Source: Planctomycetota bacterium
GTDB taxonomy: Bacteria; Planctomycetota; MHYJ01; JACQXL01
Assembly (NCBI GenBank): GCA_016235865.1
Contig: JACRIK010000003.1
Span: 186,001-250,000 of the forward strand
Direction of reading: 5' to 3'
Length of the DNA: 64,000 nucleotides
The translations under genes were made by a program, and so were the position numbers. Shown here piece by piece: positions 1-64,000 of the stretch; within the stretch, counting starts at the first letter, position 1; every line of letters starts with the position of its first letter. The notes below the pieces were generated by a model. The model did not search any database, was not told where the DNA came from, and worked only from the letters and a program-made list of their open reading frames with translations.

Positions 1-996
1 AATACGCCGGTCAGCAATATCCAGGCGCTACTGGATTCATACGCCAAAACCCCTAAACAGAAAGAGCTTAACAAGGTTCTCGCGCAAATAATAAACCTGC
101 CGGAAGACAAGGAACCCTGGGCGCTGTTTGAGGAACTGACCACCCAGAGCACCGATGAAACCGAATACCTCTTGCTCATCCTGAAAGAAGTCAAGGAACC
201 GGTTATACTTAAATGGGTAATATTGTTATCAGGCAAACTCCAGATTCTGGCTGCGGTCAAGCCCTTATTTGAGTTATTGAACGGAAACAATGAGATGTTA
301 AAGCTGGCCGTGCTGGACGCCCTGCGCTATATGAAAGACGTATCCACCGTTCATCTTTTGCGCGCTCAATTAGCCAAGGAAAAGTCGCCTAAAGTCAAGA
401 CCGCGATTATAAACAGCTTGTTTACGTCCGAAGACAAGGAATCACTCTCAATACTGGCGGATTATCTTGACGATACTGATAACGGGGTGCGCAAGGCCAC
501 GACCAATGCCATTGTTACTATTACCCGGAAATGCACGCCGGATGAATTGCGCTCGTATGATTTGCTGGGCCGGCTTAAGGACAAAGTATTATTTACCAGG
601 CAAAAAGAAACCCGGCAGGAGATAATCAATATCTTCGGGCAACTCAAGAGCCCTGAAGCCGTGGAAACCCTGATGTCTTTCCTGACGGATGAGAACGCCG
701 AGATCCGCAGCGAGTCAGCCATGGCGCTGGGCAGCATCGGCGACAAGAAAGCCACGGCCTTCCTGGTAGAACGTCTCCAGAAAGAGGAAGACGAATGGAC
801 CAAGATGCAGCTTATCGGCGCCTTGCAGAAGACCAATGACCAGTTGGCTATCCCGGCGATTATTGAAATGCTCCGCGACGACAAGGAAAAGGTCCGGCTC
901 TGCGCCGCCCGGGCCCTGCGTAACATCACCCCTCATAACTTCGCCGAGGACTATAATAAATGGAAGGAATGGTGGGAGAAGGAACAGAAAAAATAG
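1..996 (+). CDS. HEAT-repeat protein, 5' end missing
   Basis: The reading frame is open from the first base of the window, so this is the C-terminal part of a larger protein. A TTG at 172 is only an internal possible start. The visible residues form a series of roughly 30-residue alpha-helical HEAT/PBS-lyase repeats with the usual pattern of a leucine-rich helix, a short turn with Asp or Asn, and a second helix (for example around RSESAMALGSIGDKKA and RLCAARALRNI). HEAT solenoids are protein-binding scaffolds. The last residues are rich in Trp, Lys and Glu, as in the sibling HEAT lipoprotein at 30685–32952. Function beyond protein binding cannot be inferred. Confidence 0.85.
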   Translation, partial: NTPVSNIQALLDSYAKTPKQKELNKVLAQIINLPEDKEPWALFEELTTQSTDETEYLLLILKEVKEPVILKWVILLSGKLQILAAVKPLFELLNGNNEMLKLAVLDALRYMKDVSTVHLLRAQLAKEKSPKVKTAIINSLFTSEDKESLSILADYLDDTDNGVRKATTNAIVTITRKCTPDELRSYDLLGRLKDKVLFTRQKETRQEIINIFGQLKSPEAVETLMSFLTDENAEIRSESAMALGSIGDKKATAFLVERLQKEEDEWTKMQLIGALQKTNDQLAIPAIIEMLRDDKEKVRLCAARALRNITPHNFAEDYNKWKEWWEKEQKK

Positions 997-1005
997 CTAT
1001 TTTTC

Positions 1006-1033
1006 TTGACCCGGTATATAAATCTGGTATGTT
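1006..1033 (+). promoter_or_regulatory. Possible promoter of small lipoprotein gene
   Basis: TTGACC at 1006–1011 and TATGTT at 1028–1033 are separated by 16 bp, upstream of the lipoprotein gene at 1056. The -10 box matches consensus only partly. Unlike several other promoters here, it leaves room for a leader with a Shine-Dalgarno site. Confidence 0.4.
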
Positions 1034-1055
1034 GCGGACTAAAAGGAGTTCAGCT

Positions 1056-1265
1056 ATGCTAAAAAAAATGTTATTCGTTTTAATCGCCCTGATCGGCTTG
1101 AGCGGTTGTATCGGCTACAATTACAAATGGGAACCGTCCTATACCGACGGCATGGAACACGAGAAATCGCATTTCCGCGCCTGGTGGCAGGATATGGGCA
1201 GTATCCACAAATTCTTTGACAAGCACCTGTTCAATCTGGACGAAGACGACCCGACCAGGTATTAG
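1056..1265 (+). CDS. Small lipoprotein of unknown function
   Basis: A 69-residue protein. It begins with a short Lys-rich stretch and a hydrophobic segment ending in LSGC, a lipobox, so it should be lipid-anchored after signal peptidase II cleavage. I chose the ATG at 1056 rather than the upstream in-frame TTG/ATG codons because AAAAGGAG lies just before it and the signal peptide starts there. The mature part is short and rich in aromatic and acidic residues (YKWEPSYTDGMEHEK). No family recognised. It follows the HEAT gene with its own probable promoter. Confidence 0.65.
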   Translation: MLKKMLFVLIALIGLSGCIGYNYKWEPSYTDGMEHEKSHFRAWWQDMGSIHKFFDKHLFNLDEDDPTRY

Positions 1266-1728
1266 TGTGGTTCGCGGGATAGTCACCGGTTTTATAACTC
1301 ATTTTCTGCAGTGTAGGTCCAATATCAAATTTTCCGTTTTCACCATTCCATCTCTCTTCCATAATGGACTTCAGGAGATTCCAACCAAAGGCAAGGATGG
1401 TTTTATATAAGCCCCATTCTGGTTTTATATAGCCCCAACCACAGAAGGAAGCCGCCCCGGCTTCCCGTCGTGCCAGCCCGAGAGGTCAAAAGACATAGCC
1501 GCATAGTAATCCGAAGATACTCCGAACCAAGAAAGCAAATAGGAGCCAAGAAGTTATCTGATAGGCGGATAGTTGCGGGATGTGCAACCGGAAGATCAAA
1601 GGGGTGGGAGGGCAGGGTAATGGGGGGTAGACCTATTGATTTATAATGAGTTATAGAAACGAAGGTGTGCATTTATGGGGTTTTTAGGGGTATCAAAAAC
1701 AGGTCAAAAAGTGCATATATGCACACCT
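1266..1728. other. Intergenic stretch with inverted repeat
   Basis: No convincing gene is seen. A short direct repeat containing GGTTTTATATA occurs twice near 1400–1435. A perfect 12-bp inverted repeat, GAAGGTGTGCAT at 1661–1672 and its complement at 1719–1730, flanks about 46 bp, with a second palindrome (GTGCATATATGCAC) at 1711–1724. The inverted repeat overlaps the stop codon of the transposase-type HTH gene at 1729 and may be an element end or a terminator-like structure. Confidence 0.4.
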
Positions 1729-2010
1729 TCAGGGTCTCTTCCCTTTTCCGAAACCAGGTCGATTTAGCCATCTAATAAAGCCCTCTAATCCATCTTTTCG
1801 GTAGCGATAGACCCATCGGCGCACCGTGTCAAATGATTTACCCAAACAGTTGGCGATATCTTTAAAGGTTTTCTTCTGGTCAGAGAGCCAGAGTACCTGG
1901 AGTGGTTTACGTTTCTGGTACTTACCGGCTAATAGTAATCGTTTCAACTCCTTGCTTATCTGTTCTCTTTCCTCAGTTGTAAGATGGATGTAAACGTGCG
2001 GATAAGGCAT
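1729..2010 (-). CDS. IS630-type transposase HTH fragment
   Basis: A 93-residue protein consisting of a helix-turn-helix of the type found at the N terminus of IS630/Tc1-like transposases. The region around KTFKDIANCLGKSFDTVRRW is the HTH, followed by the characteristic Arg/Gly linker (DGLEGFIRWLNRPGFGKGKRP region). The DDE catalytic domain that should follow is absent downstream, so this is either a truncated insertion-sequence remnant or the first ORF of a decayed two-ORF element. Alternatively it is a domesticated HTH protein. Confidence 0.55.
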   Translation of the reverse strand: MPYPHVYIHLTTEEREQISKELKRLLLAGKYQKRKPLQVLWLSDQKKTFKDIANCLGKSFDTVRRWVYRYRKDGLEGFIRWLNRPGFGKGKRP

Positions 2011-2029
2011 AAGATTGATAAAGCTCTAA

Positions 2030-2734
2030 TTAATCGTGTTCTGCTCCCTGGATAACCAGCGTGAATTCTCCCTTTATTTTCTTGTTCCCAAGCTGTTTTA
2101 TTACACCTTCAATATCTCCCCTAATTACCTCCTCGTAGAACTTGGTCAACTCACGGGATAGGACAATCTTGCGGTTTCCCAGGGTGTCCTTTAATTCCGA
2201 TAATGTCTTGAAAATACGATAAGGTGACTCATATATGACAATCGTACGGGAGTCCGAGGCGATTTCCTGGAGGCGCTTTCGCCGCTTGGACGGTTTCTTG
2301 GGCAGAAAGCCCTCAAAGATAAATTTATCAGATGGCAATCCGGCCAGCGCCAAGGCCGAAACAAACGCCGAGGCGCCCGGTACAACCTTTACCGGAATGT
2401 CATTGTCAACGCACAGGTTAACCAATTCATAGCCCGGGTCTGAAATCAGCGGAGTACCGGCATTGCTGACCAGCGCAATATTACTGCCGGCCAGAAGCCT
2501 GTCAATTATAACCCTGGCTTGCTTGTTCTTGTTATAACTGCCCCGCTGCCAGGCCGGCTCAAAATATCTGGCCAGCGGCTTTTTAACCTGGTAATGATTC
2601 AGCAGATTTGCGGTAACTCGCGTGTCCTCGCAGGCAATCAGGTCAACCTCTTTAAGAACCCGCAATGCCCTTAAGGTGATATCCTCTAAATTGCCGATAG
2701 GCGTGGATACCAGATAAAGTGTTCCTGTATTCAT
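2030..2734 (-). CDS. rsmI: 16S rRNA (cytidine1402-2'-O)-methyltransferase RsmI
   Basis: A 234-residue tetrapyrrole-methylase-fold enzyme that uses S-adenosylmethionine to 2'-O-methylate C1402 in the decoding centre of 16S rRNA. The N-terminal signature STPIGNLEDITLRAL and the CEDTR and SNAGTPLISDPGYEL motifs of the SAM/substrate pocket are all present. The protein is shorter than the E. coli enzyme (about 286 residues) and lacks most of the small C-terminal extension. It is transcribed leftwards together with rpsT. Confidence 0.93.
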   Translation of the reverse strand: MNTGTLYLVSTPIGNLEDITLRALRVLKEVDLIACEDTRVTANLLNHYQVKKPLARYFEPAWQRGSYNKNKQARVIIDRLLAGSNIALVSNAGTPLISDPGYELVNLCVDNDIPVKVVPGASAFVSALALAGLPSDKFIFEGFLPKKPSKRRKRLQEIASDSRTIVIYESPYRIFKTLSELKDTLGNRKIVLSRELTKFYEEVIRGDIEGVIKQLGNKKIKGEFTLVIQGAEHD

Positions 2735-2756
2735 TGAGAATGAGGGGATTAATTTT

Positions 2757-2826
2757 ACTCCCCCTTAGTAAAGGGGGCAGCGGGGTTGTTACAACCTCTT
2801 TATCCTCCTTTGTTAAAGGGGACTTC
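2757..2826. repeat. Dispersed CCCCCTTT-type hairpins
   Basis: Between rsmI and rpsT lie two imperfect hairpins built from CCCCCTT/AAGGGGG arms, with a GGGGTTGTTACAACCTC segment between them. The same CCCCCTTTG–CAAAGGGGG type occurs at 8274–8292, so it belongs to a dispersed intergenic repeat family. Confidence 0.5.
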
Positions 2827-2845
2827 AGACGGTTAAATAATCACC

Positions 2846-3127
2846 TTATTTCTGTCCGACCTTATTAGCCGCCCTGGTCAGCCGCGATTTAAGCCGGGCT
2901 GCCTTGTTTTTATGGATTACGCCTTTGCTGACGGCCTGGTCAATCAGCTTGTAAGACTCTTTAATCTTGCCTGTTAAATTGTCTTTATCCGTTTTCTTAT
3001 CCGTTGCGGTTAACATCAACCGTAACTTTTTGACATGCGTCTTTATCTGCGACTTAACCGTTTGGTTCCTTATCTTCCTTTTAACGCCCTGCCGGGCCCT
3101 TTTCCGGGCTGATAAACTATGCGCCAT
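2846..3127 (-). CDS. rpsT: 30S ribosomal protein S20
   Basis: A 93-residue, very basic, all-helical protein. The N terminus (MAHSLSARKRARQGVKRKIRN) and the C-terminal region (SKGVIHKNKAARLKSRL) are the classic S20 signatures. S20 binds 16S rRNA and helps assemble the 30S body. An AGGAGG-type ribosome binding site lies just upstream (complement of CCTCCT at 3136–3141). Length is typical for the family. Confidence 0.96.
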   Translation of the reverse strand: MAHSLSARKRARQGVKRKIRNQTVKSQIKTHVKKLRLMLTATDKKTDKDNLTGKIKESYKLIDQAVSKGVIHKNKAARLKSRLTRAANKVGQK

Positions 3128-3144
3128 TATTAATCCTCCTCTTA

Positions 3145-3200
3145 GAGGCTGTTAGCAACGCAGGATCGTTACAGCCTCTTATCCCGACGAACGTCGGGAT
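3145..3200. repeat. Two adjacent short hairpins (GTTAG-type repeat)
   Basis: GAGGCTGT at 3145–3152 pairs with ACAGCCTC at 3171–3178 around a loop starting TAGCAACG. It is followed directly by ATCCCGACG–AA–CGTCGGGAT at 3181–3200, a perfect 9-bp hairpin. The same two-hairpin layout occurs at 60318–60366 upstream of the tolC-like gene. Confidence 0.55.
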
Positions 3201-3224
3201 TTCTTCATCTATTAATCTTTTTAT

Positions 3225-4196
3225 CTATTTCTTAAGCGTCACCCGGGATTTTATTTTCAGGTTCCCGCTGGCAGACGATAATATCTTTTTTTCGTCATGG
3301 GTAACCGACGGCTTGGTTATCGTAAACGGCCCGGCGATTTCCAGTTCCAAGGAAGGATTGTCGCCGCCGGCCACCAGCTTGCAGAAACCGATTAGTTCCA
3401 CGCTTGATTCGGTGTCTTTTGTCTTCTGTTTAATTTTAACGTTAATCAATATCCTGGAGGACAGTGTTTTTCTTGATTTGATTACCTCTTCCAGCACACC
3501 GTTGCCGATAACCACGCATGATTTTTCGTTATAATACTCTTTAAAAATCACCCTGGCTAATTCGTTGCTTTTTATCGGGTAAGACGATCCAATCGCGACC
3601 GCATTTTCGACTCCGGGCAGGCAGGTATAAAACCAATTCAAAGAATTAACATAGGTGTAGTCATCACTGATAATGACGGCTTCCTTAGGCGCTGTCTTTT
3701 CGTATGAGATAATCTGGTAGTTCTTGGACTCCAGTGCCAGTGTCTTGCCCTCAAGCGAGGTGGTCATTGTCTTTTTACCGTCATCAGGCATATTGGACTT
3801 TATAACCGACGATAAATAAGCGCGTTCGGACTTGAAACTGAGCTGGTCGGTCGTAATAAGGGCTATTTTCTCCGTGTATTGCTGGGATATCACCTTGGAA
3901 TAAGGATATGACTGCGGCGTTTCATCAGTCCTTATGACCACGACCCCGTCCCATTTTTGCTCTTCCTCTATCTTTAATTCATCGCCCATCTTGAAAATCG
4001 GCAATACCTGATGGGTCGGTGTAATTATTTCCACCGGTAATGTTTCGGGGTCTGAATTACTGCTTTTTCCCGTGGGAGTCGGAGTAGCGATATCCGCCGG
4101 ATCCTGGTTTATCGGCTTTCCTTGCGCCCAGGATAAAACCGCCCCGAACGCAAACAACAATAACAAAACTACCGCTAACTTATATTCTTTTTTCAT
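3225..4196 (-). CDS. Exported protein of unknown function
   Basis: A secreted protein of about 323 residues. I start it at the ATG at 4196 because a GGAGGTGATT ribosome binding site sits directly before it; the in-frame GTG at 4202 overlaps that site. The N terminus is a signal peptide (hydrophobic core AVVLLLLFAFGAVLSWAQ, probable cleavage after AQG). The mature part is Thr/Ser-rich at first and then predicted mostly beta strand, with paired segments such as ELKIEEEQKW and LELEIAGPFTI. No catalytic motif or family recognised. The lipoprotein gene at 4307 lies upstream on the same strand. Confidence 0.75.
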   Translation of the reverse strand: MKKEYKLAVVLLLLFAFGAVLSWAQGKPINQDPADIATPTPTGKSSNSDPETLPVEIITPTHQVLPIFKMGDELKIEEEQKWDGVVVIRTDETPQSYPYSKVISQQYTEKIALITTDQLSFKSERAYLSSVIKSNMPDDGKKTMTTSLEGKTLALESKNYQIISYEKTAPKEAVIISDDYTYVNSLNWFYTCLPGVENAVAIGSSYPIKSNELARVIFKEYYNEKSCVVIGNGVLEEVIKSRKTLSSRILINVKIKQKTKDTESSVELIGFCKLVAGGDNPSLELEIAGPFTITKPSVTHDEKKILSSASGNLKIKSRVTLKK

Positions 4197-4306
4197 AATC
4201 ACCTCCCTGCTTATTTGCTCCCGGACGGGTCTTCGCGGCGAGCATCCAATCCGTTTTCTCCATTAAAATAAAGAGGCTGCCGCTAATCAAGGCCATCCTC
4301 ATAATC

Positions 4307-4783
4307 TTACCGGCCATCCGACGGAGCAGGCATCTGCGTGCCGCTATCCATGACCCCTGCCGGACCTCTTAAGTAATTAATCTTCCAATCGCCGTCTTCT
4401 TTGCTGAATTCTAAAAGAGCGCTCTCGTCGGTTCCCCAAACTACTAAGGCTGACGCCTTCTTCTCTTCCGGCGCAATATGCTTGAGGACCGCTCCGTTAA
4501 ATAGTTCCAGCCAGGATTTTCTGTTCGCCTCGTATTCACCGGCAAACTCTTCATAGGTCTGGAGCTTTTGGGCGCCCCGGCTCAGATACCGGTCATAAAC
4601 TGTTTTGGCGTCGCCATTCAGCATCAATTTACAGATGCTGTTGAAAGCCACATTAATGGAATTCTGCTCTCTAATAACAGCGCTGCCAAGCACCGGAGTA
4701 CCCTGCTGGACCTCGGATGATACGCATCCGGCCAGGCAGCCCATCGCGCAGACACCTATTAATAAGATAAAACGCTGTAACAT
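4307..4783 (-). CDS. Lipoprotein, possibly NTF2/DUF4878-like
   Basis: A lipoprotein of about 158 residues. The ATG at 4783 is preferred because it begins the signal peptide (MLQRFILLIGVCAMGCLAGC, lipobox LAGC). An upstream GTG at 4810 is in frame but lacks a spaced ribosome binding site. The mature domain has an alpha helix followed by beta strands ending in a LLEFSKEDGDWKINYL-like segment, which resembles the last strands of NTF2-like/DUF4878 lipoproteins. That family assignment is a guess from pattern only. Confidence 0.7.
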   Translation of the reverse strand: MLQRFILLIGVCAMGCLAGCVSSEVQQGTPVLGSAVIREQNSINVAFNSICKLMLNGDAKTVYDRYLSRGAQKLQTYEEFAGEYEANRKSWLELFNGAVLKHIAPEEKKASALVVWGTDESALLEFSKEDGDWKINYLRGPAGVMDSGTQMPAPSDGR

Positions 4784-4926
4784 ATCCGTCTTATTGCCGA
4801 TAACTGCCACTCCCGCATATAAAAGTATTTATAGTCCCGGAACAATTCGCGGCAATCAATATTGACTTATAGCATTTTTTATATGCGGGGTCAATTTATT
4901 TGATGCCTTTCTATAGTAAATTTTTA

Positions 4927-4955
4927 TTAGACAAGTCGTGAAACTTTGGTAAACT
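4927..4955 (+). promoter_or_regulatory. mutL promoter, near-leaderless
   Basis: TTAGAC at 4927–4932 and TAAACT at 4950–4955 with a 17-bp spacer. The ATG of mutL follows at 4964, so transcription would start at or within a few bases of the start codon. The sequence around the -10 box (ACTTTGGTAAACT) closely matches that of the RCC1-gene promoter at 39968–39996. Confidence 0.55.
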
Positions 4956-4963
4956 CCGCCTAT

Positions 4964-6886
4964 ATGAATAGTCCTCCCCAAATCCGGATACGGACCCTGC
5001 CGGCCTGGCTGGTGAACAAGATAGCGGCCGGTGAAGTCATCGAACGCCCGGCAGCCTGCGTCAAGGAACTGATTGAAAACGGACTTGATGCCGGCGCGAC
5101 CGATATCCAGGTTACGGTCAAGGAGGGCGGTAAGAAACTCATCCGGGTGGTGGATAACGGACACGGCATCCTGCCGGCTGACCTGCCCCTGGTCTTCAAA
5201 AGCCATTCCACCAGTAAACTAACCGAGGAAAAAGACCTGTATGATATAAACACCTTTGGATTCCGGGGCGAGGCGCTGGCCAGTATGGCATCCGTGGCCC
5301 AGGTCCGGCTTATTTCCAAAACCGCCGCCCAATCGGATGGCTACGCCATCTCGGTTGATAACGACAAAATAACGTCGCCCCAGCCGGTGGCCGGAGTCAA
5401 CGGCACGACCATTGAGATAGCCAATCTCTTTTACCGGACACCGGCCCGCCGGAAATTCCTCAAGAGCGACGGCGTGGAGCTCTCTCATATCACCGAAACC
5501 GTCACCCGTTTTGCCATCGCCTATCCGGAGATTTCATTCAAACTTGCTAATCTGACGGACAATTTATCAGACAAGGATGCGCCAGCTTCCGCCAGGCAAC
5601 CCCTGATTAACCTTGCCTCTGTTAAAGACGATTCATCGCAGGGCATTCTCCAGCGGCTGGAATTCTTCTACAGCCCCGCTGTCTCCAGTGAACTGCTCTG
5701 GGCCACCGAGGAAAAAGACAATCTCAAACTAAGCGCCTATTTTTCGGTTCCGACCCAGACCAGGCCGAATTCAAAACAGCAGTTCTTTTATCTCAATCGC
5801 CGTTTTATCCGCGACCGCGTCCTGAGCCGGGCCATTTATCAAGCCTACCATAATCTGATTCCCTCAGGCCGGTATCCCTTTGTGGCGCTCTTTATCCGGA
5901 TGCCGACCAGCGCATTTGATGTTAATGTCCATCCGACCAAGATCGAGGTCAGGTTCCGCGATGCCTGGCGGGTCCACGACCGGATTGTCTCGCTTATTCG
6001 GGGCGCGCTGGCCCAAAAGGTATTAAGCGAGCCGGCCGCTATGCCGGAATTATCCCCGAATCAACCCGAGACGCCTGAAAACCAGCGGGTCATGCAGGCG
6101 CTGGTGGATTTCTTTGCCAATCAGGGTAATGCGGCCCAATTTAGCCCCAGCGCTCAGCGGCCGGGTCATTTTACCAGCCATTATTCAGACGGCGCATCGG
6201 CTCCGGCAAATACCGGCGCGCCAGCCGCAGCTCTTGCGCCGGCGCCCGGGGATTTACACCCGAATATCCACCGGCCAACCGGCCGAATCTTTCAGATACA
6301 CAACAGTTATATTATTGAAGAAGTGGCTGACGGCATCCTGATGATAGACCAACACGCCCTGCATGAGCGGATTCTTTACAACCGTTTCAGCCAACAGCTC
6401 GCCTCGTCCGAAATATACCGCCAAAAGTTCCTCATCCCGACCGTGGTTGAAATACCCAAATCTAAGTCAATGATTTTACCCGAGGTCATTCCCTACCTAA
6501 AAAAAGTCGGGATAGAGGCGGAGGAATTCGGTGAAAACACCCTGGCAATCCAATCCGCTCCGTCACTGTTAAATAACGTCAACTTCAACGAATTCATCCT
6601 GGAATTCATAGACGCCTTCGCGGACTTGCCTGCCGAAACCCCTGTTCAGGCAGGTGACTTACCGGCCGGCTCTCAAATAAATGAAACTAACATCAAGCCT
6701 ATCGATAAACTGATAAAAATGATGGCCTGCAAGGCGGCCATCAAGGCCGGCCAGCCGTTAACCCCGGAGGAAATAAAGTCCTTGCTGGCTGATGCCGGTG
6801 AAACGGATTTCGTCACCTGCCCGCATGGCCGGCCGGCGGTTCGTAAAATAACGCTCTCGGAACTGGAGGGATATTTTCAAAGATAA
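4964..6886 (+). CDS. mutL: DNA mismatch repair protein MutL
   Basis: A 640-residue mismatch-repair ATPase that couples MutS to downstream excision. The N-terminal GHKL ATPase has its signature motifs (NKIAAGEVIERPA, ENGLDAGA, DNGHGI, FGFRGEAL). A Pro/Ala-rich linker follows, then the C-terminal dimerisation/endonuclease domain with ACKAAIKAG and CPHGRP. The metal-binding motif normally written DQHA(X)2E(X)4E reads DQHALHERILYN, so the last Glu is replaced by Asn; endonuclease activity could be altered. Start taken at the ATG at 4964 (an upstream TTG is in frame) because of the near-leaderless promoter. The next gene begins immediately after the stop codon. Confidence 0.95.
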   Translation: MNSPPQIRIRTLPAWLVNKIAAGEVIERPAACVKELIENGLDAGATDIQVTVKEGGKKLIRVVDNGHGILPADLPLVFKSHSTSKLTEEKDLYDINTFGFRGEALASMASVAQVRLISKTAAQSDGYAISVDNDKITSPQPVAGVNGTTIEIANLFYRTPARRKFLKSDGVELSHITETVTRFAIAYPEISFKLANLTDNLSDKDAPASARQPLINLASVKDDSSQGILQRLEFFYSPAVSSELLWATEEKDNLKLSAYFSVPTQTRPNSKQQFFYLNRRFIRDRVLSRAIYQAYHNLIPSGRYPFVALFIRMPTSAFDVNVHPTKIEVRFRDAWRVHDRIVSLIRGALAQKVLSEPAAMPELSPNQPETPENQRVMQALVDFFANQGNAAQFSPSAQRPGHFTSHYSDGASAPANTGAPAAALAPAPGDLHPNIHRPTGRIFQIHNSYIIEEVADGILMIDQHALHERILYNRFSQQLASSEIYRQKFLIPTVVEIPKSKSMILPEVIPYLKKVGIEAEEFGENTLAIQSAPSLLNNVNFNEFILEFIDAFADLPAETPVQAGDLPAGSQINETNIKPIDKLIKMMACKAAIKAGQPLTPEEIKSLLADAGETDFVTCPHGRPAVRKITLSELEGYFQR

Positions 6887-8164
6887 ATGATAAACAATGT
6901 AGAAACCATCACGCTCTATCCGGGTTTGCGCCTGCACCTGTTCCAAACCGACGCTTTCAAGACCACGACCATCAAGGCATTTATCCACCTGCCGCTGGAT
7001 AAAAACGCCACGGCAAATGCCCTACTGGTGCGCGTCCTGGCCCGGGGCTGCCGGAAATACCCGACCATGCGGAAAATCAGCTCCTTCCTTGATTCGCTCT
7101 ACGGCGCCATATTCGGAGCCGATATCACCAAAATCGGCGAACGCCATGTCATAGAACTCTATTTCGAATTCATCAGCCGCCGGTTCCTGCCCAAGAATGC
7201 TGATAACACCCGCTACGCCCTTAATTTCCTCCAGCAGATTATCTTCAACCCGCTCCTGCCCAAAGGTTCTTTCCGGCCAGATTACTTCTCCCAGGAACAG
7301 GCCAAACTCAAGGACATGATTAAAAGCGTCTATGACGACAAGATTTCCTATGCCGACGAACGCTGCACCCAGGAAATGTGTCAGGGCGAACCCTATCGCA
7401 TCTATGAATACGGCGAAATCGAACGGGTGGATAAACTCTCGCCAGAAGAAGTCCTGAATCAATACCGCAATACAGTCCTCAGGTCGCCCATAGATATCTT
7501 TATCTGCGGACCAAGCGGGGTTGACCGGATAAAACGGACGGTGTCCGATATCTTCAAGCCGCGACTGGGCAAAACGAAGCTCCAGCCGCCGGTTATTCCC
7601 GAAACCATCATTAATAAAAAAGTGGTCAAGGAACGGCTGGTCCGGGAAGCAGAACAGATTGACCAGGCCAAACTGGTCATGGGCTACCGCACCTATACGT
7701 CCTGGAGCAACAAGGAGATTTTCGGATTGATGATGGCATCCGGCATCCTGGGCGGATTCCCGCATTCCAAACTATTCCGCTATGTCCGGGAAAAGGCCGG
7801 ACTGGCTTACTATGCCGGTTCCCTGCTGGAGAAAAGCAAGGGGCTGATGTTCATCCGGGCCGGTATCAATCACGACAAGTTCGACGACGCCCTGAAGATT
7901 ATCAAGAAACAAGTGGCGGCCATCCAAGCAGGCGATATCACCGATTCGGAAATCAATGACACGCGTTCCGGCATCCTCAACCGGCTCAGGGCGATTGAAG
8001 ACAATGCCTCATCCTTCATAGACTATAGCCTGGAATTGAGCATCAATAACCGGACCGATTCGCTTAAGGAGCTAAAACGGCAATTCCTGGCGGTCAGGAA
8101 AGAAGACGTCGTCCGGGCCGCGCAGAAACTGAAACTGGATACGATCTATTTCCTGACGAAGTAA
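6887..8164 (+). CDS. M16-family peptidase-like protein without zinc motif
   Basis: A 425-residue insulinase/pitrilysin-fold protein resembling the YmfF-type member of the paired YmfF/YmfH M16 proteins. The N-terminal M16 domain and the C-terminal M16C domain (around KLVMGYRTYTSWS and RYVREKAGLAYYAGS) are recognisable. At the place where an active M16 enzyme has HXXEH the sequence reads LLVRVLARGC, so the zinc-binding residues are missing. Such subunits normally work with an active partner, which is not in this window. The start ATG abuts the mutL stop codon, suggesting co-transcription. Confidence 0.85.
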   Translation: MINNVETITLYPGLRLHLFQTDAFKTTTIKAFIHLPLDKNATANALLVRVLARGCRKYPTMRKISSFLDSLYGAIFGADITKIGERHVIELYFEFISRRFLPKNADNTRYALNFLQQIIFNPLLPKGSFRPDYFSQEQAKLKDMIKSVYDDKISYADERCTQEMCQGEPYRIYEYGEIERVDKLSPEEVLNQYRNTVLRSPIDIFICGPSGVDRIKRTVSDIFKPRLGKTKLQPPVIPETIINKKVVKERLVREAEQIDQAKLVMGYRTYTSWSNKEIFGLMMASGILGGFPHSKLFRYVREKAGLAYYAGSLLEKSKGLMFIRAGINHDKFDDALKIIKKQVAAIQAGDITDSEINDTRSGILNRLRAIEDNASSFIDYSLELSINNRTDSLKELKRQFLAVRKEDVVRAAQKLKLDTIYFLTK

Positions 8165-8170
8165 AACAAC

Positions 8171-8210
8171 CACAGATTTCGCTAACGCGGTCTCTGCGGA
8201 GTTCACAGAT
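8171..8210. repeat. 40-bp dispersed repeat, copy 1
   Basis: The 40 bases beginning CACAGATTTCGC and ending GTTCACAGAT recur at 52161–52200 with a single mismatch. The same core (GGTCTCTGCGGAGT) also appears near 55960. It lies downstream of a gene stop here and upstream of a start in the second copy. Confidence 0.75.
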
Positions 8211-8261
8211 AAACACAAATTATATTTACTGTTAGCCAAGAATTATCATAGTGCAAATAAA

Positions 8262-8297
8262 ATCCCCCTATTTCCCCCTTTGCCAAAGGGGGATTTA
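8262..8297. terminator. Hairpin between convergent genes
   Basis: CCCCCTTTG at 8274–8282 pairs perfectly with CAAAGGGGG at 8284–8292, with weaker outer pairing AATCCCCC–GGGGGATT. It sits between the ends of the M16-like gene (+) and the reductase gene (-) and could terminate both transcripts, although the flanking T-runs are short. Confidence 0.5.
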
Positions 8298-8319
8298 TAA
8301 GAACTTTCTGGTAATAATT

Positions 8320-9003
8320 CTATAGGTAACCCTTGGATTTGTAATACTCGTGCAGGAACGGATACTTGGATTTGTTATTCTCCACCATCCTGGCCACCTG
8401 CGGATAAATGAATTGCTTTCTGATAAAATGCTGCCATTGGAATTTCTCCTTGTTCTGAATGGTTGAATACAGTTTTTCAGCCAGTTGTCCGGCCTTTTTA
8501 ATCATCTGGACTTCATTTTGCAGGGCCAGTTCATCGCGGTTGACCGAGGCGACTCCCAAGAAACCCGCATAATACCCGCCGCAGAGCCAGATGCCCTGGG
8601 CCACGGTCTTGGCAATCTTGCCGGTCATGTACGGATGCCCGCCCACACAAACACCCAGTGCGTATTTACCAACCAACCGGCGGGTATAATATAGAAGAGA
8701 GTGGCTCCGGTCATAAATCGCCTTGAGTTGCGCCGACATCTGGAAGGCGTAATTGGGCGTGCCTAAAATCACCCCGTCGGCCTTGAGCATCTTCTGCCTG
8801 ATTTCCTCGTAATCATCCTTGATTACACAGGTATCTTCCCGCATACAATGTTCGCAGGCGCGGCAGAATTCTATCCTCTTATTGCCGGTCCAGATGAATT
8901 CGGTCTGAGCGCCCAAAGAGGATATTTCATCCAGCATTATCTTGAGAATCCGGCTGGTATTGCCATTAAGACGCCCGGATGTGCTAATGCCTATAATATT
9001 CAT
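8320..9003 (-). CDS. NADPH-dependent FMN reductase / flavodoxin-fold protein
   Basis: A 227-residue member of the NADPH-dependent FMN reductase / iron-sulfur flavoprotein group. The N terminus (GISTSGRLNGNTSRIL) is the FMN phosphate-binding loop. A Cys cluster, CRACEHCMREDTC, follows strand 2 and could hold an iron-sulfur cluster as in Isf-type flavoproteins. GTPNYAFQMSAQLKAIYDR is the typical second FMN loop. The protein probably moves electrons between a nicotinamide or ferredoxin donor and an unknown acceptor. The MFS gene lies 24 bp upstream on the same strand. Confidence 0.85.
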   Translation of the reverse strand: MNIIGISTSGRLNGNTSRILKIMLDEISSLGAQTEFIWTGNKRIEFCRACEHCMREDTCVIKDDYEEIRQKMLKADGVILGTPNYAFQMSAQLKAIYDRSHSLLYYTRRLVGKYALGVCVGGHPYMTGKIAKTVAQGIWLCGGYYAGFLGVASVNRDELALQNEVQMIKKAGQLAEKLYSTIQNKEKFQWQHFIRKQFIYPQVARMVENNKSKYPFLHEYYKSKGYL

Positions 9004-9027
9004 TTGCTCTTGGCTATCTGCTCTACG

Positions 9028-10338
9028 CTATTTCCTCGGCAGCACGAATATGGCCGCAACCGGAAACAGAGCCATAACAAATAATGCCGCTCCGCTTCCT
9101 ATCGCGCTCCAGATTCCGCCGAATATTACCGGGCAGAGGAATGAAGTAAGCCCGTAGAGGGCCGAAAAATTACCCAAGGTTGCCCCAAGCGTTTCCTCCC
9201 TGGCTAAATCAGCGACCGCGGCCCGGCGGTTGGCTATCCAGATGGATTCAAAGGTGGCGTATAATACCAGAGGAATTATCAGGAACATAGGCGTCCGGGC
9301 AAAAATGGTTATCAGCAGGGCCAGAACCAACAGCCCGTTGGCAACCGCCTGCGCCCTGAATCTGCCCAGCCGGTCCGAAAGCCAGCCGGCCGAATACGAG
9401 GTGGCAAAATGGGTGGTGGCGTAACAAATAAACAGGATTATCGCATCTACAGGGCCGGCTTTAAGTTTTTGGGTTCCATAAAGCAGTATCATTGACACAG
9501 GAACACACCCAATAGCCAGTATCATATGAGATAAAGTGGTCCAACCTAATTTCCTTAACGGAGACCCCGGCTTTAGGGAAGACATAAAAGTCGCTATGGA
9601 AAAACCCGGATGTTTCGGCTTGGGCGTCTTGGCGAATAACGGGGTCGGCATACGGGTTTCAAAAAGGAAGAAATAGATAATCCAGGCGCTGATAATGGTC
9701 GGCAAACCGGCCCACAAGAAAAGCCAGATGTATGATTCCCTGGGAAATTCGGTCTTGATTCCCATCCAAACCTTTTTCGTTATTCCCTCTGAAAGTGATG
9801 CTCCAACTATAGACGAAGCGGCAATATAAAGAATAAGCAGCCCGATAGCCGGTCCCAATATCGAGCCGATGGTATCAACCGCATTAAGAATCCCGAAAGC
9901 CCGGCCGCGCTTGGCCGATGGAAATGATTCGGCAATGGACGCCTCGCGGGCCGGATCGCGCATGGCCCGGCCTACCTGACGCAGGCCCCGGAACGGAAGA
10001 AATCCGGCCCAGCCGGCAACCAGCGGAAGCCCTAACCTGGACAGGGAAATAAGAATATATGACAATATCACCGGCACCTTGCGGCCCACTTTATCCGTGA
10101 AATAGCCGGTAAATAACTTCAGAATGCGGTTAACCGCCTCACTGAAACTATCAATAAAACCATATTGCCACGGGGTAATCCCTAAAAACGTTGTAGCAAA
10201 ATAAGGCAGTAACGGCGCATACATCTCCTCGCCGATGTCGTTCAAGGCCGCGCCGGCGCAGAATGTCTTCAGGTTACGCCTACCGACAGATTCATCCTGA
10301 CTGTTCTGCATCGGCAGGGATTCGGTATCATTATTCAT
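9028..10338 (-). CDS. MFS transporter
   Basis: A 436-residue integral membrane protein with about twelve hydrophobic segments and the major facilitator loop-2/3 signature in both halves (GYFTDKVGRKVPV and AGWLSDRLGRFRA). Family members are proton-coupled importers or drug/metabolite exporters; the substrate cannot be read from the sequence. The long cytoplasmic loop between the halves is Pro/Lys rich. It probably forms an operon with the flavin reductase gene 24 bp downstream. Confidence 0.9.
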   Translation of the reverse strand: MNNDTESLPMQNSQDESVGRRNLKTFCAGAALNDIGEEMYAPLLPYFATTFLGITPWQYGFIDSFSEAVNRILKLFTGYFTDKVGRKVPVILSYILISLSRLGLPLVAGWAGFLPFRGLRQVGRAMRDPAREASIAESFPSAKRGRAFGILNAVDTIGSILGPAIGLLILYIAASSIVGASLSEGITKKVWMGIKTEFPRESYIWLFLWAGLPTIISAWIIYFFLFETRMPTPLFAKTPKPKHPGFSIATFMSSLKPGSPLRKLGWTTLSHMILAIGCVPVSMILLYGTQKLKAGPVDAIILFICYATTHFATSYSAGWLSDRLGRFRAQAVANGLLVLALLITIFARTPMFLIIPLVLYATFESIWIANRRAAVADLAREETLGATLGNFSALYGLTSFLCPVIFGGIWSAIGSGAALFVMALFPVAAIFVLPRK

Positions 10339-10364
10339 ACGCTAATTTGATAACTTTTATCTTT

Positions 10365-10487
10365 ACCCCGTTAGAGGTATTTAGTATCAAAATAGATAGT
10401 AGCAGTCAATTTATATAAGAGGCAATAAATAGGGGTTGTGATTGTTATCACGGTCGTCAGAAAAGGACGACCTACCTCTAACGGGGT
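10365..10487. repeat. Inverted repeat with CCCCGTTAGAGGTA ends
   Basis: A perfect 15-bp inverted repeat, ACCCCGTTAGAGGTA at 10365–10379 and its complement at 10473–10487, encloses about 93 bp in the gap between the divergent MFS and formimidoyltransferase genes. The termini match those at 38188–38266 (CCCCGTTAGAAGCG), so this is a MITE-like dispersed element. Confidence 0.65.
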
Positions 10488-10504
10488 TTACCCAGTCAAT
10501 TCAT

Positions 10505-11401
10505 ATGAAGTTAATAGAATGCGTTCCGAATTTCAGCGAAGGCAAACGGCCCGAGGTCATTGACCAAATCGTATCAGCCATCACCTCTGTAAAAGGCATC
10601 AAATTATTGGGCCAGGAAAGCGATGCCAGCCATAACCGCTCGGTCATCACCTTTATCGGCCCGGCCGAATCAGTCGGACAGGCCGCATTCAAGGCAATTG
10701 AAAAGGCCGGCCAGTTGATTGATATGACCAAACATAAGGGCGAGCATCCGCGCATCGGCGCCACTGATGTCGTTCCTTTCATCCCCTTAAGAGGCGCGAC
10801 AATGGATGACTGCATTCGGCTAGCCAAAGAGGTCGGCAAGCAGGTCGGCGAGCAACTCAAGATACCGGTTTATTTATACGAGAACGCGGCGACCCGGCCC
10901 GAATGCCGGAATCTGGCTGATGTGCGCAAGGGACAGTTCGAGGGACTGTGCGAGGAATTAGGCCAGAACCCTGCCCGCAACCCTGACTTTGGCCCGAATA
11001 AGATTCATCCTACAGCCGGCGCTACGGTCATCGGCGCCCGGGAAATCCTCATTGCCTATAACGTCAATCTGGATACTGATTATCTGGACGTGGCCAAACG
11101 GATTGCCAAGAAGATACGGCAATCCAGCGGCGGAATGCCCTTTGTCAAGGCACTGGGCATCCTGATTAATAAATACAATCGCCAGATTGCCCAGGTCTCA
11201 ATGAATCTGACCAACTACAAGGTCACTCCTGTAAAGAAGGTCTTTGACGCTATCAAGGAATTAGCTCTATGTGAGAATATCCGTGTCCTGGAAAGCGAGT
11301 TGATTGGCCTGGCGCCCCAGGATGCCTTTGAAGATACCTCACCCAAAGAACTCCAGATTGCCGGCTTCAGTTCGGAACAGATTATTGAAAATAGGTTGTA
11401 G
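10505..11401 (+). CDS. ftcD: Glutamate formimidoyltransferase
   Basis: A 298-residue enzyme that moves the formimino group between formiminoglutamate and tetrahydrofolate, linking histidine breakdown to one-carbon metabolism. The start at 10505 gives the family N terminus MKLIECVPNFSEGKR; upstream in-frame codons run into the inverted-repeat element. HPRIGATDVVPFIPL marks the substrate pocket and GPNKIHPTAGATVIGAR the second subdomain. The cyclodeaminase domain found in the mammalian bifunctional enzyme is absent, as in many bacteria. Confidence 0.93.
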   Translation: MKLIECVPNFSEGKRPEVIDQIVSAITSVKGIKLLGQESDASHNRSVITFIGPAESVGQAAFKAIEKAGQLIDMTKHKGEHPRIGATDVVPFIPLRGATMDDCIRLAKEVGKQVGEQLKIPVYLYENAATRPECRNLADVRKGQFEGLCEELGQNPARNPDFGPNKIHPTAGATVIGAREILIAYNVNLDTDYLDVAKRIAKKIRQSSGGMPFVKALGILINKYNRQIAQVSMNLTNYKVTPVKKVFDAIKELALCENIRVLESELIGLAPQDAFEDTSPKELQIAGFSSEQIIENRL

Positions 11402-11414
11402 AAACTATTATCAA

Positions 11415-12800
11415 ATGAAAAAAATATTATGTTTAGGGCTGGGACTGTGGATATTAGGTATTATTGGGTGTGATAAATTTGCAACAGACGAAGAAATTTC
11501 GTGTGCCATAAAAGAAATTGAGAAAGAAAATACCGTTATGGGAGAACGGGTTGGGCTGGGAGATGAAGAACCACCTCAAGCATACCTGACTTTCAGAAAT
11601 AAAATATCTAACAATAAACTAAAAGAACTTACTAAACATCCAAATGCAGTTGTTCGCTGTTGCGCCATCCAAGCATTATCCGCCAAGGACAAAATAAACC
11701 TCCTTCCCCTTATTTTAGAGCATTTGGACGATACCACTACAGTTACAACATTCTTCGGATGTATTCGAGACAAGCAAAAAGTCGGCGATTTATTTATTGA
11801 CATGTCTTGGAACAAACTCGATAAAAAGCAATGCGAGAAACTAATACACACTCTTTTATTTACACCTAATGAACTAAACGCCGCATCTTGGGTATTATTA
11901 GTGGTAGAACCCAAAGAAGGTTACTACCCAAGAATCAAGGAATTGGTTGCGAAAAACCAATATCAAACAGCTATTGTTGCCCTAGCCAAATTTAAGAGGG
12001 AACAGGACTTAAAAACTATATTAGATAATCAGAAAAACTCTTTACTTTACACCTATGGAGCTATTTATTATTTTCCTCATCCATTTTTTATGGGTTTTTT
12101 AAAAGAACAATTGCCGAAACATTTGGCAGAAGAAAGATGGGACCAGGAAATACGGCAATATTACAAGGCCGTTGCTGCTTACCAAAACACAGGATCATTA
12201 GATATCCTTCGCGCACCACTAACCCAGCTTATACCTATGAGGCAGTATCATATCGACTTCGTTTTCGAAGCCGTATCAGAATACCAAATTGATTTATACG
12301 ACCCTCTACTTTTCGATATATGGAATTCAGAAAATAAGATTAACCTGAAAGCCTTTGATTACTTATGGAAAAAGTATCCGGATAAAAGTTTAAAGATATT
12401 GCCCTCAAGCCTACGCAAAGCTGATTTATTGCAACCTTATATTCATCGTACTGATGTGATTGAAAAAATGTTGGACATGCTGGCAGAAAAAGACAAGAAA
12501 TCAGCAATCGGAATAATTAATCAGAATTTATTGGATGTTAACGTTAACGTCTTTCCTGTCTTTTCCCAAAAAGCCGCATTAATCCAAGATAAAAGTTTCA
12601 TAGAACCATTATTCGAAAGATTAGAAAAAGAATGGAATGCCCATGTTTATCTTGAAGTAGTTAAAACAATTTTATCGTATAACAGAAAAGATTTAAACGA
12701 ACGAATCCTTCAAATAATGGAGAAAAATCAATCTCTCAAAAATGACTGGGGCGGAAAAGAATTAGATAAGTTGCTGCGCGAAAAAGGCGTCTTAAAATAA
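11415..12800 (+). CDS. AT-rich lipoprotein with helical repeats, unknown function
   Basis: A protein of about 461 residues with a signal peptide ending in LGIIGC, so a lipoprotein. Start chosen at the ATG at 11415, where the signal peptide begins. The mature protein is alpha helical, with HEAT-like segments such as LTKHPNAVVRCCAIQALS near the N terminus. No enzymatic motif seen. It lies 13 bp after ftcD but is clearly more AT-rich than its neighbours, which suggests later acquisition. Confidence 0.75.
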   Translation: MKKILCLGLGLWILGIIGCDKFATDEEISCAIKEIEKENTVMGERVGLGDEEPPQAYLTFRNKISNNKLKELTKHPNAVVRCCAIQALSAKDKINLLPLILEHLDDTTTVTTFFGCIRDKQKVGDLFIDMSWNKLDKKQCEKLIHTLLFTPNELNAASWVLLVVEPKEGYYPRIKELVAKNQYQTAIVALAKFKREQDLKTILDNQKNSLLYTYGAIYYFPHPFFMGFLKEQLPKHLAEERWDQEIRQYYKAVAAYQNTGSLDILRAPLTQLIPMRQYHIDFVFEAVSEYQIDLYDPLLFDIWNSENKINLKAFDYLWKKYPDKSLKILPSSLRKADLLQPYIHRTDVIEKMLDMLAEKDKKSAIGIINQNLLDVNVNVFPVFSQKAALIQDKSFIEPLFERLEKEWNAHVYLEVVKTILSYNRKDLNERILQIMEKNQSLKNDWGGKELDKLLREKGVLK

Positions 12801-13070
12801 TCCCGGGTTCCAGGGACGTAATACATAGTTATTTTAAATAGTCACCGGTAGGCAATGACCAACGGACGTTTTACTGAGGGCAACGAAGGATTCGTAGAGG
12901 GCAATGAACGGTTCACTGACGTCTCTGAACGGTTCGTTCAGAGTAAATGAAGCAGTAATGCATGTATTCCTAGCCCACTTCCGGTAATCTCTAAAACTCA
13001 AAATCGCCAAAAAACCGACCCCACTATTCGGATGGCCACTCCCCACTTCGGCACTTTGGCCTACCCTCTA

Positions 13071-13281
13071 AGACGCCAAGAGCCACCGGTTCAGGCGCCA
13101 AGGGCTACCCATTAAGACGTCAAGAGCCACCCCTTAATATTCTTTTCACCACTCATTGATAGATAATTAACCGCCCGTTTATAGCCCTTTCACCACCCAG
13201 TGCCAGTAGTTTAGCCACTCCCTGAGACGCCAAGAGCCAGCCATTCAGACGCCAAAAGCCACCCATTCAGACGCCAAAACC
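13071..13281. repeat. Degenerate ~22-bp tandem repeats (AGACGCCAAGAGCCACC)
   Basis: About three copies of AGACGCCAAGAGCCACC-like units at 13071–13135 and three more at 13225–13281, with some spacing variation. Between them are related pieces (CACCACTC, CCAGTGCCAGTAG). Copies vary at single positions (AGGCGCCAAGGGCTACC, AGACGTCAAGAGCCACC), as in old degenerating arrays. Confidence 0.65.
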
Positions 13282-13522
13282 CCCTCATCGCCATTATGGC
13301 AAGGGGGGAGGGGGTAGTACCCCCTGGGTGGGGGGTAGTAGGGTCTGAGCGTTTTTGGGCCGACCAGTGTTGGATTTTACGACATTTTCACCGATTTCGC
13401 ATGATCCGACCGGATAAAGTATGGCTATTTAAGGAATTTTCACCAATTTATGCCTTAAGAGGATGGGAGATGATATTATATGTATTTTATGCTTAATTAT
13501 GCAGTAAATATGACAATCAGAG

Positions 13523-13551
13523 TTGACAGTCAACCCTGTTTGTCATAATAT
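13523..13551 (+). promoter_or_regulatory. Orphan consensus promoter with operator-like palindrome
   Basis: TTGACA at 13523–13528, 17-bp spacer, TAATAT at 13546–13551: nearly ideal sigma-70-type boxes. An inverted repeat (ATATGACAA near 13508, TTGTCATAA near 13540) brackets the -35 region. No long gene follows for more than 300 bp; a 22-codon ORF starts at 13553. Confidence 0.6.
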
Positions 13552-13800
13552 AATGCCGAATTTGAGTAGTAATAACTATGTCAAAATGCCAGATTTTTAT
13601 CAAAATCAACCCATAGGATAAATGAGTGGTCTCGCCATAGACGGGAAGAAAAGACCGCAAATAAGACGAATACGGCAAATCCCACTAATCTGAATGAACC
13701 ACGCATAGCGAATAATTAGTGCTATTCGTTCCATTCGTATGATTCGTGTTTATCTTAAGTATATAATTTAAGGCATTATTTATTTGTGTCTTAATGCCTT

Positions 13801-13834
13801 GCGTAGCCGCAGCGGAGTCCCGATTATTTCGGGA
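13801..13834. repeat. Dispersed GCGGAGTCCCG repeat, copy 1
   Basis: GCGTAGCCGCAGCGGAGTCC followed by a CGATTATTTCGGGA half-palindrome. Related copies are at 44124–44156, 52910–52943 (inside a protease gene) and, inverted, 53541–53575. Confidence 0.7.
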
Positions 13835-13858
13835 GTGTCTTCATGGCTACTCTTTTTC

Positions 13859-13887
13859 TTGACTCCCTAAGGCAAATGAAATATACT
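13859..13887 (+). promoter_or_regulatory. kdsD promoter, leaderless
   Basis: TTGACT at 13859–13864, 17-bp spacer, TATACT at 13882–13887. The ATG at 13894 is seven bases downstream of the -10 box, where transcription itself should begin, so the mRNA is predicted to be leaderless. Confidence 0.65.
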
Positions 13888-13893
13888 TCCTGC

Positions 13894-14877
13894 ATGCAAA
13901 ACTATGCCAAACAGGTCCTGGATGCCGAAATCTGCGCCTTAAAATCGCTCAAGACCAGAATCAACGGCGATTTCCAGAAGGCCTTCTCCGAAATCCTGAA
14001 ATGCCAAGGTCGGCTGGTGGTCACCGGCATGGGCAAGGCCGGCATCATCGGAGAGAAAATATCCGCCACATTCGCCTCGACCGGCACGCCCTCGCTGTTC
14101 CTGCATCCGGCTGAGGCATACCACGGCGACCTGGGCCGGGTAGCCAGGAATGACGTCATCCTGATGCTCTCCAACAGCGGCGAGACCGAGGAAATCGTCC
14201 GGCTTCTGCCCAAACTCAAGGAAATCGGTATCAAGATAATATCCATCACCGCCTCCAGAAAATCCACGCTGGGTAAATACAGCGATATCGTGCTGGAGAT
14301 AGGTAAAATCAAAGAGCCCTGCCCTTTCGGCATCGTGCCTTCGGCATCAACTACGGCTATGCTGGCCCTGGGAGATTGCCTGGCGTTATCCGTATTTAAG
14401 AAACACTCGTTCACCAGAGAGCAATTCGCATTCTATCATCCGGGCGGAGACCTGGGCCAAAAGCTGCTCAAGATAAAAGAGGTGATGCGCATTGGTTCGG
14501 CTAATCCGATTATCACTGAGAATAAAACGGTCCGGGAGGCATTGATGGTGATTACCAAATGCCGGGCCGGGGCGGTCAATATCGTGGATAAGAAACGGCG
14601 GCTGGTCGGCATCTTTACGGACGGCGACCTGAGGCGCCATATGCGCGAGGATATCCGCATACTGTCCGAACCCATCAGAAACTATATGACCAGGAATCCG
14701 CGCACCATCTCTCCGGACAGTTTGGTGGCCGAGGGCCTGAGAATCCTGCGCGATAAGAAGATAGACGAATTGCCGGTGGTGGATAAAAATCGTCGCCCGG
14801 TCGGAATGCTTGATGTCCAGGATATACTGGATATTGCTTCGGATATTAATCCATACCGTAAAGGCGCAAAGAAATAA
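13894..14877 (+). CDS. kdsD: Arabinose-5-phosphate isomerase KdsD
   Basis: A 327-residue isomerase converting ribulose 5-phosphate to arabinose 5-phosphate, the first step of KDO synthesis for LPS. The N-terminal SIS domain carries VVTGMGKAGIIGEK and the family stretch LHPAEAYHGDLGRV; the C-terminal half holds two CBS domains (residues about 200–325). Start taken at 13894 because the family N terminus begins there and the promoter -10 box lies just before it; in-frame ATGs at 13843 and 13876 fall upstream of or inside the promoter. kdsC follows 25 bp downstream. Confidence 0.93.
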   Translation: MQNYAKQVLDAEICALKSLKTRINGDFQKAFSEILKCQGRLVVTGMGKAGIIGEKISATFASTGTPSLFLHPAEAYHGDLGRVARNDVILMLSNSGETEEIVRLLPKLKEIGIKIISITASRKSTLGKYSDIVLEIGKIKEPCPFGIVPSASTTAMLALGDCLALSVFKKHSFTREQFAFYHPGGDLGQKLLKIKEVMRIGSANPIITENKTVREALMVITKCRAGAVNIVDKKRRLVGIFTDGDLRRHMREDIRILSEPIRNYMTRNPRTISPDSLVAEGLRILRDKKIDELPVVDKNRRPVGMLDVQDILDIASDINPYRKGAKK

Positions 14878-14902
14878 TTACTTCTCTGTGGCTAAACTTA
14901 TT

Positions 14903-15424
14903 ATGACCGAGATGCAAAGATTAAAGAAGCTCAAGATGGTGATAATGGACGTGGACGGCGTGCTGTCGGATGGCGGCATCATTCTGGACAGCAGAGGCAA
15001 CGAGAATAAGGTTTTCAATGTCTACGACGGCGCGGCTATTGCCTATCTCCATTATGCCGGCATCAAGACGGCTATCATCACCGGCCGGCTGTCCAAGACC
15101 GTCACCTACCGGGCTAAAGAACTTGGTATCTTAGAAGTGCACCAGGACACCCTGCAGAAGGTTAAATCCCTGAATAAGATTCTCATCAAGTATGAACTCT
15201 CGCCGGACGAGATTTGTTATATCGGCGACGACCTGCCTGATATCCCGGTTATGAAGCAGGCCGGCTGGGCCGTGGCCGTGCGTAACGCCCGGCCTGAGGT
15301 GCTGAAATACGCCCATTATGTCACCCGCACCAACGGCGGCAATGGCGCTGTCCGGGAAGTGGCTGAAAAGATTCTCAAAGCCCAGAACAAGTGGAAACTG
15401 ATTCTGGAAAAATACGATACGTAG
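14903..15424 (+). CDS. kdsC: 3-deoxy-D-manno-octulosonate 8-phosphate phosphatase KdsC
   Basis: A 173-residue HAD-superfamily phosphatase that releases phosphate from KDO 8-phosphate. The nucleophile motif DVDGVLSDGG, motif II (ITGR) and the DD metal motif (YIGDDLPDIPVM) are intact, and the C-terminal TNGGNGAVREVAEKIL is characteristic of KdsC. It belongs to the C0 tetramer class and has normal length. ATG at 14903 chosen over the upstream in-frame ATG at 14810, which lies inside kdsD. Confidence 0.93.
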   Translation: MTEMQRLKKLKMVIMDVDGVLSDGGIILDSRGNENKVFNVYDGAAIAYLHYAGIKTAIITGRLSKTVTYRAKELGILEVHQDTLQKVKSLNKILIKYELSPDEICYIGDDLPDIPVMKQAGWAVAVRNARPEVLKYAHYVTRTNGGNGAVREVAEKILKAQNKWKLILEKYDT

Positions 15425-15468
15425 CCATAAATTACACGGGCTGAAAAACCAGAAGAAATATTGCTGCT

Positions 15469-17148
15469 ATGAAACTATCAACGGTTTATATTTTATTTAT
15501 TATCATTGCGATTGTATCAACTGCATACTCCGAAGGGAAAACCATCATAAACTGGTCATATCCGCATTATGACCAAAATAATCTTTTAGACTGGGAGGCT
15601 AAAGGCGAAACTGCCGTGATTCGCGAAGACGAAATTATTGTCACCCTGATAGAATTAACATATTATCTGCAACCCGTATCAAATACCGATTCAGTGGGGC
15701 CGGGCAAAAAAGTAATCGTTCATATAAAAGCCAATTCAGGAACTCTCAACGAAAAGCAAAATACAGTTTTACTACACGATAGGATTATTATTAACAAGGT
15801 TTCTGAGCCGCCTGATGAATTTGACGAAACAATGCAGACAGATCTGCTCTATATAAATCTGGCCGACCGGACGTTTTCCACCGAATCCCTGATAACCCTC
15901 AACCGGAGCGATATCACCATTAAAAGCAAGGGTTGCAAGGGCGGGCTGGACTTTGCGAATGTTGCATTCCTAGGCAATGTGGAAACCATCATCCAGGGCT
16001 GTAATTCCAAATCAATCTGCCTGGGAGACATCTTCTCTCCCAAGCCCAATATTGACGATGAAGAAGTGAACAAAACACCGTCGGTCATCACCATTACCTC
16101 CGAAGGGCCGATGAGCATAGAAAAGATTAACGGCAATCCGGCCAAGAGAATCTCCCAGCAGATTTCCTTCCGAGGCAAGGTTGCGTTCACCTCATACTCC
16201 CGGCCGCCCAATCTGCCGCCCCGGCAAACCAATCTCCGGGCAGAGAATCTCGATATCCTTTTAGAGCGCAGAGAAAATCCGGTCACCAAGCGCAACAATT
16301 TCTATCTGGCCAGGGCTTCGGCAACCGTCAACGTCAGGATAGACGATACCTTCCACCGCGCCGCCTGTTCCGCCTTGACCGCGGATGAAACCACCGGGAT
16401 TATCACCCTTAAAGGCGACGAGAAATCATTGGCCGCCATCACCCGGCCACTGAAATCCAATAACGGACACTCGCAGGCAAAGACCGATTCTTATATCAAT
16501 ATCGCGGCCCAGACCTTGAAAGTCCAGGCCGAAAAGGACAACCTCCTGCTTTTGGGCCGGAAAGAAATCACCTTTTCCAACGGAAGCATCTATACTTCCG
16601 GGCCAATTTCATCATCCGATTCAATAAGCCCGACCGAAATAGCACCGCCGGCAAACCAAACACCCGACCTTTCAACTAAAATACAAATTACGGCTGATAA
16701 CGATGGACTGGTCTCTCTGCGGGAAAACCAGATTTACCTGGAAAACAATGTCCGGATTACACAGATGGCAAAAACAATCACGGCTTCAACCCAGACGGAA
16801 TTAACCTCAGAAATTAAATGCAGCAAGCTGACCATCGGCTGGAATTCGACCAAAAACCTATTAGAAAAAATGCGGGCTGAAAATGACGTGCTGATTTCAA
16901 CCACTGATGGCGGCCAGGCCTGGTGCGAAATACTGGAATGGACTCCAATCCTCTCGCAGATAAACCTGAAATCACCCCGAAAGGTTATAATATTTGATAA
17001 GAACAGCAAGATTGATGGAGATGAAATCGTGATTACCACCAATCCGCAAACCGCCGGATATATCGGCAGTTGGTCTAAAATAGAGATAAAAAACAAAAGC
17101 AACGGCTCTATTCAAATATCTCCTAAAGAAAAAGAGGAGCCAAAATAA
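15469..17148 (+). CDS. LptC/OstA-like LPS-export protein, unusually large
   Basis: A 559-residue exported protein with an N-terminal signal/anchor (VYILFIIIAIVSTAYSEG). It shows repeated beta-rich segments of the LptC/LptA (OstA-like) type, for example HIKANSGTLNEKQNTVLLHD near residue 85 and ITADNDGLVSLRENQIYLENNV near 410. The position after kdsD–kdsC matches the kdsD-kdsC-lptC-lptA order of many Gram-negative bacteria. LptC and LptA are about 190 residues each, so this protein may merge or multiply these bridge units. Role in periplasmic LPS transport is inferred from fold pattern and context. Confidence 0.7.
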   Translation: MKLSTVYILFIIIAIVSTAYSEGKTIINWSYPHYDQNNLLDWEAKGETAVIREDEIIVTLIELTYYLQPVSNTDSVGPGKKVIVHIKANSGTLNEKQNTVLLHDRIIINKVSEPPDEFDETMQTDLLYINLADRTFSTESLITLNRSDITIKSKGCKGGLDFANVAFLGNVETIIQGCNSKSICLGDIFSPKPNIDDEEVNKTPSVITITSEGPMSIEKINGNPAKRISQQISFRGKVAFTSYSRPPNLPPRQTNLRAENLDILLERRENPVTKRNNFYLARASATVNVRIDDTFHRAACSALTADETTGIITLKGDEKSLAAITRPLKSNNGHSQAKTDSYINIAAQTLKVQAEKDNLLLLGRKEITFSNGSIYTSGPISSSDSISPTEIAPPANQTPDLSTKIQITADNDGLVSLRENQIYLENNVRITQMAKTITASTQTELTSEIKCSKLTIGWNSTKNLLEKMRAENDVLISTTDGGQAWCEILEWTPILSQINLKSPRKVIIFDKNSKIDGDEIVITTNPQTAGYIGSWSKIEIKNKSNGSIQISPKEKEEPK

Positions 17149-17163
17149 AAGGGGGAACCGGCA

Positions 17164-17706
17164 ATGACAAGAACTGAAGCAGTAGAGATGATGCAGACGA
17201 GAATAAACAACGTCAACCTGCGCAAGCATATCCTGGCGGTTGAGACGGTGATGAAACACCTGGCCCGCGAGCTAAAAGCAGACGAGGAGAAATGGGGACT
17301 GGTCGGGCTGTTGCACGACCTGGATTACGAGGAAACCAAGGATGCTCCGGACCGACACACCCTGGTTACCGCTGAACTACTTAAGGACAAGGTTACGCCG
17401 GAAATCATCGACGGCATCAAAGCGCACACGGACAAGAAGGAACGCGTTTCGTTAATGGAGCACGCTATCTATTGCGCCGACCCGGTGACCGGATTCCTGG
17501 TGGCCTGCGCCTTAATCCGTCCGGAAAAGAAATTATCCGTCGTGGATGTAGCATTTGCCAAGAGCCGGATGAAGGAAAAACGCTTTGCCGCCGGAGCCAA
17601 TCGCGATGCCATAAACAGTTGCACCAACCTGGGCCTGGATTTGGACAAGTTCCTGCAAATCTCACTTGATGCGATGAAATCAATCAGCGGGGAATTGGGA
17701 TTGTAA
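17164..17706 (+). CDS. HD-domain phosphohydrolase
   Basis: A 180-residue HD-domain protein. His in NLRKHILAVE, the HD pair in LLHDLDYEE, His in IKAHTD and a later Asp (IYCADPV) are arranged as in HDIG-type metal-dependent phosphohydrolases. Substrate unknown; small stand-alone members often act on nucleotides. An AGGGGGAACC ribosome binding site precedes the ATG, 15 bp after the LPS-export gene. Confidence 0.85.
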   Translation: MTRTEAVEMMQTRINNVNLRKHILAVETVMKHLARELKADEEKWGLVGLLHDLDYEETKDAPDRHTLVTAELLKDKVTPEIIDGIKAHTDKKERVSLMEHAIYCADPVTGFLVACALIRPEKKLSVVDVAFAKSRMKEKRFAAGANRDAINSCTNLGLDLDKFLQISLDAMKSISGELGL

Positions 17707-17938
17707 CCAACCACTGATTACACCGATTCCTAACCATCCACAATCCCGACATTCGTCGGGATAACGGGCTGTAACGGTCAGAATTCAAATAGCCATAAAT
17801 CCAGCAATTCTGCGGGATAACGCCCAGTAAATCGCGGAGTTTACACTGAGTGCAACGAATGTGTTCCTAACTGGTCAACCCCTCCGCTATGCTACGGGAT
17901 AAGTGGCAGTAATTCGCTACACTTAAACTGCCACTAAT
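17707..17938. other. Intergenic repeats downstream of HD gene
   Basis: No gene seen. It contains palindromic pieces such as ATCCCGAC-ATTC-GTCGGGAT near 17743–17762 and the hairpin GTGGCAGT–ACTGCCAC at 17902–17935. The region separates the rightward HD gene from the end of the leftward rRNA operon. Confidence 0.5.
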
Positions 17939-17978
17939 AAAAAAATCCCGCACCTGCCCTTTTGGGACAAGTGCGGGA
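17939..17978 (-). terminator. rRNA operon intrinsic terminator
   Basis: On the minus strand TCCCGCAC (complement of 17971–17978) pairs with GTGCGGGA (complement of 17946–17953), with inner pairing TGTCCCAAAAGGGCA. Seven T residues follow (A-run at 17939–17945 on the plus strand). It lies 12 bp past the 5S gene. Confidence 0.8.
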
Positions 17979-17989
17979 TGGTGTTTTAA

Positions 17990-18110
17990 GCCCGGCAATA
18001 ACCTACTTTCCCGCCGAACATATCGCCAGCAGTATCATGGGCCTCAAGGGCTTAACGGCCGTATTCGGAATGGGAACGGGTGTTACACCTTGAGAATTAG
18101 GTCACCGGGC
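17990..18110 (-). rRNA. rrf: 5S ribosomal RNA
   Basis: About 121 nt. The ends GCCCGGTG and TGCCGGGC pair as the terminal helix, and the conserved loop sequence CCCATTCCGAA is present on the minus strand. It closes the minus-strand rRNA operon, right before the terminator. Confidence 0.93.
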
Positions 18111-18151
18111 ATTTTTATAGATTAGCGTGTTATCCCGCCTGTGGCGGGATT

Positions 18152-18188
18152 TAAGAGCCAGTAAGTCGTTGCACTCCAACTGGCTCTA
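18152..18188. repeat. GAGCCAGT palindrome, copy 1
   Basis: TAAGAGCCAGT at 18152–18162 and ACTGGCTCTA at 18179–18188 form a hairpin with loop AAGTCGTTGCACTCCA, between the 5S and 23S genes. Related copies lie at 37973–38012, 42421–42465 and 55775–55819; three of the four also share loop sequence. Confidence 0.75.
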
Positions 18189-18209
18189 AAAGAGGCGATA
18201 GAATAAAAA

Positions 18210-21241
<3,032 letters not shown>

Positions 21242-21290
21242 TTTTTATCCTAAAGCCTCTTTTTGTCTACACTATCTACACTAATCTTAT

Positions 21291-21303
21291 TTATCAAAGA
21301 ACA
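21291..21303 (-). promoter_or_regulatory. boxA-like antitermination site before 23S
   Basis: TGTTCTTTGATAA on the minus strand, about 50 nt upstream of the 23S 5' end. It matches the boxA-like site TGTTCTTTGAAAAA before 16S at 23491–23504, so both halves of the operon carry one. Confidence 0.6.
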
Positions 21304-21382
21304 ACCAGGAGCTGCCAGACCCAATGGGACCGGCAGTTTTACACTTTCTTATCCCGTCAGGAATTAGAAAGCGCGATTTATC

Positions 21383-21411
21383 AGTATGCCAAAAATAATT
21401 TATCCTGTCAA
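21383..21411 (-). promoter_or_regulatory. Possible internal rRNA promoter in the spacer
   Basis: On the minus strand TTGACA (21411–21406), 17-bp spacer, CATACT (21388–21383). The flanking CCTTGACAGGATAAAT repeats the sequence around the main rRNA promoter (GCTTGACAGGATGAAAT). It would allow extra transcription of 23S and 5S. Confidence 0.5.
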
Positions 21412-21443
21412 GGATTTCACCAAAATTATCAGTAAATATTTAA

Positions 21444-21519
21444 TGGTGGACTCGACCGGATTCGAACCGGTGACCTCCTGCTTGCAAAGCAGGCGTTCTC
21501 CCAATTGAACTACGAGCCC
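21444..21519 (-). tRNA. tRNA-Ala (TGC)
   Basis: A 76-nt cloverleaf starting GGGCTCG, with anticodon loop TTTGCAA (anticodon TGC), T-arm GGTTCGAATCC and an encoded CCA end. It lies in the 16S–23S spacer. Confidence 0.96.
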
Positions 21520-21590
21520 AGCACCCCGATGTAACATCGGGGTGCTGGGCACGCCCGAAAAACAAATACAGGATAAAACCAGTTTCTAAA

Positions 21591-21664
<74 letters not shown>

Positions 21665-21852
21665 ATGTTACAGACGCTAAACTACTCCAAAAGGATATAT
21701 TATATCGGTATTATAATAAAGTAAAATTAGCCCTAAAAATTGCTTCTAACCGGATACGTCCTTCTTAAATGTTCTGCAACAGAGAAAAAAAAAGACAGGG
21801 CCAAGGAAGTGAGGACTGGAAGAAAATTAGCCATTTAGAAAAAGTCACCTTA

Positions 21853-23407
<1,555 letters not shown>

Positions 23408-23490
23408 ATTTAATTTAATTTTCAAATCTGACCTGAATGTAAATTGTGTGGCTAAAATCTCAATTCTCAGCCTCACTCCTTGGCTGTCTA

Positions 23491-23504
23491 TTTTTCAAAG
23501 AACA
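23491..23504 (-). promoter_or_regulatory. boxA-like antitermination site before 16S
   Basis: TGTTCTTTGAAAAA on the minus strand in the rRNA leader, close to the bacterial boxA consensus that recruits NusB/S10 for antitermination. Confidence 0.65.
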
Positions 23505-23614
23505 TGCGAAGCATGACCGGGAGCGCCAACCGGCGCGCACCGAACACGCAGTAATCGCAACCCAAAACGGGGCTTCCCCATCGGAATAGAAAACTAAACC
23601 AAATAGGGTTTGTT

Positions 23615-23643
23615 ACTATATTAAATATATTTCATCCTGTCAA
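23615..23643 (-). promoter_or_regulatory. rRNA operon promoter
   Basis: On the minus strand TTGACA (23643–23638), 17-bp spacer, TATAGT (23620–23615), about 210 bp upstream of 16S. This is a strong vegetative promoter. The stretch from 23644 to 23915 contains nothing else I can assign. Confidence 0.8.
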
Positions 23644-23915
23644 GCATTTTGGAAAAATTGTGTGAAATAATTACTTACAGTTAAGTGTTCAGACACGAAG
23701 TGGCTAAAGACCGCATGAGCTATCCAGCAAGGGTAACAATGGTTACTCAAACACAAAAATTATTTTGCCACAAATATACCAACTAACTTTTATCACCTGA
23801 GTAAAACTAAAAACCTCGTAATAATTATATTCTTCTCATACGGTTCAGAACGACGTCTTAGCGCTTTAACGGCTAATTCCTTATCAAGCGAAACAATTCA
23901 CGAAATGGGGCAAAG

Positions 23916-25007
23916 TCAAACTATATTAAGGAGGATCTCCAGTCCCTTTCGGAGTTTCGGCTCGGTCACGGCATATGAAATTCTGAAGTGGGTATTCTGC
24001 TCTGAAAACGCTAGGCCGGGAACAATCAGGACGTTATTCTGGGCGGCCTTCTTGACGAATTCCGAGGCGTTGTTTCCCGGCGCCTCGGGAAATATGTAAA
24101 AAGCGCCCTGGGGTTTAACCATCTTAAACTTGGGCTTCAGGGTTTCGTAAACGATGTCACGGCGCCGGTGGAATTCCCTGATAATCGGCGACATATCCGT
24201 GTCCAGGGCAACCACCCCGGCCTTCTGGAACGGTCCGGGCGCGCAGATAAACGACCACTGCTGGAGGATGGCCATCCGCTCTATCAATTCAGCCGGTCCG
24301 GCCGCATAGCCCATGCGCCAGCCGGGCATTCCGTAGGACTTGGAGAACCCATCGGCCAGGAGCACTTTGTCGTAATACTTCACCGCGCTGGCCACCTCGG
24401 TGTCAAAGACAAAGGTCCGATAAACCTCATCCGAGATGAGGAGAAGATTATTCTTTTTGCAGATATCCACCACCATCATTATTTCTTCCCTGGAATAAAT
24501 TATGCCGGTGGGATTGCAGGGCGTGGTGATAATGATGGCCTTGGTGCGGGGCGTAATGACCTTTTCAAAGGCCTCGCGCTTGAGTTTAAAGTCCGGATAG
24601 GTATTGGCATACCGGGCCAGGCCGCCGGTGATGTGGATGATGTGCTTATACATGGCAAAGTACGGGTCGGTAATAATCACCTCATCGCCGTCTTCCAGGA
24701 TGACCATCAGGCAGAGCACAATGGCGCCGGCCACGCCTGAGGTGACCATCAGCCCGCCGGGCGCGAATCCGAACCGTTGGGTGAATTTCTGGATAAGTTT
24801 GTCGCGCAGTTCAGGGATGCCCTGGGTGGTGACATAGCGGTTAAATCCCTGCTTGATGGAATCAATGGCCGCATTCTTGACGGCATCCGGTACCTCGAAA
24901 TCTGGCTGTCCGATGGAGAGGTCAATCGGGTCTTTAAGGGAGCGGGCCAGGTCAAATGCCTTGCGGATTTCAGATGCCTCTATTTTCAGCGCGCGCTTAG
25001 AAAGCAT
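23916..25007 (-). CDS. Class I/II pyridoxal-phosphate aminotransferase
   Basis: A 363-residue fold-type I PLP enzyme of the aspartate aminotransferase superfamily. TTPCNPTG, the Asp/Tyr of ISDEVYRTF, the PLP lysine in DGFSKSYGMPGWRMGY and the C-terminal substrate Arg region (HFRISYAV) are present. It transfers amino groups between an amino acid and a 2-oxoacid; the exact substrate is not clear. The frame extends upstream into tRNA-Asp, but the ATG at 25007 gives the family N terminus (MLSKRALKIEASEIRKAF). Confidence 0.9.
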   Translation of the reverse strand: MLSKRALKIEASEIRKAFDLARSLKDPIDLSIGQPDFEVPDAVKNAAIDSIKQGFNRYVTTQGIPELRDKLIQKFTQRFGFAPGGLMVTSGVAGAIVLCLMVILEDGDEVIITDPYFAMYKHIIHITGGLARYANTYPDFKLKREAFEKVITPRTKAIIITTPCNPTGIIYSREEIMMVVDICKKNNLLLISDEVYRTFVFDTEVASAVKYYDKVLLADGFSKSYGMPGWRMGYAAGPAELIERMAILQQWSFICAPGPFQKAGVVALDTDMSPIIREFHRRRDIVYETLKPKFKMVKPQGAFYIFPEAPGNNASEFVKKAAQNNVLIVPGLAFSEQNTHFRISYAVTEPKLRKGLEILLNIV

Positions 25008-25027
25008 ATTGTATCGAATGTAACAAT

Positions 25028-25080
25028 TCGCCACGTTAGAAACAATGGTTATTTCTGTCAACCTGTTTCTAACGTGGCGA
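25028..25080. repeat. 17-bp perfect inverted repeat overlapping tRNA-Asp 3' end
   Basis: TCGCCACGTTAGAAACA at 25028–25044 and its exact complement at 25064–25080, 19-nt loop. The right arm contains the encoded CCA and discriminator base of tRNA-Asp. The arms share the CGTTAGAA core with the inverted repeats at 10365 and 38188. The loop includes a TTGACA box reading leftward towards the aminotransferase gene. Confidence 0.75.
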
Positions 25081-25152
25081 GGGCGACGGGACTCGAACCC
25101 GCAACATCCAGCGTGACAAGCTGGTACTCTAGCCAAGTTGAGCTACGCCCCC
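25075..25152 (-). tRNA. tRNA-Asp (GTC)
   Basis: A 78-nt cloverleaf with acceptor GGGGGCG/CGCCCTC, anticodon loop TTGTCAC (anticodon GTC), T-arm GGGTTCGAGTCCC, and encoded discriminator G plus CCA. It stands alone between rsmD and the aminotransferase gene; its 3' end is the arm of a perfect inverted repeat. Confidence 0.95.
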
Positions 25153-25215
25153 GTTCGGAAACCAGACCTTATTATATCCGTTGACTGAAGTCAAGAAATT
25201 TCGCTACCTTTGTTG

Positions 25216-25803
25216 TCAGGCTTTCTTCATCTTCAGGAATGACAACGACGTCTGTCCGTAGTTCCTCAGGTCAAACCTTTCCATCTGTCCAGGGTTATTC
25301 AGGGCATCCTCGTCCCTCTTATTGCTCCGATGCTCTACTATTATCATACCGTCTTTGGCTAGAATATCCTTTTCAACCATATCCTCAATGACCCCAAACA
25401 GTTTTTTCCGTTCCGAGCCTTCATCGTAATATTTATAAGGCGGATCAATAAAAATATAGTCAAATCTTTCCTTGGCATTCAAGACATACGAAACTATGTA
25501 AAAAGAATCTGTTAACGCTACTTTTGTCTGGCTTTCCAGATGGAGTTTGGCAATATTTTTCTGGATGGCGTCGATACAGGCGCGTTGGTTATCAACAAAA
25601 AGACAGTATTTAGCGCCCCGGCTGAGCGCCTCAAAGCCTAAACTGCCTGTCCCGGCAAAGAGATCTAAAACGGTTTTACCTTCAATCTGCCAAGCCAGTA
25701 TGTTAAACAATGAATTTCTCATCCGGGCCAAAGCCGGGCGGAGGTCCACACCAACCGGCGAGAATAGATTAGCGCCTTTATAAAGACCGGCGATTATTTT
25801 CAT
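25216..25803 (-). CDS. rsmD: 16S rRNA (guanine966-N2)-methyltransferase RsmD
   Basis: A 195-residue Rossmann-fold methyltransferase. It has the family N terminus (MKIIAGLYKGANL), the RPALARMRNSLFNIL helix, the SAM-binding loop DLFAGTGSLGFEALSRGA and the catalytic DPPY motif (FIDPPYKYY). It methylates G966 of 16S rRNA. Its start overlaps the stop of the upstream UvrC-like gene by four bases, which implies translational coupling. Confidence 0.93.
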   Translation of the reverse strand: MKIIAGLYKGANLFSPVGVDLRPALARMRNSLFNILAWQIEGKTVLDLFAGTGSLGFEALSRGAKYCLFVDNQRACIDAIQKNIAKLHLESQTKVALTDSFYIVSYVLNAKERFDYIFIDPPYKYYDEGSERKKLFGVIEDMVEKDILAKDGMIIVEHRSNKRDEDALNNPGQMERFDLRNYGQTSLSFLKMKKA

Positions 25804-27080
25804 TTCAACGCTTCCTTGCTTCTTCTTAGATGATGGTATTTCTGGGCGAAGCGATGGGCCTCGTCACGGACATAGCCCAGCAATCTCAATTTATTGTTCA
25901 TCCTTAATTTACTAATTACTCCCTGTTTCAGCAAATAAACTGTCTCTCTTTTTTTACCCTTGGTTAATCCAATAATAACCGGAGGCGCTATATCAAGAAA
26001 GACAAATACGCCAGCCGCGGCATTGACATGACCCTTGCCACCGTCAATCAGAAGCATGTCCACATTGACATTTTCCTTGCTCAGTCCGTAAAATCTGCGT
26101 CGAACTATTTCCCTGATGCGGCTGTAATCATCAGCCATGCCTTCAGTAGTCTGTTTTATCTTAAATCTGCGGTAGAAATTTTTATCCGGCTCGCCGTCAA
26201 TGAAAACTACTACCGAACCAACAGCCTGCATTCCCTTGATATCAGAAATATCAACGCCTTCTATTCGGACCGGCTCGGCTGCCAGCCCGAGAGTTTCTTT
26301 TAGAGATTGCAGTTTCTGTAGTGGCGTTTCGACCAGAAACGCCTCCTCGTAAAACGGTCCTAATTTACCGGTCTCTGATATATTGTCCAGCGCCTTAATT
26401 TGATCCCGGCAGAATGCAGCGTTCTCATAATCAAGGCTCTGGCTGGCCTCTTTCATCAGCCGTTTTAATCTCTTATTTAAAGATACCTTGTCGCCCTTGA
26501 GAAAACCCTCCAGTGAGATTATAGTCTCGTGATAGTAATTCTGGTTGATTTTGCCCAGGCAAGGCGCCAGACATAGATTGATATGAGCCAGCAGACAACT
26601 TTTCCCGTTGCCTATCTTATGCTTGCATACCCTGAACCTGAAAATCCGCTGCAGGGTCCTAAAGGCTTTTCTAAGATCTGTGCTACTGATAAATGGCCCG
26701 TAGTAGGCGATGTTCTTTTTACCGCGTTCGCGGGTAACAAAAACTCGGGGGAACTCCTCTCCGGTCACGGCCAGTAAGGGGAAGCTTTTGTCATCGGTAA
26801 GCTGGATGTTATACTTCGGTTTACGTTCTCGAACCAGCCGGGCTTCCAGCAAAAGTGCATCTAGATCGCTGGTCGTCTTGCGATAGGTGATATCCTTCAC
26901 TTCCTGCATCAGAGACCGTGTCTTGACATCCAAAACGCCGTGAAAATAACTTGCGACTCGCGAATGGAGATTGTTGGCCTTGCCGATATATATTATTTTG
27001 CCTGCGGCGTTCTTCATAAAATAGACGCCGCTGGTCTTGGGGAATCGTTTTATCTTGTCTTTTAACTTATTTTGGTTCAT
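25800..27080 (-). CDS. uvrC: UvrC-like excinuclease, short form
   Basis: A 426-residue protein with the UvrC order of domains: GIY-YIG nuclease (residues about 10–90, SGVYFMKNAAGKIIYIGKA), a Cys-bearing linker, a UvrB-binding UVR helix pair (KRLMKEASQSLDYENAAFCRDQI) and the RNase H-like nuclease (GVDISDIKG, LLIDGGKGH, DEAHRFA). It makes the 3' and 5' incisions of nucleotide excision repair. Full-length UvrC is about 600 residues and ends in a helix-hairpin-helix domain, which is missing here: the protein stops right after the RNase H His motif. Start at 27080 has AGGTG upstream; the GTG at 27089 is in frame. Confidence 0.85.
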   Translation of the reverse strand: MNQNKLKDKIKRFPKTSGVYFMKNAAGKIIYIGKANNLHSRVASYFHGVLDVKTRSLMQEVKDITYRKTTSDLDALLLEARLVRERKPKYNIQLTDDKSFPLLAVTGEEFPRVFVTRERGKKNIAYYGPFISSTDLRKAFRTLQRIFRFRVCKHKIGNGKSCLLAHINLCLAPCLGKINQNYYHETIISLEGFLKGDKVSLNKRLKRLMKEASQSLDYENAAFCRDQIKALDNISETGKLGPFYEEAFLVETPLQKLQSLKETLGLAAEPVRIEGVDISDIKGMQAVGSVVVFIDGEPDKNFYRRFKIKQTTEGMADDYSRIREIVRRRFYGLSKENVNVDMLLIDGGKGHVNAAAGVFVFLDIAPPVIIGLTKGKKRETVYLLKQGVISKLRMNNKLRLLGYVRDEAHRFAQKYHHLRRSKEALK

Positions 27081-27155
27081 ATAGCACACCTATTTTGCCC
27101 CTTCAGGGCTATGCATACAGCTTCAATTAAAGGTGGCATTTTACCAAAATAATGC

Positions 27156-27183
27156 TTGACAATGAATTTATATTTGATAATAT
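27156..27183 (+). promoter_or_regulatory. Promoter of PAS-GAF-GGDEF gene
   Basis: TTGACA at 27156–27161, 16-bp spacer, TAATAT at 27178–27183, between divergent uvrC-like and GGDEF genes. It leaves a leader of roughly 75 nt. Confidence 0.7.
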
Positions 27184-27265
27184 TTGGAACTTTTGCGGCT
27201 CTTATCGGGATTGCTAATTTGCTCCTTTTGATGTGCTTCTTATGATGTTAGCCCCGGAAACGCTT

Positions 27266-28717
27266 ATGAAAAATCTGTATAAAATCGCCTTTGACGACTG
27301 TAACGATTCGCAGTATATCATCAATATTGATACCCTGCGATTTATTGCGGTTAACCGGGCTTTCGTGAATATGTCCGGCTATTCCGAAAAAGAATTATTA
27401 GGCGGGTTAACATACAGCGACCTGGTCCCGGATGATGACTTACCCAAATTCAAAGAGGTTATCAAGAGGCGCAAAACCGGCGTAAGTTCGGAAAGGTATT
27501 CTTTCAGGATACAGACCAGGTTCGGTAAAATTATACCGGTTGAGGTCAGCGCCCACATGGTTAAACTGGACGAGTATTATGTAATTATCGGCTCCTGGAG
27601 AGATGTCACGGAAAGGCAGGCATGGGAAAAAACCACTCGGGAAAAGGTCTCGGAAGTCGCCCTGGCCAATAACCGGATTCTGTTACTGACCGAGAAAATT
27701 AAGGATGTGCCGAAGCTGACCTCTTCGTTTCTGAAGATGCCGACCGAAGAACACCTAATTAAAAATATATGTTTGACACTCTGCGACCGCCAACAGCTTA
27801 ATTACGAATCCTGTGCGGTTTATCTTCTGAATGAACACTGTCTCAACTATAGTTACGGCAAAGGTGTCAAGCCGCGAGCCTCCAATAACGGCTTAACCCT
27901 CCATCCCAAAATAGATATCCGGAAAAACCATGCCCTGGCCAGGGCATTCAGAAATTTCCTTTCTAACCGAAGCATATTCTGGGACAGCGCCAAGGGTTAT
28001 ATTATTATGCCTCTGGCCGGACGGGAAAAGATTCTCGGATTAATATTGCTCAGAATAAATCCCAAGGAACAAGAACTGATGGAATCCAATCCAACCACCA
28101 AAAAGGGTTATTATGACGTCCTGAAAACCCTAACCAATTCCATCGGCCTGGCCATAGAAAACATCCGCCTGTCTGAGGCCTTGAAAATCCAATCCGTCCG
28201 TGACGGATTGACCGGTGTTTATAACCGTCGGTATTTTGAAAGCGCCTTTACCGAAGAGTTCCTACGCGCCAAAAGATACAAGCGCCGGCTGGCCCTGCTT
28301 TTTATCGACCTGGATAAGTTTAAAGCTATCAATGACACCTACGGCCATAAACAAGGCGATATTATTTTAAAAGAAGTAGCCGCACTGCTACAACGGAATT
28401 CCCGCAAGATTGACTCGGTGTGCAGATACGGCGGAGATGAATTTGCCACCATCCTGCCAGAGACCGACTGGAAAGGCGCCTCGCTTAAAGCAAGAAATAT
28501 ATCCCATCAGGTGCAGATATACCGCTTCACCAATATCACCAAACCCAACACTCCGTTCAGAATAGAAATCAGCATAGGCATCAGCGTTTTATCCGATTCC
28601 ATTAATACAGCCGATGATATGGTTATCGAAGCAGATAAATTGCTGTTTAAAGCTAAGAAAAGAAATCCTCATGCGCTACGAAGATCCGGTTTATCGCCCG
28701 CCGTCCGAAGCCGATAG
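27266..28717 (+). CDS. PAS-GAF diguanylate cyclase
   Basis: A protein of about 483 residues. An N-terminal PAS domain (FIAVNRAFVNMSGYSEKELL) is followed by a GAF-like domain (residues about 140–300) and a C-terminal GGDEF domain with the intact RYGGDEF active site. An RxxD inhibitory site (RKID) lies five residues upstream. It should make cyclic di-GMP from two GTP in response to a signal sensed by PAS/GAF. There is no membrane segment, so it is cytoplasmic. Start 27266 chosen for the GGAAA ribosome binding site; GTG/ATG at 27233/27242 are alternatives. Its end overlaps the radical SAM gene by 47 bp. Confidence 0.9.
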   Translation: MKNLYKIAFDDCNDSQYIINIDTLRFIAVNRAFVNMSGYSEKELLGGLTYSDLVPDDDLPKFKEVIKRRKTGVSSERYSFRIQTRFGKIIPVEVSAHMVKLDEYYVIIGSWRDVTERQAWEKTTREKVSEVALANNRILLLTEKIKDVPKLTSSFLKMPTEEHLIKNICLTLCDRQQLNYESCAVYLLNEHCLNYSYGKGVKPRASNNGLTLHPKIDIRKNHALARAFRNFLSNRSIFWDSAKGYIIMPLAGREKILGLILLRINPKEQELMESNPTTKKGYYDVLKTLTNSIGLAIENIRLSEALKIQSVRDGLTGVYNRRYFESAFTEEFLRAKRYKRRLALLFIDLDKFKAINDTYGHKQGDIILKEVAALLQRNSRKIDSVCRYGGDEFATILPETDWKGASLKARNISHQVQIYRFTNITKPNTPFRIEISIGISVLSDSINTADDMVIEADKLLFKAKKRNPHALRRSGLSPAVRSR

Positions 28718-29543
28718 CCTCCTGATTCAGGCCACCATCGGATGCCCCCATAATAAATGCGCATTCTGCGGGATGTATAAAGGCAAGAAATTCCGCATCA
28801 GGCCGGTTGAGGAGATTAAAGAGGATATCCTGGCGGCCCGGAAATTATATGGCGATGGCTTCGAAAGCGCCTTTTTCCCGGATGGCAATACCATTATAAT
28901 GAAGACAGCCCAATTGGAGGAGATCTTTGTCTTCGCGCATCGGACATTTCCTCATCTCAAACGAATTACCCTCTATGCCTCGGCCAAATTCCTGAAACTG
29001 AAGACATTGGAAGACCTCAAGCGGTTAAAGAAATCCGGCCTCAACCGGCTTCATCAAGGACTGGAAAGCGGCAATGACGAAATCCTGAAAAGTATCCAAA
29101 AAGGCGCGGACGCTAAATTGATGATTGAAACCGGGCAAAGGGTCAAAAAAGCCGGCATAGAACTCAGCGAATATGTCCTGGTCGGCATCGGCGGACTGGA
29201 ATTATGGCGATCCCACGCTACAGACACAGCCAAAGTATTGAACGCCATCAATCCTGATTTCATCCGCCTGCGCACCTGGGTGCCGGTACCGACCGCACCG
29301 TTATACAAGGATTATCAAAACGGTAAGTTCCATCTACTTTCACCGCACCAGGCGCTAAAAGAAACGCGACTCTTGCTGGAAAATCTTGAGACGACAAGTT
29401 TATTCCTGAGCGACCATATCTCCAACTTTGTTAATATCTCGGGACATCTGCCCAGGGATAAGCAGGGTATGATTGACAAGATCAACCGGGCATTAAAAAC
29501 GGATAAATCATCATTCAGGACGGAAATAATTGAACATCTGTAA
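28671..29543 (+). CDS. Radical SAM protein
   Basis: A 290-residue radical SAM enzyme with the cluster motif CPHNKCAFC (CxxxCxxC) near residue 25, followed by Gly-rich SAM-binding segments and the typical TIM-barrel strands (LHQGLESGNDEIL, YVLVGIGG). It is related to small oxygen-independent coproporphyrinogen-oxidase/Elp3-like radical SAM proteins; substrate unknown. The ATG at 28671 lies inside the 3' end of the GGDEF gene, so the two are likely translationally coupled. It converges on aroC with only 13 bp between stops. Confidence 0.85.
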   Translation: MRYEDPVYRPPSEADSLLIQATIGCPHNKCAFCGMYKGKKFRIRPVEEIKEDILAARKLYGDGFESAFFPDGNTIIMKTAQLEEIFVFAHRTFPHLKRITLYASAKFLKLKTLEDLKRLKKSGLNRLHQGLESGNDEILKSIQKGADAKLMIETGQRVKKAGIELSEYVLVGIGGLELWRSHATDTAKVLNAINPDFIRLRTWVPVPTAPLYKDYQNGKFHLLSPHQALKETRLLLENLETTSLFLSDHISNFVNISGHLPRDKQGMIDKINRALKTDKSSFRTEIIEHL

Positions 29544-29556
29544 TTATCCGATAAAC

Positions 29557-30681
29557 CTAACTGAATCTCTTCCTCAACTCTTTCTGATAAACTTTAAAGC
29601 GTCGTGATATTTCCGAGAGAGTTTTGCCTGAGAATCTATCGGTAAAGGCGTGGGCTATCTCAAAAGCAACTACAGCTTCGCCGATGACTGAGGCTGCCGG
29701 AACCGCGCAGATATCGCTGGATTCCACCTGCGCCTTGGCCGGATGCCCGGTCTTCAGATCTATGGTTGGTAGCGGCCTTTTTAGGGTTGGAATTGGTTTT
29801 ACCGCGGCTCTTACTATTATATTCTCTCCATTGGTCAGTCCGCCTTCAATACCGCCGGCATAATTGGTCTTTCTCTTCCATCCTCCATATTTGTGCAAAA
29901 TGGGGCGGTTATTTTTAGTGGCAAACAAATCCATTGCCTGCGAGCCCGGCCTGCCGGCATAACCAAACCCCAAACCAATTTCCACTCCCTTGACTGCCGG
30001 AATAGCCATAATTGCCTGGGCCAGCCGGGCATCAAAACGTTCCGCCCAATGAGCATGATTGCCTAAGCCAACCGGGATGTTTAAACCAACCACCTCAAAA
30101 CATCCGCCTAATGTATCGCCCTCTTTTTCCGCCGAGCTTAAGAGAGTTTTCCATTCAGGAACAACCTTATTATCTAATGTGTAGAACAAATTGTCTCTTT
30201 TACGCCCAATAACATTCCGCCCTGTCCTGCTATGACCGATTTGGGTCGTATAGCCAAGCACCTTTATATCAAAGCAGTCCAGGAATGATTTGGCAATCGT
30301 GCCGGCGATGACGCGGCCGACGGTTTCCCGGGCGCTGGCCCGCTCAGCCCCGACGCGGCCATCCGCGGTCAGGAACTTCATTGCCGCAGCCATGTCAATA
30401 TGCCCGGGCCGGGCTTTGCTCAGGGGCGGCAGGTCAATATTCCTTTTGTTCCGGACCAGGATGGTGATAGGCGCGCCAATAGTCTTGCCGTTTCTGATAC
30501 CGCTTAAGATTTCTATCTTATCGTCCTCCACGGACATCCTTGGACCGCGTCCGGCGCAGGCCCGTCGGCGCTTGAGCTCTGAATTAATAAAATCCTCTTT
30601 TATCAAAACGCCGGATGGAAACCCTTGAATTGTCGTGATAATCGCCGGTCCGTGCGATTTGCCGGTTGTAATATATTCCAT
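29557..30681 (-). CDS. aroC: Chorismate synthase
   Basis: A 374-residue enzyme that converts 5-enolpyruvylshikimate 3-phosphate to chorismate, using reduced FMN. Family signatures include GKSHGPAIITTIQGFPSG at the N terminus, RRACAGRGPRM, GAERASARETVGRVIAG and the C-terminal DLKTGHPAKAQVESSDICAVPAA region. Normal length. The HEAT lipoprotein gene ends 3 bp upstream on the same strand. Confidence 0.96.
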   Translation of the reverse strand: MEYITTGKSHGPAIITTIQGFPSGVLIKEDFINSELKRRRACAGRGPRMSVEDDKIEILSGIRNGKTIGAPITILVRNKRNIDLPPLSKARPGHIDMAAAMKFLTADGRVGAERASARETVGRVIAGTIAKSFLDCFDIKVLGYTTQIGHSRTGRNVIGRKRDNLFYTLDNKVVPEWKTLLSSAEKEGDTLGGCFEVVGLNIPVGLGNHAHWAERFDARLAQAIMAIPAVKGVEIGLGFGYAGRPGSQAMDLFATKNNRPILHKYGGWKRKTNYAGGIEGGLTNGENIIVRAAVKPIPTLKRPLPTIDLKTGHPAKAQVESSDICAVPAASVIGEAVVAFEIAHAFTDRFSGKTLSEISRRFKVYQKELRKRFS

Positions 30682-30684
30682 GGT

Positions 30685-32952
30685 TTATTTGGGGCTGGAC
30701 GGGTTATTGGGCGGAGCGGCTGGAGCCAACTCTTTTTGGGCATCGCCCTTTATCTTTTCTAGTTTTTCCTTTATCTCCGGCGTAAGATTATTTCTGGAGA
30801 GCAGCTTGGTGATTTCATCTGTTATTTTAGCGTATTCTTTCTGGAGTGCATACAGCGAAAACTGCTGGAGTTTTATTGACCACCATTCCGGCGAATATTC
30901 CTGCTGTTTCTCCAGCAGGCTGGCGGCGCCTTTCACGGCCTGGTCATATTTCTGGAGTTTAGTGTAACAATCAATCAAAGCCGGCAGGTATTTCGGGTCG
31001 CCGGAAAAATCTTTCAGGTATTGTTCCGCTTCATTGTATTCCCCCAATTCCGCCAAAAGCAATCCTAGTTTCCCTTTATCAGATACCAACCTCGGTTCCA
31101 ATTCCTTATTGCCCTGGAATTGTGGATTCTTGATTATCTGCCTGAGCATCTGCACTGCATGATAAGTTAGTTTCAATTCGCTGAGTTTTACCGATGTTTC
31201 CTCCATTAAATCCAGGTTGTCCAGCGTAATCGACAGAATTGCATTCCAGGCCGACCCAACTAATTTCTCATCCTTCTCGTTCAATAAGGCAATCAGGGAA
31301 GACAGAGTCGTGGCATCCTTTATTTTACCCAGGGCTTCGGCCGAAAGCTGTCTGGTACGCTGGTCCTTGTCATTGAGCAGCTTGATAATATCCGGACAAA
31401 CCGTCTTGCTGCCCAGCTTGCCTAATGATTCTATGGTAATCTGCCTGATATCCATAAATTCATCGGCCAGCAGTTTGACCAGTTGCGGCGCAATGTCAGA
31501 AACGCCGATTTTACCTAAACTGTTTGAGGTGGACCAGCGGACCCGGGGACGGGCGTCGTTTATAAAAGGCAGAATCTCCGGCACGCTTGACGGGTCTTTG
31601 ATATCGCCTAAAGCATCAATAAACGACTTGATGATTTTCTCGTCAGTCTGGTATTTAACCGACTTAAGACTCTCGTGGAATTTGACAACCGCCTGTTTGC
31701 TTTCCGTGCCGAATGTACCGATGGTTTCTACCAGCACAACCACGGTTTCCGGCGATTCCCGGTCCACCAATTCAATCAAAACCGGAATAACCCTGGGATT
31801 CTTGATGCGTCTCAGGGCAATCACCACCTTGTTCTTGAGGACGGTCGACTCCTTGGAATTATTGAGAATACTCAGGAGGGGGTCAATCGATAATTCATCG
31901 CCTAAATCACCCAGAATATCAAAAAGCAGAGTGCGGAGTTCATCAACCGCCGCATCTGCCCCCGCTTCGCGGGGCTTGTATGCGGTTATTTCATCCCTTA
32001 ACCGGGGAAGTATCTGTTTAACCTTCTCCTTATCCAGTGTTTTTATCTGCTCCAAGACGTATTTCTTCAACATGATGGCCTTGTCGTCCAAGGCATTGGT
32101 CAACAAACTGATTTCCGCCGCGGCATCAGCCAGCCGCCGCGCCTGCTCCAGGCGTATCTTCAGGATATCTATCTTTAACGCCGTTATGGTGTCGCCATAC
32201 TGCTTGATTAGTTTATCCTTCTCCTGCATCTGGTTTTTATATTCAACAATGGACTGTTCCAGCCATTTCTCCCGCGATTGCTTGCTGTTGGCCTTCCACC
32301 AGGCAATCCATTCCTCTTTGGTGGCAAAGTTCTGCCTGGTCAGGACATTCAGGGTGTTGATGATTTCGGTATTAAGTTCGCTTTTCCGGTTAGTCAACAA
32401 ACCGATTAAAAACGGGATGCTCCGGATGCTCGGAACGAATGACAAGCCCTTGACCAGGTTCTGGCGGACCGGCTCGGGTTTTTCGGGCTGGTTCAACTCC
32501 TTCAGTATGGCCTTGGCCACCGTCTCCGCATCGGCCGTGCCGAACACGGCAAATATATAAGGATGCAAAGCCGGCTTACCCGTTTCCAGGAGGGCAATCA
32601 TCTCATCAACGAATAAGGAATCGCTCTTATGCTTGGCCAACGCCTTGAGCAATGATTTAATCGCCTCTTCATTATCTTCCTTCAGAACCTGGGCTATTAT
32701 TTTATTGGCCTTTCTGGTGCGCAAGACCGCCAGCCGCTCGGCCGCGACATCGCGCTCCGGGCCGGCGGAATCATAAAGCCGCGATTTGAGATGCTCCGGC
32801 TCGTTGTAGACCTCAGTTTCTTTTATCTTATCGTCGGCCAGCAGCAACCCCTCGCGGTCCGGCGATGGTATCCTGACGCCGCCGCTTCCCCAGCAGGAAA
32901 TAATCAGGCAGGAAAATGCAATCACACCAACTGCGAATAATCTTTTCAGCAT
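30685..32952 (-). CDS. HEAT-repeat lipoprotein with TPR-like C terminus
   Basis: A 755-residue protein with a lipoprotein signal peptide (lipobox LIISC, Cys20). Residues about 45–200 and 330–600 are HEAT/Armadillo-like repeats (for example RVRWSTSNSLGKIGVSDIA and RTRQLSAEALGKIKDATT). Between them is a coiled-coil-prone helix (KDKLIKQYGDTITALK), and the C terminus (about 620–730) has TPR-like helix pairs. It ends in a Pro/Ala-rich tail. Likely a periplasmic or membrane-anchored scaffold; partner unknown. Confidence 0.85.
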   Translation of the reverse strand: MLKRLFAVGVIAFSCLIISCWGSGGVRIPSPDREGLLLADDKIKETEVYNEPEHLKSRLYDSAGPERDVAAERLAVLRTRKANKIIAQVLKEDNEEAIKSLLKALAKHKSDSLFVDEMIALLETGKPALHPYIFAVFGTADAETVAKAILKELNQPEKPEPVRQNLVKGLSFVPSIRSIPFLIGLLTNRKSELNTEIINTLNVLTRQNFATKEEWIAWWKANSKQSREKWLEQSIVEYKNQMQEKDKLIKQYGDTITALKIDILKIRLEQARRLADAAAEISLLTNALDDKAIMLKKYVLEQIKTLDKEKVKQILPRLRDEITAYKPREAGADAAVDELRTLLFDILGDLGDELSIDPLLSILNNSKESTVLKNKVVIALRRIKNPRVIPVLIELVDRESPETVVVLVETIGTFGTESKQAVVKFHESLKSVKYQTDEKIIKSFIDALGDIKDPSSVPEILPFINDARPRVRWSTSNSLGKIGVSDIAPQLVKLLADEFMDIRQITIESLGKLGSKTVCPDIIKLLNDKDQRTRQLSAEALGKIKDATTLSSLIALLNEKDEKLVGSAWNAILSITLDNLDLMEETSVKLSELKLTYHAVQMLRQIIKNPQFQGNKELEPRLVSDKGKLGLLLAELGEYNEAEQYLKDFSGDPKYLPALIDCYTKLQKYDQAVKGAASLLEKQQEYSPEWWSIKLQQFSLYALQKEYAKITDEITKLLSRNNLTPEIKEKLEKIKGDAQKELAPAAPPNNPSSPK

Positions 32953-33128
32953 ATCAAACAGTCACCGTTACTTCTTATATATCGGCCAGAAAGACCCGGA
33001 TATTTATATCTATCTAATGGGATGCCGGAGTCAACCCCGCATATACTTTCGTATTACGAACTTATTTCCAATTGATAAGACCTTAACACAAAGCAGGCAC
33101 CGGGTCAACTCAAAATATACAAAAATTA

Positions 33129-33156
33129 TTGCTAAAAAGAGAATTATTGTTATAAT
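33129..33156 (+). promoter_or_regulatory. Promoter of membrane GGDEF gene
   Basis: TTGCTA at 33129–33134, 16-bp spacer, perfect TATAAT at 33151–33156. The transcript would carry a GC-rich leader of about 95 nt (33163–33259) with pairing potential (GCCGG…CCGGC). I do not match it to a known riboswitch. Confidence 0.6.
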
Positions 33157-33259
33157 ATTATTAACATCGTTAATTGCCGGAAGGCCCAAAGAGCCCGCTT
33201 GACCGGTGCCGCTAGGAAGTCCTGATAATGCGCGCCGGGCAGACGAGAAAGAGCACCTT

Positions 33260-34222
33260 ATGAATCAGAAAACCAAGCGCTCCTTGAAATCCCAAGGCAT
33301 GAAACACAAGTTATGGATTGCCTATTTCCTCCTGTCCATTATCCCGGCGCTGTTTCTGGCTTATATCGTCAGCAAGGGACTGATGGGAAAAACCTCCATG
33401 CCCGCCGCGCAGCTGGTTCCGCTGCTAATCGGCACCGGCGCGCTGGTTCTGATGTCCATATCGGCCCTCATCCTGCTTTACCGCTCCATCACCTCGCTCG
33501 AGGAAATCACCCAAAAGACCGTCCGCTTTGTCAAGGAAAACGCTAATGTCACCCTGCTCATGGACACCGACGACGAAACCGAGAAACTCAATTCCTGCTT
33601 TATGGAAATGGTCAAGGAAATCCAGCATAAGATAAGCGAAGTCAATAAATACGCCGTGGCCCTGGGCGAGACCAACAAAAAACTATCCCAGATGGCCATC
33701 AAGGACGGGCTGACCCAATTGTATAATCAAATCTACATCAAGGAACGGCTGGAAAACGAAATCAAGCGGGCCGAGCAGTTCAACCAGCCCCTGTCAATTA
33801 TGATGCTGGACATCGACGACTTCAAGAAGTATAACGACTTCTACGGCCATCTGGCCGGCGACAACTGCCTGGCCGAGATAAGCAATCTAATCAGGCAGAA
33901 TATCCGCGAGATTGACATCCCGGCCCGGTACGGCGGCGAGGAATTCCTGATCATCCTGCCCGGCGCCCAGAGCAGCGAGGCCTCCCAGGTAGCCGAGAAA
34001 ATCCGCCAGGGCGTGGCCAAATACCAGTTCCCGGTCAGCGGCTCGCCTAAAGGCGCCGCGCCGGGTGAAAAAATGACCTCGCTTACCGTCAGCATCGGAT
34101 TGTCCAGTTACTACAAGGAATCCGGGATAAAAACCGCTAACGAATTAATCAAGGCGGCTGATAATGTCCTGCTTCACCAAGCCAAGAAGAAGGGCAAAAA
34201 CCAGATCGCCTTATATGTATAA
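33260..34222 (+). CDS. Membrane-anchored diguanylate cyclase
   Basis: A 320-residue protein with two N-terminal transmembrane helices (LWIAYFLLSIIPALFLAYI and LVPLLIGTGALVLMSISALI), a HAMP-like linker helix and a GGDEF domain. The active-site motif is GGEEF (RYGGEEF), an active variant, and the RxxD inhibitory site (REID) is present five residues before it. Expected to synthesise cyclic di-GMP at the inner membrane. Start at 33260 chosen; a GTG at 33206 is in frame but lies in the leader. Upstream of pgk by 22 bp. Confidence 0.9.
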   Translation: MNQKTKRSLKSQGMKHKLWIAYFLLSIIPALFLAYIVSKGLMGKTSMPAAQLVPLLIGTGALVLMSISALILLYRSITSLEEITQKTVRFVKENANVTLLMDTDDETEKLNSCFMEMVKEIQHKISEVNKYAVALGETNKKLSQMAIKDGLTQLYNQIYIKERLENEIKRAEQFNQPLSIMMLDIDDFKKYNDFYGHLAGDNCLAEISNLIRQNIREIDIPARYGGEEFLIILPGAQSSEASQVAEKIRQGVAKYQFPVSGSPKGAAPGEKMTSLTVSIGLSSYYKESGIKTANELIKAADNVLLHQAKKKGKNQIALYV

Positions 34223-34244
34223 ATAATATTAGAAAGAGATTGCC

Positions 34245-35423
34245 ATGCCCAAACTCACCGTTAAAGATATGCAGTTAGCCGGCCAGCGCGTCCTGGTCCG
34301 GGTCGATTATAACGTCCCGACGGACAACCAGGGCAACATCACCGACGATACCCGCATCCGGGCCACCCTGCCTACCCTCAATTATATTCTGGACAACCAG
34401 GGCAAAATCGTGCTGATGACCCACCTGGGCCGGCCTAAGGGCTGGGACGAGAAACTCAAACTGGACAAGGTGGCCGCCCGCTTGTCCGAACTGCTCAAAC
34501 GGCCGGTCAAGAAAATGGACGACTCCATCGGCTCATTGGTCGAGAAAACCGTTTCCAATATGGCTGAAGGTGAGGTGGTGCTGCTGGAAAACCTCAGGTT
34601 CTATCCCGAAGAGGAAGCCAACAACGACAAATTCGCCAAGAAACTGGCCTTGCTGGGCGATTTATATATCGATGACGCCTTTGCCTGCTCGCACCGGGCG
34701 CACGCCTCCATCGTCGGCGTGACCAAATACCTCAAGTCCGGCGCCGGTCTGCTCCTGGCCAGGGAAATCGAATACCTGGACAAACTAACCGAATCTCCGG
34801 CCGCGCCCTATGTAGCCATCCTGGGCGGCGCCAAGGTGTCGGATAAAATCACCGTCATCGAAAATCTGCTCAACAAGGTCAATACTATTCTCATCGGCGG
34901 CGGCATGGCCTATACCTTCCTCAAGGCACAGGGCAAGTCCATCGGTTCCTCCAAACTGGACCAGGACCATATTGAAACCGCATCCAAGATACTTACCCAC
35001 GCCAAAAAGAAGAACGTGGAAATCGTCCTGCCGGCCGACCACCTGGTTACCGACAACGTCGACAACAAAGGCCGGATAAAGATTGAGACCAACGACATCT
35101 CGGACGGATTCAGCGGCGTGGATATCGGGCCGGCCACCATCAAGCTGTTTACCTCCAAGCTCCCGAACGCCCAGACCATCATCTGGAACGGGCCGCTGGG
35201 CATATTCGAAAAGGATAAATTCTCCGAAGGCACCCGCTCGATCGCCACCACCCTGGCCGGGCTGAAATCCACCCGGGTCATCGGCGGCGGCGAGACCGTG
35301 GCCGCGGTGGATAAATTCAAGGTGGCTGACAAGATGTCCCACATCTCCACGGGCGGCGGCGCGTTCCTGGAATTCATGGAAGGCAAGGAACTGCCCGGCA
35401 TCGCGGCCCTGACCAATAAATAA
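34245..35423 (+). CDS. pgk: Phosphoglycerate kinase
   Basis: A 392-residue glycolytic kinase transferring phosphate from 1,3-bisphosphoglycerate to ADP. Signature [11 protein letters not shown] at the N terminus, [20 protein letters not shown], the hinge region and C-terminal nucleotide site ([28 protein letters not shown]). Normal length and complete. Ribosome binding site AGAAAGAG upstream. Confidence 0.97.
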
Positions 35424-35454
35424 TACCCGCCCGTCTGAACAGACGGGACTTATT

Positions 35455-35540
35455 ACTTCTAAATGTCATTCCTGCGAAAGCAGGAATCCAGGCTTCGAAA
35501 GACTTTCTGGATTCCGTGTCAAGCACGGAATGACACAAAA
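35455..35540. repeat. TCATTCC/GGAATGA dispersed repeats
   Basis: Two palindromic modules, TCATTCCTGCGAAAGCAGGAATCC and TTCCGTGTCAAGCACGGAATGA, joined by GCTTCGAAAGACTTTCTGG. The second recurs inverted at 36279–36303. Such modules are common dispersed intergenic repeats. Confidence 0.65.
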
Positions 35541-35575
35541 AGGGTGGCCTTGACAGAACCAACCCTGACCATTCA

Positions 35576-36238
35576 ATGATAATGAAAGCAGACCAAAAGG
35601 TTATTGTTGTTATTGCCTTACTCCCCTTTCTCGTTGGCGTGGCTGCTGCATATCTGTTACCCCGCTTCATTAATACACAAAGGCCCTTTATCACCGATGC
35701 GGCCATCGTCAGATTCACCCAGCCCCAGGCCAATCCAACCGATGCCACCCGGGAATACCACCTCTGGCTCAGGCTGGAAATGCCGCCATCTGCCTTTGAC
35801 CGCGTCTTCGTGAACGAACGAAACAGCTCTTCCGCAGATGCGCCGGCCACAAAGAAAGACCAGCTGGTCGGCGGACGGCTGGACAGTGAAACCATGTTTC
35901 AGGATATGCTGTTTATTAAGGGCTATGTTAATGAAGGGGCCATAACCAATACCGGCCTGCCCTTGAAAATCAATAAGCTCATCACCCTGGCCAAGAAAAA
36001 TATCCGTTCGCTGGATGACGAGCAATCGCTGGCCAACCCCCAGGCTGTTCCCGGTCAGCGCTTCCAGCCGCTGACCGACATCTACCAAACCTTTGCCGGT
36101 GACAGAATCCGGCTCTATATCCATCTCGAATCCGGCATCAAGGCGCAGAAAACATCCGATACCCTCTCGCTCACCCTGACCTATCTCAAAGACAACCAGG
36201 CCGTCCAATCCAATACCCTGCCGCTGTTTTCGTATTAG
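35576..36238 (+). CDS. Exported or membrane-anchored protein, unknown function
   Basis: A 220-residue protein with an uncleaved or cleavable N-terminal hydrophobic segment (VIVVIALLPFLVGVAAAYLL) and a mostly polar remainder containing IRLYIHLESGIK near the C terminus. No family recognised. A TTGACA box at 35550 precedes it, but the matching -10 region (TTCAAT at 35572) overlaps the first ATG, so the start may be the second ATG at 35582. Confidence 0.65.
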   Translation: MIMKADQKVIVVIALLPFLVGVAAAYLLPRFINTQRPFITDAAIVRFTQPQANPTDATREYHLWLRLEMPPSAFDRVFVNERNSSSADAPATKKDQLVGGRLDSETMFQDMLFIKGYVNEGAITNTGLPLKINKLITLAKKNIRSLDDEQSLANPQAVPGQRFQPLTDIYQTFAGDRIRLYIHLESGIKAQKTSDTLSLTLTYLKDNQAVQSNTLPLFSY

Positions 36239-36406
36239 AATTCTGTAACCACAGATACACACAGATTAACACAGATGTCATTCCGTGCTTGACACGGAAT
36301 CCAGAAGACCCGGATAATGGCGGATAACCATTGACGAATCCGTAAAATAATATACGGTTATGGTAAGGAAGCCGAGGCGCTGCGGAATCGGAAGGCCAAA
36401 ATTAAT
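36239..36406. other. Short repeat-bearing gap
   Basis: Holds degenerate CCACAGATACACACAGATTAACACAG words and an inverted copy of the CCGTGCTTGACACGG module (36284–36298). No gene seen. Confidence 0.4.
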
Positions 36407-36979
36407 ATGCTCAATATTTTATCTTACAGAATACTTGATAATAACACTCGACGTACAGAAGAACAGCAAATACTCAGCGGCTTAAAAGAAGCCCGCATTC
36501 GTGAAAAGATACTATCGGCCGCCCGGGCGCACGGGGAAAACGTTAAAGACGACTTGGAGCAGGCAAAGTCTCAGGTAACAGATTTAACCAAACGCATACC
36601 ACGCGGCGACAACCTGTCATTTTATTCTTTTTGTATTTTGTATACTCTATGCGTTCTGCTTTTTGTCTACGTTTACAGAAGCACTCATCCCTACTTAATG
36701 ATGGCGTGGGATTCTCTAGACAACTGGTATCTTCAAAGATTTCGGCCCGGTGGCGTTCAAATTTACCAGGTAGGCTATTTCATTGCTTCATCAATCTGGT
36801 TTCCCGTATTAGCGGTCTTACTTTTGATTCTATTGTGGCGTATCCAAAAAAGACTTCAATACAGCCGGGCACGGCGTTTAATCGCAATTATTACTATTTT
36901 AGGAGCAATCGCCGGATTAATTCTATTCTTTGGTTTGTTTCAATTAATTAGTTCACCTCTCACACGTGGTGGGCCATAA
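36407..36979 (+). CDS. Three-helix membrane protein, unknown function
   Basis: A 190-residue protein with a charged N-terminal helix (QQILSGLKEARIREKIL), probably coiled coil, and three hydrophobic segments (SFCILYTLCVLLFVYVY, WFPVLAVLLLILLW, LIAIITILGAIAGLILFFGL). It is AT-richer than its neighbours. No conserved motif recognised and the ribosome binding site is weak, so its status as a real gene is moderately secure. Confidence 0.55.
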   Translation: MLNILSYRILDNNTRRTEEQQILSGLKEARIREKILSAARAHGENVKDDLEQAKSQVTDLTKRIPRGDNLSFYSFCILYTLCVLLFVYVYRSTHPYLMMAWDSLDNWYLQRFRPGGVQIYQVGYFIASSIWFPVLAVLLLILLWRIQKRLQYSRARRLIAIITILGAIAGLILFFGLFQLISSPLTRGGP

Positions 36980-37110
36980 CAATCCCATCTATTCTTCTCA
37001 GCATTCCGCATCCATATCTCGCATCCTGAATCCCGCTCCTATCCGTGTAATCGGTGTCATCTGTGGTTACACTTCGCCTGCCCTGGATAAAACCCGCGCC
37101 AGCCCAGCCA

Positions 37111-37884
37111 CTATCTCTTGGAATTATCCTTGCCTTCGGGCTGCTTGTCTTTTTCCTGGTGCTGTTCCTTGCACTGCTCTTTGCGCTGTTCTTTCTTGCC
37201 ATCTTTGTATCCCGGGCATTCAAAGATTCCCTGGGACAGGTGTGAATCATCCTGGCAGTATTTGACATAAGCGCCCTCGTTCTTCACGTTATCCTTGCGG
37301 TAATAAGGGCAGCTCGGGCTGTGTTTGGGTTTGCACAGCTCCCGGTGTTCTTTCTCGGCCTTTTGCCGGGCCTCGAACTTCTGGCGCTGTTCGGCGTTCA
37401 ATATCTGGTTCTTGAAGGTATCGTTAAATTCCTTATGGCCGGCCTCGATGCCGGTATTGATTCGTTTCAGTTCCGCCCGGGCCTTTTCGATTTCGCTCTT
37501 GCCGGCCTTCTTGTCTTTCTTAAGCTCGGCCAGGCGATGCTGGGCCGCGGTCCGGGTGCACCAGTTCATCCCGACCGTCTTCTTGTTAATCCGTTCCCGC
37601 AATTCCTTGGCCTGTTTCTCCTGCTCCGGGGTCAGGTTTAATTTGTATTGGGACCAGCCGTGGATGCACTTGGGCATCTTGCAGCCCAGGCCCTGGCATC
37701 TCTTCCGGTTCGCCTCCTGGTCATGCTTCTTTTCACCGGATGTCTCATCGGGGCCTTTTATTCCGATGCTGCCGCCCGGATTATCCGCATCGTTCCCGGC
37801 CCGGGCCGTCAGGGCCAAACCGGCCAGCAGGGCAAAACCCAGCGCCCCGGCCGTCAGATTCATTAATATCCTACTCATACTCAT
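37111..37884 (-). CDS. Secreted Spy/CpxP-like protein with Cys-rich tail
   Basis: A 257-residue protein with a signal peptide (GALGFALLAGLALTARAG). The centre resembles the periplasmic Spy/CpxP fold: two LTxxQ-like elements, LNLTPEQEKQAKELRERI near residue 85 and ILNAEQRQKFEARQKAEK near 165, in a long helical hairpin. Conserved-looking Cys pairs (CQGLGCKMPKC, CKPKHSPSCPYY, CPGY) suggest disulphides or metal binding. The C terminus is a low-complexity Lys/Glu/Gln tail. Possibly a periplasmic chaperone or metal-stress sensor. Confidence 0.75.
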   Translation of the reverse strand: MSMSRILMNLTAGALGFALLAGLALTARAGNDADNPGGSIGIKGPDETSGEKKHDQEANRKRCQGLGCKMPKCIHGWSQYKLNLTPEQEKQAKELRERINKKTVGMNWCTRTAAQHRLAELKKDKKAGKSEIEKARAELKRINTGIEAGHKEFNDTFKNQILNAEQRQKFEARQKAEKEHRELCKPKHSPSCPYYRKDNVKNEGAYVKYCQDDSHLSQGIFECPGYKDGKKEQRKEQCKEQHQEKDKQPEGKDNSKR

Positions 37885-37972
37885 CTGTCCTTTCTGTTTA
37901 TTCCCGGTTATTATGAACCATCAAACACCCGGGCGCCAATAAAGTTCCGCTGAATTTATGGAACCGCCGGAT

Positions 37973-38012
37973 CTTAGAGCCAGTTAGAGAGTATCGAATT
38001 ACTGGCTCTTAG
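37973..38012. repeat. GAGCCAGT palindrome, copy 2
   Basis: CTTAGAGCCAGT at 37973–37984 pairs with ACTGGCTCTTAG at 38001–38012 with an unrelated loop (TAGAGAGTATCGAATT). It lies in the 500-bp gap between the Spy-like gene and the prenyltransferase-fold gene. Confidence 0.75.
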
Positions 38013-38187
38013 ATGGCGCCAAAGACGCCATTTTCCCTCCGCGCCCGTCTGCGTTATCTGCGTCTTCCGTGGTTAATATTTTCCATCCTGCCTTTATTCG
38101 TGTGATTCGTCGTATTCGTCCAATTCGTGTTAATAAATTCCCAGATTTATTAGTCCGTAACCGTTTTCTCTCGTTTATATAGATGGG

Positions 38188-38266
38188 CCCCGTTAGAAGC
38201 GAACGCAATCGCGGGGTAAGGTTATAAATGAGTTTAATATTTTGCGCTTGAACGCTTCTAACGGGG
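38188..38266. repeat. Inverted repeat with CCCCGTTAGAAGCG ends
   Basis: CCCCGTTAGAAGCG at 38188–38201 and its perfect complement at 38253–38266. Same termini family as 10365–10487 and the arms at 25028–25080. Downstream, between 38290 and 38375, are two further hairpins (CCCGCACCTGTCC–GGATGGGTGCGGG and CTCGCTG–CAGCGAG). Confidence 0.65.
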
Positions 38267-38381
38267 TGGGAATAAAGCCCCTACCGGTCCCGCACCTGTC
38301 CATTGGATGGGTGCGGGATCTAACTCGCTGATAACGCCCCGACATTACGTCGGGACTAACAGCGAGTAAGAGAGGCAGTTT

Positions 38382-39959
38382 ATGACAACTCAAATAATCG
38401 TTATCCGGGAGGGCTCGCTGGCCGAACACGCCCTGGCGCACCGGTTCGACTTCAACCTCTGGTTCCAGCAACAGCTCCACAGCACCCCCTGGTGGCTGGC
38501 TTCATTAATATTCCACGCCCTGCTCATCCTGATGCTGGCATCGCTGCCGGACATGGAACCGCCTCCGGCGCCGCCACCAATAGACATAATCAAACCTGTC
38601 CCGGATGTGGAAAAACCTATCGACCGGGTCGTCGATGACATCCCTCCGGTCCCGCTTGACCCGGAAAAGTATGTGACCAAAGAAACTCCGTTACCACCCA
38701 CGGATAACCCGGTTGACAACCCCTCGGAAAATCCCGATATATTCCCTAACCCAAATACCCTGGCCGGAGAAGGTGTTTATAACACGATTGGAATCGGACC
38801 GGGATTTGGGAACAAAGGCAACCGGCCACCCGGCGGCCTGAAACCCACCGGCACTTTAGAAGACAGCGCGGTCCTGGCCGGACTGCTCTGGCTGGCCCGG
38901 CACCAGAACCCGGACGGCTCCTGGGGCGCCAAAACCTTCCAGCACCAGTGCCGCATCACCCGCTGCGCCGGCGCCGGAGACGCGCAATTCGACACCGGAC
39001 TGACCGGGCTGGCGTTACTCGCCTTTACCGGCGCCGGATTCACCACCTCCGGCACGCGCAACATCTTTGACGGCATCGACTTCAACGAAGTGGTGCGCCG
39101 GGCGGTAAAATTCCTGATTGACCACCAGCTCTCGGACGGCTCGTTCTCCGCAGTCAAGGACAGCAAATTCATGTATAACCAGGCCATCTGCGCCTATGCC
39201 CTGGCCGACCTCTACGGCCAGGTCAAAGACCGACCGGCCGGACTGCTCTTCCGGGAACCGGCGGAACGGGCGGTGAAGTTCCTGCTGGAATGCCGGAATC
39301 CGGGCCAGGCCTGGCGCTACGAGCCGCGCAACGGGCAGAACGACACCTCGGTCACCGGCTGGGTCATGATGGCCCTCAAGACCGCCGAACACTCCGGCAT
39401 CTCCGTGTCGGCCGAGACCTTCGCCGGCATCAGGTCGTTCTATGACGACGTGACCGACCCGACCTACGGACTGGTCGGCTACACCGAAAAGGGCTCCAAG
39501 GCCGTCATGTCCCACGAGGACGTCCGGAACATCATGATTCAGCCCTCGCTGACCGCCATCGGCATCATGACCCGCATCTTCATCGACAAAAAGGCGTCCG
39601 ACCCGCTGGTCAGATTGGGCGTGTCCGAGGTTCTGAAAAACCTGCCGGCCTGGGACACCTCCAAATCCGGCGTCATTGATTACTACTACTGGTTCTACGC
39701 CACCTATTGCCTGAACCAGTATGACGGCCCGGACGGGGCGAACTGGAAGTCCTGGAACGAAAAGATGAAGGACGTCCTGCTCAAGAACCAATGCGCCAAG
39801 AAGGGAGCTTGTAGTGAGCGGAGCGAATCTATCTGCGCGGACGGAAGTTGGGAGCCGCTGGACCGCTGGAGCGCCGAAGGCGGACGGGTCTATGCCACGG
39901 CCATCAACGTCCTGACCTTAGAGGTCTATTACCGGCTGGAGATTGTCCGGGTGAAATAA
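38382..39959 (+). CDS. Prenyltransferase/squalene-oxidase repeat protein with TonB-like N terminus
   Basis: A 525-residue protein. Residues about 35–55 form one membrane segment (WWLASLIFHALLILMLASL), followed by a Pro-rich linker (PPPAPPPIDIIKPVPD) as in TonB/TolA-type energy transducers. From about residue 160 there are alpha/alpha-toroid repeats of the terpenoid-cyclase fold (LLWLARHQNPDGSWGAKTF, FLIDHQLSDGSFSA, DTSVTGWVMMALK). The catalytic DxDD of true cyclases is not seen, so a structural or sugar/protein-binding role is more likely. A short in-frame insertion (GACSERSES, about 39803–39830) derives from a repeat element. Confidence 0.8.
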   Translation: MTTQIIVIREGSLAEHALAHRFDFNLWFQQQLHSTPWWLASLIFHALLILMLASLPDMEPPPAPPPIDIIKPVPDVEKPIDRVVDDIPPVPLDPEKYVTKETPLPPTDNPVDNPSENPDIFPNPNTLAGEGVYNTIGIGPGFGNKGNRPPGGLKPTGTLEDSAVLAGLLWLARHQNPDGSWGAKTFQHQCRITRCAGAGDAQFDTGLTGLALLAFTGAGFTTSGTRNIFDGIDFNEVVRRAVKFLIDHQLSDGSFSAVKDSKFMYNQAICAYALADLYGQVKDRPAGLLFREPAERAVKFLLECRNPGQAWRYEPRNGQNDTSVTGWVMMALKTAEHSGISVSAETFAGIRSFYDDVTDPTYGLVGYTEKGSKAVMSHEDVRNIMIQPSLTAIGIMTRIFIDKKASDPLVRLGVSEVLKNLPAWDTSKSGVIDYYYWFYATYCLNQYDGPDGANWKSWNEKMKDVLLKNQCAKKGACSERSESICADGSWEPLDRWSAEGGRVYATAINVLTLEVYYRLEIVRVK

Positions 39960-39967
39960 GAAACTGA

Positions 39968-39996
39968 TTGACATTCAGAGCGTACTTTGGTAAGAT
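39968..39996 (+). promoter_or_regulatory. RCC1-gene promoter, leaderless
   Basis: TTGACA at 39968–39973, 17-bp spacer, TAAGAT at 39991–39996; the ATG follows at 40004, within a base or two of the expected transcription start. A TTG inside the -35 box opens the frame earlier but cannot be the start. Confidence 0.7.
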
Positions 39997-40003
39997 GCCT
40001 ATT

Positions 40004-42166
40004 ATGAACAAAACCTTGATAACTCTCGCGGTTTTGGTAATTGTTCTTTCCGTTAACATCTCCCTTAAAGCCACCAACGACTCTGATGCCCAATGGGTCA
40101 CGGTCGGACCCGGCGCCTGGCATACGGCCGCCATAAAATCAGACGGCACCCTTTGGTTCTGGGGCTATGATATCCCCACTCCGGTGCAAGTAGGTAAGAA
40201 TAAGGACTGGGTCAAGGTCACCGGCGGCTGGCAGCACGCCCTGGCCATAAAAAAAGATGGCTCATTATGGGCCGCCGGTTATAATATGCACGGTGAATTG
40301 GGCCTGGGCGACGACAAAATCACCGGCACCCTCATTTCCACTCCCACCCGGGTCGGCGCCGACAATGACTGGGCTGATGTCAAGGGCGGGATGTACTATA
40401 CAGCGGCCTTAAAGACCAACGGCACGCTCTGGGCCTGGGGCCAAAATAAAGAAGGTCAATTCGGAACCGGCGACACGGAAAACAGAAACAGCCCGTTCCA
40501 AATCGGCACGAACAGCGATTGGAAATCCATTAATATTGCCCCAGGCAGCAGCAATCTGCTGGTGGTCAAGGCTGACGGCACGCTCTGGGGATTCAATTGG
40601 GCCGGACACTGGCCGAAAAAGGCCAACCGGCACATTCAAATAAATCCGGATACTGATTGGGCTTTGGCCGTGGCCGGCCGCAACCATAGTGCCGGCATAA
40701 AGAATAACGGCACCCTCTGGATTTGGGGTTCCGACACCCTCGGTTCTTTGGGATTAGGCGACCGCAAATACGAAAAAGGATTCTCGCCTTGGGTGCCCAC
40801 CCAATTAGGAACGGACTATGATTGGGAGCAGGTTGCGGTAGGCGAAGGATATACCGTGGCGCTGAAGACCAACGGCACGCTCTGGGCCTGGGGCGGCAAC
40901 GCCTGGGGCCAGCTGGGCTTCGGCGACCAGGACGCCTGTAAAAAACCCACTCAGTTGGGCATTGACAGGGACTGGCAAGCTATATTTATCGGCAACCGGC
41001 ACACCATAGGATTGAAGACCAACGGCACACTTTGGGCCTGGGGCTTTAATCGGAGCAATCAGCTGGGAATTGGGGAGGTATGCCAGGTCAGATACCCGAC
41101 GCAGGTGGGACAGGACCGGTATTGGGCCGACATATCCATCTCAGCCGGCGGCTATCACGCCATTGGCCTGAGGGACGACGGCGCCATGCTCGGCAGCGGT
41201 TTTAACCTGAGCGGCCAGACCGGCGCACCCAGGTCTCAAACCAACCTGACCTCATTCACCGAAATCAACTCCGGCCGCGGCTGGAAAAGCATCTCGGCCG
41301 GCTGGTTCCATACCTCGGTTATCAAATCCGATGGTACGCTCTGGACCTTCGGCGCCGGTTTTACTGACTACAAAGAATCCGGTGAGATACCGCGTCAGAT
41401 AGGCGCGGATACGGATTGGCTGTCAGTCGCCTCCGGCGGACATTACGACATTGCCCTAAAAACCAACCGCACGCTCTGGGGTTGGGGGCACAATCAAAAA
41501 GGCCAGTTGGGATTGGGTGATACGGCCAACCGGACCGTGCCCATGCTCATCAGCCCGGACAGTAACTGGAAAATGGTGTCCGTCGGCCACAGCCATACCC
41601 TGGCCATCAAGGCCAACAACACGCTCTGGGCCTGGGGCGAAAATCGCTTCGGGCAATTAGGCCTGGGCGATACCGAAGGCAGACTGTTTCCTACCCAGGT
41701 CGGAACCAACACTGACTGGGCTTCTGTCTCAGCCGGCTGGAATCATACCCTGGCCATCAAGACCGACGGCACACTCTGGGCCTGGGGCGCCGGCATACAT
41801 AATCAGACCCAAGAAGCCGGGGCATCTGACGGCCCTGCAACCACCCCCATCCGGATCGGAAGCGACAAAAATTGGGCCTTTGTCTCGGCCGGCTGGAACC
41901 ATAATATGGCCATCAAAACCGACGGCACACTCTGGGCCTGGGGCGACAACTCCCTGGGCCAGCTGGGCCTGGGCGACATTGCCCGGGTAGCTATGCCCAC
42001 CCAGATTGGCAACGAAACCTATTGGTCAAAAGTCGAATGCGGGCAGAGTTCCACCCTGGCCTTAAAAACCGACCGCACCCTCTGGGCCTGGGGTAACAAG
42101 GACGAAGGGCAATTGGGATTAAGTGAAACCACCCACGTCAAAACGCCAATCAAAATCGCAAAATAA
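40004..42166 (+). CDS. Secreted RCC1-repeat beta-propeller protein
   Basis: A 720-residue exported protein with a signal peptide (TLITLAVLVIVLSVNISLKA) followed entirely by about thirteen RCC1/BNR-type repeats of 50–55 residues. Each contains versions of GTLWAWGxNxxGQLGLGD and a W-x-x-V/I-x-x-G start (DWASVSAGWNHTLAIKTDG). RCC1 repeats fold as seven-bladed propellers, so the number fits about two propellers. The repeat DNA is itself similar (ACGGCAC-CTCTGGGCCTGGGG). Role probably extracellular binding. Confidence 0.9.
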   Translation: MNKTLITLAVLVIVLSVNISLKATNDSDAQWVTVGPGAWHTAAIKSDGTLWFWGYDIPTPVQVGKNKDWVKVTGGWQHALAIKKDGSLWAAGYNMHGELGLGDDKITGTLISTPTRVGADNDWADVKGGMYYTAALKTNGTLWAWGQNKEGQFGTGDTENRNSPFQIGTNSDWKSINIAPGSSNLLVVKADGTLWGFNWAGHWPKKANRHIQINPDTDWALAVAGRNHSAGIKNNGTLWIWGSDTLGSLGLGDRKYEKGFSPWVPTQLGTDYDWEQVAVGEGYTVALKTNGTLWAWGGNAWGQLGFGDQDACKKPTQLGIDRDWQAIFIGNRHTIGLKTNGTLWAWGFNRSNQLGIGEVCQVRYPTQVGQDRYWADISISAGGYHAIGLRDDGAMLGSGFNLSGQTGAPRSQTNLTSFTEINSGRGWKSISAGWFHTSVIKSDGTLWTFGAGFTDYKESGEIPRQIGADTDWLSVASGGHYDIALKTNRTLWGWGHNQKGQLGLGDTANRTVPMLISPDSNWKMVSVGHSHTLAIKANNTLWAWGENRFGQLGLGDTEGRLFPTQVGTNTDWASVSAGWNHTLAIKTDGTLWAWGAGIHNQTQEAGASDGPATTPIRIGSDKNWAFVSAGWNHNMAIKTDGTLWAWGDNSLGQLGLGDIARVAMPTQIGNETYWSKVECGQSSTLALKTDRTLWAWGNKDEGQLGLSETTHVKTPIKIAK

Positions 42167-42604
42167 AATAACGGTTCGGCGGCCTCAGTGGCTAATCCCA
42201 GAAAATTCCTAAATAAAGTGAACCGGATGCCTGTTTCTTCGTTTATATAATAGGAAGGAAGTAGTCAGTAGGCAGAAAACGGTAGTCAGCTATACTGGAA
42301 AAACGAGTGCTCGGGAGGGTTTGATTTTACTGGGAATTTTAGGGTTTGATGCAGTAAAATGGTGGTCTGGAACATTCTATATTACGGAGGGAAGTGTATG
42401 TATGTATCCCGCTAAAGCGGGATCTAAGTGCCAGTACGTCGCTTCGCTTCTACTGGCTCTAAGACAAGGGGGTAGAGGCCCCATAGGGTGCGCCATAAAC
42501 CGGGCGCGCCGGGTTTTGGGGCTGAGGCCTTGGGGAAGGATAAAGGCGATTTATATGAGGCCGTCGCGCCACGCCGGATAACAACTTTGAGGAACCGGAG
42601 AAAG
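42167..42604. other. Intergenic region before HTH gene
   Basis: Holds one GAGCCAGT palindrome (42421–42465), a CCCGCTAAAGCGGG hairpin just before it and a GC-rich palindromic piece (AACCGGGCGCGCCGGGTT) at 42498–42515. No convincing gene seen. Confidence 0.5.
42421..42465. repeat. GAGCCAGT palindrome, copy 3
   Basis: GATCTAAGTGCCAGTA at 42421–42436 and TACTGGCTCTAAGAC at 42451–42465, loop CGTCGCTTCGCTTC similar to copies 1 and 4. Confidence 0.75.
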
Positions 42605-43179
42605 ATGACAGGGATTTTAAAGATGAAAGCCATCAACCTGAAAATCCGGATTGCCACGGGCAGGGAAGTAATACACGCCGAAGAGCATCGGATAAGAAAA
42701 ATGCCTTTGACATCACCCTGCTCAAGAACGACTTCCAGACCCTGGCCGATTTGCAGGGCCATTTGACCTTCGAATCCTTCATCAGCCTGTTCCTGGACAT
42801 CCGTTCACGGCTGGAATGCCCGACCGGCTGGGCCCTGGAACTGCTCCGGAAATTCGTCAATTTCCAGGGTAATATCAGGCGGATGGCCGAATCCTTGGGC
42901 ATCCCGGCTAAGGCCGACAAGGTCAAATGCCGGATGCGGTATCTGGCGCGCCGGTACGGCACCCGGTCGCTCAAGTCCTTTCTCAAGGCGGCTCAGGTCT
43001 ATGTCTATGTCTGCCGGAAACTCCGCTGGCGCATGGACTATCACTGCGACCGGCTGGGCGCCTGGTGCGATTGCGGGTTCAATTGTAAGCAGGCGGCCCG
43101 GCTGTCCGGCATGTGCGCGGCCAAGACCTTCCAGCGCTATATCAAACGGCTCAAGGCCCGGTTCGGGTTTGGCGGATAA
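42605..43179 (+). CDS. HTH-type protein with -1 frameshift
   Basis: Two overlapping frames read as one protein. The first part starts at the ATG at 42605 (GGAG four bases upstream) or 42623 and encodes INLKIRIATGREVIHAEEH. At the run AAAAA (42697–42701) a -1 shift enters the second frame, which continues NAFDITLLKNDFQTLADLQ to the stop at 43179. The main part has two HTH-like segments (NIRRMAESLGIPAKADKVK and CKQAARLSGMCAAKTFQRY), so DNA binding is likely. The shift could be programmed slippage, a mutation or a sequence error. Its 3' end is duplicated at 44177–44210. Confidence 0.55.
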
Positions 43180-43180
43180 G
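43147..43180. repeat. Direct repeat flanking DUF3800 cassette, left copy
   Basis: 34 bases starting CGGCTCAAGGCCCGGTTCGG at the 3' end of the HTH gene; 31 of 34 match 44177–44210. Each copy is followed within 20 bp by TTGACAGAA. Confidence 0.8.
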
Positions 43181-43185
43181 AAAGA

Positions 43186-43213
43186 TTGACAGAAAGAATG
43201 GTTCTGATAGAAT
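43186..43213 (+). promoter_or_regulatory. DUF3800-gene promoter, near-leaderless
   Basis: TTGACA at 43186–43191, 16-bp spacer, TAGAAT at 43208–43213; start codon at 43225, so a leader of about five bases. Confidence 0.7.
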
Positions 43214-43224
43214 CAACTTAAGAT

Positions 43225-43920
43225 ATGAGAAGCCATTTTATCTATCAGGATGAAAGTGGAGTGGTGGGCACAACCGGCAACTTCATTGTCGGCCTTTTAT
43301 TTGTCAAGGAACGGCCGCCGTTATACGAAATCATTCAAAAGACAAGGGAAAAGCACAAATACTGGAAGGAATTACATTTTTCGGAGATATTCTATTTCTC
43401 GTCAAAACGCTCGCGGGTGGCTTGTGAGGTTCTGGATAACATCTTAAGAGAACATATCTATTTCCGGGCTTTGGCCGTATCGAATGAAAAGTTGGAGTTA
43501 AAATATTTTGATGGCGCTATGAGAAAGCCCGGGGATTTAACCGAGGAGCAAGTCCGGAAGGCGAAATCCCGGGGGATGTTCCGCGCCTATAACTACTTTA
43601 CCAAAGAGCTGCTTTTGGAAAACGCCGGTATCCTAACCGAGGCGGTGGTTTATCTGGACAAGAAAATCAGGATGCGGGACGACAATATCTGCGAATACAT
43701 CAAACGGGAAATAAACCTGGCCACCAATAAAACGGCCATAAAAGTCGTTGAGCCGCGCGATTCCAAGCAGGACGATTTAATCGGCATTGCGGACCTGGTG
43801 TTGGGTGCAATAAATTATAAAATGAAACAAGGCCAGAACCCGATGAAACTGGCCGTGGTAAAAGTAGTCGAGCAGTATATCGGCAAAAAGATACGTTTCC
43901 GGGAATGGGTCTTTAAATAA
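43225..43920 (+). CDS. DUF3800 domain protein
   Basis: A 231-residue protein of the DUF3800 family, which has an RNase H-like fold and is frequent in defence islands. The N-terminal YQDESG supplies the first acidic pair. A central helical region (HFSEIFYFSSKR) and the C-terminal PRDSKQDDLIGIADLVLGA, with its Asp residues and Asp-Leu pair, complete the predicted active site. The activity of the family is not established; nuclease action on RNA or DNA is the usual suggestion. The gene stands alone between direct repeats, with its own promoter. Confidence 0.82.
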   Translation: MRSHFIYQDESGVVGTTGNFIVGLLFVKERPPLYEIIQKTREKHKYWKELHFSEIFYFSSKRSRVACEVLDNILREHIYFRALAVSNEKLELKYFDGAMRKPGDLTEEQVRKAKSRGMFRAYNYFTKELLLENAGILTEAVVYLDKKIRMRDDNICEYIKREINLATNKTAIKVVEPRDSKQDDLIGIADLVLGAINYKMKQGQNPMKLAVVKVVEQYIGKKIRFREWVFK

Positions 43921-43943
43921 AAATGGCCGTACTTCCTAATTTT

Positions 43944-43970
43944 ATTAGGGCCTCGAAAAGAGAGCCCGTT
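43944..43970 (+). terminator. Hairpin after DUF3800 gene
   Basis: GGGCCTC–GAAAA–GAGAGCCC forms a short stem followed by GTTTCGG, about 25 bp after the stop codon. Only a few T residues follow, so terminator function is tentative. Confidence 0.4.
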
Positions 43971-44123
43971 TCGGTCATACAGCCAAAACACTATATAGCG
44001 GATAACGGCGAATCTGTCAAGTAAAATATTTTATTATTGGTAAAATAATGTTTACCATCGGGATTAAGCAACATAATAGGCCCGACCGCCCGAATTAACC
44101 CGCCGTTAAATCCGTATCTATCT

Positions 44124-44156
44124 GCGTAGCGACAGCGGAGTCCCGCCCTAGCGGGG
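44124..44156. repeat. Dispersed GCGGAGTCCCG repeat, copy 2
   Basis: GCGTAGCGACAGCGGAGTCC followed by CGCCCTAGCGGGG. Nearly identical, in inverted orientation, to 53541–53575. Confidence 0.7.
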
Positions 44157-44176
44157 TGGTTGCCTTTCTCCTTACC

Positions 44177-44210
44177 CGGCTCAAGGCCCGGTTCGGGGTT
44201 GGCAGCTAAG
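44177..44210. repeat. Direct repeat flanking DUF3800 cassette, right copy
   Basis: Matches 43147–43180 at 31 of 34 positions and preserves the C-terminal reading frame of the HTH gene (RLKARFG then a stop codon). It is therefore the 3' remnant of a second HTH-gene copy. A promoter with TTGACAGAA follows. Confidence 0.75.
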
Positions 44211-44223
44211 CCACAGAAAAATG

Positions 44224-44251
44224 TTGACAGAACCAGGTATACTGGTAAAAT
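44224..44251 (+). promoter_or_regulatory. Promoter of nuclease cassette
   Basis: TTGACA at 44224–44229, 16-bp spacer, TAAAAT at 44246–44251; followed by a short A-rich leader and the small ORF at 44273. Confidence 0.7.
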
Positions 44252-44272
44252 CATATCCAAACAAAAACACAA

Positions 44273-44356
44273 ATGAAGCTACACCAGAACAATTACGCAT
44301 TTATTGACAGCCAGAACCTTAATATGGCTCCGGCTAATCCTATGGAGTATCAGTAA
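44273..44356 (+). pseudogene. 27-codon remnant of a NYN-domain gene
   Basis: The ORF encodes 27 residues containing NNYAFIDSQNLNM, which matches the first strand and loop of NYN/LabA-type (DUF88) PIN-like ribonucleases, including the catalytic-region Asp of FID. It then stops after EYQ. Its TAA overlaps the ATG of the DUF1016 gene by one base (TAATG), so it may serve as a coupled leader peptide. Read as a truncated NYN gene replaced by the next gene; chance resemblance is possible. Confidence 0.5.
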
Positions 44357-45360
44357 TGAAATTGATGAAACGATTTAATAAGCAGTTTGCTGAGGTCGTA
44401 AATATTATCCATAAAGCGCGGTTTAACGCCATAAAAAGCGTAAATACCGAACTGGTGAAACTATACTGGAACATCGGCGAATATATCAGCGGAAAAATCG
44501 CATCCGCCGAGTGGGGTGATGCCGTCGTTGACCAACTGGCTGACTACATACAAACCAACCATCCGGAATTCAAAGGATTTAACCGCAGAGGATTGTACCG
44601 AATGAGGCAGTTTTATGAGGTTTATCCGGACAATAAGATTGTGTCGGCACTGCTGACACAAATCAGTTGGACAAATCACCTGCTGATTCTTTCTAAAACC
44701 AGGTCAAAAGAAGAGCGTAAATTTTATTTAATGCTTTCAATTAGGGAAAGATACAGTTCGCGCGAACTGGAACGGCAAATAGACAGCGGTTACTATGAAC
44801 GGGCAATGATTTCAAGGAAAAAAGTGCCGTCACTGATGGCGCAAACCCATAAAGATATTACTGCGGTATTTAAAGACACCTATATTTTGGACTTTTTACG
44901 CCTTCCGGAAAGCCACAGCGAAAAAGAATTACAGAAAAGCATTGTCTCAAACTTAAAGGATTTTATCATTGAGTTCGGGAAAGATTTCGCCTTCATCGGC
45001 CAGGAATACCGGATTCAGGTCGGCAACAATGATTATTTCATTGACCTTCTTTTCTTCCATCGCGGTCTTAAGTGTCTGGTTATGGTGGAACTGAAAATAG
45101 ACGACTTTAAGCCGGAATATCTGGGCAAGATGAATTTCTACCTTGAAGCATTGGACCGGGATGTTCGGAAAGAAGAAGAAAACCCCAGCGTGGGTATTAT
45201 CCTATGCAAATCCAAGGACGATGAGGTTGTAGAATATGCCCTCAGCCGCCATCTTTCTCCGACACTGGTAGCAGAATACAAGACGAAATTAATACCCAAG
45301 AAAATATTGCAGAAAAAGCTACACGAACTATTTATGTTAGAAGGAAAGGTTAGGCGCTAA
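44356..45360 (+). CDS. DUF1016/YhcG-type PDDEXK nuclease
   Basis: A 334-residue protein. Residues about 10–160 form the helical DUF1016 N-terminal domain (VNTELVKLYWNIGEYIS, FNRRGLYRMRQFYEVYP). The C-terminal part is a PDDEXK-fold nuclease with catalytic residues Asp in YFIDLLFFH and the E-x-K of VMVELKIDDFKPEYLGKM. The family is common in defence islands and mobile regions. It follows the NYN remnant with a one-base overlap and shares its promoter. No partner methylase or specificity subunit is seen. Confidence 0.9.
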   Translation: MKLMKRFNKQFAEVVNIIHKARFNAIKSVNTELVKLYWNIGEYISGKIASAEWGDAVVDQLADYIQTNHPEFKGFNRRGLYRMRQFYEVYPDNKIVSALLTQISWTNHLLILSKTRSKEERKFYLMLSIRERYSSRELERQIDSGYYERAMISRKKVPSLMAQTHKDITAVFKDTYILDFLRLPESHSEKELQKSIVSNLKDFIIEFGKDFAFIGQEYRIQVGNNDYFIDLLFFHRGLKCLVMVELKIDDFKPEYLGKMNFYLEALDRDVRKEEENPSVGIILCKSKDDEVVEYALSRHLSPTLVAEYKTKLIPKKILQKKLHELFMLEGKVRR

Positions 45361-45537
45361 CCGGGCAAAAGAGGTACAATCCGAATGGCGTTAAAGGCGA
45401 GGGCGCTATGACCGTTAGGTTCGCAAGCCCGTTCAAGAACGGGCGAGAACCTTACGGCGGATTATCCCGTTACTCAGAGGGATAGTGCCAAGAGAAATTG
45501 GTATGTGCCCCTTGATTACAGATTACGAATTAAACGG
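45361..45537. other. Gap with long hairpin between convergent genes
   Basis: CCGTTAGGTTCGC at 45412–45424 pairs (11 of 13) with GAGAACCTTACGG at 45445–45457 around an inner perfect stem GCCCGTTC–AA–GAACGGGC. It lies between the nuclease gene (+) and the end of the conjugation operon (-). It may terminate transcription or be another GTTAG-type palindrome. Confidence 0.5.
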
Positions 45538-46491
45538 TTAAGAAAAAGGTTCAGGTTCACCTGATTTGATCTTAGGCGAGTTTTCTATTCCTTTAAATAT
45601 TTCACGATTTAAATCACGCTCGAATAAGTATAATGCTTTCCAAGCTGAATCAAAACTGCGCTCCATATACAATTTATTACATTTAAAAAATTGTCCATTT
45701 GGACTGCTAACCACTATATAATATAATGGCTTATCTTCAAGTATTGATTCCGCAATTAGAATTTCTACAAGCGAATCATCAATTAATTTAATATTCCCCC
45801 TCCATAAAATGCTATTAGTTTGCTTTGAAAGGAAAGTCTCGATATCTGGATACATTTTGGAAATAATCTCTTTGTCTCGAGTGCGGATTTGCTTAATCGC
45901 TATTTGGCTTGTAGCTGTAGTATCAGTCAGAACTTCTTTATTAGGTCTTTCATCTGCGTCCTCTCCTCGATCAATAAAAATCGCTGGCTCTTTAATAATT
46001 TTTATTTTGGAATGGGGGATTTCAAAGCCTGCCACAGCTCCTTTTTTAAATAAAAAGTGCTTAACTATATATCTTCCATGTTTAAAAAACGCGTCATTCT
46101 TAGATGTAACTAAAAGCGCGTAAAAGAAGTCTATATTATGTTTAGTATGATTAACGGTCCTAGTATATGTTTCAATGTCTCCTCGACTTAAGGCATCCAA
46201 ACCATTAACATGATGTGTATGCCAATTACCAAGAGCTTCGATTTCTGGATATGACGATTCTATCTTCCTAAAAATCATTTCTTGATATTCGCCGTCCTGA
46301 AAAAAACTAACCGGCGACTTGCGTGCATTTGGCCCCGGGGCAATTAATGCGCAAACTTTTATTTCTACTTTATTATCCTGTTGAGCAAAGAATCCAACAA
46401 TACGTCCGCCAGTTTCATTTATTTTATTTTTATCGCACTCATCAAAGATAGCTTCCAGCACATCCTTGCAAATCGATATCTTAATTTGCAT
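45538..46491 (-). CDS. JAB/JAMM isopeptidase-like protein
   Basis: About 317 residues. The zinc JAMM motif is complete: Glu in NETGGRIVGFF, then HTH, and SRGD eight residues later (HxHx8SxxD in WHTHHVNGLDALSRGD). JAMM enzymes of bacterial ubiquitin-like operons cleave conjugates or process the modifier. After the core (about residue 160) there is a C-terminal extension containing NSILWRGNIKLIDDSLVEIL and ending in SGEPEPFS. I start it at the ATG at 46491 (AGAAGA upstream, five bases after the E1 stop); an in-frame ATG at 46527 would overlap the E1 gene. Last gene of the operon. Confidence 0.88.
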   Translation of the reverse strand: MQIKISICKDVLEAIFDECDKNKINETGGRIVGFFAQQDNKVEIKVCALIAPGPNARKSPVSFFQDGEYQEMIFRKIESSYPEIEALGNWHTHHVNGLDALSRGDIETYTRTVNHTKHNIDFFYALLVTSKNDAFFKHGRYIVKHFLFKKGAVAGFEIPHSKIKIIKEPAIFIDRGEDADERPNKEVLTDTTATSQIAIKQIRTRDKEIISKMYPDIETFLSKQTNSILWRGNIKLIDDSLVEILIAESILEDKPLYYIVVSSPNGQFFKCNKLYMERSFDSAWKALYLFERDLNREIFKGIENSPKIKSGEPEPFS

Positions 46492-46496
46492 TGTTT

Positions 46497-47342
46497 CTAT
46501 CTTCTTTCGTTCGAACATACCTGACATCCTTCCTGAGGTTTTAAATCAATGCGCTGAATCTGGAAATGTTTTTTAAATGGTGGCGTTGGACGATTACCCC
46601 AAACAATATAATTATCCGGGAGTGCCTGCATATATTTAGGCCGTTCCGGCAACGTTTCTGCAATCGCATCAAGAATGAATCTGGTATGAAATGCCGTAAT
46701 AAAAGATATATCGACATTGAGCCCCGGCGAGTCTTTTATTTCTGCTATTTCCATCCCATACATTAATTCTCTTTCTTTCTCAGAAACAAGGTCTATCTCC
46801 CTTGTGCCCTGGCGGAAATTAGTTCTTGCAAGAACTCCTTCAAGGCATGCTAAGCATCCCCCTTTACCTGGGCGGTAGATAAATACCTCGCCTCCAATTC
46901 CCCTGGTGAAAACTCGGGCTACCACAAATGGAATTTTATTCCGTACACAAAGCTGATTAACTAAATATCGTGTCGGTTCATTGTCGGTGGCTAAAGCGAC
47001 TATTGTATGACTTTTTATCTCTGACTCAAGATTGTCGTAATGCATTATATCTACGTCTAATTTCCCGACTTTAATTGCGGGGTTGCGATCCAAAAGAATT
47101 TCCTCAAGCGCGTCAACTTTTTTCTTGCCGACAAATCTAATTCCACACACATGCCGGATAACATTTTCTAATCCAAGGATGTCTTTGTCTATAAGAGTAA
47201 AATTTCGAATACCTGACATTGCCAGTTGTAAAGCAAGACTTCCACCGCCGGAACCACAACCAGCGATAAGCACCTTGGCATCACCCAATAAACCGACATC
47301 AAAAAGTTTTTTTATTCTTTCGAATATTTTATTGTTATTCAT
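46497..47342 (-). CDS. ThiF/E1-like ubiquitin-activating enzyme
   Basis: A 281-residue stand-alone E1-type adenylation domain. ATP-binding loop AGCGSGGGSLALQLA, Asp53 of LIDKD, the Arg contact in LENVIRHV and the ATDNEPTR loop are as in ThiF/MoeB/E1. Two CxxC pairs (CLAC near 163–166 and CQVC near 273–276) should bind zinc. Cys66 and Cys132 are other candidates for a catalytic thiol; the sequence alone does not settle which is used. Expected to adenylate the C terminus of a small modifier and hand it to the E2 proteins encoded just upstream. Confidence 0.9.
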   Translation of the reverse strand: MNNNKIFERIKKLFDVGLLGDAKVLIAGCGSGGGSLALQLAMSGIRNFTLIDKDILGLENVIRHVCGIRFVGKKKVDALEEILLDRNPAIKVGKLDVDIMHYDNLESEIKSHTIVALATDNEPTRYLVNQLCVRNKIPFVVARVFTRGIGGEVFIYRPGKGGCLACLEGVLARTNFRQGTREIDLVSEKERELMYGMEIAEIKDSPGLNVDISFITAFHTRFILDAIAETLPERPKYMQALPDNYIVWGNRPTPPFKKHFQIQRIDLKPQEGCQVCSNERR

Positions 47343-47365
47343 CTATTATTCTGCGTTTGATTGAG

Positions 47366-47872
47366 TCACTTGCCTTTTCCGCGCCATTCTTTATAGTTAG
47401 AAAGCCATTTCCTAGCCAATTCTAAAACAAAGGCAATATTGTGCTTACCAGGATTCCAATTAGTCATTGCGCCAAAAATACAGAGCGCGCCATTCTTCCA
47501 ACGATGTGGCGCGTTATTCTCAATAGGTTGAGCATATACCATTGGAGCATTATTGGGGTATCCGTGAGGAAGTACAATTTTCAGAGTGATTTTATCTTTG
47601 CCATTAATTTCTCTAAAAATTATTTCTAACTCCTTGTTTTCTGAAAGGGTTAATATTGGTTCCTCCCCATTTTTGCGCAATTCGTCTATTTCTTTGTCGA
47701 CTTTTTCTTTTGGTATAGCCGGCAAAAAATACCAAATAGGTACTAAACACGCTTTTTGGTTCCCGCTCCTCTCGATAATAAATGCTTCACCCTTTTCATA
47801 CACCCGGTCAAGAATTTCTCCGGGCGAACTCCGCAATTCCATCATTGTCAGAGTTTTAAAATCTAATTCCAT
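47366..47872 (-). CDS. Phd/YefM antitoxin domain fused to E2-like domain
   Basis: 168 residues with two parts. Residues about 5–50 (LTMMELRSSPGEILDRVYEK, then FIIERSGNQKACLVPI) match the Phd/YefM antitoxin DNA-binding fold, including the E-x-R, G-x-x-x-x-x-V and AxLVPI pattern. Residues about 80–168 are an E2/UBC-like core: LPHGYPNNAPMVY, then PHRWKNGALC with candidate catalytic Cys131, then NWNPGKHN and KWLSNYKEW. The C-terminal part is homologous to the neighbouring E2 (47882–48256). The fusion could let the conjugation operon sense or repress itself, or act as an antitoxin. Fusion is seen directly; its role is inference. Confidence 0.8.
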   Translation of the reverse strand: MELDFKTLTMMELRSSPGEILDRVYEKGEAFIIERSGNQKACLVPIWYFLPAIPKEKVDKEIDELRKNGEEPILTLSENKELEIIFREINGKDKITLKIVLPHGYPNNAPMVYAQPIENNAPHRWKNGALCIFGAMTNWNPGKHNIAFVLELARKWLSNYKEWRGKGK

Positions 47873-47881
47873 AGTTTTTCT

Positions 47882-48256
47882 TTAATGTGCGATTGATCTT
47901 CCCGGCCAAACCCCACTATTTTTCCAGACTTCATATTTATTAATCCATTTGGCTGTACGTTGAATAACGAATGAGAGATTATGTTGACCAGGATTCCACA
48001 TACTTGGATGCAAGTAACAAATATTCCCTGTATTATAACGATGAGGCCCAGATAAAACGTCTGGTTTATCAATATTAACTGAGGGCATTTCGTATGGATA
48101 ACTGTCAGGAAAAAGTATAGAAATAACATAAATCTGGTATGACGGCTGAAGTGCGACCTTAACACAAATCTTGCCATTTCTTGTTTGGTACAAATCCATA
48201 TTCTGAAAATATGCCTTTGCATCGTTAAATTGCCGCTGAACAAGATATAAATCCAT
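47882..48256 (-). CDS. E2-like ubiquitin-conjugating protein
   Basis: A 124-residue UBC-fold protein: beta strands, then FPDSYPYEMPSV (the E2 FPxxYPxxPP equivalent), then PHRYNTGNICYLHPSMWNPG with candidate catalytic Cys80, and a C-terminal helix KWINKYEVW. It would accept a modifier from the E1 encoded two genes downstream and pass it to targets. It starts 2 bp after the stop of the small gene and ends 9 bp before the Phd–E2 gene, so it is co-translated. No HPN motif is visible, as in many bacterial E2s. Confidence 0.85.
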   Translation of the reverse strand: MDLYLVQRQFNDAKAYFQNMDLYQTRNGKICVKVALQPSYQIYVISILFPDSYPYEMPSVNIDKPDVLSGPHRYNTGNICYLHPSMWNPGQHNLSFVIQRTAKWINKYEVWKNSGVWPGRSIAH

Positions 48257-48258
48257 AT

Positions 48259-48441
48259 TTATCCCTCTATATAATATTCACCACCAAGGTCTTCTTTATA
48301 TGTTATAGGTCTCTTGCCAATTTCAAGACTATTGGTTGGGTTGCGAGGACGGATTTCTCCATTTGGCATAATCTCGATTGGAACCTCGTCTTCTGTATCA
48401 AGGATTCTCTTCAGGTCATCAACTGTTGGTTTTGGTGCCAT
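48259..48441 (-). CDS. 60-residue protein ending in Gly, candidate modifier
   Basis: The first gene of the operon, with a good ribosome binding site (GGGAGGA). It starts MAPKPTVDDLKRILDTEDEV and ends KEDLGGEYYIEG with a terminal glycine. It is acidic, with a helix followed by probable strands (VPIEIMPNGEIRP). Position first before E2, E2, E1 and JAB genes makes it the best candidate for the ubiquitin-like protein, although 60 residues is short for a full beta-grasp and the tail is not the usual Gly-Gly. It could instead be an adaptor or substrate. Confidence 0.65.
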   Translation of the reverse strand: MAPKPTVDDLKRILDTEDEVPIEIMPNGEIRPRNPTNSLEIGKRPITYKEDLGGEYYIEG

Positions 48442-48462
48442 ATAATCCTCCCGACTGTTATA

Positions 48463-48513
48463 ATTACACGGTTATCATAATTGTATAGTTATCATATTTC
48501 TTCAGGTTGTCAA
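48463..48513 (-). promoter_or_regulatory. Operon promoter with tandem 17-bp operator-like repeats
   Basis: On the minus strand TTGACA (48513–48508), 16-bp spacer, TAACTA (48491–48486). Two directly adjacent 17-bp repeats, TATGATAACTATACAAT (48496–48480) and TATGATAACCGTGTAAT (48479–48463), 13 of 17 identical, cover the -10 box and transcription start. They look like a repressor site; the Phd-like domain encoded in the operon is a natural candidate regulator. Confidence 0.65.
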
Positions 48514-48589
48514 GAAAAATATAAAGATTTATTGATATTTATTATAATGTGTTTACTCACTGGCGACCATTGGTTTGCACTCGGTATCT

Positions 48590-51451
48590 CTATCCAACAC
48601 CATATCTATTTTTTAATCTCTTTATTTCGTCTCTTGTCTCTGTAGTTATTGCATTTTCTGGTACAAGCATGCCAACTAGGTTTTTAGCAAATTTCTTGCC
48701 ACTGCGCCAAAAAGCTCCATCCGTAGAGATGGGAACAAAGGGTAAGAATGTTTTCAATTGATGAATACAGAAAAAACCGTGCTTATAAAGATAGGAGAGT
48801 TTGTTTGCCTCATCAAAATGCATAACACAACAGCCGATTTTATTAATATTATGCTCGGCGTGTATTTTCCCGACAACCAACGGAATCAATTCATTAGCAG
48901 TTTCGTGGCTTGCTTTATAGATCGAAGAGATACACATACCGATTTTTTCAATATCTGGCTCGGCTTGTATTTTGGTTTTAAGGCCATTGAAATCAATTAA
49001 CTTTTTAGCAACATCCTGGCTTGTGTCTACAATAATACTAATAAGCCATCCGATTTTTCCAATATCCGCTTCAGCACCTATCTTTACCTTTAAGTTATTC
49101 GTATCTAATTCTTCAATCAACTCTTTAATAATTTCTTTATCTGCCCAAGCGTTGATACATAGGCTTATTTTTGCAATATCTGCTTCAGATTCTATTTTAT
49201 CGCGCAAGTTACTAACTTCTAATCCTTTCATTAACTCTTTAGCAATTCCTGCCCTCACATCGTTAATTTGATTTACGCATCGAGCTATTTTCTCAATATC
49301 TATCTCTGCTTTTATTTTCGCTTTTAGATTATCGGAATCAATTAACTTTCTAGCGTCCCCCAGACTTATCCTCATAATAATACTAATAAACCAACCTATT
49401 TTTTCAATATCCGGCTCGGACTCCATCTTTACCTTCAAGTTGCCCATATCTAATTCTTTGATTAATTTCTTAGCAAGCTCTTTATTCGCATCAACAATCC
49501 CTTTTAGGCAGGAAAAAACATTATTTGCATCTCGCTCAGTACCTATTTTTAAAGCAATCACTGGGATTAATGTTGAAGCAACTTTTTTGTTTGCCTTTGA
49601 AATATTGCATATATACCAACCTATTTTCTCAATATCCGGCTCATACTCTATCTTTTCCTTTAGTCTTTTTGCATCTAATTTTCCAATTAACTTTTTAGCA
49701 ATTCTTTGGTTGATATTGAAGGAAACACTAAAGCAAGAGCTTATCTTATTAATGTCTGATTCAGATTCTATTTTTGAAGCAATTGCCGGAATCATTTTCT
49801 CTGCAACCTCATCACTTGCGGGAAAGATACGTCCAACAAACCAGGTAATTTGATTAATATCTGGTTCGCATTGTATTCCATATACAATTGATTCGTGATT
49901 TGAATTTGATTTGACTATTTCATTAATGAGACTACGATGGAATTCCTTTTCCCGAGAATCATTTGCCCACCTATCCAATCCTCTGATGATACCCCCAGAA
50001 GCTAATGGATGACTCTGAATATAGGTATGAAATAGTCCCCCGAACCAATCGCCATTCCCAATTTTTTCTCTTATTTTCTTTTTAACCTCTTTTCCTAGAG
50101 AATCATACTGTTTAATTGCCTGAAAATATAAATCAGCAAGAGCTGAATGATGGAGCGAAAGCATTACCCCATTCTTCTCTGTAGTTGCAACAACTTCATT
50201 TATGCTGACTAAAGCATCAATATCATCATTTTTTATTTCTAATATCCTAGTAAGGAGTTCTTTATTCACTGGGATCTCATATCTATTGAAAACACAAAGT
50301 GGCAATAATACATCGGGGGCGTTTATTAATTGGTTCTTGTATTTGGGATGATCATTTATTAATTCTTTCTGCATCCACTTAACTACTTTTTGAAGGACTT
50401 TATCTTTGTCAACGCTTTTGAAGTTTTCATCTTGAAGAGTCCCCAATGTCCAGCCTAAAATCCATAAGTTGTTTCGGTATTGTTTTAATAGGGCTTTAGT
50501 CTCAGGCGTGGTTTTTTGGCCATGTTGACTAAGAAATAATTCTATAATATTATCAGCAACTGATTCTGGTTTTAGTTCAATCCCTTCCCCAAGACGCTCG
50601 TCTATTTCACCAAATCTTTGACCTTCTGCCTGACCTTTGATACTTCTTAAAGCAATAAGAATTTTATGCGTTTCTATCGTTCTTATTATATCGCTAACAT
50701 AAGATAAGTTAAAGTGCGCGTCGTCAATCAAGAAATATGCAGGTTCATTATTGTATAACTTTTTAAGCTCACTGGGTGGAATGACCTCCGTTTTCATCCT
50801 TAATTCAATCAAGGAAACATTCTTTCCAGCTTTGGCGAGTTCATAACCAACCCATTTCAGCACGACTGATTTTCCACATGCTGGCTGACCTTTAATAAAT
50901 ACAATCCGCTTGGATTCAAGTTGCTGCAATATTTTATCTACTTCTTCTGCCCTCTTGGCAACAAAGCCTTGCTCAAAATCAATCCATTTGGGTCCGGCAG
51001 AGCGGAAGAATTTAGCTTTCTTTTCTCCATCTTTATCAAGGATATTTTCTATTCGCAGTTCAGAAAAGCTGATTAAGTTTTCCTCTTGGTCTAATTTGCA
51101 TGCGCTTCCTTCAACTTCTTTGAGCGCTACTTCTTCGGTACTCTTTTTCCATTGTAACAACAAATCGCAGGGATATCTTTTTTCATCATTATCAACTAAT
51201 TTTCCACAATTCTGGCAAAGCCAAATTCCGTTTTCTATCGATTTTCTCTGTTCTTCCGTAAGAGATGCATTATATCGTTTCCCACCAGGGGAAGCTGCGG
51301 TAATGTGAGAGGCAACACCGATATTAAGAGCCTTATCAACAGATTCTTGTGGCCCGCTAGTTAATTTCGCACACTTTGGATTGGAGCACTTGTAGCCCAC
51401 ACGTTTGGCTAAAATCTCTTTTGTTGATTTATCAAAATCATCTCTGCTCAT
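48590..51451 (-). CDS. HNH–P-loop NTPase–repeat protein, defence-type
   Basis: 953 residues. N-terminal HNH-like domain: Cys22/Cys27, SHITAASPGGKRYN with His49, then NGIWLCQNCGKLVDNDE (Asn74, CxxC 79–82). The last HNH His is not obvious. A P-loop NTPase follows, with Walker A GQPACGKS at 188–195 and Walker B FLIDDAH at about 240–246, as in STAND-type ATPases. From about residue 515 to 935 run roughly a dozen degenerate 36-residue helical repeats (core E-x-D-I-x-K-I-G). The architecture fits a sensor (repeats), switch (NTPase) and nuclease effector. AT-rich; it lies 149 bp upstream of the conjugation operon on the same strand. Confidence 0.85.
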   Translation of the reverse strand: MSRDDFDKSTKEILAKRVGYKCSNPKCAKLTSGPQESVDKALNIGVASHITAASPGGKRYNASLTEEQRKSIENGIWLCQNCGKLVDNDEKRYPCDLLLQWKKSTEEVALKEVEGSACKLDQEENLISFSELRIENILDKDGEKKAKFFRSAGPKWIDFEQGFVAKRAEEVDKILQQLESKRIVFIKGQPACGKSVVLKWVGYELAKAGKNVSLIELRMKTEVIPPSELKKLYNNEPAYFLIDDAHFNLSYVSDIIRTIETHKILIALRSIKGQAEGQRFGEIDERLGEGIELKPESVADNIIELFLSQHGQKTTPETKALLKQYRNNLWILGWTLGTLQDENFKSVDKDKVLQKVVKWMQKELINDHPKYKNQLINAPDVLLPLCVFNRYEIPVNKELLTRILEIKNDDIDALVSINEVVATTEKNGVMLSLHHSALADLYFQAIKQYDSLGKEVKKKIREKIGNGDWFGGLFHTYIQSHPLASGGIIRGLDRWANDSREKEFHRSLINEIVKSNSNHESIVYGIQCEPDINQITWFVGRIFPASDEVAEKMIPAIASKIESESDINKISSCFSVSFNINQRIAKKLIGKLDAKRLKEKIEYEPDIEKIGWYICNISKANKKVASTLIPVIALKIGTERDANNVFSCLKGIVDANKELAKKLIKELDMGNLKVKMESEPDIEKIGWFISIIMRISLGDARKLIDSDNLKAKIKAEIDIEKIARCVNQINDVRAGIAKELMKGLEVSNLRDKIESEADIAKISLCINAWADKEIIKELIEELDTNNLKVKIGAEADIGKIGWLISIIVDTSQDVAKKLIDFNGLKTKIQAEPDIEKIGMCISSIYKASHETANELIPLVVGKIHAEHNINKIGCCVMHFDEANKLSYLYKHGFFCIHQLKTFLPFVPISTDGAFWRSGKKFAKNLVGMLVPENAITTETRDEIKRLKNRYGVG

Positions 51452-51481
51452 AATGCTAGACTATTTCTCGTGTAATCTCGT

Positions 51482-51510
51482 TAGTTATTTAACGTAATTA
51501 TTGAGTTCAA
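51482..51510 (-). promoter_or_regulatory. Promoter of HNH–NTPase gene
   Basis: On the minus strand TTGAAC (51510–51505), 17-bp spacer, TAACTA (51487–51482), the same -10 hexamer as the conjugation operon. The start codon is about 30 bp downstream without a strong ribosome binding site. Confidence 0.5.
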
Positions 51511-51630
51511 TTTTATACGTCCAAATCTACCATACCACTACCGAAAAGTCAACAAGTTCTATTTATATAGAAGTTCAAGCCGATAACATAAATTCTAGAG
51601 ACACTATATTTAATTTCCGACCCGGCACCC

Positions 51631-51970
51631 CACCTAAGCCCTGGACTACCCCTGCCTACGCTCTTATATACCACTACCGAAAGGGGCTACCTATACTACC
51701 TAAGCCCTTGACTACTACTACCTATGCTGTCCAGTATGGCTTCCTATACCCTTGGCTATGACTACCTAAGCGGGCCACTATGGCTACCTATGCCCTTGGC
51801 TATGACTACCTAAGCGGGCCACTATGACTACCTATACCCCTGACTACTACTACCTAAGCTGGCTACTATGCCTACCTATGCCCGTGACTACTACTACCTA
51901 AGCTGGCCACTATGCCTACCTATGCCCCTGACTACTACTACCTAAGCCCGTGACTATGACTACCTATGGG
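51631..51970. repeat. 44-bp tandem repeat array
   Basis: About 340 bp of tandem units near 44 bp long, each built of two halves: TGACTACTACTACCTAAGC and GGCCACTATGCCTACCTATG with variants. Units in the middle (51735–51960) are most regular; the left edge is degenerate. The array is pyrimidine-rich on this strand and closes with a G/C-rich segment (GGGGTAGTATACCCACCCC). Confidence 0.8.
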
Positions 51971-52222
51971 GTAGTATACCCACCCCCTGCCCCCTCCGGT
52001 GGCTTTTTTTCGACCCCGGTTCCAGATTGACGAAGATTTTTCCATCTTACCTATCCCTGAGTGATTTAAATGGGTTACGGCTGTTCAGACCGTCCGACGC
52101 ACAAGAAAAAAGGCGACATAGGGGTACCTTCCTGACCCTTACGTGAGAATCAAAGGCAACCACAGATTTCGCTATCGCGGTCTCTGCGGAGTTCACAGAT
52201 TCCACAGATTAAGGGGGAACTT
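51971..52222. other. Gap after array
   Basis: CCACC–GGTGG followed by CTTTTTTT (51980–52010) could be a weak rightward terminator. The 40-bp dispersed repeat copy 2 is at 52161–52200, directly before the ribosome binding site of the protease gene. No gene seen. Confidence 0.45.
52161..52200. repeat. 40-bp dispersed repeat, copy 2
   Basis: 39 of 40 bases match 8171–8210 (CACAGATTTCGC to GTTCACAGAT). Confidence 0.75.
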
Positions 52223-53095
52223 ATGATTAAGAGATTGGTTGTTTATGGGGTGCTGGGGATGGCGTTAGCTTTGAGTACATTCACTTCGTTCAGTATAAAC
52301 TCCGAGCGTGAAGAAACGGAAATAATAATCGTTAATCCGATTAATCCGCTAAATCCTGTTGTTAGAAACCCGTACCAGGAGGAATACGAGCGGATGCTTT
52401 ACCCGACGGTCCGAATCACATCGGATAGCGGAACGGGTAGCGGGGTAGTGATAAGCGTGCCTCCCGGTGCGCCGCCTTCGGCGTGCTCCCGACCATCGCT
52501 TTGCTCAGGGGAGCGTGGAGCGTATAGCGTAGAGGGAATAGCAATACTGACCGCCGCGCATGTGGTGGAAGACCAGAGCATAGTTGATGTAGAACTTTAT
52601 AACTTAACAGTTATCACAGGGACAGTAGTAATTACGGATACGGCCAGGGATTTGGCACTGATAAGCATAGAGCATAGAGCCAAGAGCATAGAGGATAAAA
52701 TATTCACCGCTCAGTTAGCAGGTAAGGATTATATCCCGTATCTCTTTGCTCCCGTCTGGGCCGTGGGGTGTTCTCTCGGTCTTAAACCAAGGCCTTCTTT
52801 TGGACATATCACGAGTATAGAGGATTCCACGCTCAACGCTATACGCTCTACGCTTCACTGGGAAGTTTCCTGTCCCATCCTGCCCGGTAACTCCGGCGGA
52901 CCGGTGTACGCGAAGTCGCAACGGAGTCCCGATGATTTCGGGAACGCCTACGAATATGAGGTAATCGGAATCGCTGTCTGGGTCAAGGTCTATGACGGAC
53001 AGTTGGTGACTACGATGGCAGGTGTGGTGCCAATAGGAGAGATTTATAAATTCTTAGATAACCACAAGATTTCACCAGATGCCCACAAGAAATAA
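52223..53095 (+). CDS. Exported trypsin-like serine protease with in-frame repeat insertions
   Basis: A 290-residue S1/HtrA-type protease with a signal peptide (VLGMALALSTFTSFS). Catalytic triad: His113 in LTAAHVV, Asp143 in ARDLALI, Ser224 in GNSGGPVY. There is no PDZ domain. The chain is interrupted in frame by repeat-derived stretches: about residues 80–105 (SACSRPSLCSGERGAYSVEG), 150–158 (EHRAKSIED), 200–210 and 230–242 (AKSQRSPDDFGNA, from the GCGGAGTCCCG repeat). Each falls in a surface-loop position of the fold, so activity may survive. Ribosome binding site AGGGGG upstream. Confidence 0.88.
   Translation: MIKRLVVYGVLGMALALSTFTSFSINSEREETEIIIVNPINPLNPVVRNPYQEEYERMLYPTVRITSDSGTGSGVVISVPPGAPPSACSRPSLCSGERGAYSVEGIAILTAAHVVEDQSIVDVELYNLTVITGTVVITDTARDLALISIEHRAKSIEDKIFTAQLAGKDYIPYLFAPVWAVGCSLGLKPRPSFGHITSIEDSTLNAIRSTLHWEVSCPILPGNSGGPVYAKSQRSPDDFGNAYEYEVIGIAVWVKVYDGQLVTTMAGVVPIGEIYKFLDNHKISPDAHKK
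52910..52943. repeat. Dispersed GCGGAGTCCCG repeat, copy 3, inside protease gene
   Basis: GCGAAGTCGCAACGGAGTCC followed by CGATGATTTCGGGA, in frame just after the catalytic Ser motif. Same family as 13801–13834. Confidence 0.7.
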
Positions 53096-53146
53096 TCATG
53101 TGCAAATCTCGTGTTAATCTCGTGGTTCCAGAAAGGATGGTGCCCT

Positions 53147-53536
53147 ATGTTAGCAGAGACATCGTACGAGTTCATCACGGAGAATGTCTGGGAAAGGCCC
53201 GGACTGTACAAACGGAGTTTTGACAGCGTCAAGGGCTACGTCAAATTCCTGCAGAGTTTCGAGGACCTGCGCCATCTGTCCAGTTTCCTGTGCCGCCAAC
53301 AGCCGGAATCTGACCGGATACGCACCCGGCTCATCCGCCGGCTCTATACCCTGGCCCGGAAAATGCCGCACCTGCGTAATGCCGTGCTGGAAATACTGCT
53401 CTTCGCCCGCCGGGACCAGATTACCCCGCCGGATATTTATTGGGACGACCCGGAACGGTTCGACGAGGTGTTCCATCGGAACCTGATGAAATATCTGTTC
53501 CTGGATATGGAGAAATGCAACCGCGAAACAGATTAG
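53147..53536 (+). CDS. Small helical protein, unknown function
   Basis: A 129-residue, largely helical protein rich in Arg and Leu, without signal peptide. Start at the ATG at 53147 with GAAAGGA upstream. Segments RTRLIRRLYTLARKMPHLRN and RRDQITPPDIYWDDPERFDE are distinctive, but I recognise no family. It lies 51 bp after the protease gene and before a run of repeats. Confidence 0.6.
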   Translation: MLAETSYEFITENVWERPGLYKRSFDSVKGYVKFLQSFEDLRHLSSFLCRQQPESDRIRTRLIRRLYTLARKMPHLRNAVLEILLFARRDQITPPDIYWDDPERFDEVFHRNLMKYLFLDMEKCNRETD

Positions 53537-53807
53537 CCATCCCGCTAGGGCGGGACTGCGCTGTCGCTTCGCAGATTAAGAAAAATCACCCTCTCCTTAA
53601 TCCTCTCCCCTCGAGGGAGAGGGTAGGGTGAGGGGGCTAATTAATAAGAAATCGTTACCAGCCGGACCATCCTCCGGGGTGTGGGACGGGATGGCCGATG
53701 CCCCGGCTCCGGTTGGTGATGAAGTAAACATTATTAACCATAGCCACTGATTTCACGGATTAGTGTTAATTCGTGTTTATTCGTGGTTCCAAGAATTGGA
53801 GCTTAAC
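53537..53807. other. Repeat-filled gap
   Basis: Contains the inverted GCGGAGTCCCG repeat (53541–53575), a CACCCTCTCC–GGGAGAGGGT palindrome at 53587–53635 of a type also seen at 55889–55941, and AATTCGTGTTTATTCGTGG words. No gene seen. Confidence 0.5.
53541..53575. repeat. Dispersed GCGGAGTCCCG repeat, copy 4 (inverted)
   Basis: The complement reads TCTGCGAAGCGACAGCGCAG followed by TCCCGCCCTAGCGGG, almost identical to 44124–44156. Confidence 0.7.
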
Positions 53808-54611
53808 ATGGCTACAAGAGCAAAGGCGTTCTTTATCGTGCCGATAAGGATTACGCCGATGGAGGAGACGACCGCGGACTGGCGCGATACCACCAAGTCC
53901 AAGTCGGCCAAGGCCGATAGCCACCGGAAACTGAAACTGGCCAACGACGGCGACTACCAGTCCAAACTGGCCCAGGCCTCGGCCCAGAAATACCGGAAAC
54001 TGGCCGACGCCCTGTCGGCCGGCGGTTACGTCTCGGAACACGGCCGTTCGGGCAAGGAAATCCGTTATATGCAGGAGAGCAAGATAATGGAGTCCTTCGA
54101 CAAGTACCAGACCGGCTGGGACTTCCAGTTCGAGACGATAGACGGCGTGGATGCCAAGCGCTATAAGGACGGCGTGGACAAGGGCATAGATGCCTACGGC
54201 GACGGCGTGGCCAAGACCACCCTGCGGTTCACCGGCGACGTGCGCCAGATCGGCGTGGCCGCGCTGACCGTGCTGTTCCTGACCGGGGACGAGCAGACGG
54301 TCGGTCTGCTGCGCGAAGGCGACCAGATAATTGCCGGCGGTCCGGTGGACGTGACCCGTCCGGGACTGCGGCAGTTGTTCAAGTCGGGCTTGCTGGCCAA
54401 ACTGGTTCAGGCCGGAATCCTGATTGTCAAAAGCAATTTTGACACGGACGTGATGCTGGCCCAGAACACGGTCATTAATGATTTCATTAATGGCCTGCAG
54501 AACGCGGCCTACACGGCCTTCCAGCCGACGGTTGACCCGCTTAAGTCGTATTGCCTGTTCATCCGGGACGGCGCGACCTTCAAGCTGGAAATCAACGTGG
54601 CAATGCCGTAA
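53808..54611 (+). CDS. Protein of unknown function next to fibre-like gene
   Basis: 267 residues, no signal peptide or membrane segment. Start chosen at the ATG at 53808 (MATRAKAFFIVPIRIT). The first half is charged and helical (SKSAKADSHRKLKLAND, AQASAQKYRKLADAL). The second half has beta-prone stretches (GVAALTVLFLTGDEQTVGL, KSYCLFIRDGATFKLEINV). No family recognised. The neighbouring fibre-like gene hints at a structural assembly, possibly phage-tail derived, but no other phage genes are present. Confidence 0.65.
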   Translation: MATRAKAFFIVPIRITPMEETTADWRDTTKSKSAKADSHRKLKLANDGDYQSKLAQASAQKYRKLADALSAGGYVSEHGRSGKEIRYMQESKIMESFDKYQTGWDFQFETIDGVDAKRYKDGVDKGIDAYGDGVAKTTLRFTGDVRQIGVAALTVLFLTGDEQTVGLLREGDQIIAGGPVDVTRPGLRQLFKSGLLAKLVQAGILIVKSNFDTDVMLAQNTVINDFINGLQNAAYTAFQPTVDPLKSYCLFIRDGATFKLEINVAMP

Positions 54612-54768
54612 GACAGCAACCACAGATGAACACAGATGGACACGGATGGCGTACGACTCTGTGCCCTCTGTGCCTCTGTGGCAAAGATTAATTAACCACG
54701 AATTAACACGAATACACACTAACTTCTTCGTGTCTTGGTGTCTTCGTGGCAAAGATTGCGAGAATTAT

Positions 54769-55755
54769 ATGTTGAAACCTTTTGAAGTCACAACGCCCAA
54801 GATTGCCACCAAGGCAGTCACGGGCGAGAAAATCGCGGATAACACCATCGAGACCCGGAGTTTTAAGGACGGCTCAATCACGCCGGATAAGCTGACCTTT
54901 GGCGCCGTGGCCCGGCCTCTGTCGCCCGGGGTTGCTACCGCGGAAATAAAGGATGCGGCCGTGACCTCGACCAAGATTGCGCCTAATGCCGTGACATCAG
55001 ACCACATCGCGGCTGATGCCGTGGCTACGGACGACATCAAGGACGGGGCCATTACCACGGAAAAAATCCGGGACGGGGCCATTACCCGGGATAAGGTGGC
55101 GGACCGCTCGGTCAACACGGCTGATATCGTGGACGGGGCAGTGACCAATGCCAAAATTGCGGTTGGCGCAGTAGGAGCGAGTCAGTTGGCAGTAGACAGT
55201 GTCGAAACGGTCAAGATAAAAGACGGCGCAATAACCAATGCCAAACTGGCCACCAATTCTGTAACCGCCAGCAAGATAGCGGCTGGCGCAGTAGCCAGTA
55301 GCGAGTTGGCAGTAGACAGTGTAATAACCGCTAAGATAGCTAACGGCGCAGTGACCGCCGAGAAACTGGCCCCGGGCGTGGGCGGCGGGGATACCCTGAC
55401 TATGTTCCCAACGCCACAGACCGCGCTGGACCAGGGCGGGATTACCTCAACGACCGTTCCGGCCAGCGTTGACCTTTCCGCAATCATCCCGGTCGGCACC
55501 AAAGGGGTTATCGTCTCAATCGCCTGTATCACCCAGAGTTATACGGATGGCGGAATGATGGCCTACATTTTTCGCCAGTTGGGCGCGGAATATGCCTTGC
55601 AGGTCATGGCTCCGCCGGTTAACGCGCCGGGGATATCGAACGGGGCATCAGTCCTGATGCCGGTGGCGGACAACCGAACATTGCTCTGGCAGGCATATGT
55701 ATCAGGAATAAACTCAACTGAGCTGGTAATCTATATATTAGGATACGTTGTGTAG
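54769..55755 (+). CDS. Repeat-rich fibre-like protein
   Basis: 328 residues. Residues about 10–205 are made of about 14-residue repeats of the form DGAITxxKIADGAVTxxKL, as in trimeric phage tail fibres and surface adhesins, where each unit gives a rung of a beta structure. After a Gly hinge (GVGGGDTLTMFPTPQTAL) comes a globular C-terminal domain of about 110 residues ending STELVIYILGYVV. No signal peptide. The last 22 codons are duplicated, diverged, at 55819–55884. Confidence 0.75.
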   Translation: MLKPFEVTTPKIATKAVTGEKIADNTIETRSFKDGSITPDKLTFGAVARPLSPGVATAEIKDAAVTSTKIAPNAVTSDHIAADAVATDDIKDGAITTEKIRDGAITRDKVADRSVNTADIVDGAVTNAKIAVGAVGASQLAVDSVETVKIKDGAITNAKLATNSVTASKIAAGAVASSELAVDSVITAKIANGAVTAEKLAPGVGGGDTLTMFPTPQTALDQGGITSTTVPASVDLSAIIPVGTKGVIVSIACITQSYTDGGMMAYIFRQLGAEYALQVMAPPVNAPGISNGASVLMPVADNRTLLWQAYVSGINSTELVIYILGYVV

Positions 55756-55774
55756 CCCCGGCAAAGACTGCCGG

Positions 55775-55819
55775 GATCTAAGAGTCAGTAAGTCACTTCG
55801 TTCCAACTGGCTCTAAGAC
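55775..55819. repeat. GAGCCAGT palindrome, copy 4
   Basis: GATCTAAGAGTCAGTA at 55775–55790 and ACTGGCTCTAAGAC at 55806–55819, loop AGTCACTTCGTTCCA. It sits exactly between the fibre-gene stop codon and the duplicated fibre-gene end. Confidence 0.75.
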
Positions 55820-55884
55820 AGGCCTATGTAGCTGGTACTAACTCGACGGAATTGGTGATATACATCTTAGGTTATATAATGTAA
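55819..55884 (+). pseudogene. Duplicated 3' end of fibre-like gene
   Basis: Twenty-one codons plus stop (QAYVAGTNSTELVIYILGY, Ile, Met) correspond to the last codons of the gene ending at 55755 with a few substitutions, but many synonymous differences at the DNA level. This remnant suggests a former tandem paralogue removed by deletion, or a displaced original end. Confidence 0.7.
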
Positions 55885-56058
55885 CAGAATGTTCCCCTCA
55901 CCCAACCTCTCCCCAAGGGGGAGAGGAGAAAGGTGAGGGGGATTTATTCGCTTCCCGGTCTCTGCGGAGTGTGCTTCGCGCCTGTCCCGGCAGTATTTGT
56001 CGGGAGTCTCTGCGGAGTTCTCGACCATTACTGCGTAAAGGGCAGTGAAATCTGTGGC
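55885..56058. other. Gap with dispersed repeats
   Basis: CCCCTCACCCAACCTCTCCCC–GGGGGAGAGG–GGTGAGGGG palindrome at 55893–55941, followed by two GGTCTCTGCGGAGT-type words related to the 40-bp repeat. No gene seen. Confidence 0.45.
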
Positions 56059-57612
56059 TTACTTCCCCTCCTTGGCCGGCTGGGTTTTATGGATGTATTT
56101 TTTAATCTCGCCGGGCAGGTTGGGGTTTTCTTTAAGCGCGCAGGTCAGCACGCCGGCCTTGTTTTCGATCCGGACCTGCCCTAATTCAGCGATAAAATCG
56201 CCGCCATAAGCGGATTCGCCGGACGGCCTGCGAATCTCAATCGCGACTGTCTGTTGGTCCTGCTTCCGGGCAAATAAATCGTCGCCCTGGGGCGAGCTGT
56301 AGTAAAATGAAGCCGTGGATTTCCTGATGGAAGCCCCGTCCTTATAACAGATGCCGACGGTGCTGGCGTGGATGCCGGAGCCGCCGGACACGGTGAATAT
56401 CATTTCGGGCTGACCGTTGCCGTCGATATCGGCCGCGCACATCGACCTGATGCCGTCCAGAAAGTCAAAGACCCGCTTCCGATATATGATGTATGACCAG
56501 CCATATCTGACCTCAGAGGTGATGACAAATACCTGGAAGCCCATTTCCTCGAATATTTCGGGCGTGGTGGATTCAATAAACGCAAACCGGGCGGCCGGAT
56601 TCATCCGGGGGTTGCCCTTAAAGATATGCGCGATAATCAGCTCCGAGGCTTTATTGATATCTATCTTGTCCGATTCCTCCTTGGCTTCCGCTATCTCTTT
56701 TTCCGGCACGCCCAGTGTTTTCAGGGCCGATTCGGCGGCGGCCCGGACATCCTTATCCTTGTCGTTGAGCAGTTCTTTCAGCCCGGGAATGGATTGTTCG
56801 ACGGGATGCTCGAGCAGATAGTATTTGAACGGGGTGACATAATCAACGCATTCAATTTCCGGCGCCCCGTCATGGGATTCGGTCGCGCCGGGCTGGCTGA
56901 ACAGAACGCCTTTTTTCAGCTGCAACAGGTTGTCGGCAATCATCTTCCCCAGGGGGTCGTCGCCGGCCAGTTGTTTCCTGAGAAACCCCTCCGCATACGG
57001 ATATAAATAAACCTGTTCTATTTCCCGGGGAACGAAAATGTGGTAGCCGGTTTTGTTTGCCGGCCCGCCATCGGTAAACCTGGCCCCAACCGCCAGATTG
57101 CGAAAGCTGGTCTTGGGGAATTTTTTGCGGTAAAAGTCGGTGATAGTTTTGAAATTCTCGGCATCGGTTTTTTCCACTCTGGCCTGCCTGGCCCGGTCAA
57201 TCTCCGGCCTTAATTCCTTTTCAAATGACGGGTTCAGCCGGATGGCCTGTTCCCAGTCGGCGATGGCGCCGTCGAAATCGGTTTTATCGAACCTGACAAG
57301 TCCCCGGTCCTGGTAGGCCTGGTCATAATCCGGGTTGAGCTCGATGGCTTTATCCAGGTCTTTTAGGGCGTTGTCGTATTCTTTCCTGCCGGATAAAACC
57401 ACGCCCCGGGCATAATAGCCCCGGTAATCATCAGGCGACAGTTCGATTACCCTGGTAGAATCCTCAATCGCCTTGTCAGACTCTTTGGGTTGCCAGACGG
57501 CATCCCCTTTGTCGACCCGTGGGTTGCCGTCCGCGATCTGCGTTGTGCCGCAGCCAACCGCCGCGGCCAGGCAGGCGGCCAGCCCGAAGATGAATCCAAG
57601 CTCAGGTCTCAT
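56059..57612 (-). CDS. TPR lipoprotein with unknown C-terminal domain
   Basis: 517 residues. Lipoprotein signal (LGFIFGLAACLAAAVGC). Residues about 45–150 are three TPR units (DYRGYYARGVVLSGRKEYDN, DYDQAYQDRGLVRFDKTDFD), a protein-binding superhelix. A HEAT-like pair (DKDKDVRAAAESALKTLG) lies near 290, and the C-terminal half is unassigned, with segments such as MCAADIDGNGQPEMIFTV that resemble FG-GAP/integrin-like calcium loops. Its start overlaps the stop of the upstream protease gene by four bases. Confidence 0.75.
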   Translation of the reverse strand: MRPELGFIFGLAACLAAAVGCGTTQIADGNPRVDKGDAVWQPKESDKAIEDSTRVIELSPDDYRGYYARGVVLSGRKEYDNALKDLDKAIELNPDYDQAYQDRGLVRFDKTDFDGAIADWEQAIRLNPSFEKELRPEIDRARQARVEKTDAENFKTITDFYRKKFPKTSFRNLAVGARFTDGGPANKTGYHIFVPREIEQVYLYPYAEGFLRKQLAGDDPLGKMIADNLLQLKKGVLFSQPGATESHDGAPEIECVDYVTPFKYYLLEHPVEQSIPGLKELLNDKDKDVRAAAESALKTLGVPEKEIAEAKEESDKIDINKASELIIAHIFKGNPRMNPAARFAFIESTTPEIFEEMGFQVFVITSEVRYGWSYIIYRKRVFDFLDGIRSMCAADIDGNGQPEMIFTVSGGSGIHASTVGICYKDGASIRKSTASFYYSSPQGDDLFARKQDQQTVAIEIRRPSGESAYGGDFIAELGQVRIENKAGVLTCALKENPNLPGEIKKYIHKTQPAKEGK

Positions 57613-58436
57613 TTTATCGTCTCCGCGGTTACTTTATTTATTTTGCCGAGCCAGTCCCGGATGGTCCGGTAATTGGCCGGCATGATTTTCAAGCCGCCTT
57701 CGACCGCGCCTTTGCAGAGTCCGACCAGCTGGCCCTGGAGGTTGACGATCGGGCCGCCGCTGGAGCCGCTGCCGGCCGAGGCGTTGTAAATAATGCCGTC
57801 TGCGGTGATATCAATCACGTCGCCCAGGGGAAATATCAATTCTTTGCCGTGTTTGTAGCTGGGCGCCATGACCTTTTGGCCGATGGAGCAGTCCTGGGCC
57901 AGGCCCAGCGGCTGGCGTCCGGTCGGCGTAATGGCCAGAATCGCCAGGTCGATTTCCTGATTGAGCAGGATTAAGCTGGCCGTGGTCCGGGAGATGCCCA
58001 TGAAGACATCGGGGAACGGCTTGGCCGAGGCCCGGTCATCCGGCAGAGGCATGAACAGTACCGCGATGGGCGTATAGCTGGTCGGCGTAACGGGATGGTC
58101 AATAATTGGCCGGCCTTCGAAGAGATGGGCGGCGGTGATGACCAGGTCATCCCGGATAAGCGAGCCGGTGCCGGCAAAGCGGCCGCTGACATAGACCCGA
58201 CAGGTGGCCTGTTTCATCAGGGCCTCGGTGGTGGATATCTGCTGCCGGTTAAGCGCATCCGATAATGCCGGTTCAGGAGCTTGGGACGGGACGGTCGACT
58301 GGCATCCAACCGCGGCCAGGCATACCAGCAGACAGACAATCACGGCGCTCCGATGCCTACGGATGCGGAGCGCCCCGAACTCGTAGAGCATCGGGGCGCA
58401 GACCAGGCCGAAGATGATTAACAGGGTTTTAGTCAT
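57609..58436 (-). CDS. Lipid-anchored trypsin-like serine protease
   Basis: 275 residues, S1 family: His in ITAAHLFEG, Asp in EIDLAILAI, Ser in GSGSSGGPIVN. A lipobox (LAAVGC, Cys45) follows an unusually long signal region. Residues about 13–31 (CAPMLYEFGALRIRRHRS) come from a palindromic repeat at 58344–58397 inserted in frame into the signal peptide. Co-translated with the TPR lipoprotein gene downstream, so both may work in the same envelope compartment. Confidence 0.85.
   Translation of the reverse strand: MTKTLLIIFGLVCAPMLYEFGALRIRRHRSAVIVCLLVCLAAVGCQSTVPSQAPEPALSDALNRQQISTTEALMKQATCRVYVSGRFAGTGSLIRDDLVITAAHLFEGRPIIDHPVTPTSYTPIAVLFMPLPDDRASAKPFPDVFMGISRTTASLILLNQEIDLAILAITPTGRQPLGLAQDCSIGQKVMAPSYKHGKELIFPLGDVIDITADGIIYNASAGSGSSGGPIVNLQGQLVGLCKGAVEGGLKIMPANYRTIRDWLGKINKVTAETIK
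58344..58397. repeat. Double palindrome inside signal-peptide coding region
   Basis: GGCGCTCCG–CGGAGCGCC (58344–58352, 58366–58374) overlaps GCCCCGA–TCGGGGC (58372–58378, 58391–58397). The insertion length keeps the reading frame of the protease gene. Confidence 0.6.
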
Positions 58437-58440
58437 AATT

Positions 58441-59370
58441 CTATTCAGTTATCTTCTTGAATTCTTCATCGGCCCAGAGCCATTTAAAATCGTTGTCCTT
58501 TTGCGCGTATGTTTTCCAGTTTGAGTCTCTGCTTATAGCCATGAATAGTTCACTGAGGGCCATTTTTTTGTCTTTCTTAAGTGCGTAACAACAAGCTCGA
58601 TTGTATTGGGCTATGCTATCCTCTGCGATAACCTTGGTATAATCCGCAATACCACCGTCATAGTCGCCTTTTTCCGTTTTGGCGTAACCCCGGTTAAAAT
58701 ACACCCAGGATTCTCTATACCAGCGGCTTATGGCCCTGTCATAATATTCTATGGCCTTATCATATTCGTTATTAAGCGAGCAATAATATCCTTCATTGGC
58801 CAGTTTCCGGCCGGATTCCCGGTAGGCCGAGAACAGGGCTATAACGGCAAGTGCCGATACGCCGAGCAGTATAATCAACGCCGCGGCAGAGATGATTCTG
58901 GATAATACGGGCCGGTCAGCCGGGATAGGCGTTGCCTGGGACATCTCATCGGGCACCTGTTCTTTGGCTTCGAGAAAGGCGTCTATCAGGTCTTCGGCCT
59001 TGGCCGTGTCTTTGGCCAGCACCTTGAGGACGCCCCAGCCCTTTTGCGCCTGCCACAGGCCGTCATAGGCGGAATCATAGAATGAATGGACCATGCAGTC
59101 GATGCCGTTTTCTTCCAGCAGGGCTTTTAGCGTTTCGGCCTCGGCGATATTGCTGAGTTTGTAGATGGGAATGGTGGTCTCGTTGGGGTCGTGCGTCTCT
59201 TCGGGAGACGCGTGGCTGATGGGACTGCCGGCGATGTCAACGTCCTCTGGTTCTTCAGGCGGCGCGGCCGGTTTATCGGCGTAGAAGCGCTGGCGGATAA
59301 GGATTACCACCAGCGCCAGGCCGAGGATAATCGTTATAATTACGACAAACTGCATTAAGGCGTCGTCCAT
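58441..59370 (-). CDS. Membrane protein with DUF2007-like and TPR domains
   Basis: About 309 residues. N-terminal transmembrane helix (FVVIITIILGLALVVILI), then an acidic linker, then a DUF2007-like segment (IPIYKLSNIAEAETLKALLE followed by NGIDCMVHS). A second membrane helix (SAAALIILLGVSALAVIALF) leads to C-terminal TPR-like helices (NEYDKAIEYYDRAIS, KGDYDGGIADYTKVI). Start at 59370 (AGAAAG upstream) rather than the TTG at 59388. It lies 4 bp upstream of the protease gene, so three envelope genes probably form one operon. Confidence 0.75.
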   Translation of the reverse strand: MDDALMQFVVIITIILGLALVVILIRQRFYADKPAAPPEEPEDVDIAGSPISHASPEETHDPNETTIPIYKLSNIAEAETLKALLEENGIDCMVHSFYDSAYDGLWQAQKGWGVLKVLAKDTAKAEDLIDAFLEAKEQVPDEMSQATPIPADRPVLSRIISAAALIILLGVSALAVIALFSAYRESGRKLANEGYYCSLNNEYDKAIEYYDRAISRWYRESWVYFNRGYAKTEKGDYDGGIADYTKVIAEDSIAQYNRACCYALKKDKKMALSELFMAISRDSNWKTYAQKDNDFKWLWADEEFKKITE

Positions 59371-59475
59371 ATACTGGCTTTCTACCAAATTAAACCGGCG
59401 GTGTCAAAGGAATCTCAATAGCTTTGCGCCGTTGCGGCAGGAACTTGTTTTCCTCTCCCCGGCCGGACGGTTCAG

Positions 59476-60048
59476 TTACAATTCCACCAGGCTCTTTACA
59501 TTTGAATGCAGTTTAAACCCGGCCAGCCGGGGCACGTAGGTCAGGTTTATCAGGAATCTTATTCCAACCACCCGGCCGCCCCGGGACTCAACCAGCTCGC
59601 TGACCGCCTGGATTGTCCCGCCGGTGGCCAGGACGTCGTCAATGATCAGAATTCTTTCTCCTTTTTTTACGCAGTCCTGCTGGAGCTCCAGGCAGGCGGT
59701 GCCGTATTCCAGCCCGTATTCCCGGGCGATGACCTTACCGGGCAGTTTTCCCTTTTTCCGGGCCATGACAAATCCCACCCCCAGCTTTTGGGCCACCATG
59801 GCGCCCAGGATAAATCCCCGCGATTCGATTCCGACCACCTTGTCCACCGCTATCCGGCCGGCCACGCCGGGCCGGGCAAATCCCCGGCACATCAGTTCCA
59901 CCATCCGCCGGGTCAGGGCCGGATTGGCCAGCAACGGGGCGATATCCCGGAACTTGATGCCCTTTTTCGGGAAGTCGTTTATGGTCCGGATGGCCGCCTT
60001 AATCCCGCGGTCCGCCCGGCTCTTGCTGTGCCTGGCTGTCTTTATCAT
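59476..60048 (-). CDS. apt: Adenine phosphoribosyltransferase
   Basis: 190 residues; makes AMP from adenine and PRPP (purine salvage). Family signatures: DFPKKGIKFRDIAPLLANP near the N terminus, GIESRGFILGAMVAQKL, and the PRPP loop ILIIDDVLATGGT. A basic N-terminal extension of about 20 residues (ARHSKSRADRG) precedes the core. GGAGATATA lies upstream of the ATG. Confidence 0.95.
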   Translation of the reverse strand: MIKTARHSKSRADRGIKAAIRTINDFPKKGIKFRDIAPLLANPALTRRMVELMCRGFARPGVAGRIAVDKVVGIESRGFILGAMVAQKLGVGFVMARKKGKLPGKVIAREYGLEYGTACLELQQDCVKKGERILIIDDVLATGGTIQAVSELVESRGGRVVGIRFLINLTYVPRLAGFKLHSNVKSLVEL

Positions 60049-60253
60049 AATATATCTCCTTCAATACAAACACGAATCACACTAATAGGACGAATCCCAC
60101 GAACATAAATCTCATTCGTACGATTCGCTTTAATTCGTCCGTATTCGTGTTCCTCTTTTTCTTGTCCGTTACCTGGTTATATTCTATAATAATAAACGGC
60201 GGCGCGCCATTATTTTCGGCTGTAATAAATATTATAAAAAATCGCCGAAACTA
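60049..60253. other. Gap between apt and efflux operon
   Basis: Degenerate words ACGAATCACACTAATAGGACG and ATTCGTACGATTCG repeat here, as near 13700 and 38100. No gene seen. Confidence 0.4.
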
Positions 60254-60282
60254 TTGACACGCAAAAGTGTATTATATAACAT
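60254..60282 (+). promoter_or_regulatory. Promoter of efflux operon
   Basis: TTGACA at 60254–60259, 17-bp spacer, TAACAT at 60277–60282, 91 bp upstream of the tolC-like gene. A five-codon ORF (ATG at 60281) lies at the presumed transcription start. Confidence 0.6.
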
Positions 60283-60317
60283 GAAACAGACGGACTGATG
60301 AGTCCGTCCAGTTACCG

Positions 60318-60366
60318 GCTGTTAGAACGAAGTGATTTACAGCCGGTTATCCCGATGACCATCGGG
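60318..60366. repeat. Two hairpins in the efflux operon leader
   Basis: TACCGGCTGT–TAGAACGAAGTGATTT–ACAGCCGGTTA (60313–60350) followed by CCCGATG-ACC-ATCGGG (60351–60366). Same layout as at 3145–3200. They lie in the 5' leader and could influence expression. Confidence 0.5.
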
Positions 60367-60372
60367 GCTACT

Positions 60373-61725
60373 ATGAATCAGAATTATCCGATAAAGTTTA
60401 TCTGGCTGCTATGCGCGGGCCTGTTGCTGGCCGGCTGTTCCACGGTAACCGAGGCGCGCCGGGTCCAGCAGGCCGAGGCCCTGCCGCCGGGCCAGCGGAC
60501 CGTCAAAGCATCGGAAATCGGGCTGACCCGGGATACCGTCCTGACGCTGGACAAGACCGTGGGTATTGCCCTGCAATACAATCCGGCGGTGGCCCAGTCC
60601 AGGGAGCGACTGGCCTCGGCCCAATCACAGCTGGCCGGCAAGAAAGGCGGTTATTACCCACAGGTGTCGGGCAGCATCAGTTCCCAAAAGAGCACCAACG
60701 ACACCCTGAACAGCAATTCCTATTCCACCGGCCTATCCTTAAGCCAGTATGTCTATGATTTTGACAAGACCGATTCCCAGGTGCGGCTGTATTATCACGA
60801 TGCCCTGGCGGCTGAATACGATTTGGCGCAGGCCCGGAACAGCGTCATCTACTCGGTCAAGGAGGCGTATTATAATGTATTGCGCCAGGTCTCGGCGGTG
60901 CGGCTGGCCGAGGAGACGGTGCGTCAGAACGAGAAATATCTGGAACAGGCCCGGACCTTTTTCGAGGTCGGCACCAAGATAAGATACGACATCACCAAGG
61001 CCGAGGTCAACCTGGGCAACGCCCAGTTGAGCCTGATTAACGCCCGCAATGCCCTGTTCGTCAACCGCCAGATTCTCAACAACGTCCTGGGCCTGGCCGA
61101 GAATCCGGAATACCGGCTGGATGAATCACCGGTGGCTATTTCAGGCGCCGGGACACCCGCCGAACCGACCGAGACATTATTCCAAACAGCCACAGCCAAT
61201 AACCCTGAGCTAAAGGCCCAGCACTCCCGGGTCGAATCAGCCGGCGCCGGAGTGGATAATGCGGTGGCCGCGCTCTGGCCCTCACTGTCGCTGTCCGCCT
61301 CGTATAGCTTCAGTGGGAACAGCTTTCCGCTGGACTGGACCCGGGCGGTCACGGCATTATTAGCCATGGACCTGTTCAAGAGCGGGCAGAAGATGGAGTC
61401 CATAAAGAGCGCCACGGCCAATCTCAAGTCGGCCCGGACGGCCTTGAGTTCACTGGAACAACGCATCTTCCTGGATATCACCCGGGCCAAGACCCAGATG
61501 CTCGACGCCACCCAGAAACTGGAGGTGAACCGGAAGATACTCCAGCAGGCCGAGGAGAACCTGAATTTCATCGAACAGCGCTACCGGACCGGCAAGGCCT
61601 CGGCCATCGAACTGACCGACGCCCAGGTGTCGCTGACCAAGGCGCGGGAGAATATCATCCAAGCCCAGTTTGACTACCTGATTGCCAGTTCGGCGCTGGA
61701 GAAAATAGTTGGAGGATATAAATAA
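60373..61725 (+). CDS. TolC-family outer-membrane efflux protein
   Basis: 450 residues with a lipoprotein signal (WLLCAGLLLAGC). Two OEP repeats of long helices with beta strands (AVAQSRERLASAQSQLAG; ARTFFEVGTKIRYDITKAEV; YRTGKASAIELTDAQVSLTKA) are typical of TolC/NodT trimeric channels. It would form the outer-membrane exit of the pump encoded by the next genes. ATG at 60373 chosen as the start of the signal peptide. Four bases separate its stop from the adaptor gene. Confidence 0.92.
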   Translation: MNQNYPIKFIWLLCAGLLLAGCSTVTEARRVQQAEALPPGQRTVKASEIGLTRDTVLTLDKTVGIALQYNPAVAQSRERLASAQSQLAGKKGGYYPQVSGSISSQKSTNDTLNSNSYSTGLSLSQYVYDFDKTDSQVRLYYHDALAAEYDLAQARNSVIYSVKEAYYNVLRQVSAVRLAEETVRQNEKYLEQARTFFEVGTKIRYDITKAEVNLGNAQLSLINARNALFVNRQILNNVLGLAENPEYRLDESPVAISGAGTPAEPTETLFQTATANNPELKAQHSRVESAGAGVDNAVAALWPSLSLSASYSFSGNSFPLDWTRAVTALLAMDLFKSGQKMESIKSATANLKSARTALSSLEQRIFLDITRAKTQMLDATQKLEVNRKILQQAEENLNFIEQRYRTGKASAIELTDAQVSLTKARENIIQAQFDYLIASSALEKIVGGYK

Positions 61726-61729
61726 GATT

Positions 61730-63043
61730 ATGAAAAAGATTATTATTGTAATTGCGGTCCTGGGCGCGGCCGCGGCCCTGTATTTCATACTGGGCGGCGG
61801 AGGCAGTAACGGCGCGGTGTCATACAAGACGGCCAAGGCGGACAAGGGCACGGTGATTAAGATAGTCACCTCGAGCGGCGTGGTCCAGCCCCTGCAGCAG
61901 GTCCAGGTGGGCACCCAGGTAACCGGCCCGGTCAAGAAGTTATACGTGGACTTCAATTCCCGGGTCAAGGAAGGCGATATCATCGCCCAGATCGACCCGG
62001 CGTCGTATGAGGCGCGGGTGGCCCAGGACCGGGCCAGCCTGGCACGGAGCATCGCCGAGGCCGAACGGGTCGAGGCCAACCTGACCCAGGCCGAGAATGA
62101 ATTCAAACGGGCCCAGGAATTGGCCCAGAAAGAACTGATTTCACAGTCGGAACTGGACACAGCCGTGGCATCATACGATTCGCTGATAGCCCAGTTGAAA
62201 CTGGCCAAGGCCGGCATCGAGCAGTCCCAGGCCGCCCTGAAGATGTCCGAGATAAACCTGGCCTATACCACCATCAAATCCCCGATTGACGGCATCGTGG
62301 TCTCCCGCAACGTGGATGAAGGCCAGACCGTGGCCGCTTCGCTCTCGGCCCCGACCCTGTTCGTGATTGCCAATAATCTCAATAAAATCCAGATCCAGGC
62401 CAGCGTAGCCGAGGCCGATATCGGAAAGATTTCGCTGGACCAGGCGGTTAATTTTACCGTGGACGCCTATCCGGAACAGAGGTTCAGCGGCCGGGTGGCC
62501 CAGATCAGATTATCGCCCACCACCACCCAGAATGTGGTCACCTATACGGTAATTATCTATGCGGATAATCCCGAGGAGAAACTCCTGCCCGGCATGACCG
62601 CCAACCTGTCGTTCGAGGTTGATAAACATGCTAACGTCCTGCGGGTGCCCAATGCGGCCCTGCGCTTTGTGCCCCAGGATGCGGATAAATATAAGACCAC
62701 CGAGACGGCTGAGGCCAATAAGGAACAGGCCGGCGCAAATACCGAGTCTCGCCCGCAGGGTGACCCGGCGGGCCGGTCACCTGATTCCCAGCATCAACCT
62801 GGAATGGGCCGAAGGACAAAAGAGAAAACCGAGACCTCAGTTCGGAAACAAATCTGGACGCTGAGCGATGGAACACTCAAACCCATTAGCGTCAAGGTTG
62901 GCATCACAGACGGTTCTTTTACCGAGATACTGAACGGCGATATCAAGGAAGGCCAGGAAGTGGTGACCGGCACAATAACCAAAGAAGAATCCGCGGCTAC
63001 CAATCCGTTTATGCCGCAGCGAACCGGATTCGGACGGCGTTAA
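61730..63043 (+). CDS. MacA/HlyD-type periplasmic adaptor
   Basis: 437 residues. N-terminal anchor (IIIVIAVLGAAAALYFIL), first lipoyl half (VQVGTQVTGPVKKLYVDFNS), alpha-helical hairpin (about residues 90–170, coiled coil), second lipoyl half (YTTIKSPIDGIVVSRNVDEG) and beta-barrel/MP domains. A Gln/Pro/Arg-rich loop near residues 325–375 is unusual. It bridges the MacB transporter and the TolC-like channel. GGAGG before the ATG at 61730. Confidence 0.92.
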   Translation: MKKIIIVIAVLGAAAALYFILGGGGSNGAVSYKTAKADKGTVIKIVTSSGVVQPLQQVQVGTQVTGPVKKLYVDFNSRVKEGDIIAQIDPASYEARVAQDRASLARSIAEAERVEANLTQAENEFKRAQELAQKELISQSELDTAVASYDSLIAQLKLAKAGIEQSQAALKMSEINLAYTTIKSPIDGIVVSRNVDEGQTVAASLSAPTLFVIANNLNKIQIQASVAEADIGKISLDQAVNFTVDAYPEQRFSGRVAQIRLSPTTTQNVVTYTVIIYADNPEEKLLPGMTANLSFEVDKHANVLRVPNAALRFVPQDADKYKTTETAEANKEQAGANTESRPQGDPAGRSPDSQHQPGMGRRTKEKTETSVRKQIWTLSDGTLKPISVKVGITDGSFTEILNGDIKEGQEVVTGTITKEESAATNPFMPQRTGFGRR

Positions 63044-63063
63044 TTTGCCGTATGTAATTTCAA

Positions 63064-63166
63064 AGAGATTGCTTCGCTGACGCTCGCAATGACAAGCAGA
63101 AAGTATGCCACTGCGAGGAGCCCCGCTGGGAAGCGGGATAAACTCCGCGACGAAGCAATCTAAATT
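63064..63166. repeat. AGATTGCTTCG dispersed repeat
   Basis: AGATTGCTTCGCTGACGCTCGC at the left and its partial complement CGACGAAGCAATCT at the right enclose GAGGAGCCCCGCTGGGAAGCGGG. This inverted-repeat element is inserted between the adaptor and ATPase genes, inside the operon. Confidence 0.65.
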
Positions 63167-63173
63167 TGCCATT

Positions 63174-63845
63174 ATGCAGACTTTTATCTCACTGGAGAAT
63201 ATCACCAAGACCTACCGGTTGGGCGAGGTGGATATCCCGGCCTTGAGGGGCGTTTCGCTTACTATTAAAGAAGGTGATTTTATCGCTATCATGGGCGCTT
63301 CGGGCTCGGGCAAGACCACCCTGATGAATATCATCGGTTGCCTGGACAAGCCGACCAACGGCCGATATCTAATAGAAGGCACGGATATCGCCACGCTCAG
63401 CCGGGACGAACTGGCCCGCATCCGCAACAAGAAAATCGGGTTCGTATTCCAGAACTTCAATCTCCTGGCCCGGACCTCGGCCTTGGAGAACGTGGAACTG
63501 CCCCTGTTTTACGGCAGTTCATTAACCGGCAAGGAAAGGCACAGGCGGGCCAAGGCCATACTGGAGCAGCTGGGCTTGGGCGACCGGATCAGGCACTATT
63601 CCAGCCAGTTGTCCGGCGGCCAGCAGCAGCGGGTAGCCATTGCCCGGGCCCTGGTCAACCAACCCAAATTCCTGCTGGCCGACGAACCGACCGGGAATCT
63701 CGACTCCAAGTCCAGCAAGGAAATAATGGAGATAGTCCGCACCCTAAACGAACAGGGACTGACGATAGTGATGATTACCCACGAACCTGATATCGCGGAA
63801 TTCGCCAGAAAGAGATTCCAGATGAAGGACGGCGTGATAATATGA
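63174..63845 (+). CDS. MacB-type ABC transporter ATP-binding protein
   Basis: 223 residues. Walker A GASGSGKT, Q-loop FQNFNLLARTSALENVELP, signature LSGGQQQRVAIARAL, Walker B FLLADEPTGNLD, H-loop TH. The LolD/MacB subgroup is indicated by ENVELPL and EPTGNLDS. It powers the permease that follows. Start at 63174 gives the family N terminus. Stop overlaps the next ATG (ATGA). Confidence 0.94.
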   Translation: MQTFISLENITKTYRLGEVDIPALRGVSLTIKEGDFIAIMGASGSGKTTLMNIIGCLDKPTNGRYLIEGTDIATLSRDELARIRNKKIGFVFQNFNLLARTSALENVELPLFYGSSLTGKERHRRAKAILEQLGLGDRIRHYSSQLSGGQQQRVAIARALVNQPKFLLADEPTGNLDSKSSKEIMEIVRTLNEQGLTIVMITHEPDIAEFARKRFQMKDGVII

Positions 63846-64000
63846 ATATATTTATTTCCCAGCGTATTGCATTAAGGGCGTTGATGCGCAACAAGGCCCG
63901 CTCGGTGCTGACCATCATCGGCATCATCATCGGGATTGCCGCGGTAATTACGGTGATTGCGGTGGGCCAGGGCGCAACCACGATGATTAAAGAGCAGATA
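63842..64000 (+). CDS. MacB-type ABC transporter permease, 3' end missing
   Basis: The first 53 codons lie in the window. The N terminus (SQRIALRALMRNKARSVLTI) and first transmembrane helix (IIGIIIGIAAVITVIAVG) are typical of the MacB_PCD/FtsX-type permease. It overlaps the ATPase gene by four bases. The rest lies beyond the window. Confidence 0.9.
   Translation, partial: MNIFISQRIALRALMRNKARSVLTIIGIIIGIAAVITVIAVGQGATTMIKEQI

Follow-up and report, generated by a model that had tools for sequence, protein, structure and literature searches.

A low-GC defence island in the window (the whole 64,000-nucleotide stretch of DNA analysed here) appears, with slightly better than even confidence on our part, to have split an operon composed of a helix-turn-helix (HTH) gene and a trypsin-like protease gene with its partners, to have grown at that HTH gene's 3' end in two or more steps, and to carry in a 34-bp direct repeat the scar of the addition of a DUF3800 unit. 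This reading draws on the repeat itself, the gene content of the island, its GC contrast with the flanking genes, the other copies of the operon, and a second defence block found at a second operon copy.

The repeat is present as the initial annotation claimed, at positions 43147-43180 and 44177-44210 of the forward strand, with 31 of 34 bases identical. Bases 1-21 match exactly and all three mismatches fall within the final 13 bases, and the chance expectation for such a pair in the window, calculated from base composition, is about 1e-6. Copy 1 comprises the final ten codons, the TAA stop codon and one further G of a 206-codon open frame, the HTH gene (42559-43179, forward strand). Copy 2 is readable in the same frame to its own TAA, without an HTH gene upstream, and the proposal that both repeats represent the 3' end of an HTH gene holds for copy 1 but not for copy 2, which is a bare, isolated fragment. 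Searching the 2.67-Mb genome with the 21-bp core and up to three mismatches returned just these two sites and no third copy, and the remainder of the HTH gene likewise occurs just once there; rather than the copies of one HTH gene that had been envisaged, the genome contains one gene and one 34-bp fragment. No homology extends past the repeat on either side of its two copies, and no third copy scores above shuffles at the right edge of the island. A role for the repeat as hairpin or terminator was rejected, its folding being no better than that of shuffles. Two kinds of dispersed palindromic repeats, each with about ten or more copies in the genome, are found nearby at 42405-42470 and at 44108-44164, the latter ending 12 bp before repeat copy 2.

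Each repeat copy is followed by TTGACAGAA-N13-TA[GA]AAT with 16 bp between the hexamers, as originally described, starting 5 bp past copy 1 and 13 bp past copy 2. These are sigma-70-like promoters, both on the forward strand, one for the DUF3800 gene (43186-43213) and one for an NYN-like fragment and the DUF1016 gene behind it (44224-44251). The pattern TTGACA-N15-18-TANAAT occurs 50 times in the genome versus 7 for the reversed control, so that both sites resemble ordinary strong sigma-70 promoters, and 16% of unrelated promoter pairs from the same genome align at least as well as these two stretches do. Given this common promoter class and unremarkable likeness, the duplication reaches no further than one base past the stop codon, and the notion of a duplicated promoter, that is of a promoter demonstrably forming part of the duplication, is not supported. 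Further upstream in the window, a 49-bp stretch at 42201-42249 (GTGAACCGG...TTCGTTTATATA) recurs at C2:46577, C18:32536, C33:18773, C30:175459 and C26:20543 and may be an alternative-sigma promoter.

Defence cargo lies directly behind the window HTH gene, in line with the initial annotation. The sole gene between the repeat copies (43225-43920, forward strand; PADLOC PDC-M04A) encodes a 231-aa DUF3800 protein that matches PF12686 across the entire domain (residues 5-199) with 31.9 bits against a curated cut-off of 21, and is predicted to be an RNase H-fold nuclease, the fold reported for this family (PMC10910872, PMC12669027). No relatives of it were found in 392 genomes of the phylum, in plasmids or in viral contigs; a single match, at 27%, was found in phages, and no Rfam RNAs, including those associated with DUF3800, lie near the locus. 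Behind copy 2, a 27-codon fragment (MKLHQNNYAFIDSQNLNMAPANPMEYQ*; 44273-44356, forward strand), which by eye resembles the start of an NYN gene and whose 27 residues give no Pfam match, precedes a full-length DUF1016/YhcG nuclease gene (44356-45360, forward strand; PDC-S02) encoding both a DUF1016_N domain (PF17761, 2e-42) and a YhcG_C PD-(D/E)XK domain (PF06250, 2e-57). The reverse strand then carries a ubiquitin-conjugation-like defence operon identified with Pfam and PADLOC (45538-48441; JAB protease, E1, two E2-like proteins and a 60-aa protein), followed by the gene for a STAND NTPase with an N-terminal endonuclease-like region (48590-51451; PF25199, PDC-M68A and endonuclease effector models). 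Within this 45538-51451 region, one of the E2-like proteins is fused to a Phd/YefM-like N-terminus, and the operon adjoins the STAND-endonuclease gene on the same strand. GC content is 57% in the HTH gene, 45% in the DUF3800 unit, 41% in the DUF1016 unit, 37% across 45538-51451 and 54% in the protease operon that begins at 52223. Among the Pfam-tested genes in or beside the block there is no recombinase, and the island shows neither an integrase or transposase nor terminal inverted repeats.

The right limit of the island probably falls between 51451, where the STAND gene starts, and about 51640. Directly before the protease operon stands a tandem array of 12.6 units with a period of 22 bp (51691-51968), at the position that such arrays occupy in several other operon copies; as 22-bp arrays also occur elsewhere in the genome, the array alone does not fix the boundary. 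Arrays with a period of exactly 22 bp (also 44, 66 and 88 bp), whose unit sequence differs at nearly every locus, are found at 13041-13282 in the window, at C33:2669-3001, C19:8852-9161 and C21:27721-28151 and at many other sites, as well as in two genomes of the same order. Their frequency in this genome, about one per 25 kb, weakened the idea of the array as an exclusive partner of the HTH gene.

The operon family to which the interrupted copy would belong consists of an HTH gene, a trypsin-like protease gene and two or three further genes, and is present in multiple copies. A search with the protease identified four copies in this genome (C33:3531-7572, C21:18531-21259, C19:5068-8606 and window 52223-55755) and about eight in each of two genomes of the same order. 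The window copy lies on the forward strand and comprises the trypsin-like protease gene (52223-53095), genes at 53111-53536 and 53763-54611, and a gene for a repeat protein (54478-55755); the operon includes a protein without any family match. In other copies an HTH gene directly precedes the protease. The initial annotation had proposed searching related genomes for the HTH gene and listing what lies downstream. Searches with the gene itself, covering 59 relatives, 392 phylum genomes, genome contigs, viral contigs and plasmids, returned no homologues, and a two-HTH family scan of genome and viral contigs gave no matches; since this search was empty, the downstream comparison was made through the protease operon instead. 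Ten operon copies besides that of the window have an HTH head gene; there the gap between HTH and protease measures 158-772 bp and holds no defence genes. Seven of these ten head genes are of a two-HTH type, and in four of the seven (copies in relatives) the protease is followed by a gene of the 53111 type, as it is in the window.

Several features mark the HTH gene at 42559-43179 as the probable head gene of the operon at 52223. No other head gene accompanies the window protease, and the two genes share a strand, with the HTH gene 9 kb upstream and the island between them. The leader stretch at 42321-42394 (forward strand) is common to the leader of the C33 HTH-protease operon (3212-3286), with 80% identity over 75 bp (E about 1e-11), and the genes behind the shared leader and HTH gene in C33 are relatives of those at window 52223-55755. 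At the protein level the similarity is weak: none of 300 shuffles of the window HTH sequence reaches its score against the head-gene profile and hhalign gives an E-value of 7.6e-4, and in a stricter profile search of the genome (E 1e-4) the window HTH gave no match. It resembles the head-gene family in its out-of-frame start and its acidic N-terminus, and its tie to the family would rest mainly on position, leader and start arrangement. Synteny of the left flank, around the gene at 38382, was discarded as evidence for an empty site, as other genes follow that gene in related genomes.

The start arrangement is itself unusual. The HTH frame, whose product has only weak Pfam HTH matches, all under cut-off, contains no in-frame ATG, GTG or TTG within its first 64 codons. 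A short eight-codon ORF runs from an ATG at 42555 to a TAA at 42581 (forward strand), and the HTH frame lies at +1 relative to it, which is the arrangement of the two-HTH head genes. Across the loci compared (L113, L117, L118, L119, L121, L124 and L127 in relatives, together with window 42555-42581), the two-HTH genes are without an ATG, GTG or TTG start near the conserved N-terminal part, with the exception, in one or two relatives, of a TTG or GTG codon far upstream of or inside that part; an ATG, mostly behind a ribosome-binding site, instead opens an ORF of seven or eight codons one frame off. Right after the short ORF, purifying selection acts on the HTH frame of the relatives (e.g. dS 1.3, dN 0.14, values that describe the relatives' genes and not the window gene), and CCGCTTTTATGAC is invariant in five paralogs from genome G005 that have diverged strongly at synonymous sites elsewhere. 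Sequence comparison suggests that the family is likely expressed via programmed +1 frameshifting, and the window HTH gene would then be entered by a +1 frameshift from the ORF at 42555-42581.

Comparison among paralogous and related operon copies indicates that the operon does not invariably include the defence block, as other copies are without it. Different cargo is found elsewhere in the family: the C19 copy carries a low-GC block with a PLD protein, three CD-NTases, Shedu and NucC immediately upstream of the 22-bp array and protease, and the C21 copy has a low-GC block with NYN and Swt1-like HEPN genes upstream on the opposite strand. In G005, the array and head gene of one copy are closely preceded by a cytosine methylase gene and a restriction-like ATPase gene, and those of another copy by an N6-methylase gene. 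As a control, ten neighbour genes at three loci gave cysteine desulfurases and weak matches only, with no convincing defence genes; the recurrence comparison comprises a small sample, assessed with informal statistics. The C19 block has on its left edge a 115-aa gene that by eye resembled a head gene; this reading was rejected, the similarity not exceeding that of shuffles. The different block at C19, together with the short gaps of the other copies, supports the conclusion that defence cargo arrives recurrently beside this operon family. The initial suggestion of repeated insertion of defence cargo behind the HTH gene is in this way partly supported by a second operon copy with a different block, but not in its appeal to copies of the HTH gene end. 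A broader interpretation, which we put forward only tentatively, is that the operon family (frameshifted HTH gene, trypsin-like protease, partners and often a 22-bp array) is a place where defence genes dock time and again, with the HTH 3' end as the point of addition for successive units, and that it represents a previously undescribed family.

The history that we favour would begin with the HTH gene at 42559-43179 heading an operon copy whose protease part now begins at 52223. The low-GC defence island (43181 to about 51600) would have come between that gene and the operon remainder, an insertion reading suggested by the paralogous and related operon copies. In a first step, the NYN/DUF1016 unit, the ubiquitin-like operon and the STAND gene would have been located behind the HTH gene; in a second, a 1,030-bp unit consisting of the DUF3800 gene with its own promoter would have been placed at the HTH gene end, which was thereby duplicated over 34 bp, the duplicate forming a scar that separates both units. 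The repeat most likely records this addition of the DUF3800 unit; the steps probably occurred in this order, and the site may attract cargo. Active cassette exchange, as the initial annotation had it, is unproven, since neither a recombinase nor a third repeat was found.

How such a unit would have been placed at a gene end admits one possible mechanism within this history, with predictions of its own, namely site-specific integration in which the repeats correspond to attL/attR-like sites at the 3' end of a gene and the recombinase acts in trans, comparable to tandem SCC elements at rlmH. The exact coincidence of the repeat with the gene end and the restored stop codon, the identity of the 21-bp core with all differences to one side, and the loss of homology at the repeat on both sides all speak for it, but the tested genes in and beside the block include no recombinase, the right edge of the island lacks a matching site, the core is absent elsewhere in the genome and no unusual hairpin is present, and we therefore regard this mechanism as possible yet doubtful. 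Somewhat less probable still, in our estimation, is a tandem duplication followed by decay, where two HTH genes each had a downstream unit and the second gene was reduced to its last 34 bp. Recombination may have brought this about, at the dispersed repeat whose end lies 12 bp upstream. That a dispersed genomic repeat adjoins copy 2, that 9% divergence is compatible with an old event, and that the operon family has multiple copies and many HTH paralogs would fit such a course; the absence of any HTH gene trace upstream of the 34 bp of copy 2, the dissimilarity of the downstream stretches beyond their promoters and the single occurrence of the HTH gene remainder in the genome all argue against it.

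Two further explanations concern what was duplicated and to whom the HTH gene belongs. The weak protein similarity to the head-gene family would be expected if the HTH gene were part of the defence island and unrelated to the protease operon, which we consider improbable in view of its host-like GC content of 57%, the leader it has in common with the C33 operon, the same out-of-frame start arrangement and acidic N-terminus, and the presence of a protease operon of the right subtype that has no other head gene. By far the least plausible is a single duplicated regulatory cassette, made up of promoter and gene end and driving both cargo genes: the occurrence of TTGACAGAA...TA[GA]AAT shortly after both repeats is what suggests it, and it is countered by the frequency of such promoters (50 versus 7 in the control), by their unequal distances of 5 and 13 bp from the repeat, and by a likeness not beyond that of unrelated promoter pairs.

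Overall, the locus provides a concrete and testable anatomy of a defence island that would have grown unit by unit behind a chromosomal gene, in a lineage with no integrase in sight. The operon family is present several times per genome and has different defence blocks beside it, so the question of how a landing place is chosen can be answered by comparing copies within one genome. With its HTH gene, 22-bp array, protease and probable frameshift start, the family is also worth study in its own right.

Known integration hotspots are mostly tRNA genes, prophages and satellites. The neighbourhood described here, unlike those known hotspots, is a multi-copy chromosomal operon family (HTH gene, 22-bp array, trypsin-like protease) within one genome, and what it has in common with the defence islands and integration hotspots surveyed in E. 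coli is the gathering of varied defence genes in a recurrent neighbourhood (PMC10121019). A close architectural parallel is found in the tandem (composite) SCC elements of staphylococci, in which cargo units follow one another at the rlmH/orfX 3' end and short direct repeats mark their boundaries (PMC11144489). The window likewise has direct repeats at both ends of a unit, at 43147 and 44177, with one at a gene 3' end. It differs from SCC, with its ccr recombinases and defined att sites, in that the unit measures 1 kb, no recombinase accompanies it (the DUF3800 gene stands alone between the repeats) and there is no third repeat. Nor does the unit correspond to an integron gene cassette, defined by folding attC sites and an integrase, as the repeat folds like its shuffles and the tested genes include no integrase. 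In the DUF3800 family, single-gene units amid defence genes are known as they are seen here (PF12686; PMC10910872, PMC12669027), but in the window the gene has no CRISPR or TPR partner and no Rfam DUF3800-associated RNA nearby. Finally, the arrangement is reminiscent of RptR, a small repressor encoded at the head of a defence island, which binds to direct repeats within its own promoter (PMC12255303), in that a small HTH-like regulator gene stands directly upstream of defence genes; the window protein is a different one, and is predicted to be the native regulator of an operon that the defence genes have probably interrupted.

Follow-up and report, generated by a model that had tools for sequence, protein, structure and literature searches.

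Few modifiers are known for the bacterial ubiquitin-like conjugation systems. One of these systems, type 6a, comprises E2, E1 and JAB together with a metallo-β-lactamase (MBL) (Iyer, Burroughs and Aravind 2006, PMC1779556), and the NCBI models for 6A-MBL (NF058523 and NF058524) carry the label "anti-phage". The literature searched contained no statement of what the 6A-MBL type conjugates. In the Bil system, BilA is a tandem ubiquitin fold whose Gly is exposed by BilC, and BilD combines a Cys domain with two adenylation domains (PMC11354881). The conjugated protein in CBASS is the cyclase, and the conjugation of cGAS involves neither a beta-grasp fold nor di-Gly (PMC10097602). Bub operons are related putative immune operons (PMC13373217); a ubiquitin-like protein of the Bub kind was not detected in the operon described here.

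The operon described here may be related to the 6A-MBL anti-phage conjugation system, as a split form that has two E2s and a 60-residue peptide as its modifier, a reading that is preferred tentatively and with a little short of even confidence.

Gene organization and distribution of the operon

The window, i.e. the whole stretch of 64,000 nucleotides that was analyzed, contains at positions 45538-48441 five intact minus-strand ORFs in the order 60-residue protein, E2-1, Phd-E2, E1 and JAB (Table 1). All five ORFs of the original prediction were borne out, the open frame of JAB being 45538-46527. The gaps of 2, 9 and 23 bp given for the first genes are also correct, but the 5-bp gap before JAB rests on the third in-frame ATG. 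Because the sequence MF[EKR]RKK is conserved in the two related operons described below, the start of JAB was placed at 46518, and E1 and JAB therefore overlap by 22 nt.

Table 1. Features of the conjugation operon, with positions in the window.
Feature	Position	Strand	Basis or remark
Small protein of 60 residues, candidate for a modifier or a substrate of conjugation	48259..48441	-	Orthologues in L003 and L008; phage-borne family
LGG of LGGEY (residues 52-54), putative JAB cut G54/E55	48280..48288	-	Invariant in 14/14 sequences; cut inferred
E2-1, UBC-like conjugating enzyme, Cys80 (codon 48017-48019)	47882..48256	-	PADLOC E2 3.3e-14; Pfam UQ_con 1.3e-4
Phd-E2 chimera, 168 aa: Phd/YefM residues 6-46, then a UBC-like E2 domain (Cys131)	47366..47872	-	Pfam, phrog_375, AF2/Foldseek
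Phd/YefM domain within the chimera	47735..47857	-	Pfam PhdYeFM; Foldseek 4zlx
E1-like ThiF/MoeB adenylating enzyme, two zinc CxxC pairs	46497..47342	-	Pfam ThiF 3.7e-33
JAB/JAMM peptidase, complete E38, H103, H105, S114, D117	45538..46518	-	PADLOC JAB 3.8e-15; start by conservation
Operator-like motif CCGTGTAATTATAACA upstream of the operon	48456..48471	-	15/16 match to equivalent L008 position

The motifs previously claimed were all located: GCGSGGG with the pairs C163xxC166 and C273xxC276 in E1, PHR[YW]xxGx[IL]C in both E2s, and E38, HTH and S/D in JAB. The five-gene order, whose recurrence had been set as a check on the prediction, was found in two other genomes across phyla, one locus belonging to a planctomycete MAG (L003) and the other to a Mesorhizobium plasmid (L008), and these two genomes are distant. 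The catalytic residues of JAB, the Cys of E2-1 and the zinc cysteines of E1 are invariant across the three loci. The survey consisted of a pattern-based contig scan, which reaches close relatives, and of whole-genome searches within the window's own phylum; within this reach, three operons of the five-gene type are known in total. The profile scores of the parts (Pfam, PADLOC and PDB) and the gene order in two further genomes place the operon beyond chance. The suggested horizontal movement is supported by the low GC of the operon (0.35-0.41 vs 0.50-0.57 in its surroundings), the order recurring across phyla and the location of one copy on a plasmid. An IS30 transposase lies near the Mesorhizobium operon. 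The upstream HNH-STAND gene was considered as a member of the system and rejected, as it is not conserved in L003 or L008.

E1 and JAB proteins and comparison with Bil and CBASS

The E1 protein consists of 281 amino acids with one MoeB-like domain, and its closest solved sequences are MccB and MoeB. No Cys was found between C166 and C273 in any of the three aligned E1s; the thioester Cys of E1s usually sits in that stretch (crossover loop). The JAB protein carries a C-terminal extension of about 170 amino acids. Its best NCBIfam match was 6A-MBL cap2_3, with NF058523 matching at 1.9e-12 over the JAB part of the model, and the scores of JAB (46.6 bits) and E1 (44.7 bits) lie below the cut-off of 320 bits for this model.

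By model matches, the named system closest to the operon is 6A-MBL rather than Bil or CBASS, which had been brought up as known E1-E2-JAB systems. Bil has in common E1, E2 and JAB and a dedicated small first gene, with GG perhaps exposed by JAB. However, the E1 of the window has a single domain and lacks the paired adenylation domains and Cys domain of the Bil E1, no beta-grasp could be detected in the 60-residue peptide, and the operon has a second E2. The CEHH residues of the Bil E2 (Cys, Glu at +6, His at +8 and His at +13) are not retained in E2-1, which shows C80, M86, N88 and N93. Type II CBASS (Cap2/Cap3) shares the E2/E1 ligase chemistry, an isopeptidase and a conjugated protein that need not have a ubiquitin fold, whereas here E1 and E2 are encoded by separate genes and no CD-NTase was found in the window stretch or in the L003 and L008 operons. 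The lack of a CD-NTase and of a recognizable BilA-like protein supports the earlier view that this is a variant type of E1/E2/JAB cassette.

The 60-residue protein and its phage-borne family

The 60-residue protein is encoded by the first gene in the three operons. By sequence profiles, it is a member of an undescribed family of small proteins (about 15 members) that, apart from the operon copies, was found only in phage genomes; the contigs, about a dozen in number, are those of tailed phages, and the gene often adjoins portal or head genes. With a profile built from the operon copies only, matches to the phage members ranged from 1e-12 to 1e-23; reciprocally, a phage-only profile matched the window protein at 1.2e-20. 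The family is unnamed in PHROGs and phage records because the searches there gave no match. Phd-like phage proteins of L020, with the tail PLTFRxxLGxYY, were also considered as family members and set aside as suggestive only (profile E-values of 2-7).

The residues PNGE..LGGEY are invariant in the family. The ends that follow LGGEY are variable, the window copy ending in Gly and its relatives in ...GGEYYRR and ...GGEY, so that the terminal Gly first taken as a modifier signature is not conserved. In the operon copies, the tail after LGG varies and is 2-6 residues long. The wobble bases of the LGGEY codons vary, which indicates conservation at the protein level; a Shine-Dalgarno effect of this stretch at the RNA level was rejected for this reason and because a start codon is not always next. 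The AF2 model of the protein shows a helix plus a hairpin with low confidence (pLDDT 62) and offers no support for a beta-grasp fold, and no sequence match was found in Pfam or PDB. No E1, E2 or JAB genes were found beside the phage copies in the phage stretches examined, and no homologues of E2-1 were found in viral contigs.

Instead of a modifier, the 60-residue protein could be a sensor, decoy or regulator, either as the host's version of a peptide from the phage head module or as a conjugation target, with E1 and E2 ligating another C-terminus, that of the MBL or of a host protein, in a Cap2-like manner. This explanation, which we regard as somewhat unlikely, is favored by the ubiquitin fold not being recognizable, by an internal LGG with a last residue that is not conserved, by phage homologues without conjugation genes alongside, and by the conjugation of the cyclase instead of a ubiquitin-like protein in CBASS (PMC10097602). 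However, the place of the gene at the head of every operon argues for a modifier, as does LGG with its variable tail, the pattern expected for a JAB-processed precursor; moreover, the MBL C-termini of L003 and L008 have no common Gly or Ala, and the window copy has no MBL available for conjugation.

Relationship to the 6A-MBL system

The L003 and L008 operons run on into an MBL gene, after which comes a gene for a membrane protein or for a patatin, and this downstream MBL ties the operon to the E2-E1-JAB plus MBL type 6a. The MBLs of L003 and L008 match NF058524 (6A-MBL_enzyme) at 1.2e-9 and 1.2e-8 (37.8 and 34.5 bits), under its curated cut-off of 220 bits, as all 6A-MBL model scores obtained here are under the curated cut-offs. 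The membrane protein of L003 has a homologue (4e-9) next to the 6A-MBL locus of L066, a canonical one from a planctomycete; such a protein was seen beside this one canonical locus and is not a known hallmark of the system. An MBL on the Klebsiella plasmid CP079755 was set aside because its context is unrelated. Common to the operon and 6A-MBL are, in addition to the adjoining MBL of the relatives and perhaps the L003 membrane protein, the E2, E1 and JAB modules, which form one polypeptide in 6A-MBL but are separate genes here. The second E2 fused to Phd and the dedicated 60-residue peptide of the phage family are features of the window operon that distinguish it from 6A-MBL.

The window operon has neither an MBL gene nor an effector gene next to it, and searches of the window's genome with the L003 MBL and membrane protein found no match to either. 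The window copy may be incomplete, since these genes of its relatives are missing. It could even be what remains of a mobile 6A-MBL-like system, in decay or without function, to which the frameshift in E1 of one of the three known copies (Mesorhizobium) would also point, but this is considered improbable because none of the five window ORFs is disrupted and the catalytic residues and the motif in the promoter region are all kept, and random decay should strike some of these.

E2-1, the Phd-E2 chimera and the upstream motif

The UBC-like fold proposed for the E2 domain was found by structure prediction, and an E2 profile matched solved UBC enzymes at 8.5e-6 (PDB sequences). In E2-1, PHR is invariant in the three loci together with the Cys. 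Both window E2s keep the active-site Cys and, from profiles and models, are predicted to be UBC-like, putative enzymes. The second one had been described as a plain E2; its E2 identity stands, but it also has an N-terminal Phd/YefM domain, and by profile and predicted fold it is a Phd/YefM-E2 chimera. Pfam PhdYeFM matches it at 4.5e-5 (23.6 bits, under the curated cut-off of 29.8) and phrog_375 'Phd-like antitoxin' at 1.1e-5. In Foldseek, its AF2 model aligned with P1 Phd (4zlx) over 39 columns with an rmsd of 1.1 Å, and the top matches of the same model were UBC enzymes, with a probability of 1.00 but an E-value of 0.014. The full-length fusion is also present in L003 (73% identity) and L008 (52%). 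In the L008 protein Ser replaces Cys, and the value of this change as proof of a UEV-like E2 is weakened because the E1 of that operon is frameshifted.

The identity of the upstream motif CCGTGTAATTATAACA to its L008 counterpart (Table 1) was reached by 0 of 300 dinucleotide shuffles, and the L008 counterpart is half of a 21-bp palindrome. No comparable match was found in L003. Phd-E2 would bind CCGTGTAATTATAACA as a putative operator. With Phd/YefM antitoxins the locus shares an N-terminal DNA-binding domain and, at the L008 promoter, an operator-like palindrome. A toxin-antitoxin-like module, in which Phd-E2 would be the antitoxin, the conjugation genes would control the toxin and the E2 homology would be merely structural, is very improbable in spite of this domain and of the annotation of the Mesorhizobium protein as a Phd/YefM family antitoxin, because none of the three loci has a Doc/YoeB-like toxin or any toxin gene adjoining the operon, the chimera has a UBC-like domain with PHRxxxGxLC where Phd has its toxin-binding tail, and the complete E1 adenylation and JAB sites speak for chemistry.

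Proposed mechanism

For the window operon, read as a relative of 6A-MBL with the peptide as modifier, we infer a defence role, the modifier role and a regulation as follows. By analogy with the action of BilC on BilA, JAB would trim the peptide after LGG. E1 would adenylate the exposed glycine and then hand the peptide to Cys80 of E2-1, probably directly, a transfer that is proposed because E1 lacks a crossover-loop Cys. Phd-E2 may be a partner or a UEV-like E2 pairing with E2-1, and may also repress the operon via its Phd domain (autoregulation). During infection, the peptide, being homologous to proteins whose genes lie beside phage portal and head genes, would become attached to head proteins of the phage or else to the MBL/effector of the system itself; conjugation would block virion assembly or trigger the effector, and JAB may also undo the conjugates.

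In a more specific form, which appears doubtful, a captured phage head-module protein would be a non-beta-grasp modifier, processed at LGG/EY and put on incoming head proteins, or else the phage copies would be decoys, and Phd-E2 would link conjugation to transcription.

Several observations stand against the main explanation: the MBL and membrane protein missing from the window genome, the lack of a Cys in E1 where the thioester Cys usually sits, the low-confidence, non-beta-grasp model of the 60-residue protein, the 6A-MBL model scores under the curated cut-offs and the small number of operons (three). The frameshifted E1 and the Ser for Cys in Phd-E2 of Mesorhizobium are further observations of this kind.

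The operon supplies a concrete candidate modifier for the 6A-MBL-like type, with a testable cleavage site. Two of its features were met in no report among the literature searched: the fusion of an E2 with a DNA-binding domain of the antitoxin type, and a candidate modifier with relatives found in phage genomes only, often beside portal and head genes. If the peptide is conjugated, the lesson of CBASS would be widened, a ubiquitin fold not being required of the conjugated protein, and there would be a direct tie between a defence modifier and phage head assembly.

Gene content and order of the operon

Profile searches have confirmed the ThiF, E2 and JAB identities given to the minus-strand operon in the original prediction: the E1 matched ThiF at 3.7e-33, the UBC-like E2 matched UQ_con at 1.3e-4 and the PADLOC E2 model at 3.3e-14, and the JAB peptidase matched PADLOC at 3.8e-15. 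The five ORFs and their listed motifs were found as predicted, and the region is AT-rich (GC 0.35-0.41 versus 0.50-0.57 in the surroundings). The order 60-aa protein, E2, Phd-E2, E1, JAB is also present in a planctomycete MAG locus (L003; E1 82% identical to that of the window) and on a Mesorhizobium plasmid (L008; Phd-E2 52% identical). The proposed 5-bp gap between E1 and JAB did not stand: because an N-terminal MF[EKR]RKK is common to the three loci, the JAB start is better placed at 46518, and therefore the two genes overlap by 22 nt.

The 168-aa second E2 is a chimera of a Phd/YefM part and a UBC-like E2 part. Its residues 6-46 resemble Phd/YefM antitoxins (Pfam 4.5e-5, short of the curated cut-off; the Mesorhizobium orthologue gives 1.2e-6), and phrog_375 'Phd-like antitoxin' was matched at 1.1e-5. 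The AlphaFold2 model (pLDDT 73.6, active-site loop of low confidence) begins with a Phd-like fold and then runs through a helix, four strands and a C-terminal helix, the order seen in UBC proteins. Foldseek retrieved UBC E2s with a probability of 1.00 but E-values no better than 0.014, together with the P1 Phd DNA-binding domain (4zlx; 39 columns, 1.1 Å), and a joint profile of both E2s matched solved ubiquitin-conjugating enzymes at 8.5e-6.

Upstream of the operon, CCGTGTAATTATAACA matches L008 at 15/16 positions, at nearly equal distance from the start, a match reached in 0/300 dinucleotide shuffles. The L008 counterpart is half of a 21-bp palindrome (3/300 shuffles); the L003 upstream region lacks a match of this quality, and the palindrome there does not reach significance. 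This motif is compatible with autoregulation by the Phd domain, without proving it.

A phage protein family in the operon

The 60-aa protein had no match in Pfam, NCBIfam, PHROGs or PDB, but in IMG/VR scans about twelve different viral contigs were seen to carry relatives. Phage proteins were recovered by a profile of the three operon proteins alone (4e-23 to 3e-12), and the window protein by one of phage proteins alone (1.2e-20). PNGE and LGGEY are invariant, and 0 to 13 residues follow GGEY, far more in the phage stretch L023. Since the wobble bases of the LGGEY codons vary, selection on these sequences acts at the protein level.

The phage gene overlaps a portal-type gene by 4 nt in L023 and L074, lies downstream of terminase and portal in L048, and is near major head genes in L040 and L045; no E1, E2 or JAB adjoins it in the phage stretches examined. 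The operon copies cluster (support 0.86) amid phage members in a tree that, being unrooted, gives no direction of transfer. The AF2 model consists of one helix, a hairpin and a disordered tail; it gives no support to a beta-grasp fold, its pLDDT of 62 being too weak for exclusion. If the L020 phage proteins were true relatives, a Phd domain and the family tail would occur within one chain.

Features in the window and in other stretches
Stretch	Position	Strand	Feature
Window	39968-42166	+	732-aa protein of RCC1-like repeats (by eye)
Window	43225-43920		DUF3800 gene
Window	43147-43180, 44177-44210		34-bp direct repeat (91%) flanking DUF3800 gene
Window	44356-45360	+	DUF1016/YhcG-like PDDEXK nuclease (PADLOC PDC-S02, 2e-135), convergent with operon, in the place of the relatives' MBL gene
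Window	45538-48441	-	Putative conjugation operon
Window	48456-48471		CCGTGTAATTATAACA
Window	48590-51451	-	953-aa gene, directly upstream of operon
Window	51632-51968		Tandem repeat, 22-bp step, edge of AT-rich island
L020 (phage)	5424-5684, 6982-7230	+	Two small Phd-like proteins; PLTFRxxLGxxY ends resemble 60-aa family tail, non-significant (E 2-7)
L023 (phage)	7995-9065	+	60-aa family member continuing in frame past GGEY: signal-peptide-like stretch, then longer protein
L063 (planctomycete of window's class)	859-3727	+	JAB, 65-aa protein, E2, E1; 65-aa protein like the 60-aa protein only in size and helix-then-hairpin sequence pattern
L064 (planctomycete)	3701-8894	-	E2 and fused JAB-E1 adjoining Cas2-like and RAMP-like CRISPR genes (by eye)
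L065 (planctomycete)	2804-9609	+	E2 and fused JAB-E1 adjoining reverse-transcriptase-like gene (by eye)
MT836827.1 (unannotated 10.4-kb human-faeces phage record)	866-1609		E1 relative (28.8% identity over 90%)

At their N-termini the L064 and L065 E2s have an ITPNGEL-like stretch with a faint resemblance to the 60-aa family (L064 E2 against the family profile, E 0.6).

Genomic context and known systems

The operon looks rare within reach of the genome and plasmid searches, because a full-length Phd-E2 match was found only in the window genome among 392 Planctomycetota genomes and on 1/72,556 plasmids. In L003 and L008 a metallo-β-lactamase (MBL) gene lies 3' of JAB, followed by a membrane protein in L003 and a patatin-like phospholipase in L008. 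Both MBLs are ComEC-like (5e-24) and match the NCBI '6A-MBL_enzyme' model, with scores under its cut-off. The window's own genome has no match to the L003-type MBL or membrane protein, either lost from the window copy or never there.

Iyer et al. 2006 described, as type 6a, an E2-E1-JAB polypeptide beside an MBL (PMC1779556). These MBLs and the homology (4e-9) of the L003 membrane protein to that of L066, the one canonical 6A-MBL locus found in the 392 genomes, tie the operon to this type. 6A-MBL is the nearest known system, similar in working, but the operon falls outside it: E2, E1 and JAB are separate ORFs instead of one polypeptide, the model cut-offs are not reached, and the window copy lacks the MBL that is part of the system. 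The single-domain E1 and missing CEHH motif differ from Bil, and the absence of a CD-NTase from CBASS. The variant type named in the original prediction holds, and the operon is neither Bil nor CBASS.

In the upstream 953-aa protein, an N-terminal part that resembles PADLOC PDC-M68A and the HNH endonuclease effectors found in CBASS is followed by an nSTAND NTPase and imperfect repeats (36-nt units in the gene, spaced about 105-225 nt). The gene is not conserved adjoining the operon's relatives and is probably an independent defence gene. The repeat around the DUF3800 gene gives the impression that a small unit carrying this gene was inserted or duplicated.

Proposed mechanism

Beyond the parts, active sites, gene order and phage family, we infer a conjugation pathway. 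JAB would trim the 60-aa protein to LGG, by analogy with BilC, which acts on BilA (PMC11354881); E1 would adenylate the trimmed protein, which would be passed on to Cys80 of the first E2, and Phd-E2 would serve as partner E2 plus repressor. A first difficulty for this mechanism is the lack of any Cys between C166 and C273 of E1 in all three loci; the adenylate may need to be handed straight to an E2. A conjugated protein need not have the ubiquitin fold, because Cap2 conjugates cGAS, which has neither that fold nor a di-Gly end (PMC10097602). A second difficulty lies in the Mesorhizobium locus: in its Phd-E2, Ser replaces Cys, which may be decay, since the E1 gene there is frameshifted. The missing MBL and effector of the window copy are a third difficulty. 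Conjugation targets could be phage head proteins or the system's own effector. That NCBI names 6A-MBL as anti-phage, and that the peptide has relatives in phages, would point to an anti-phage function.
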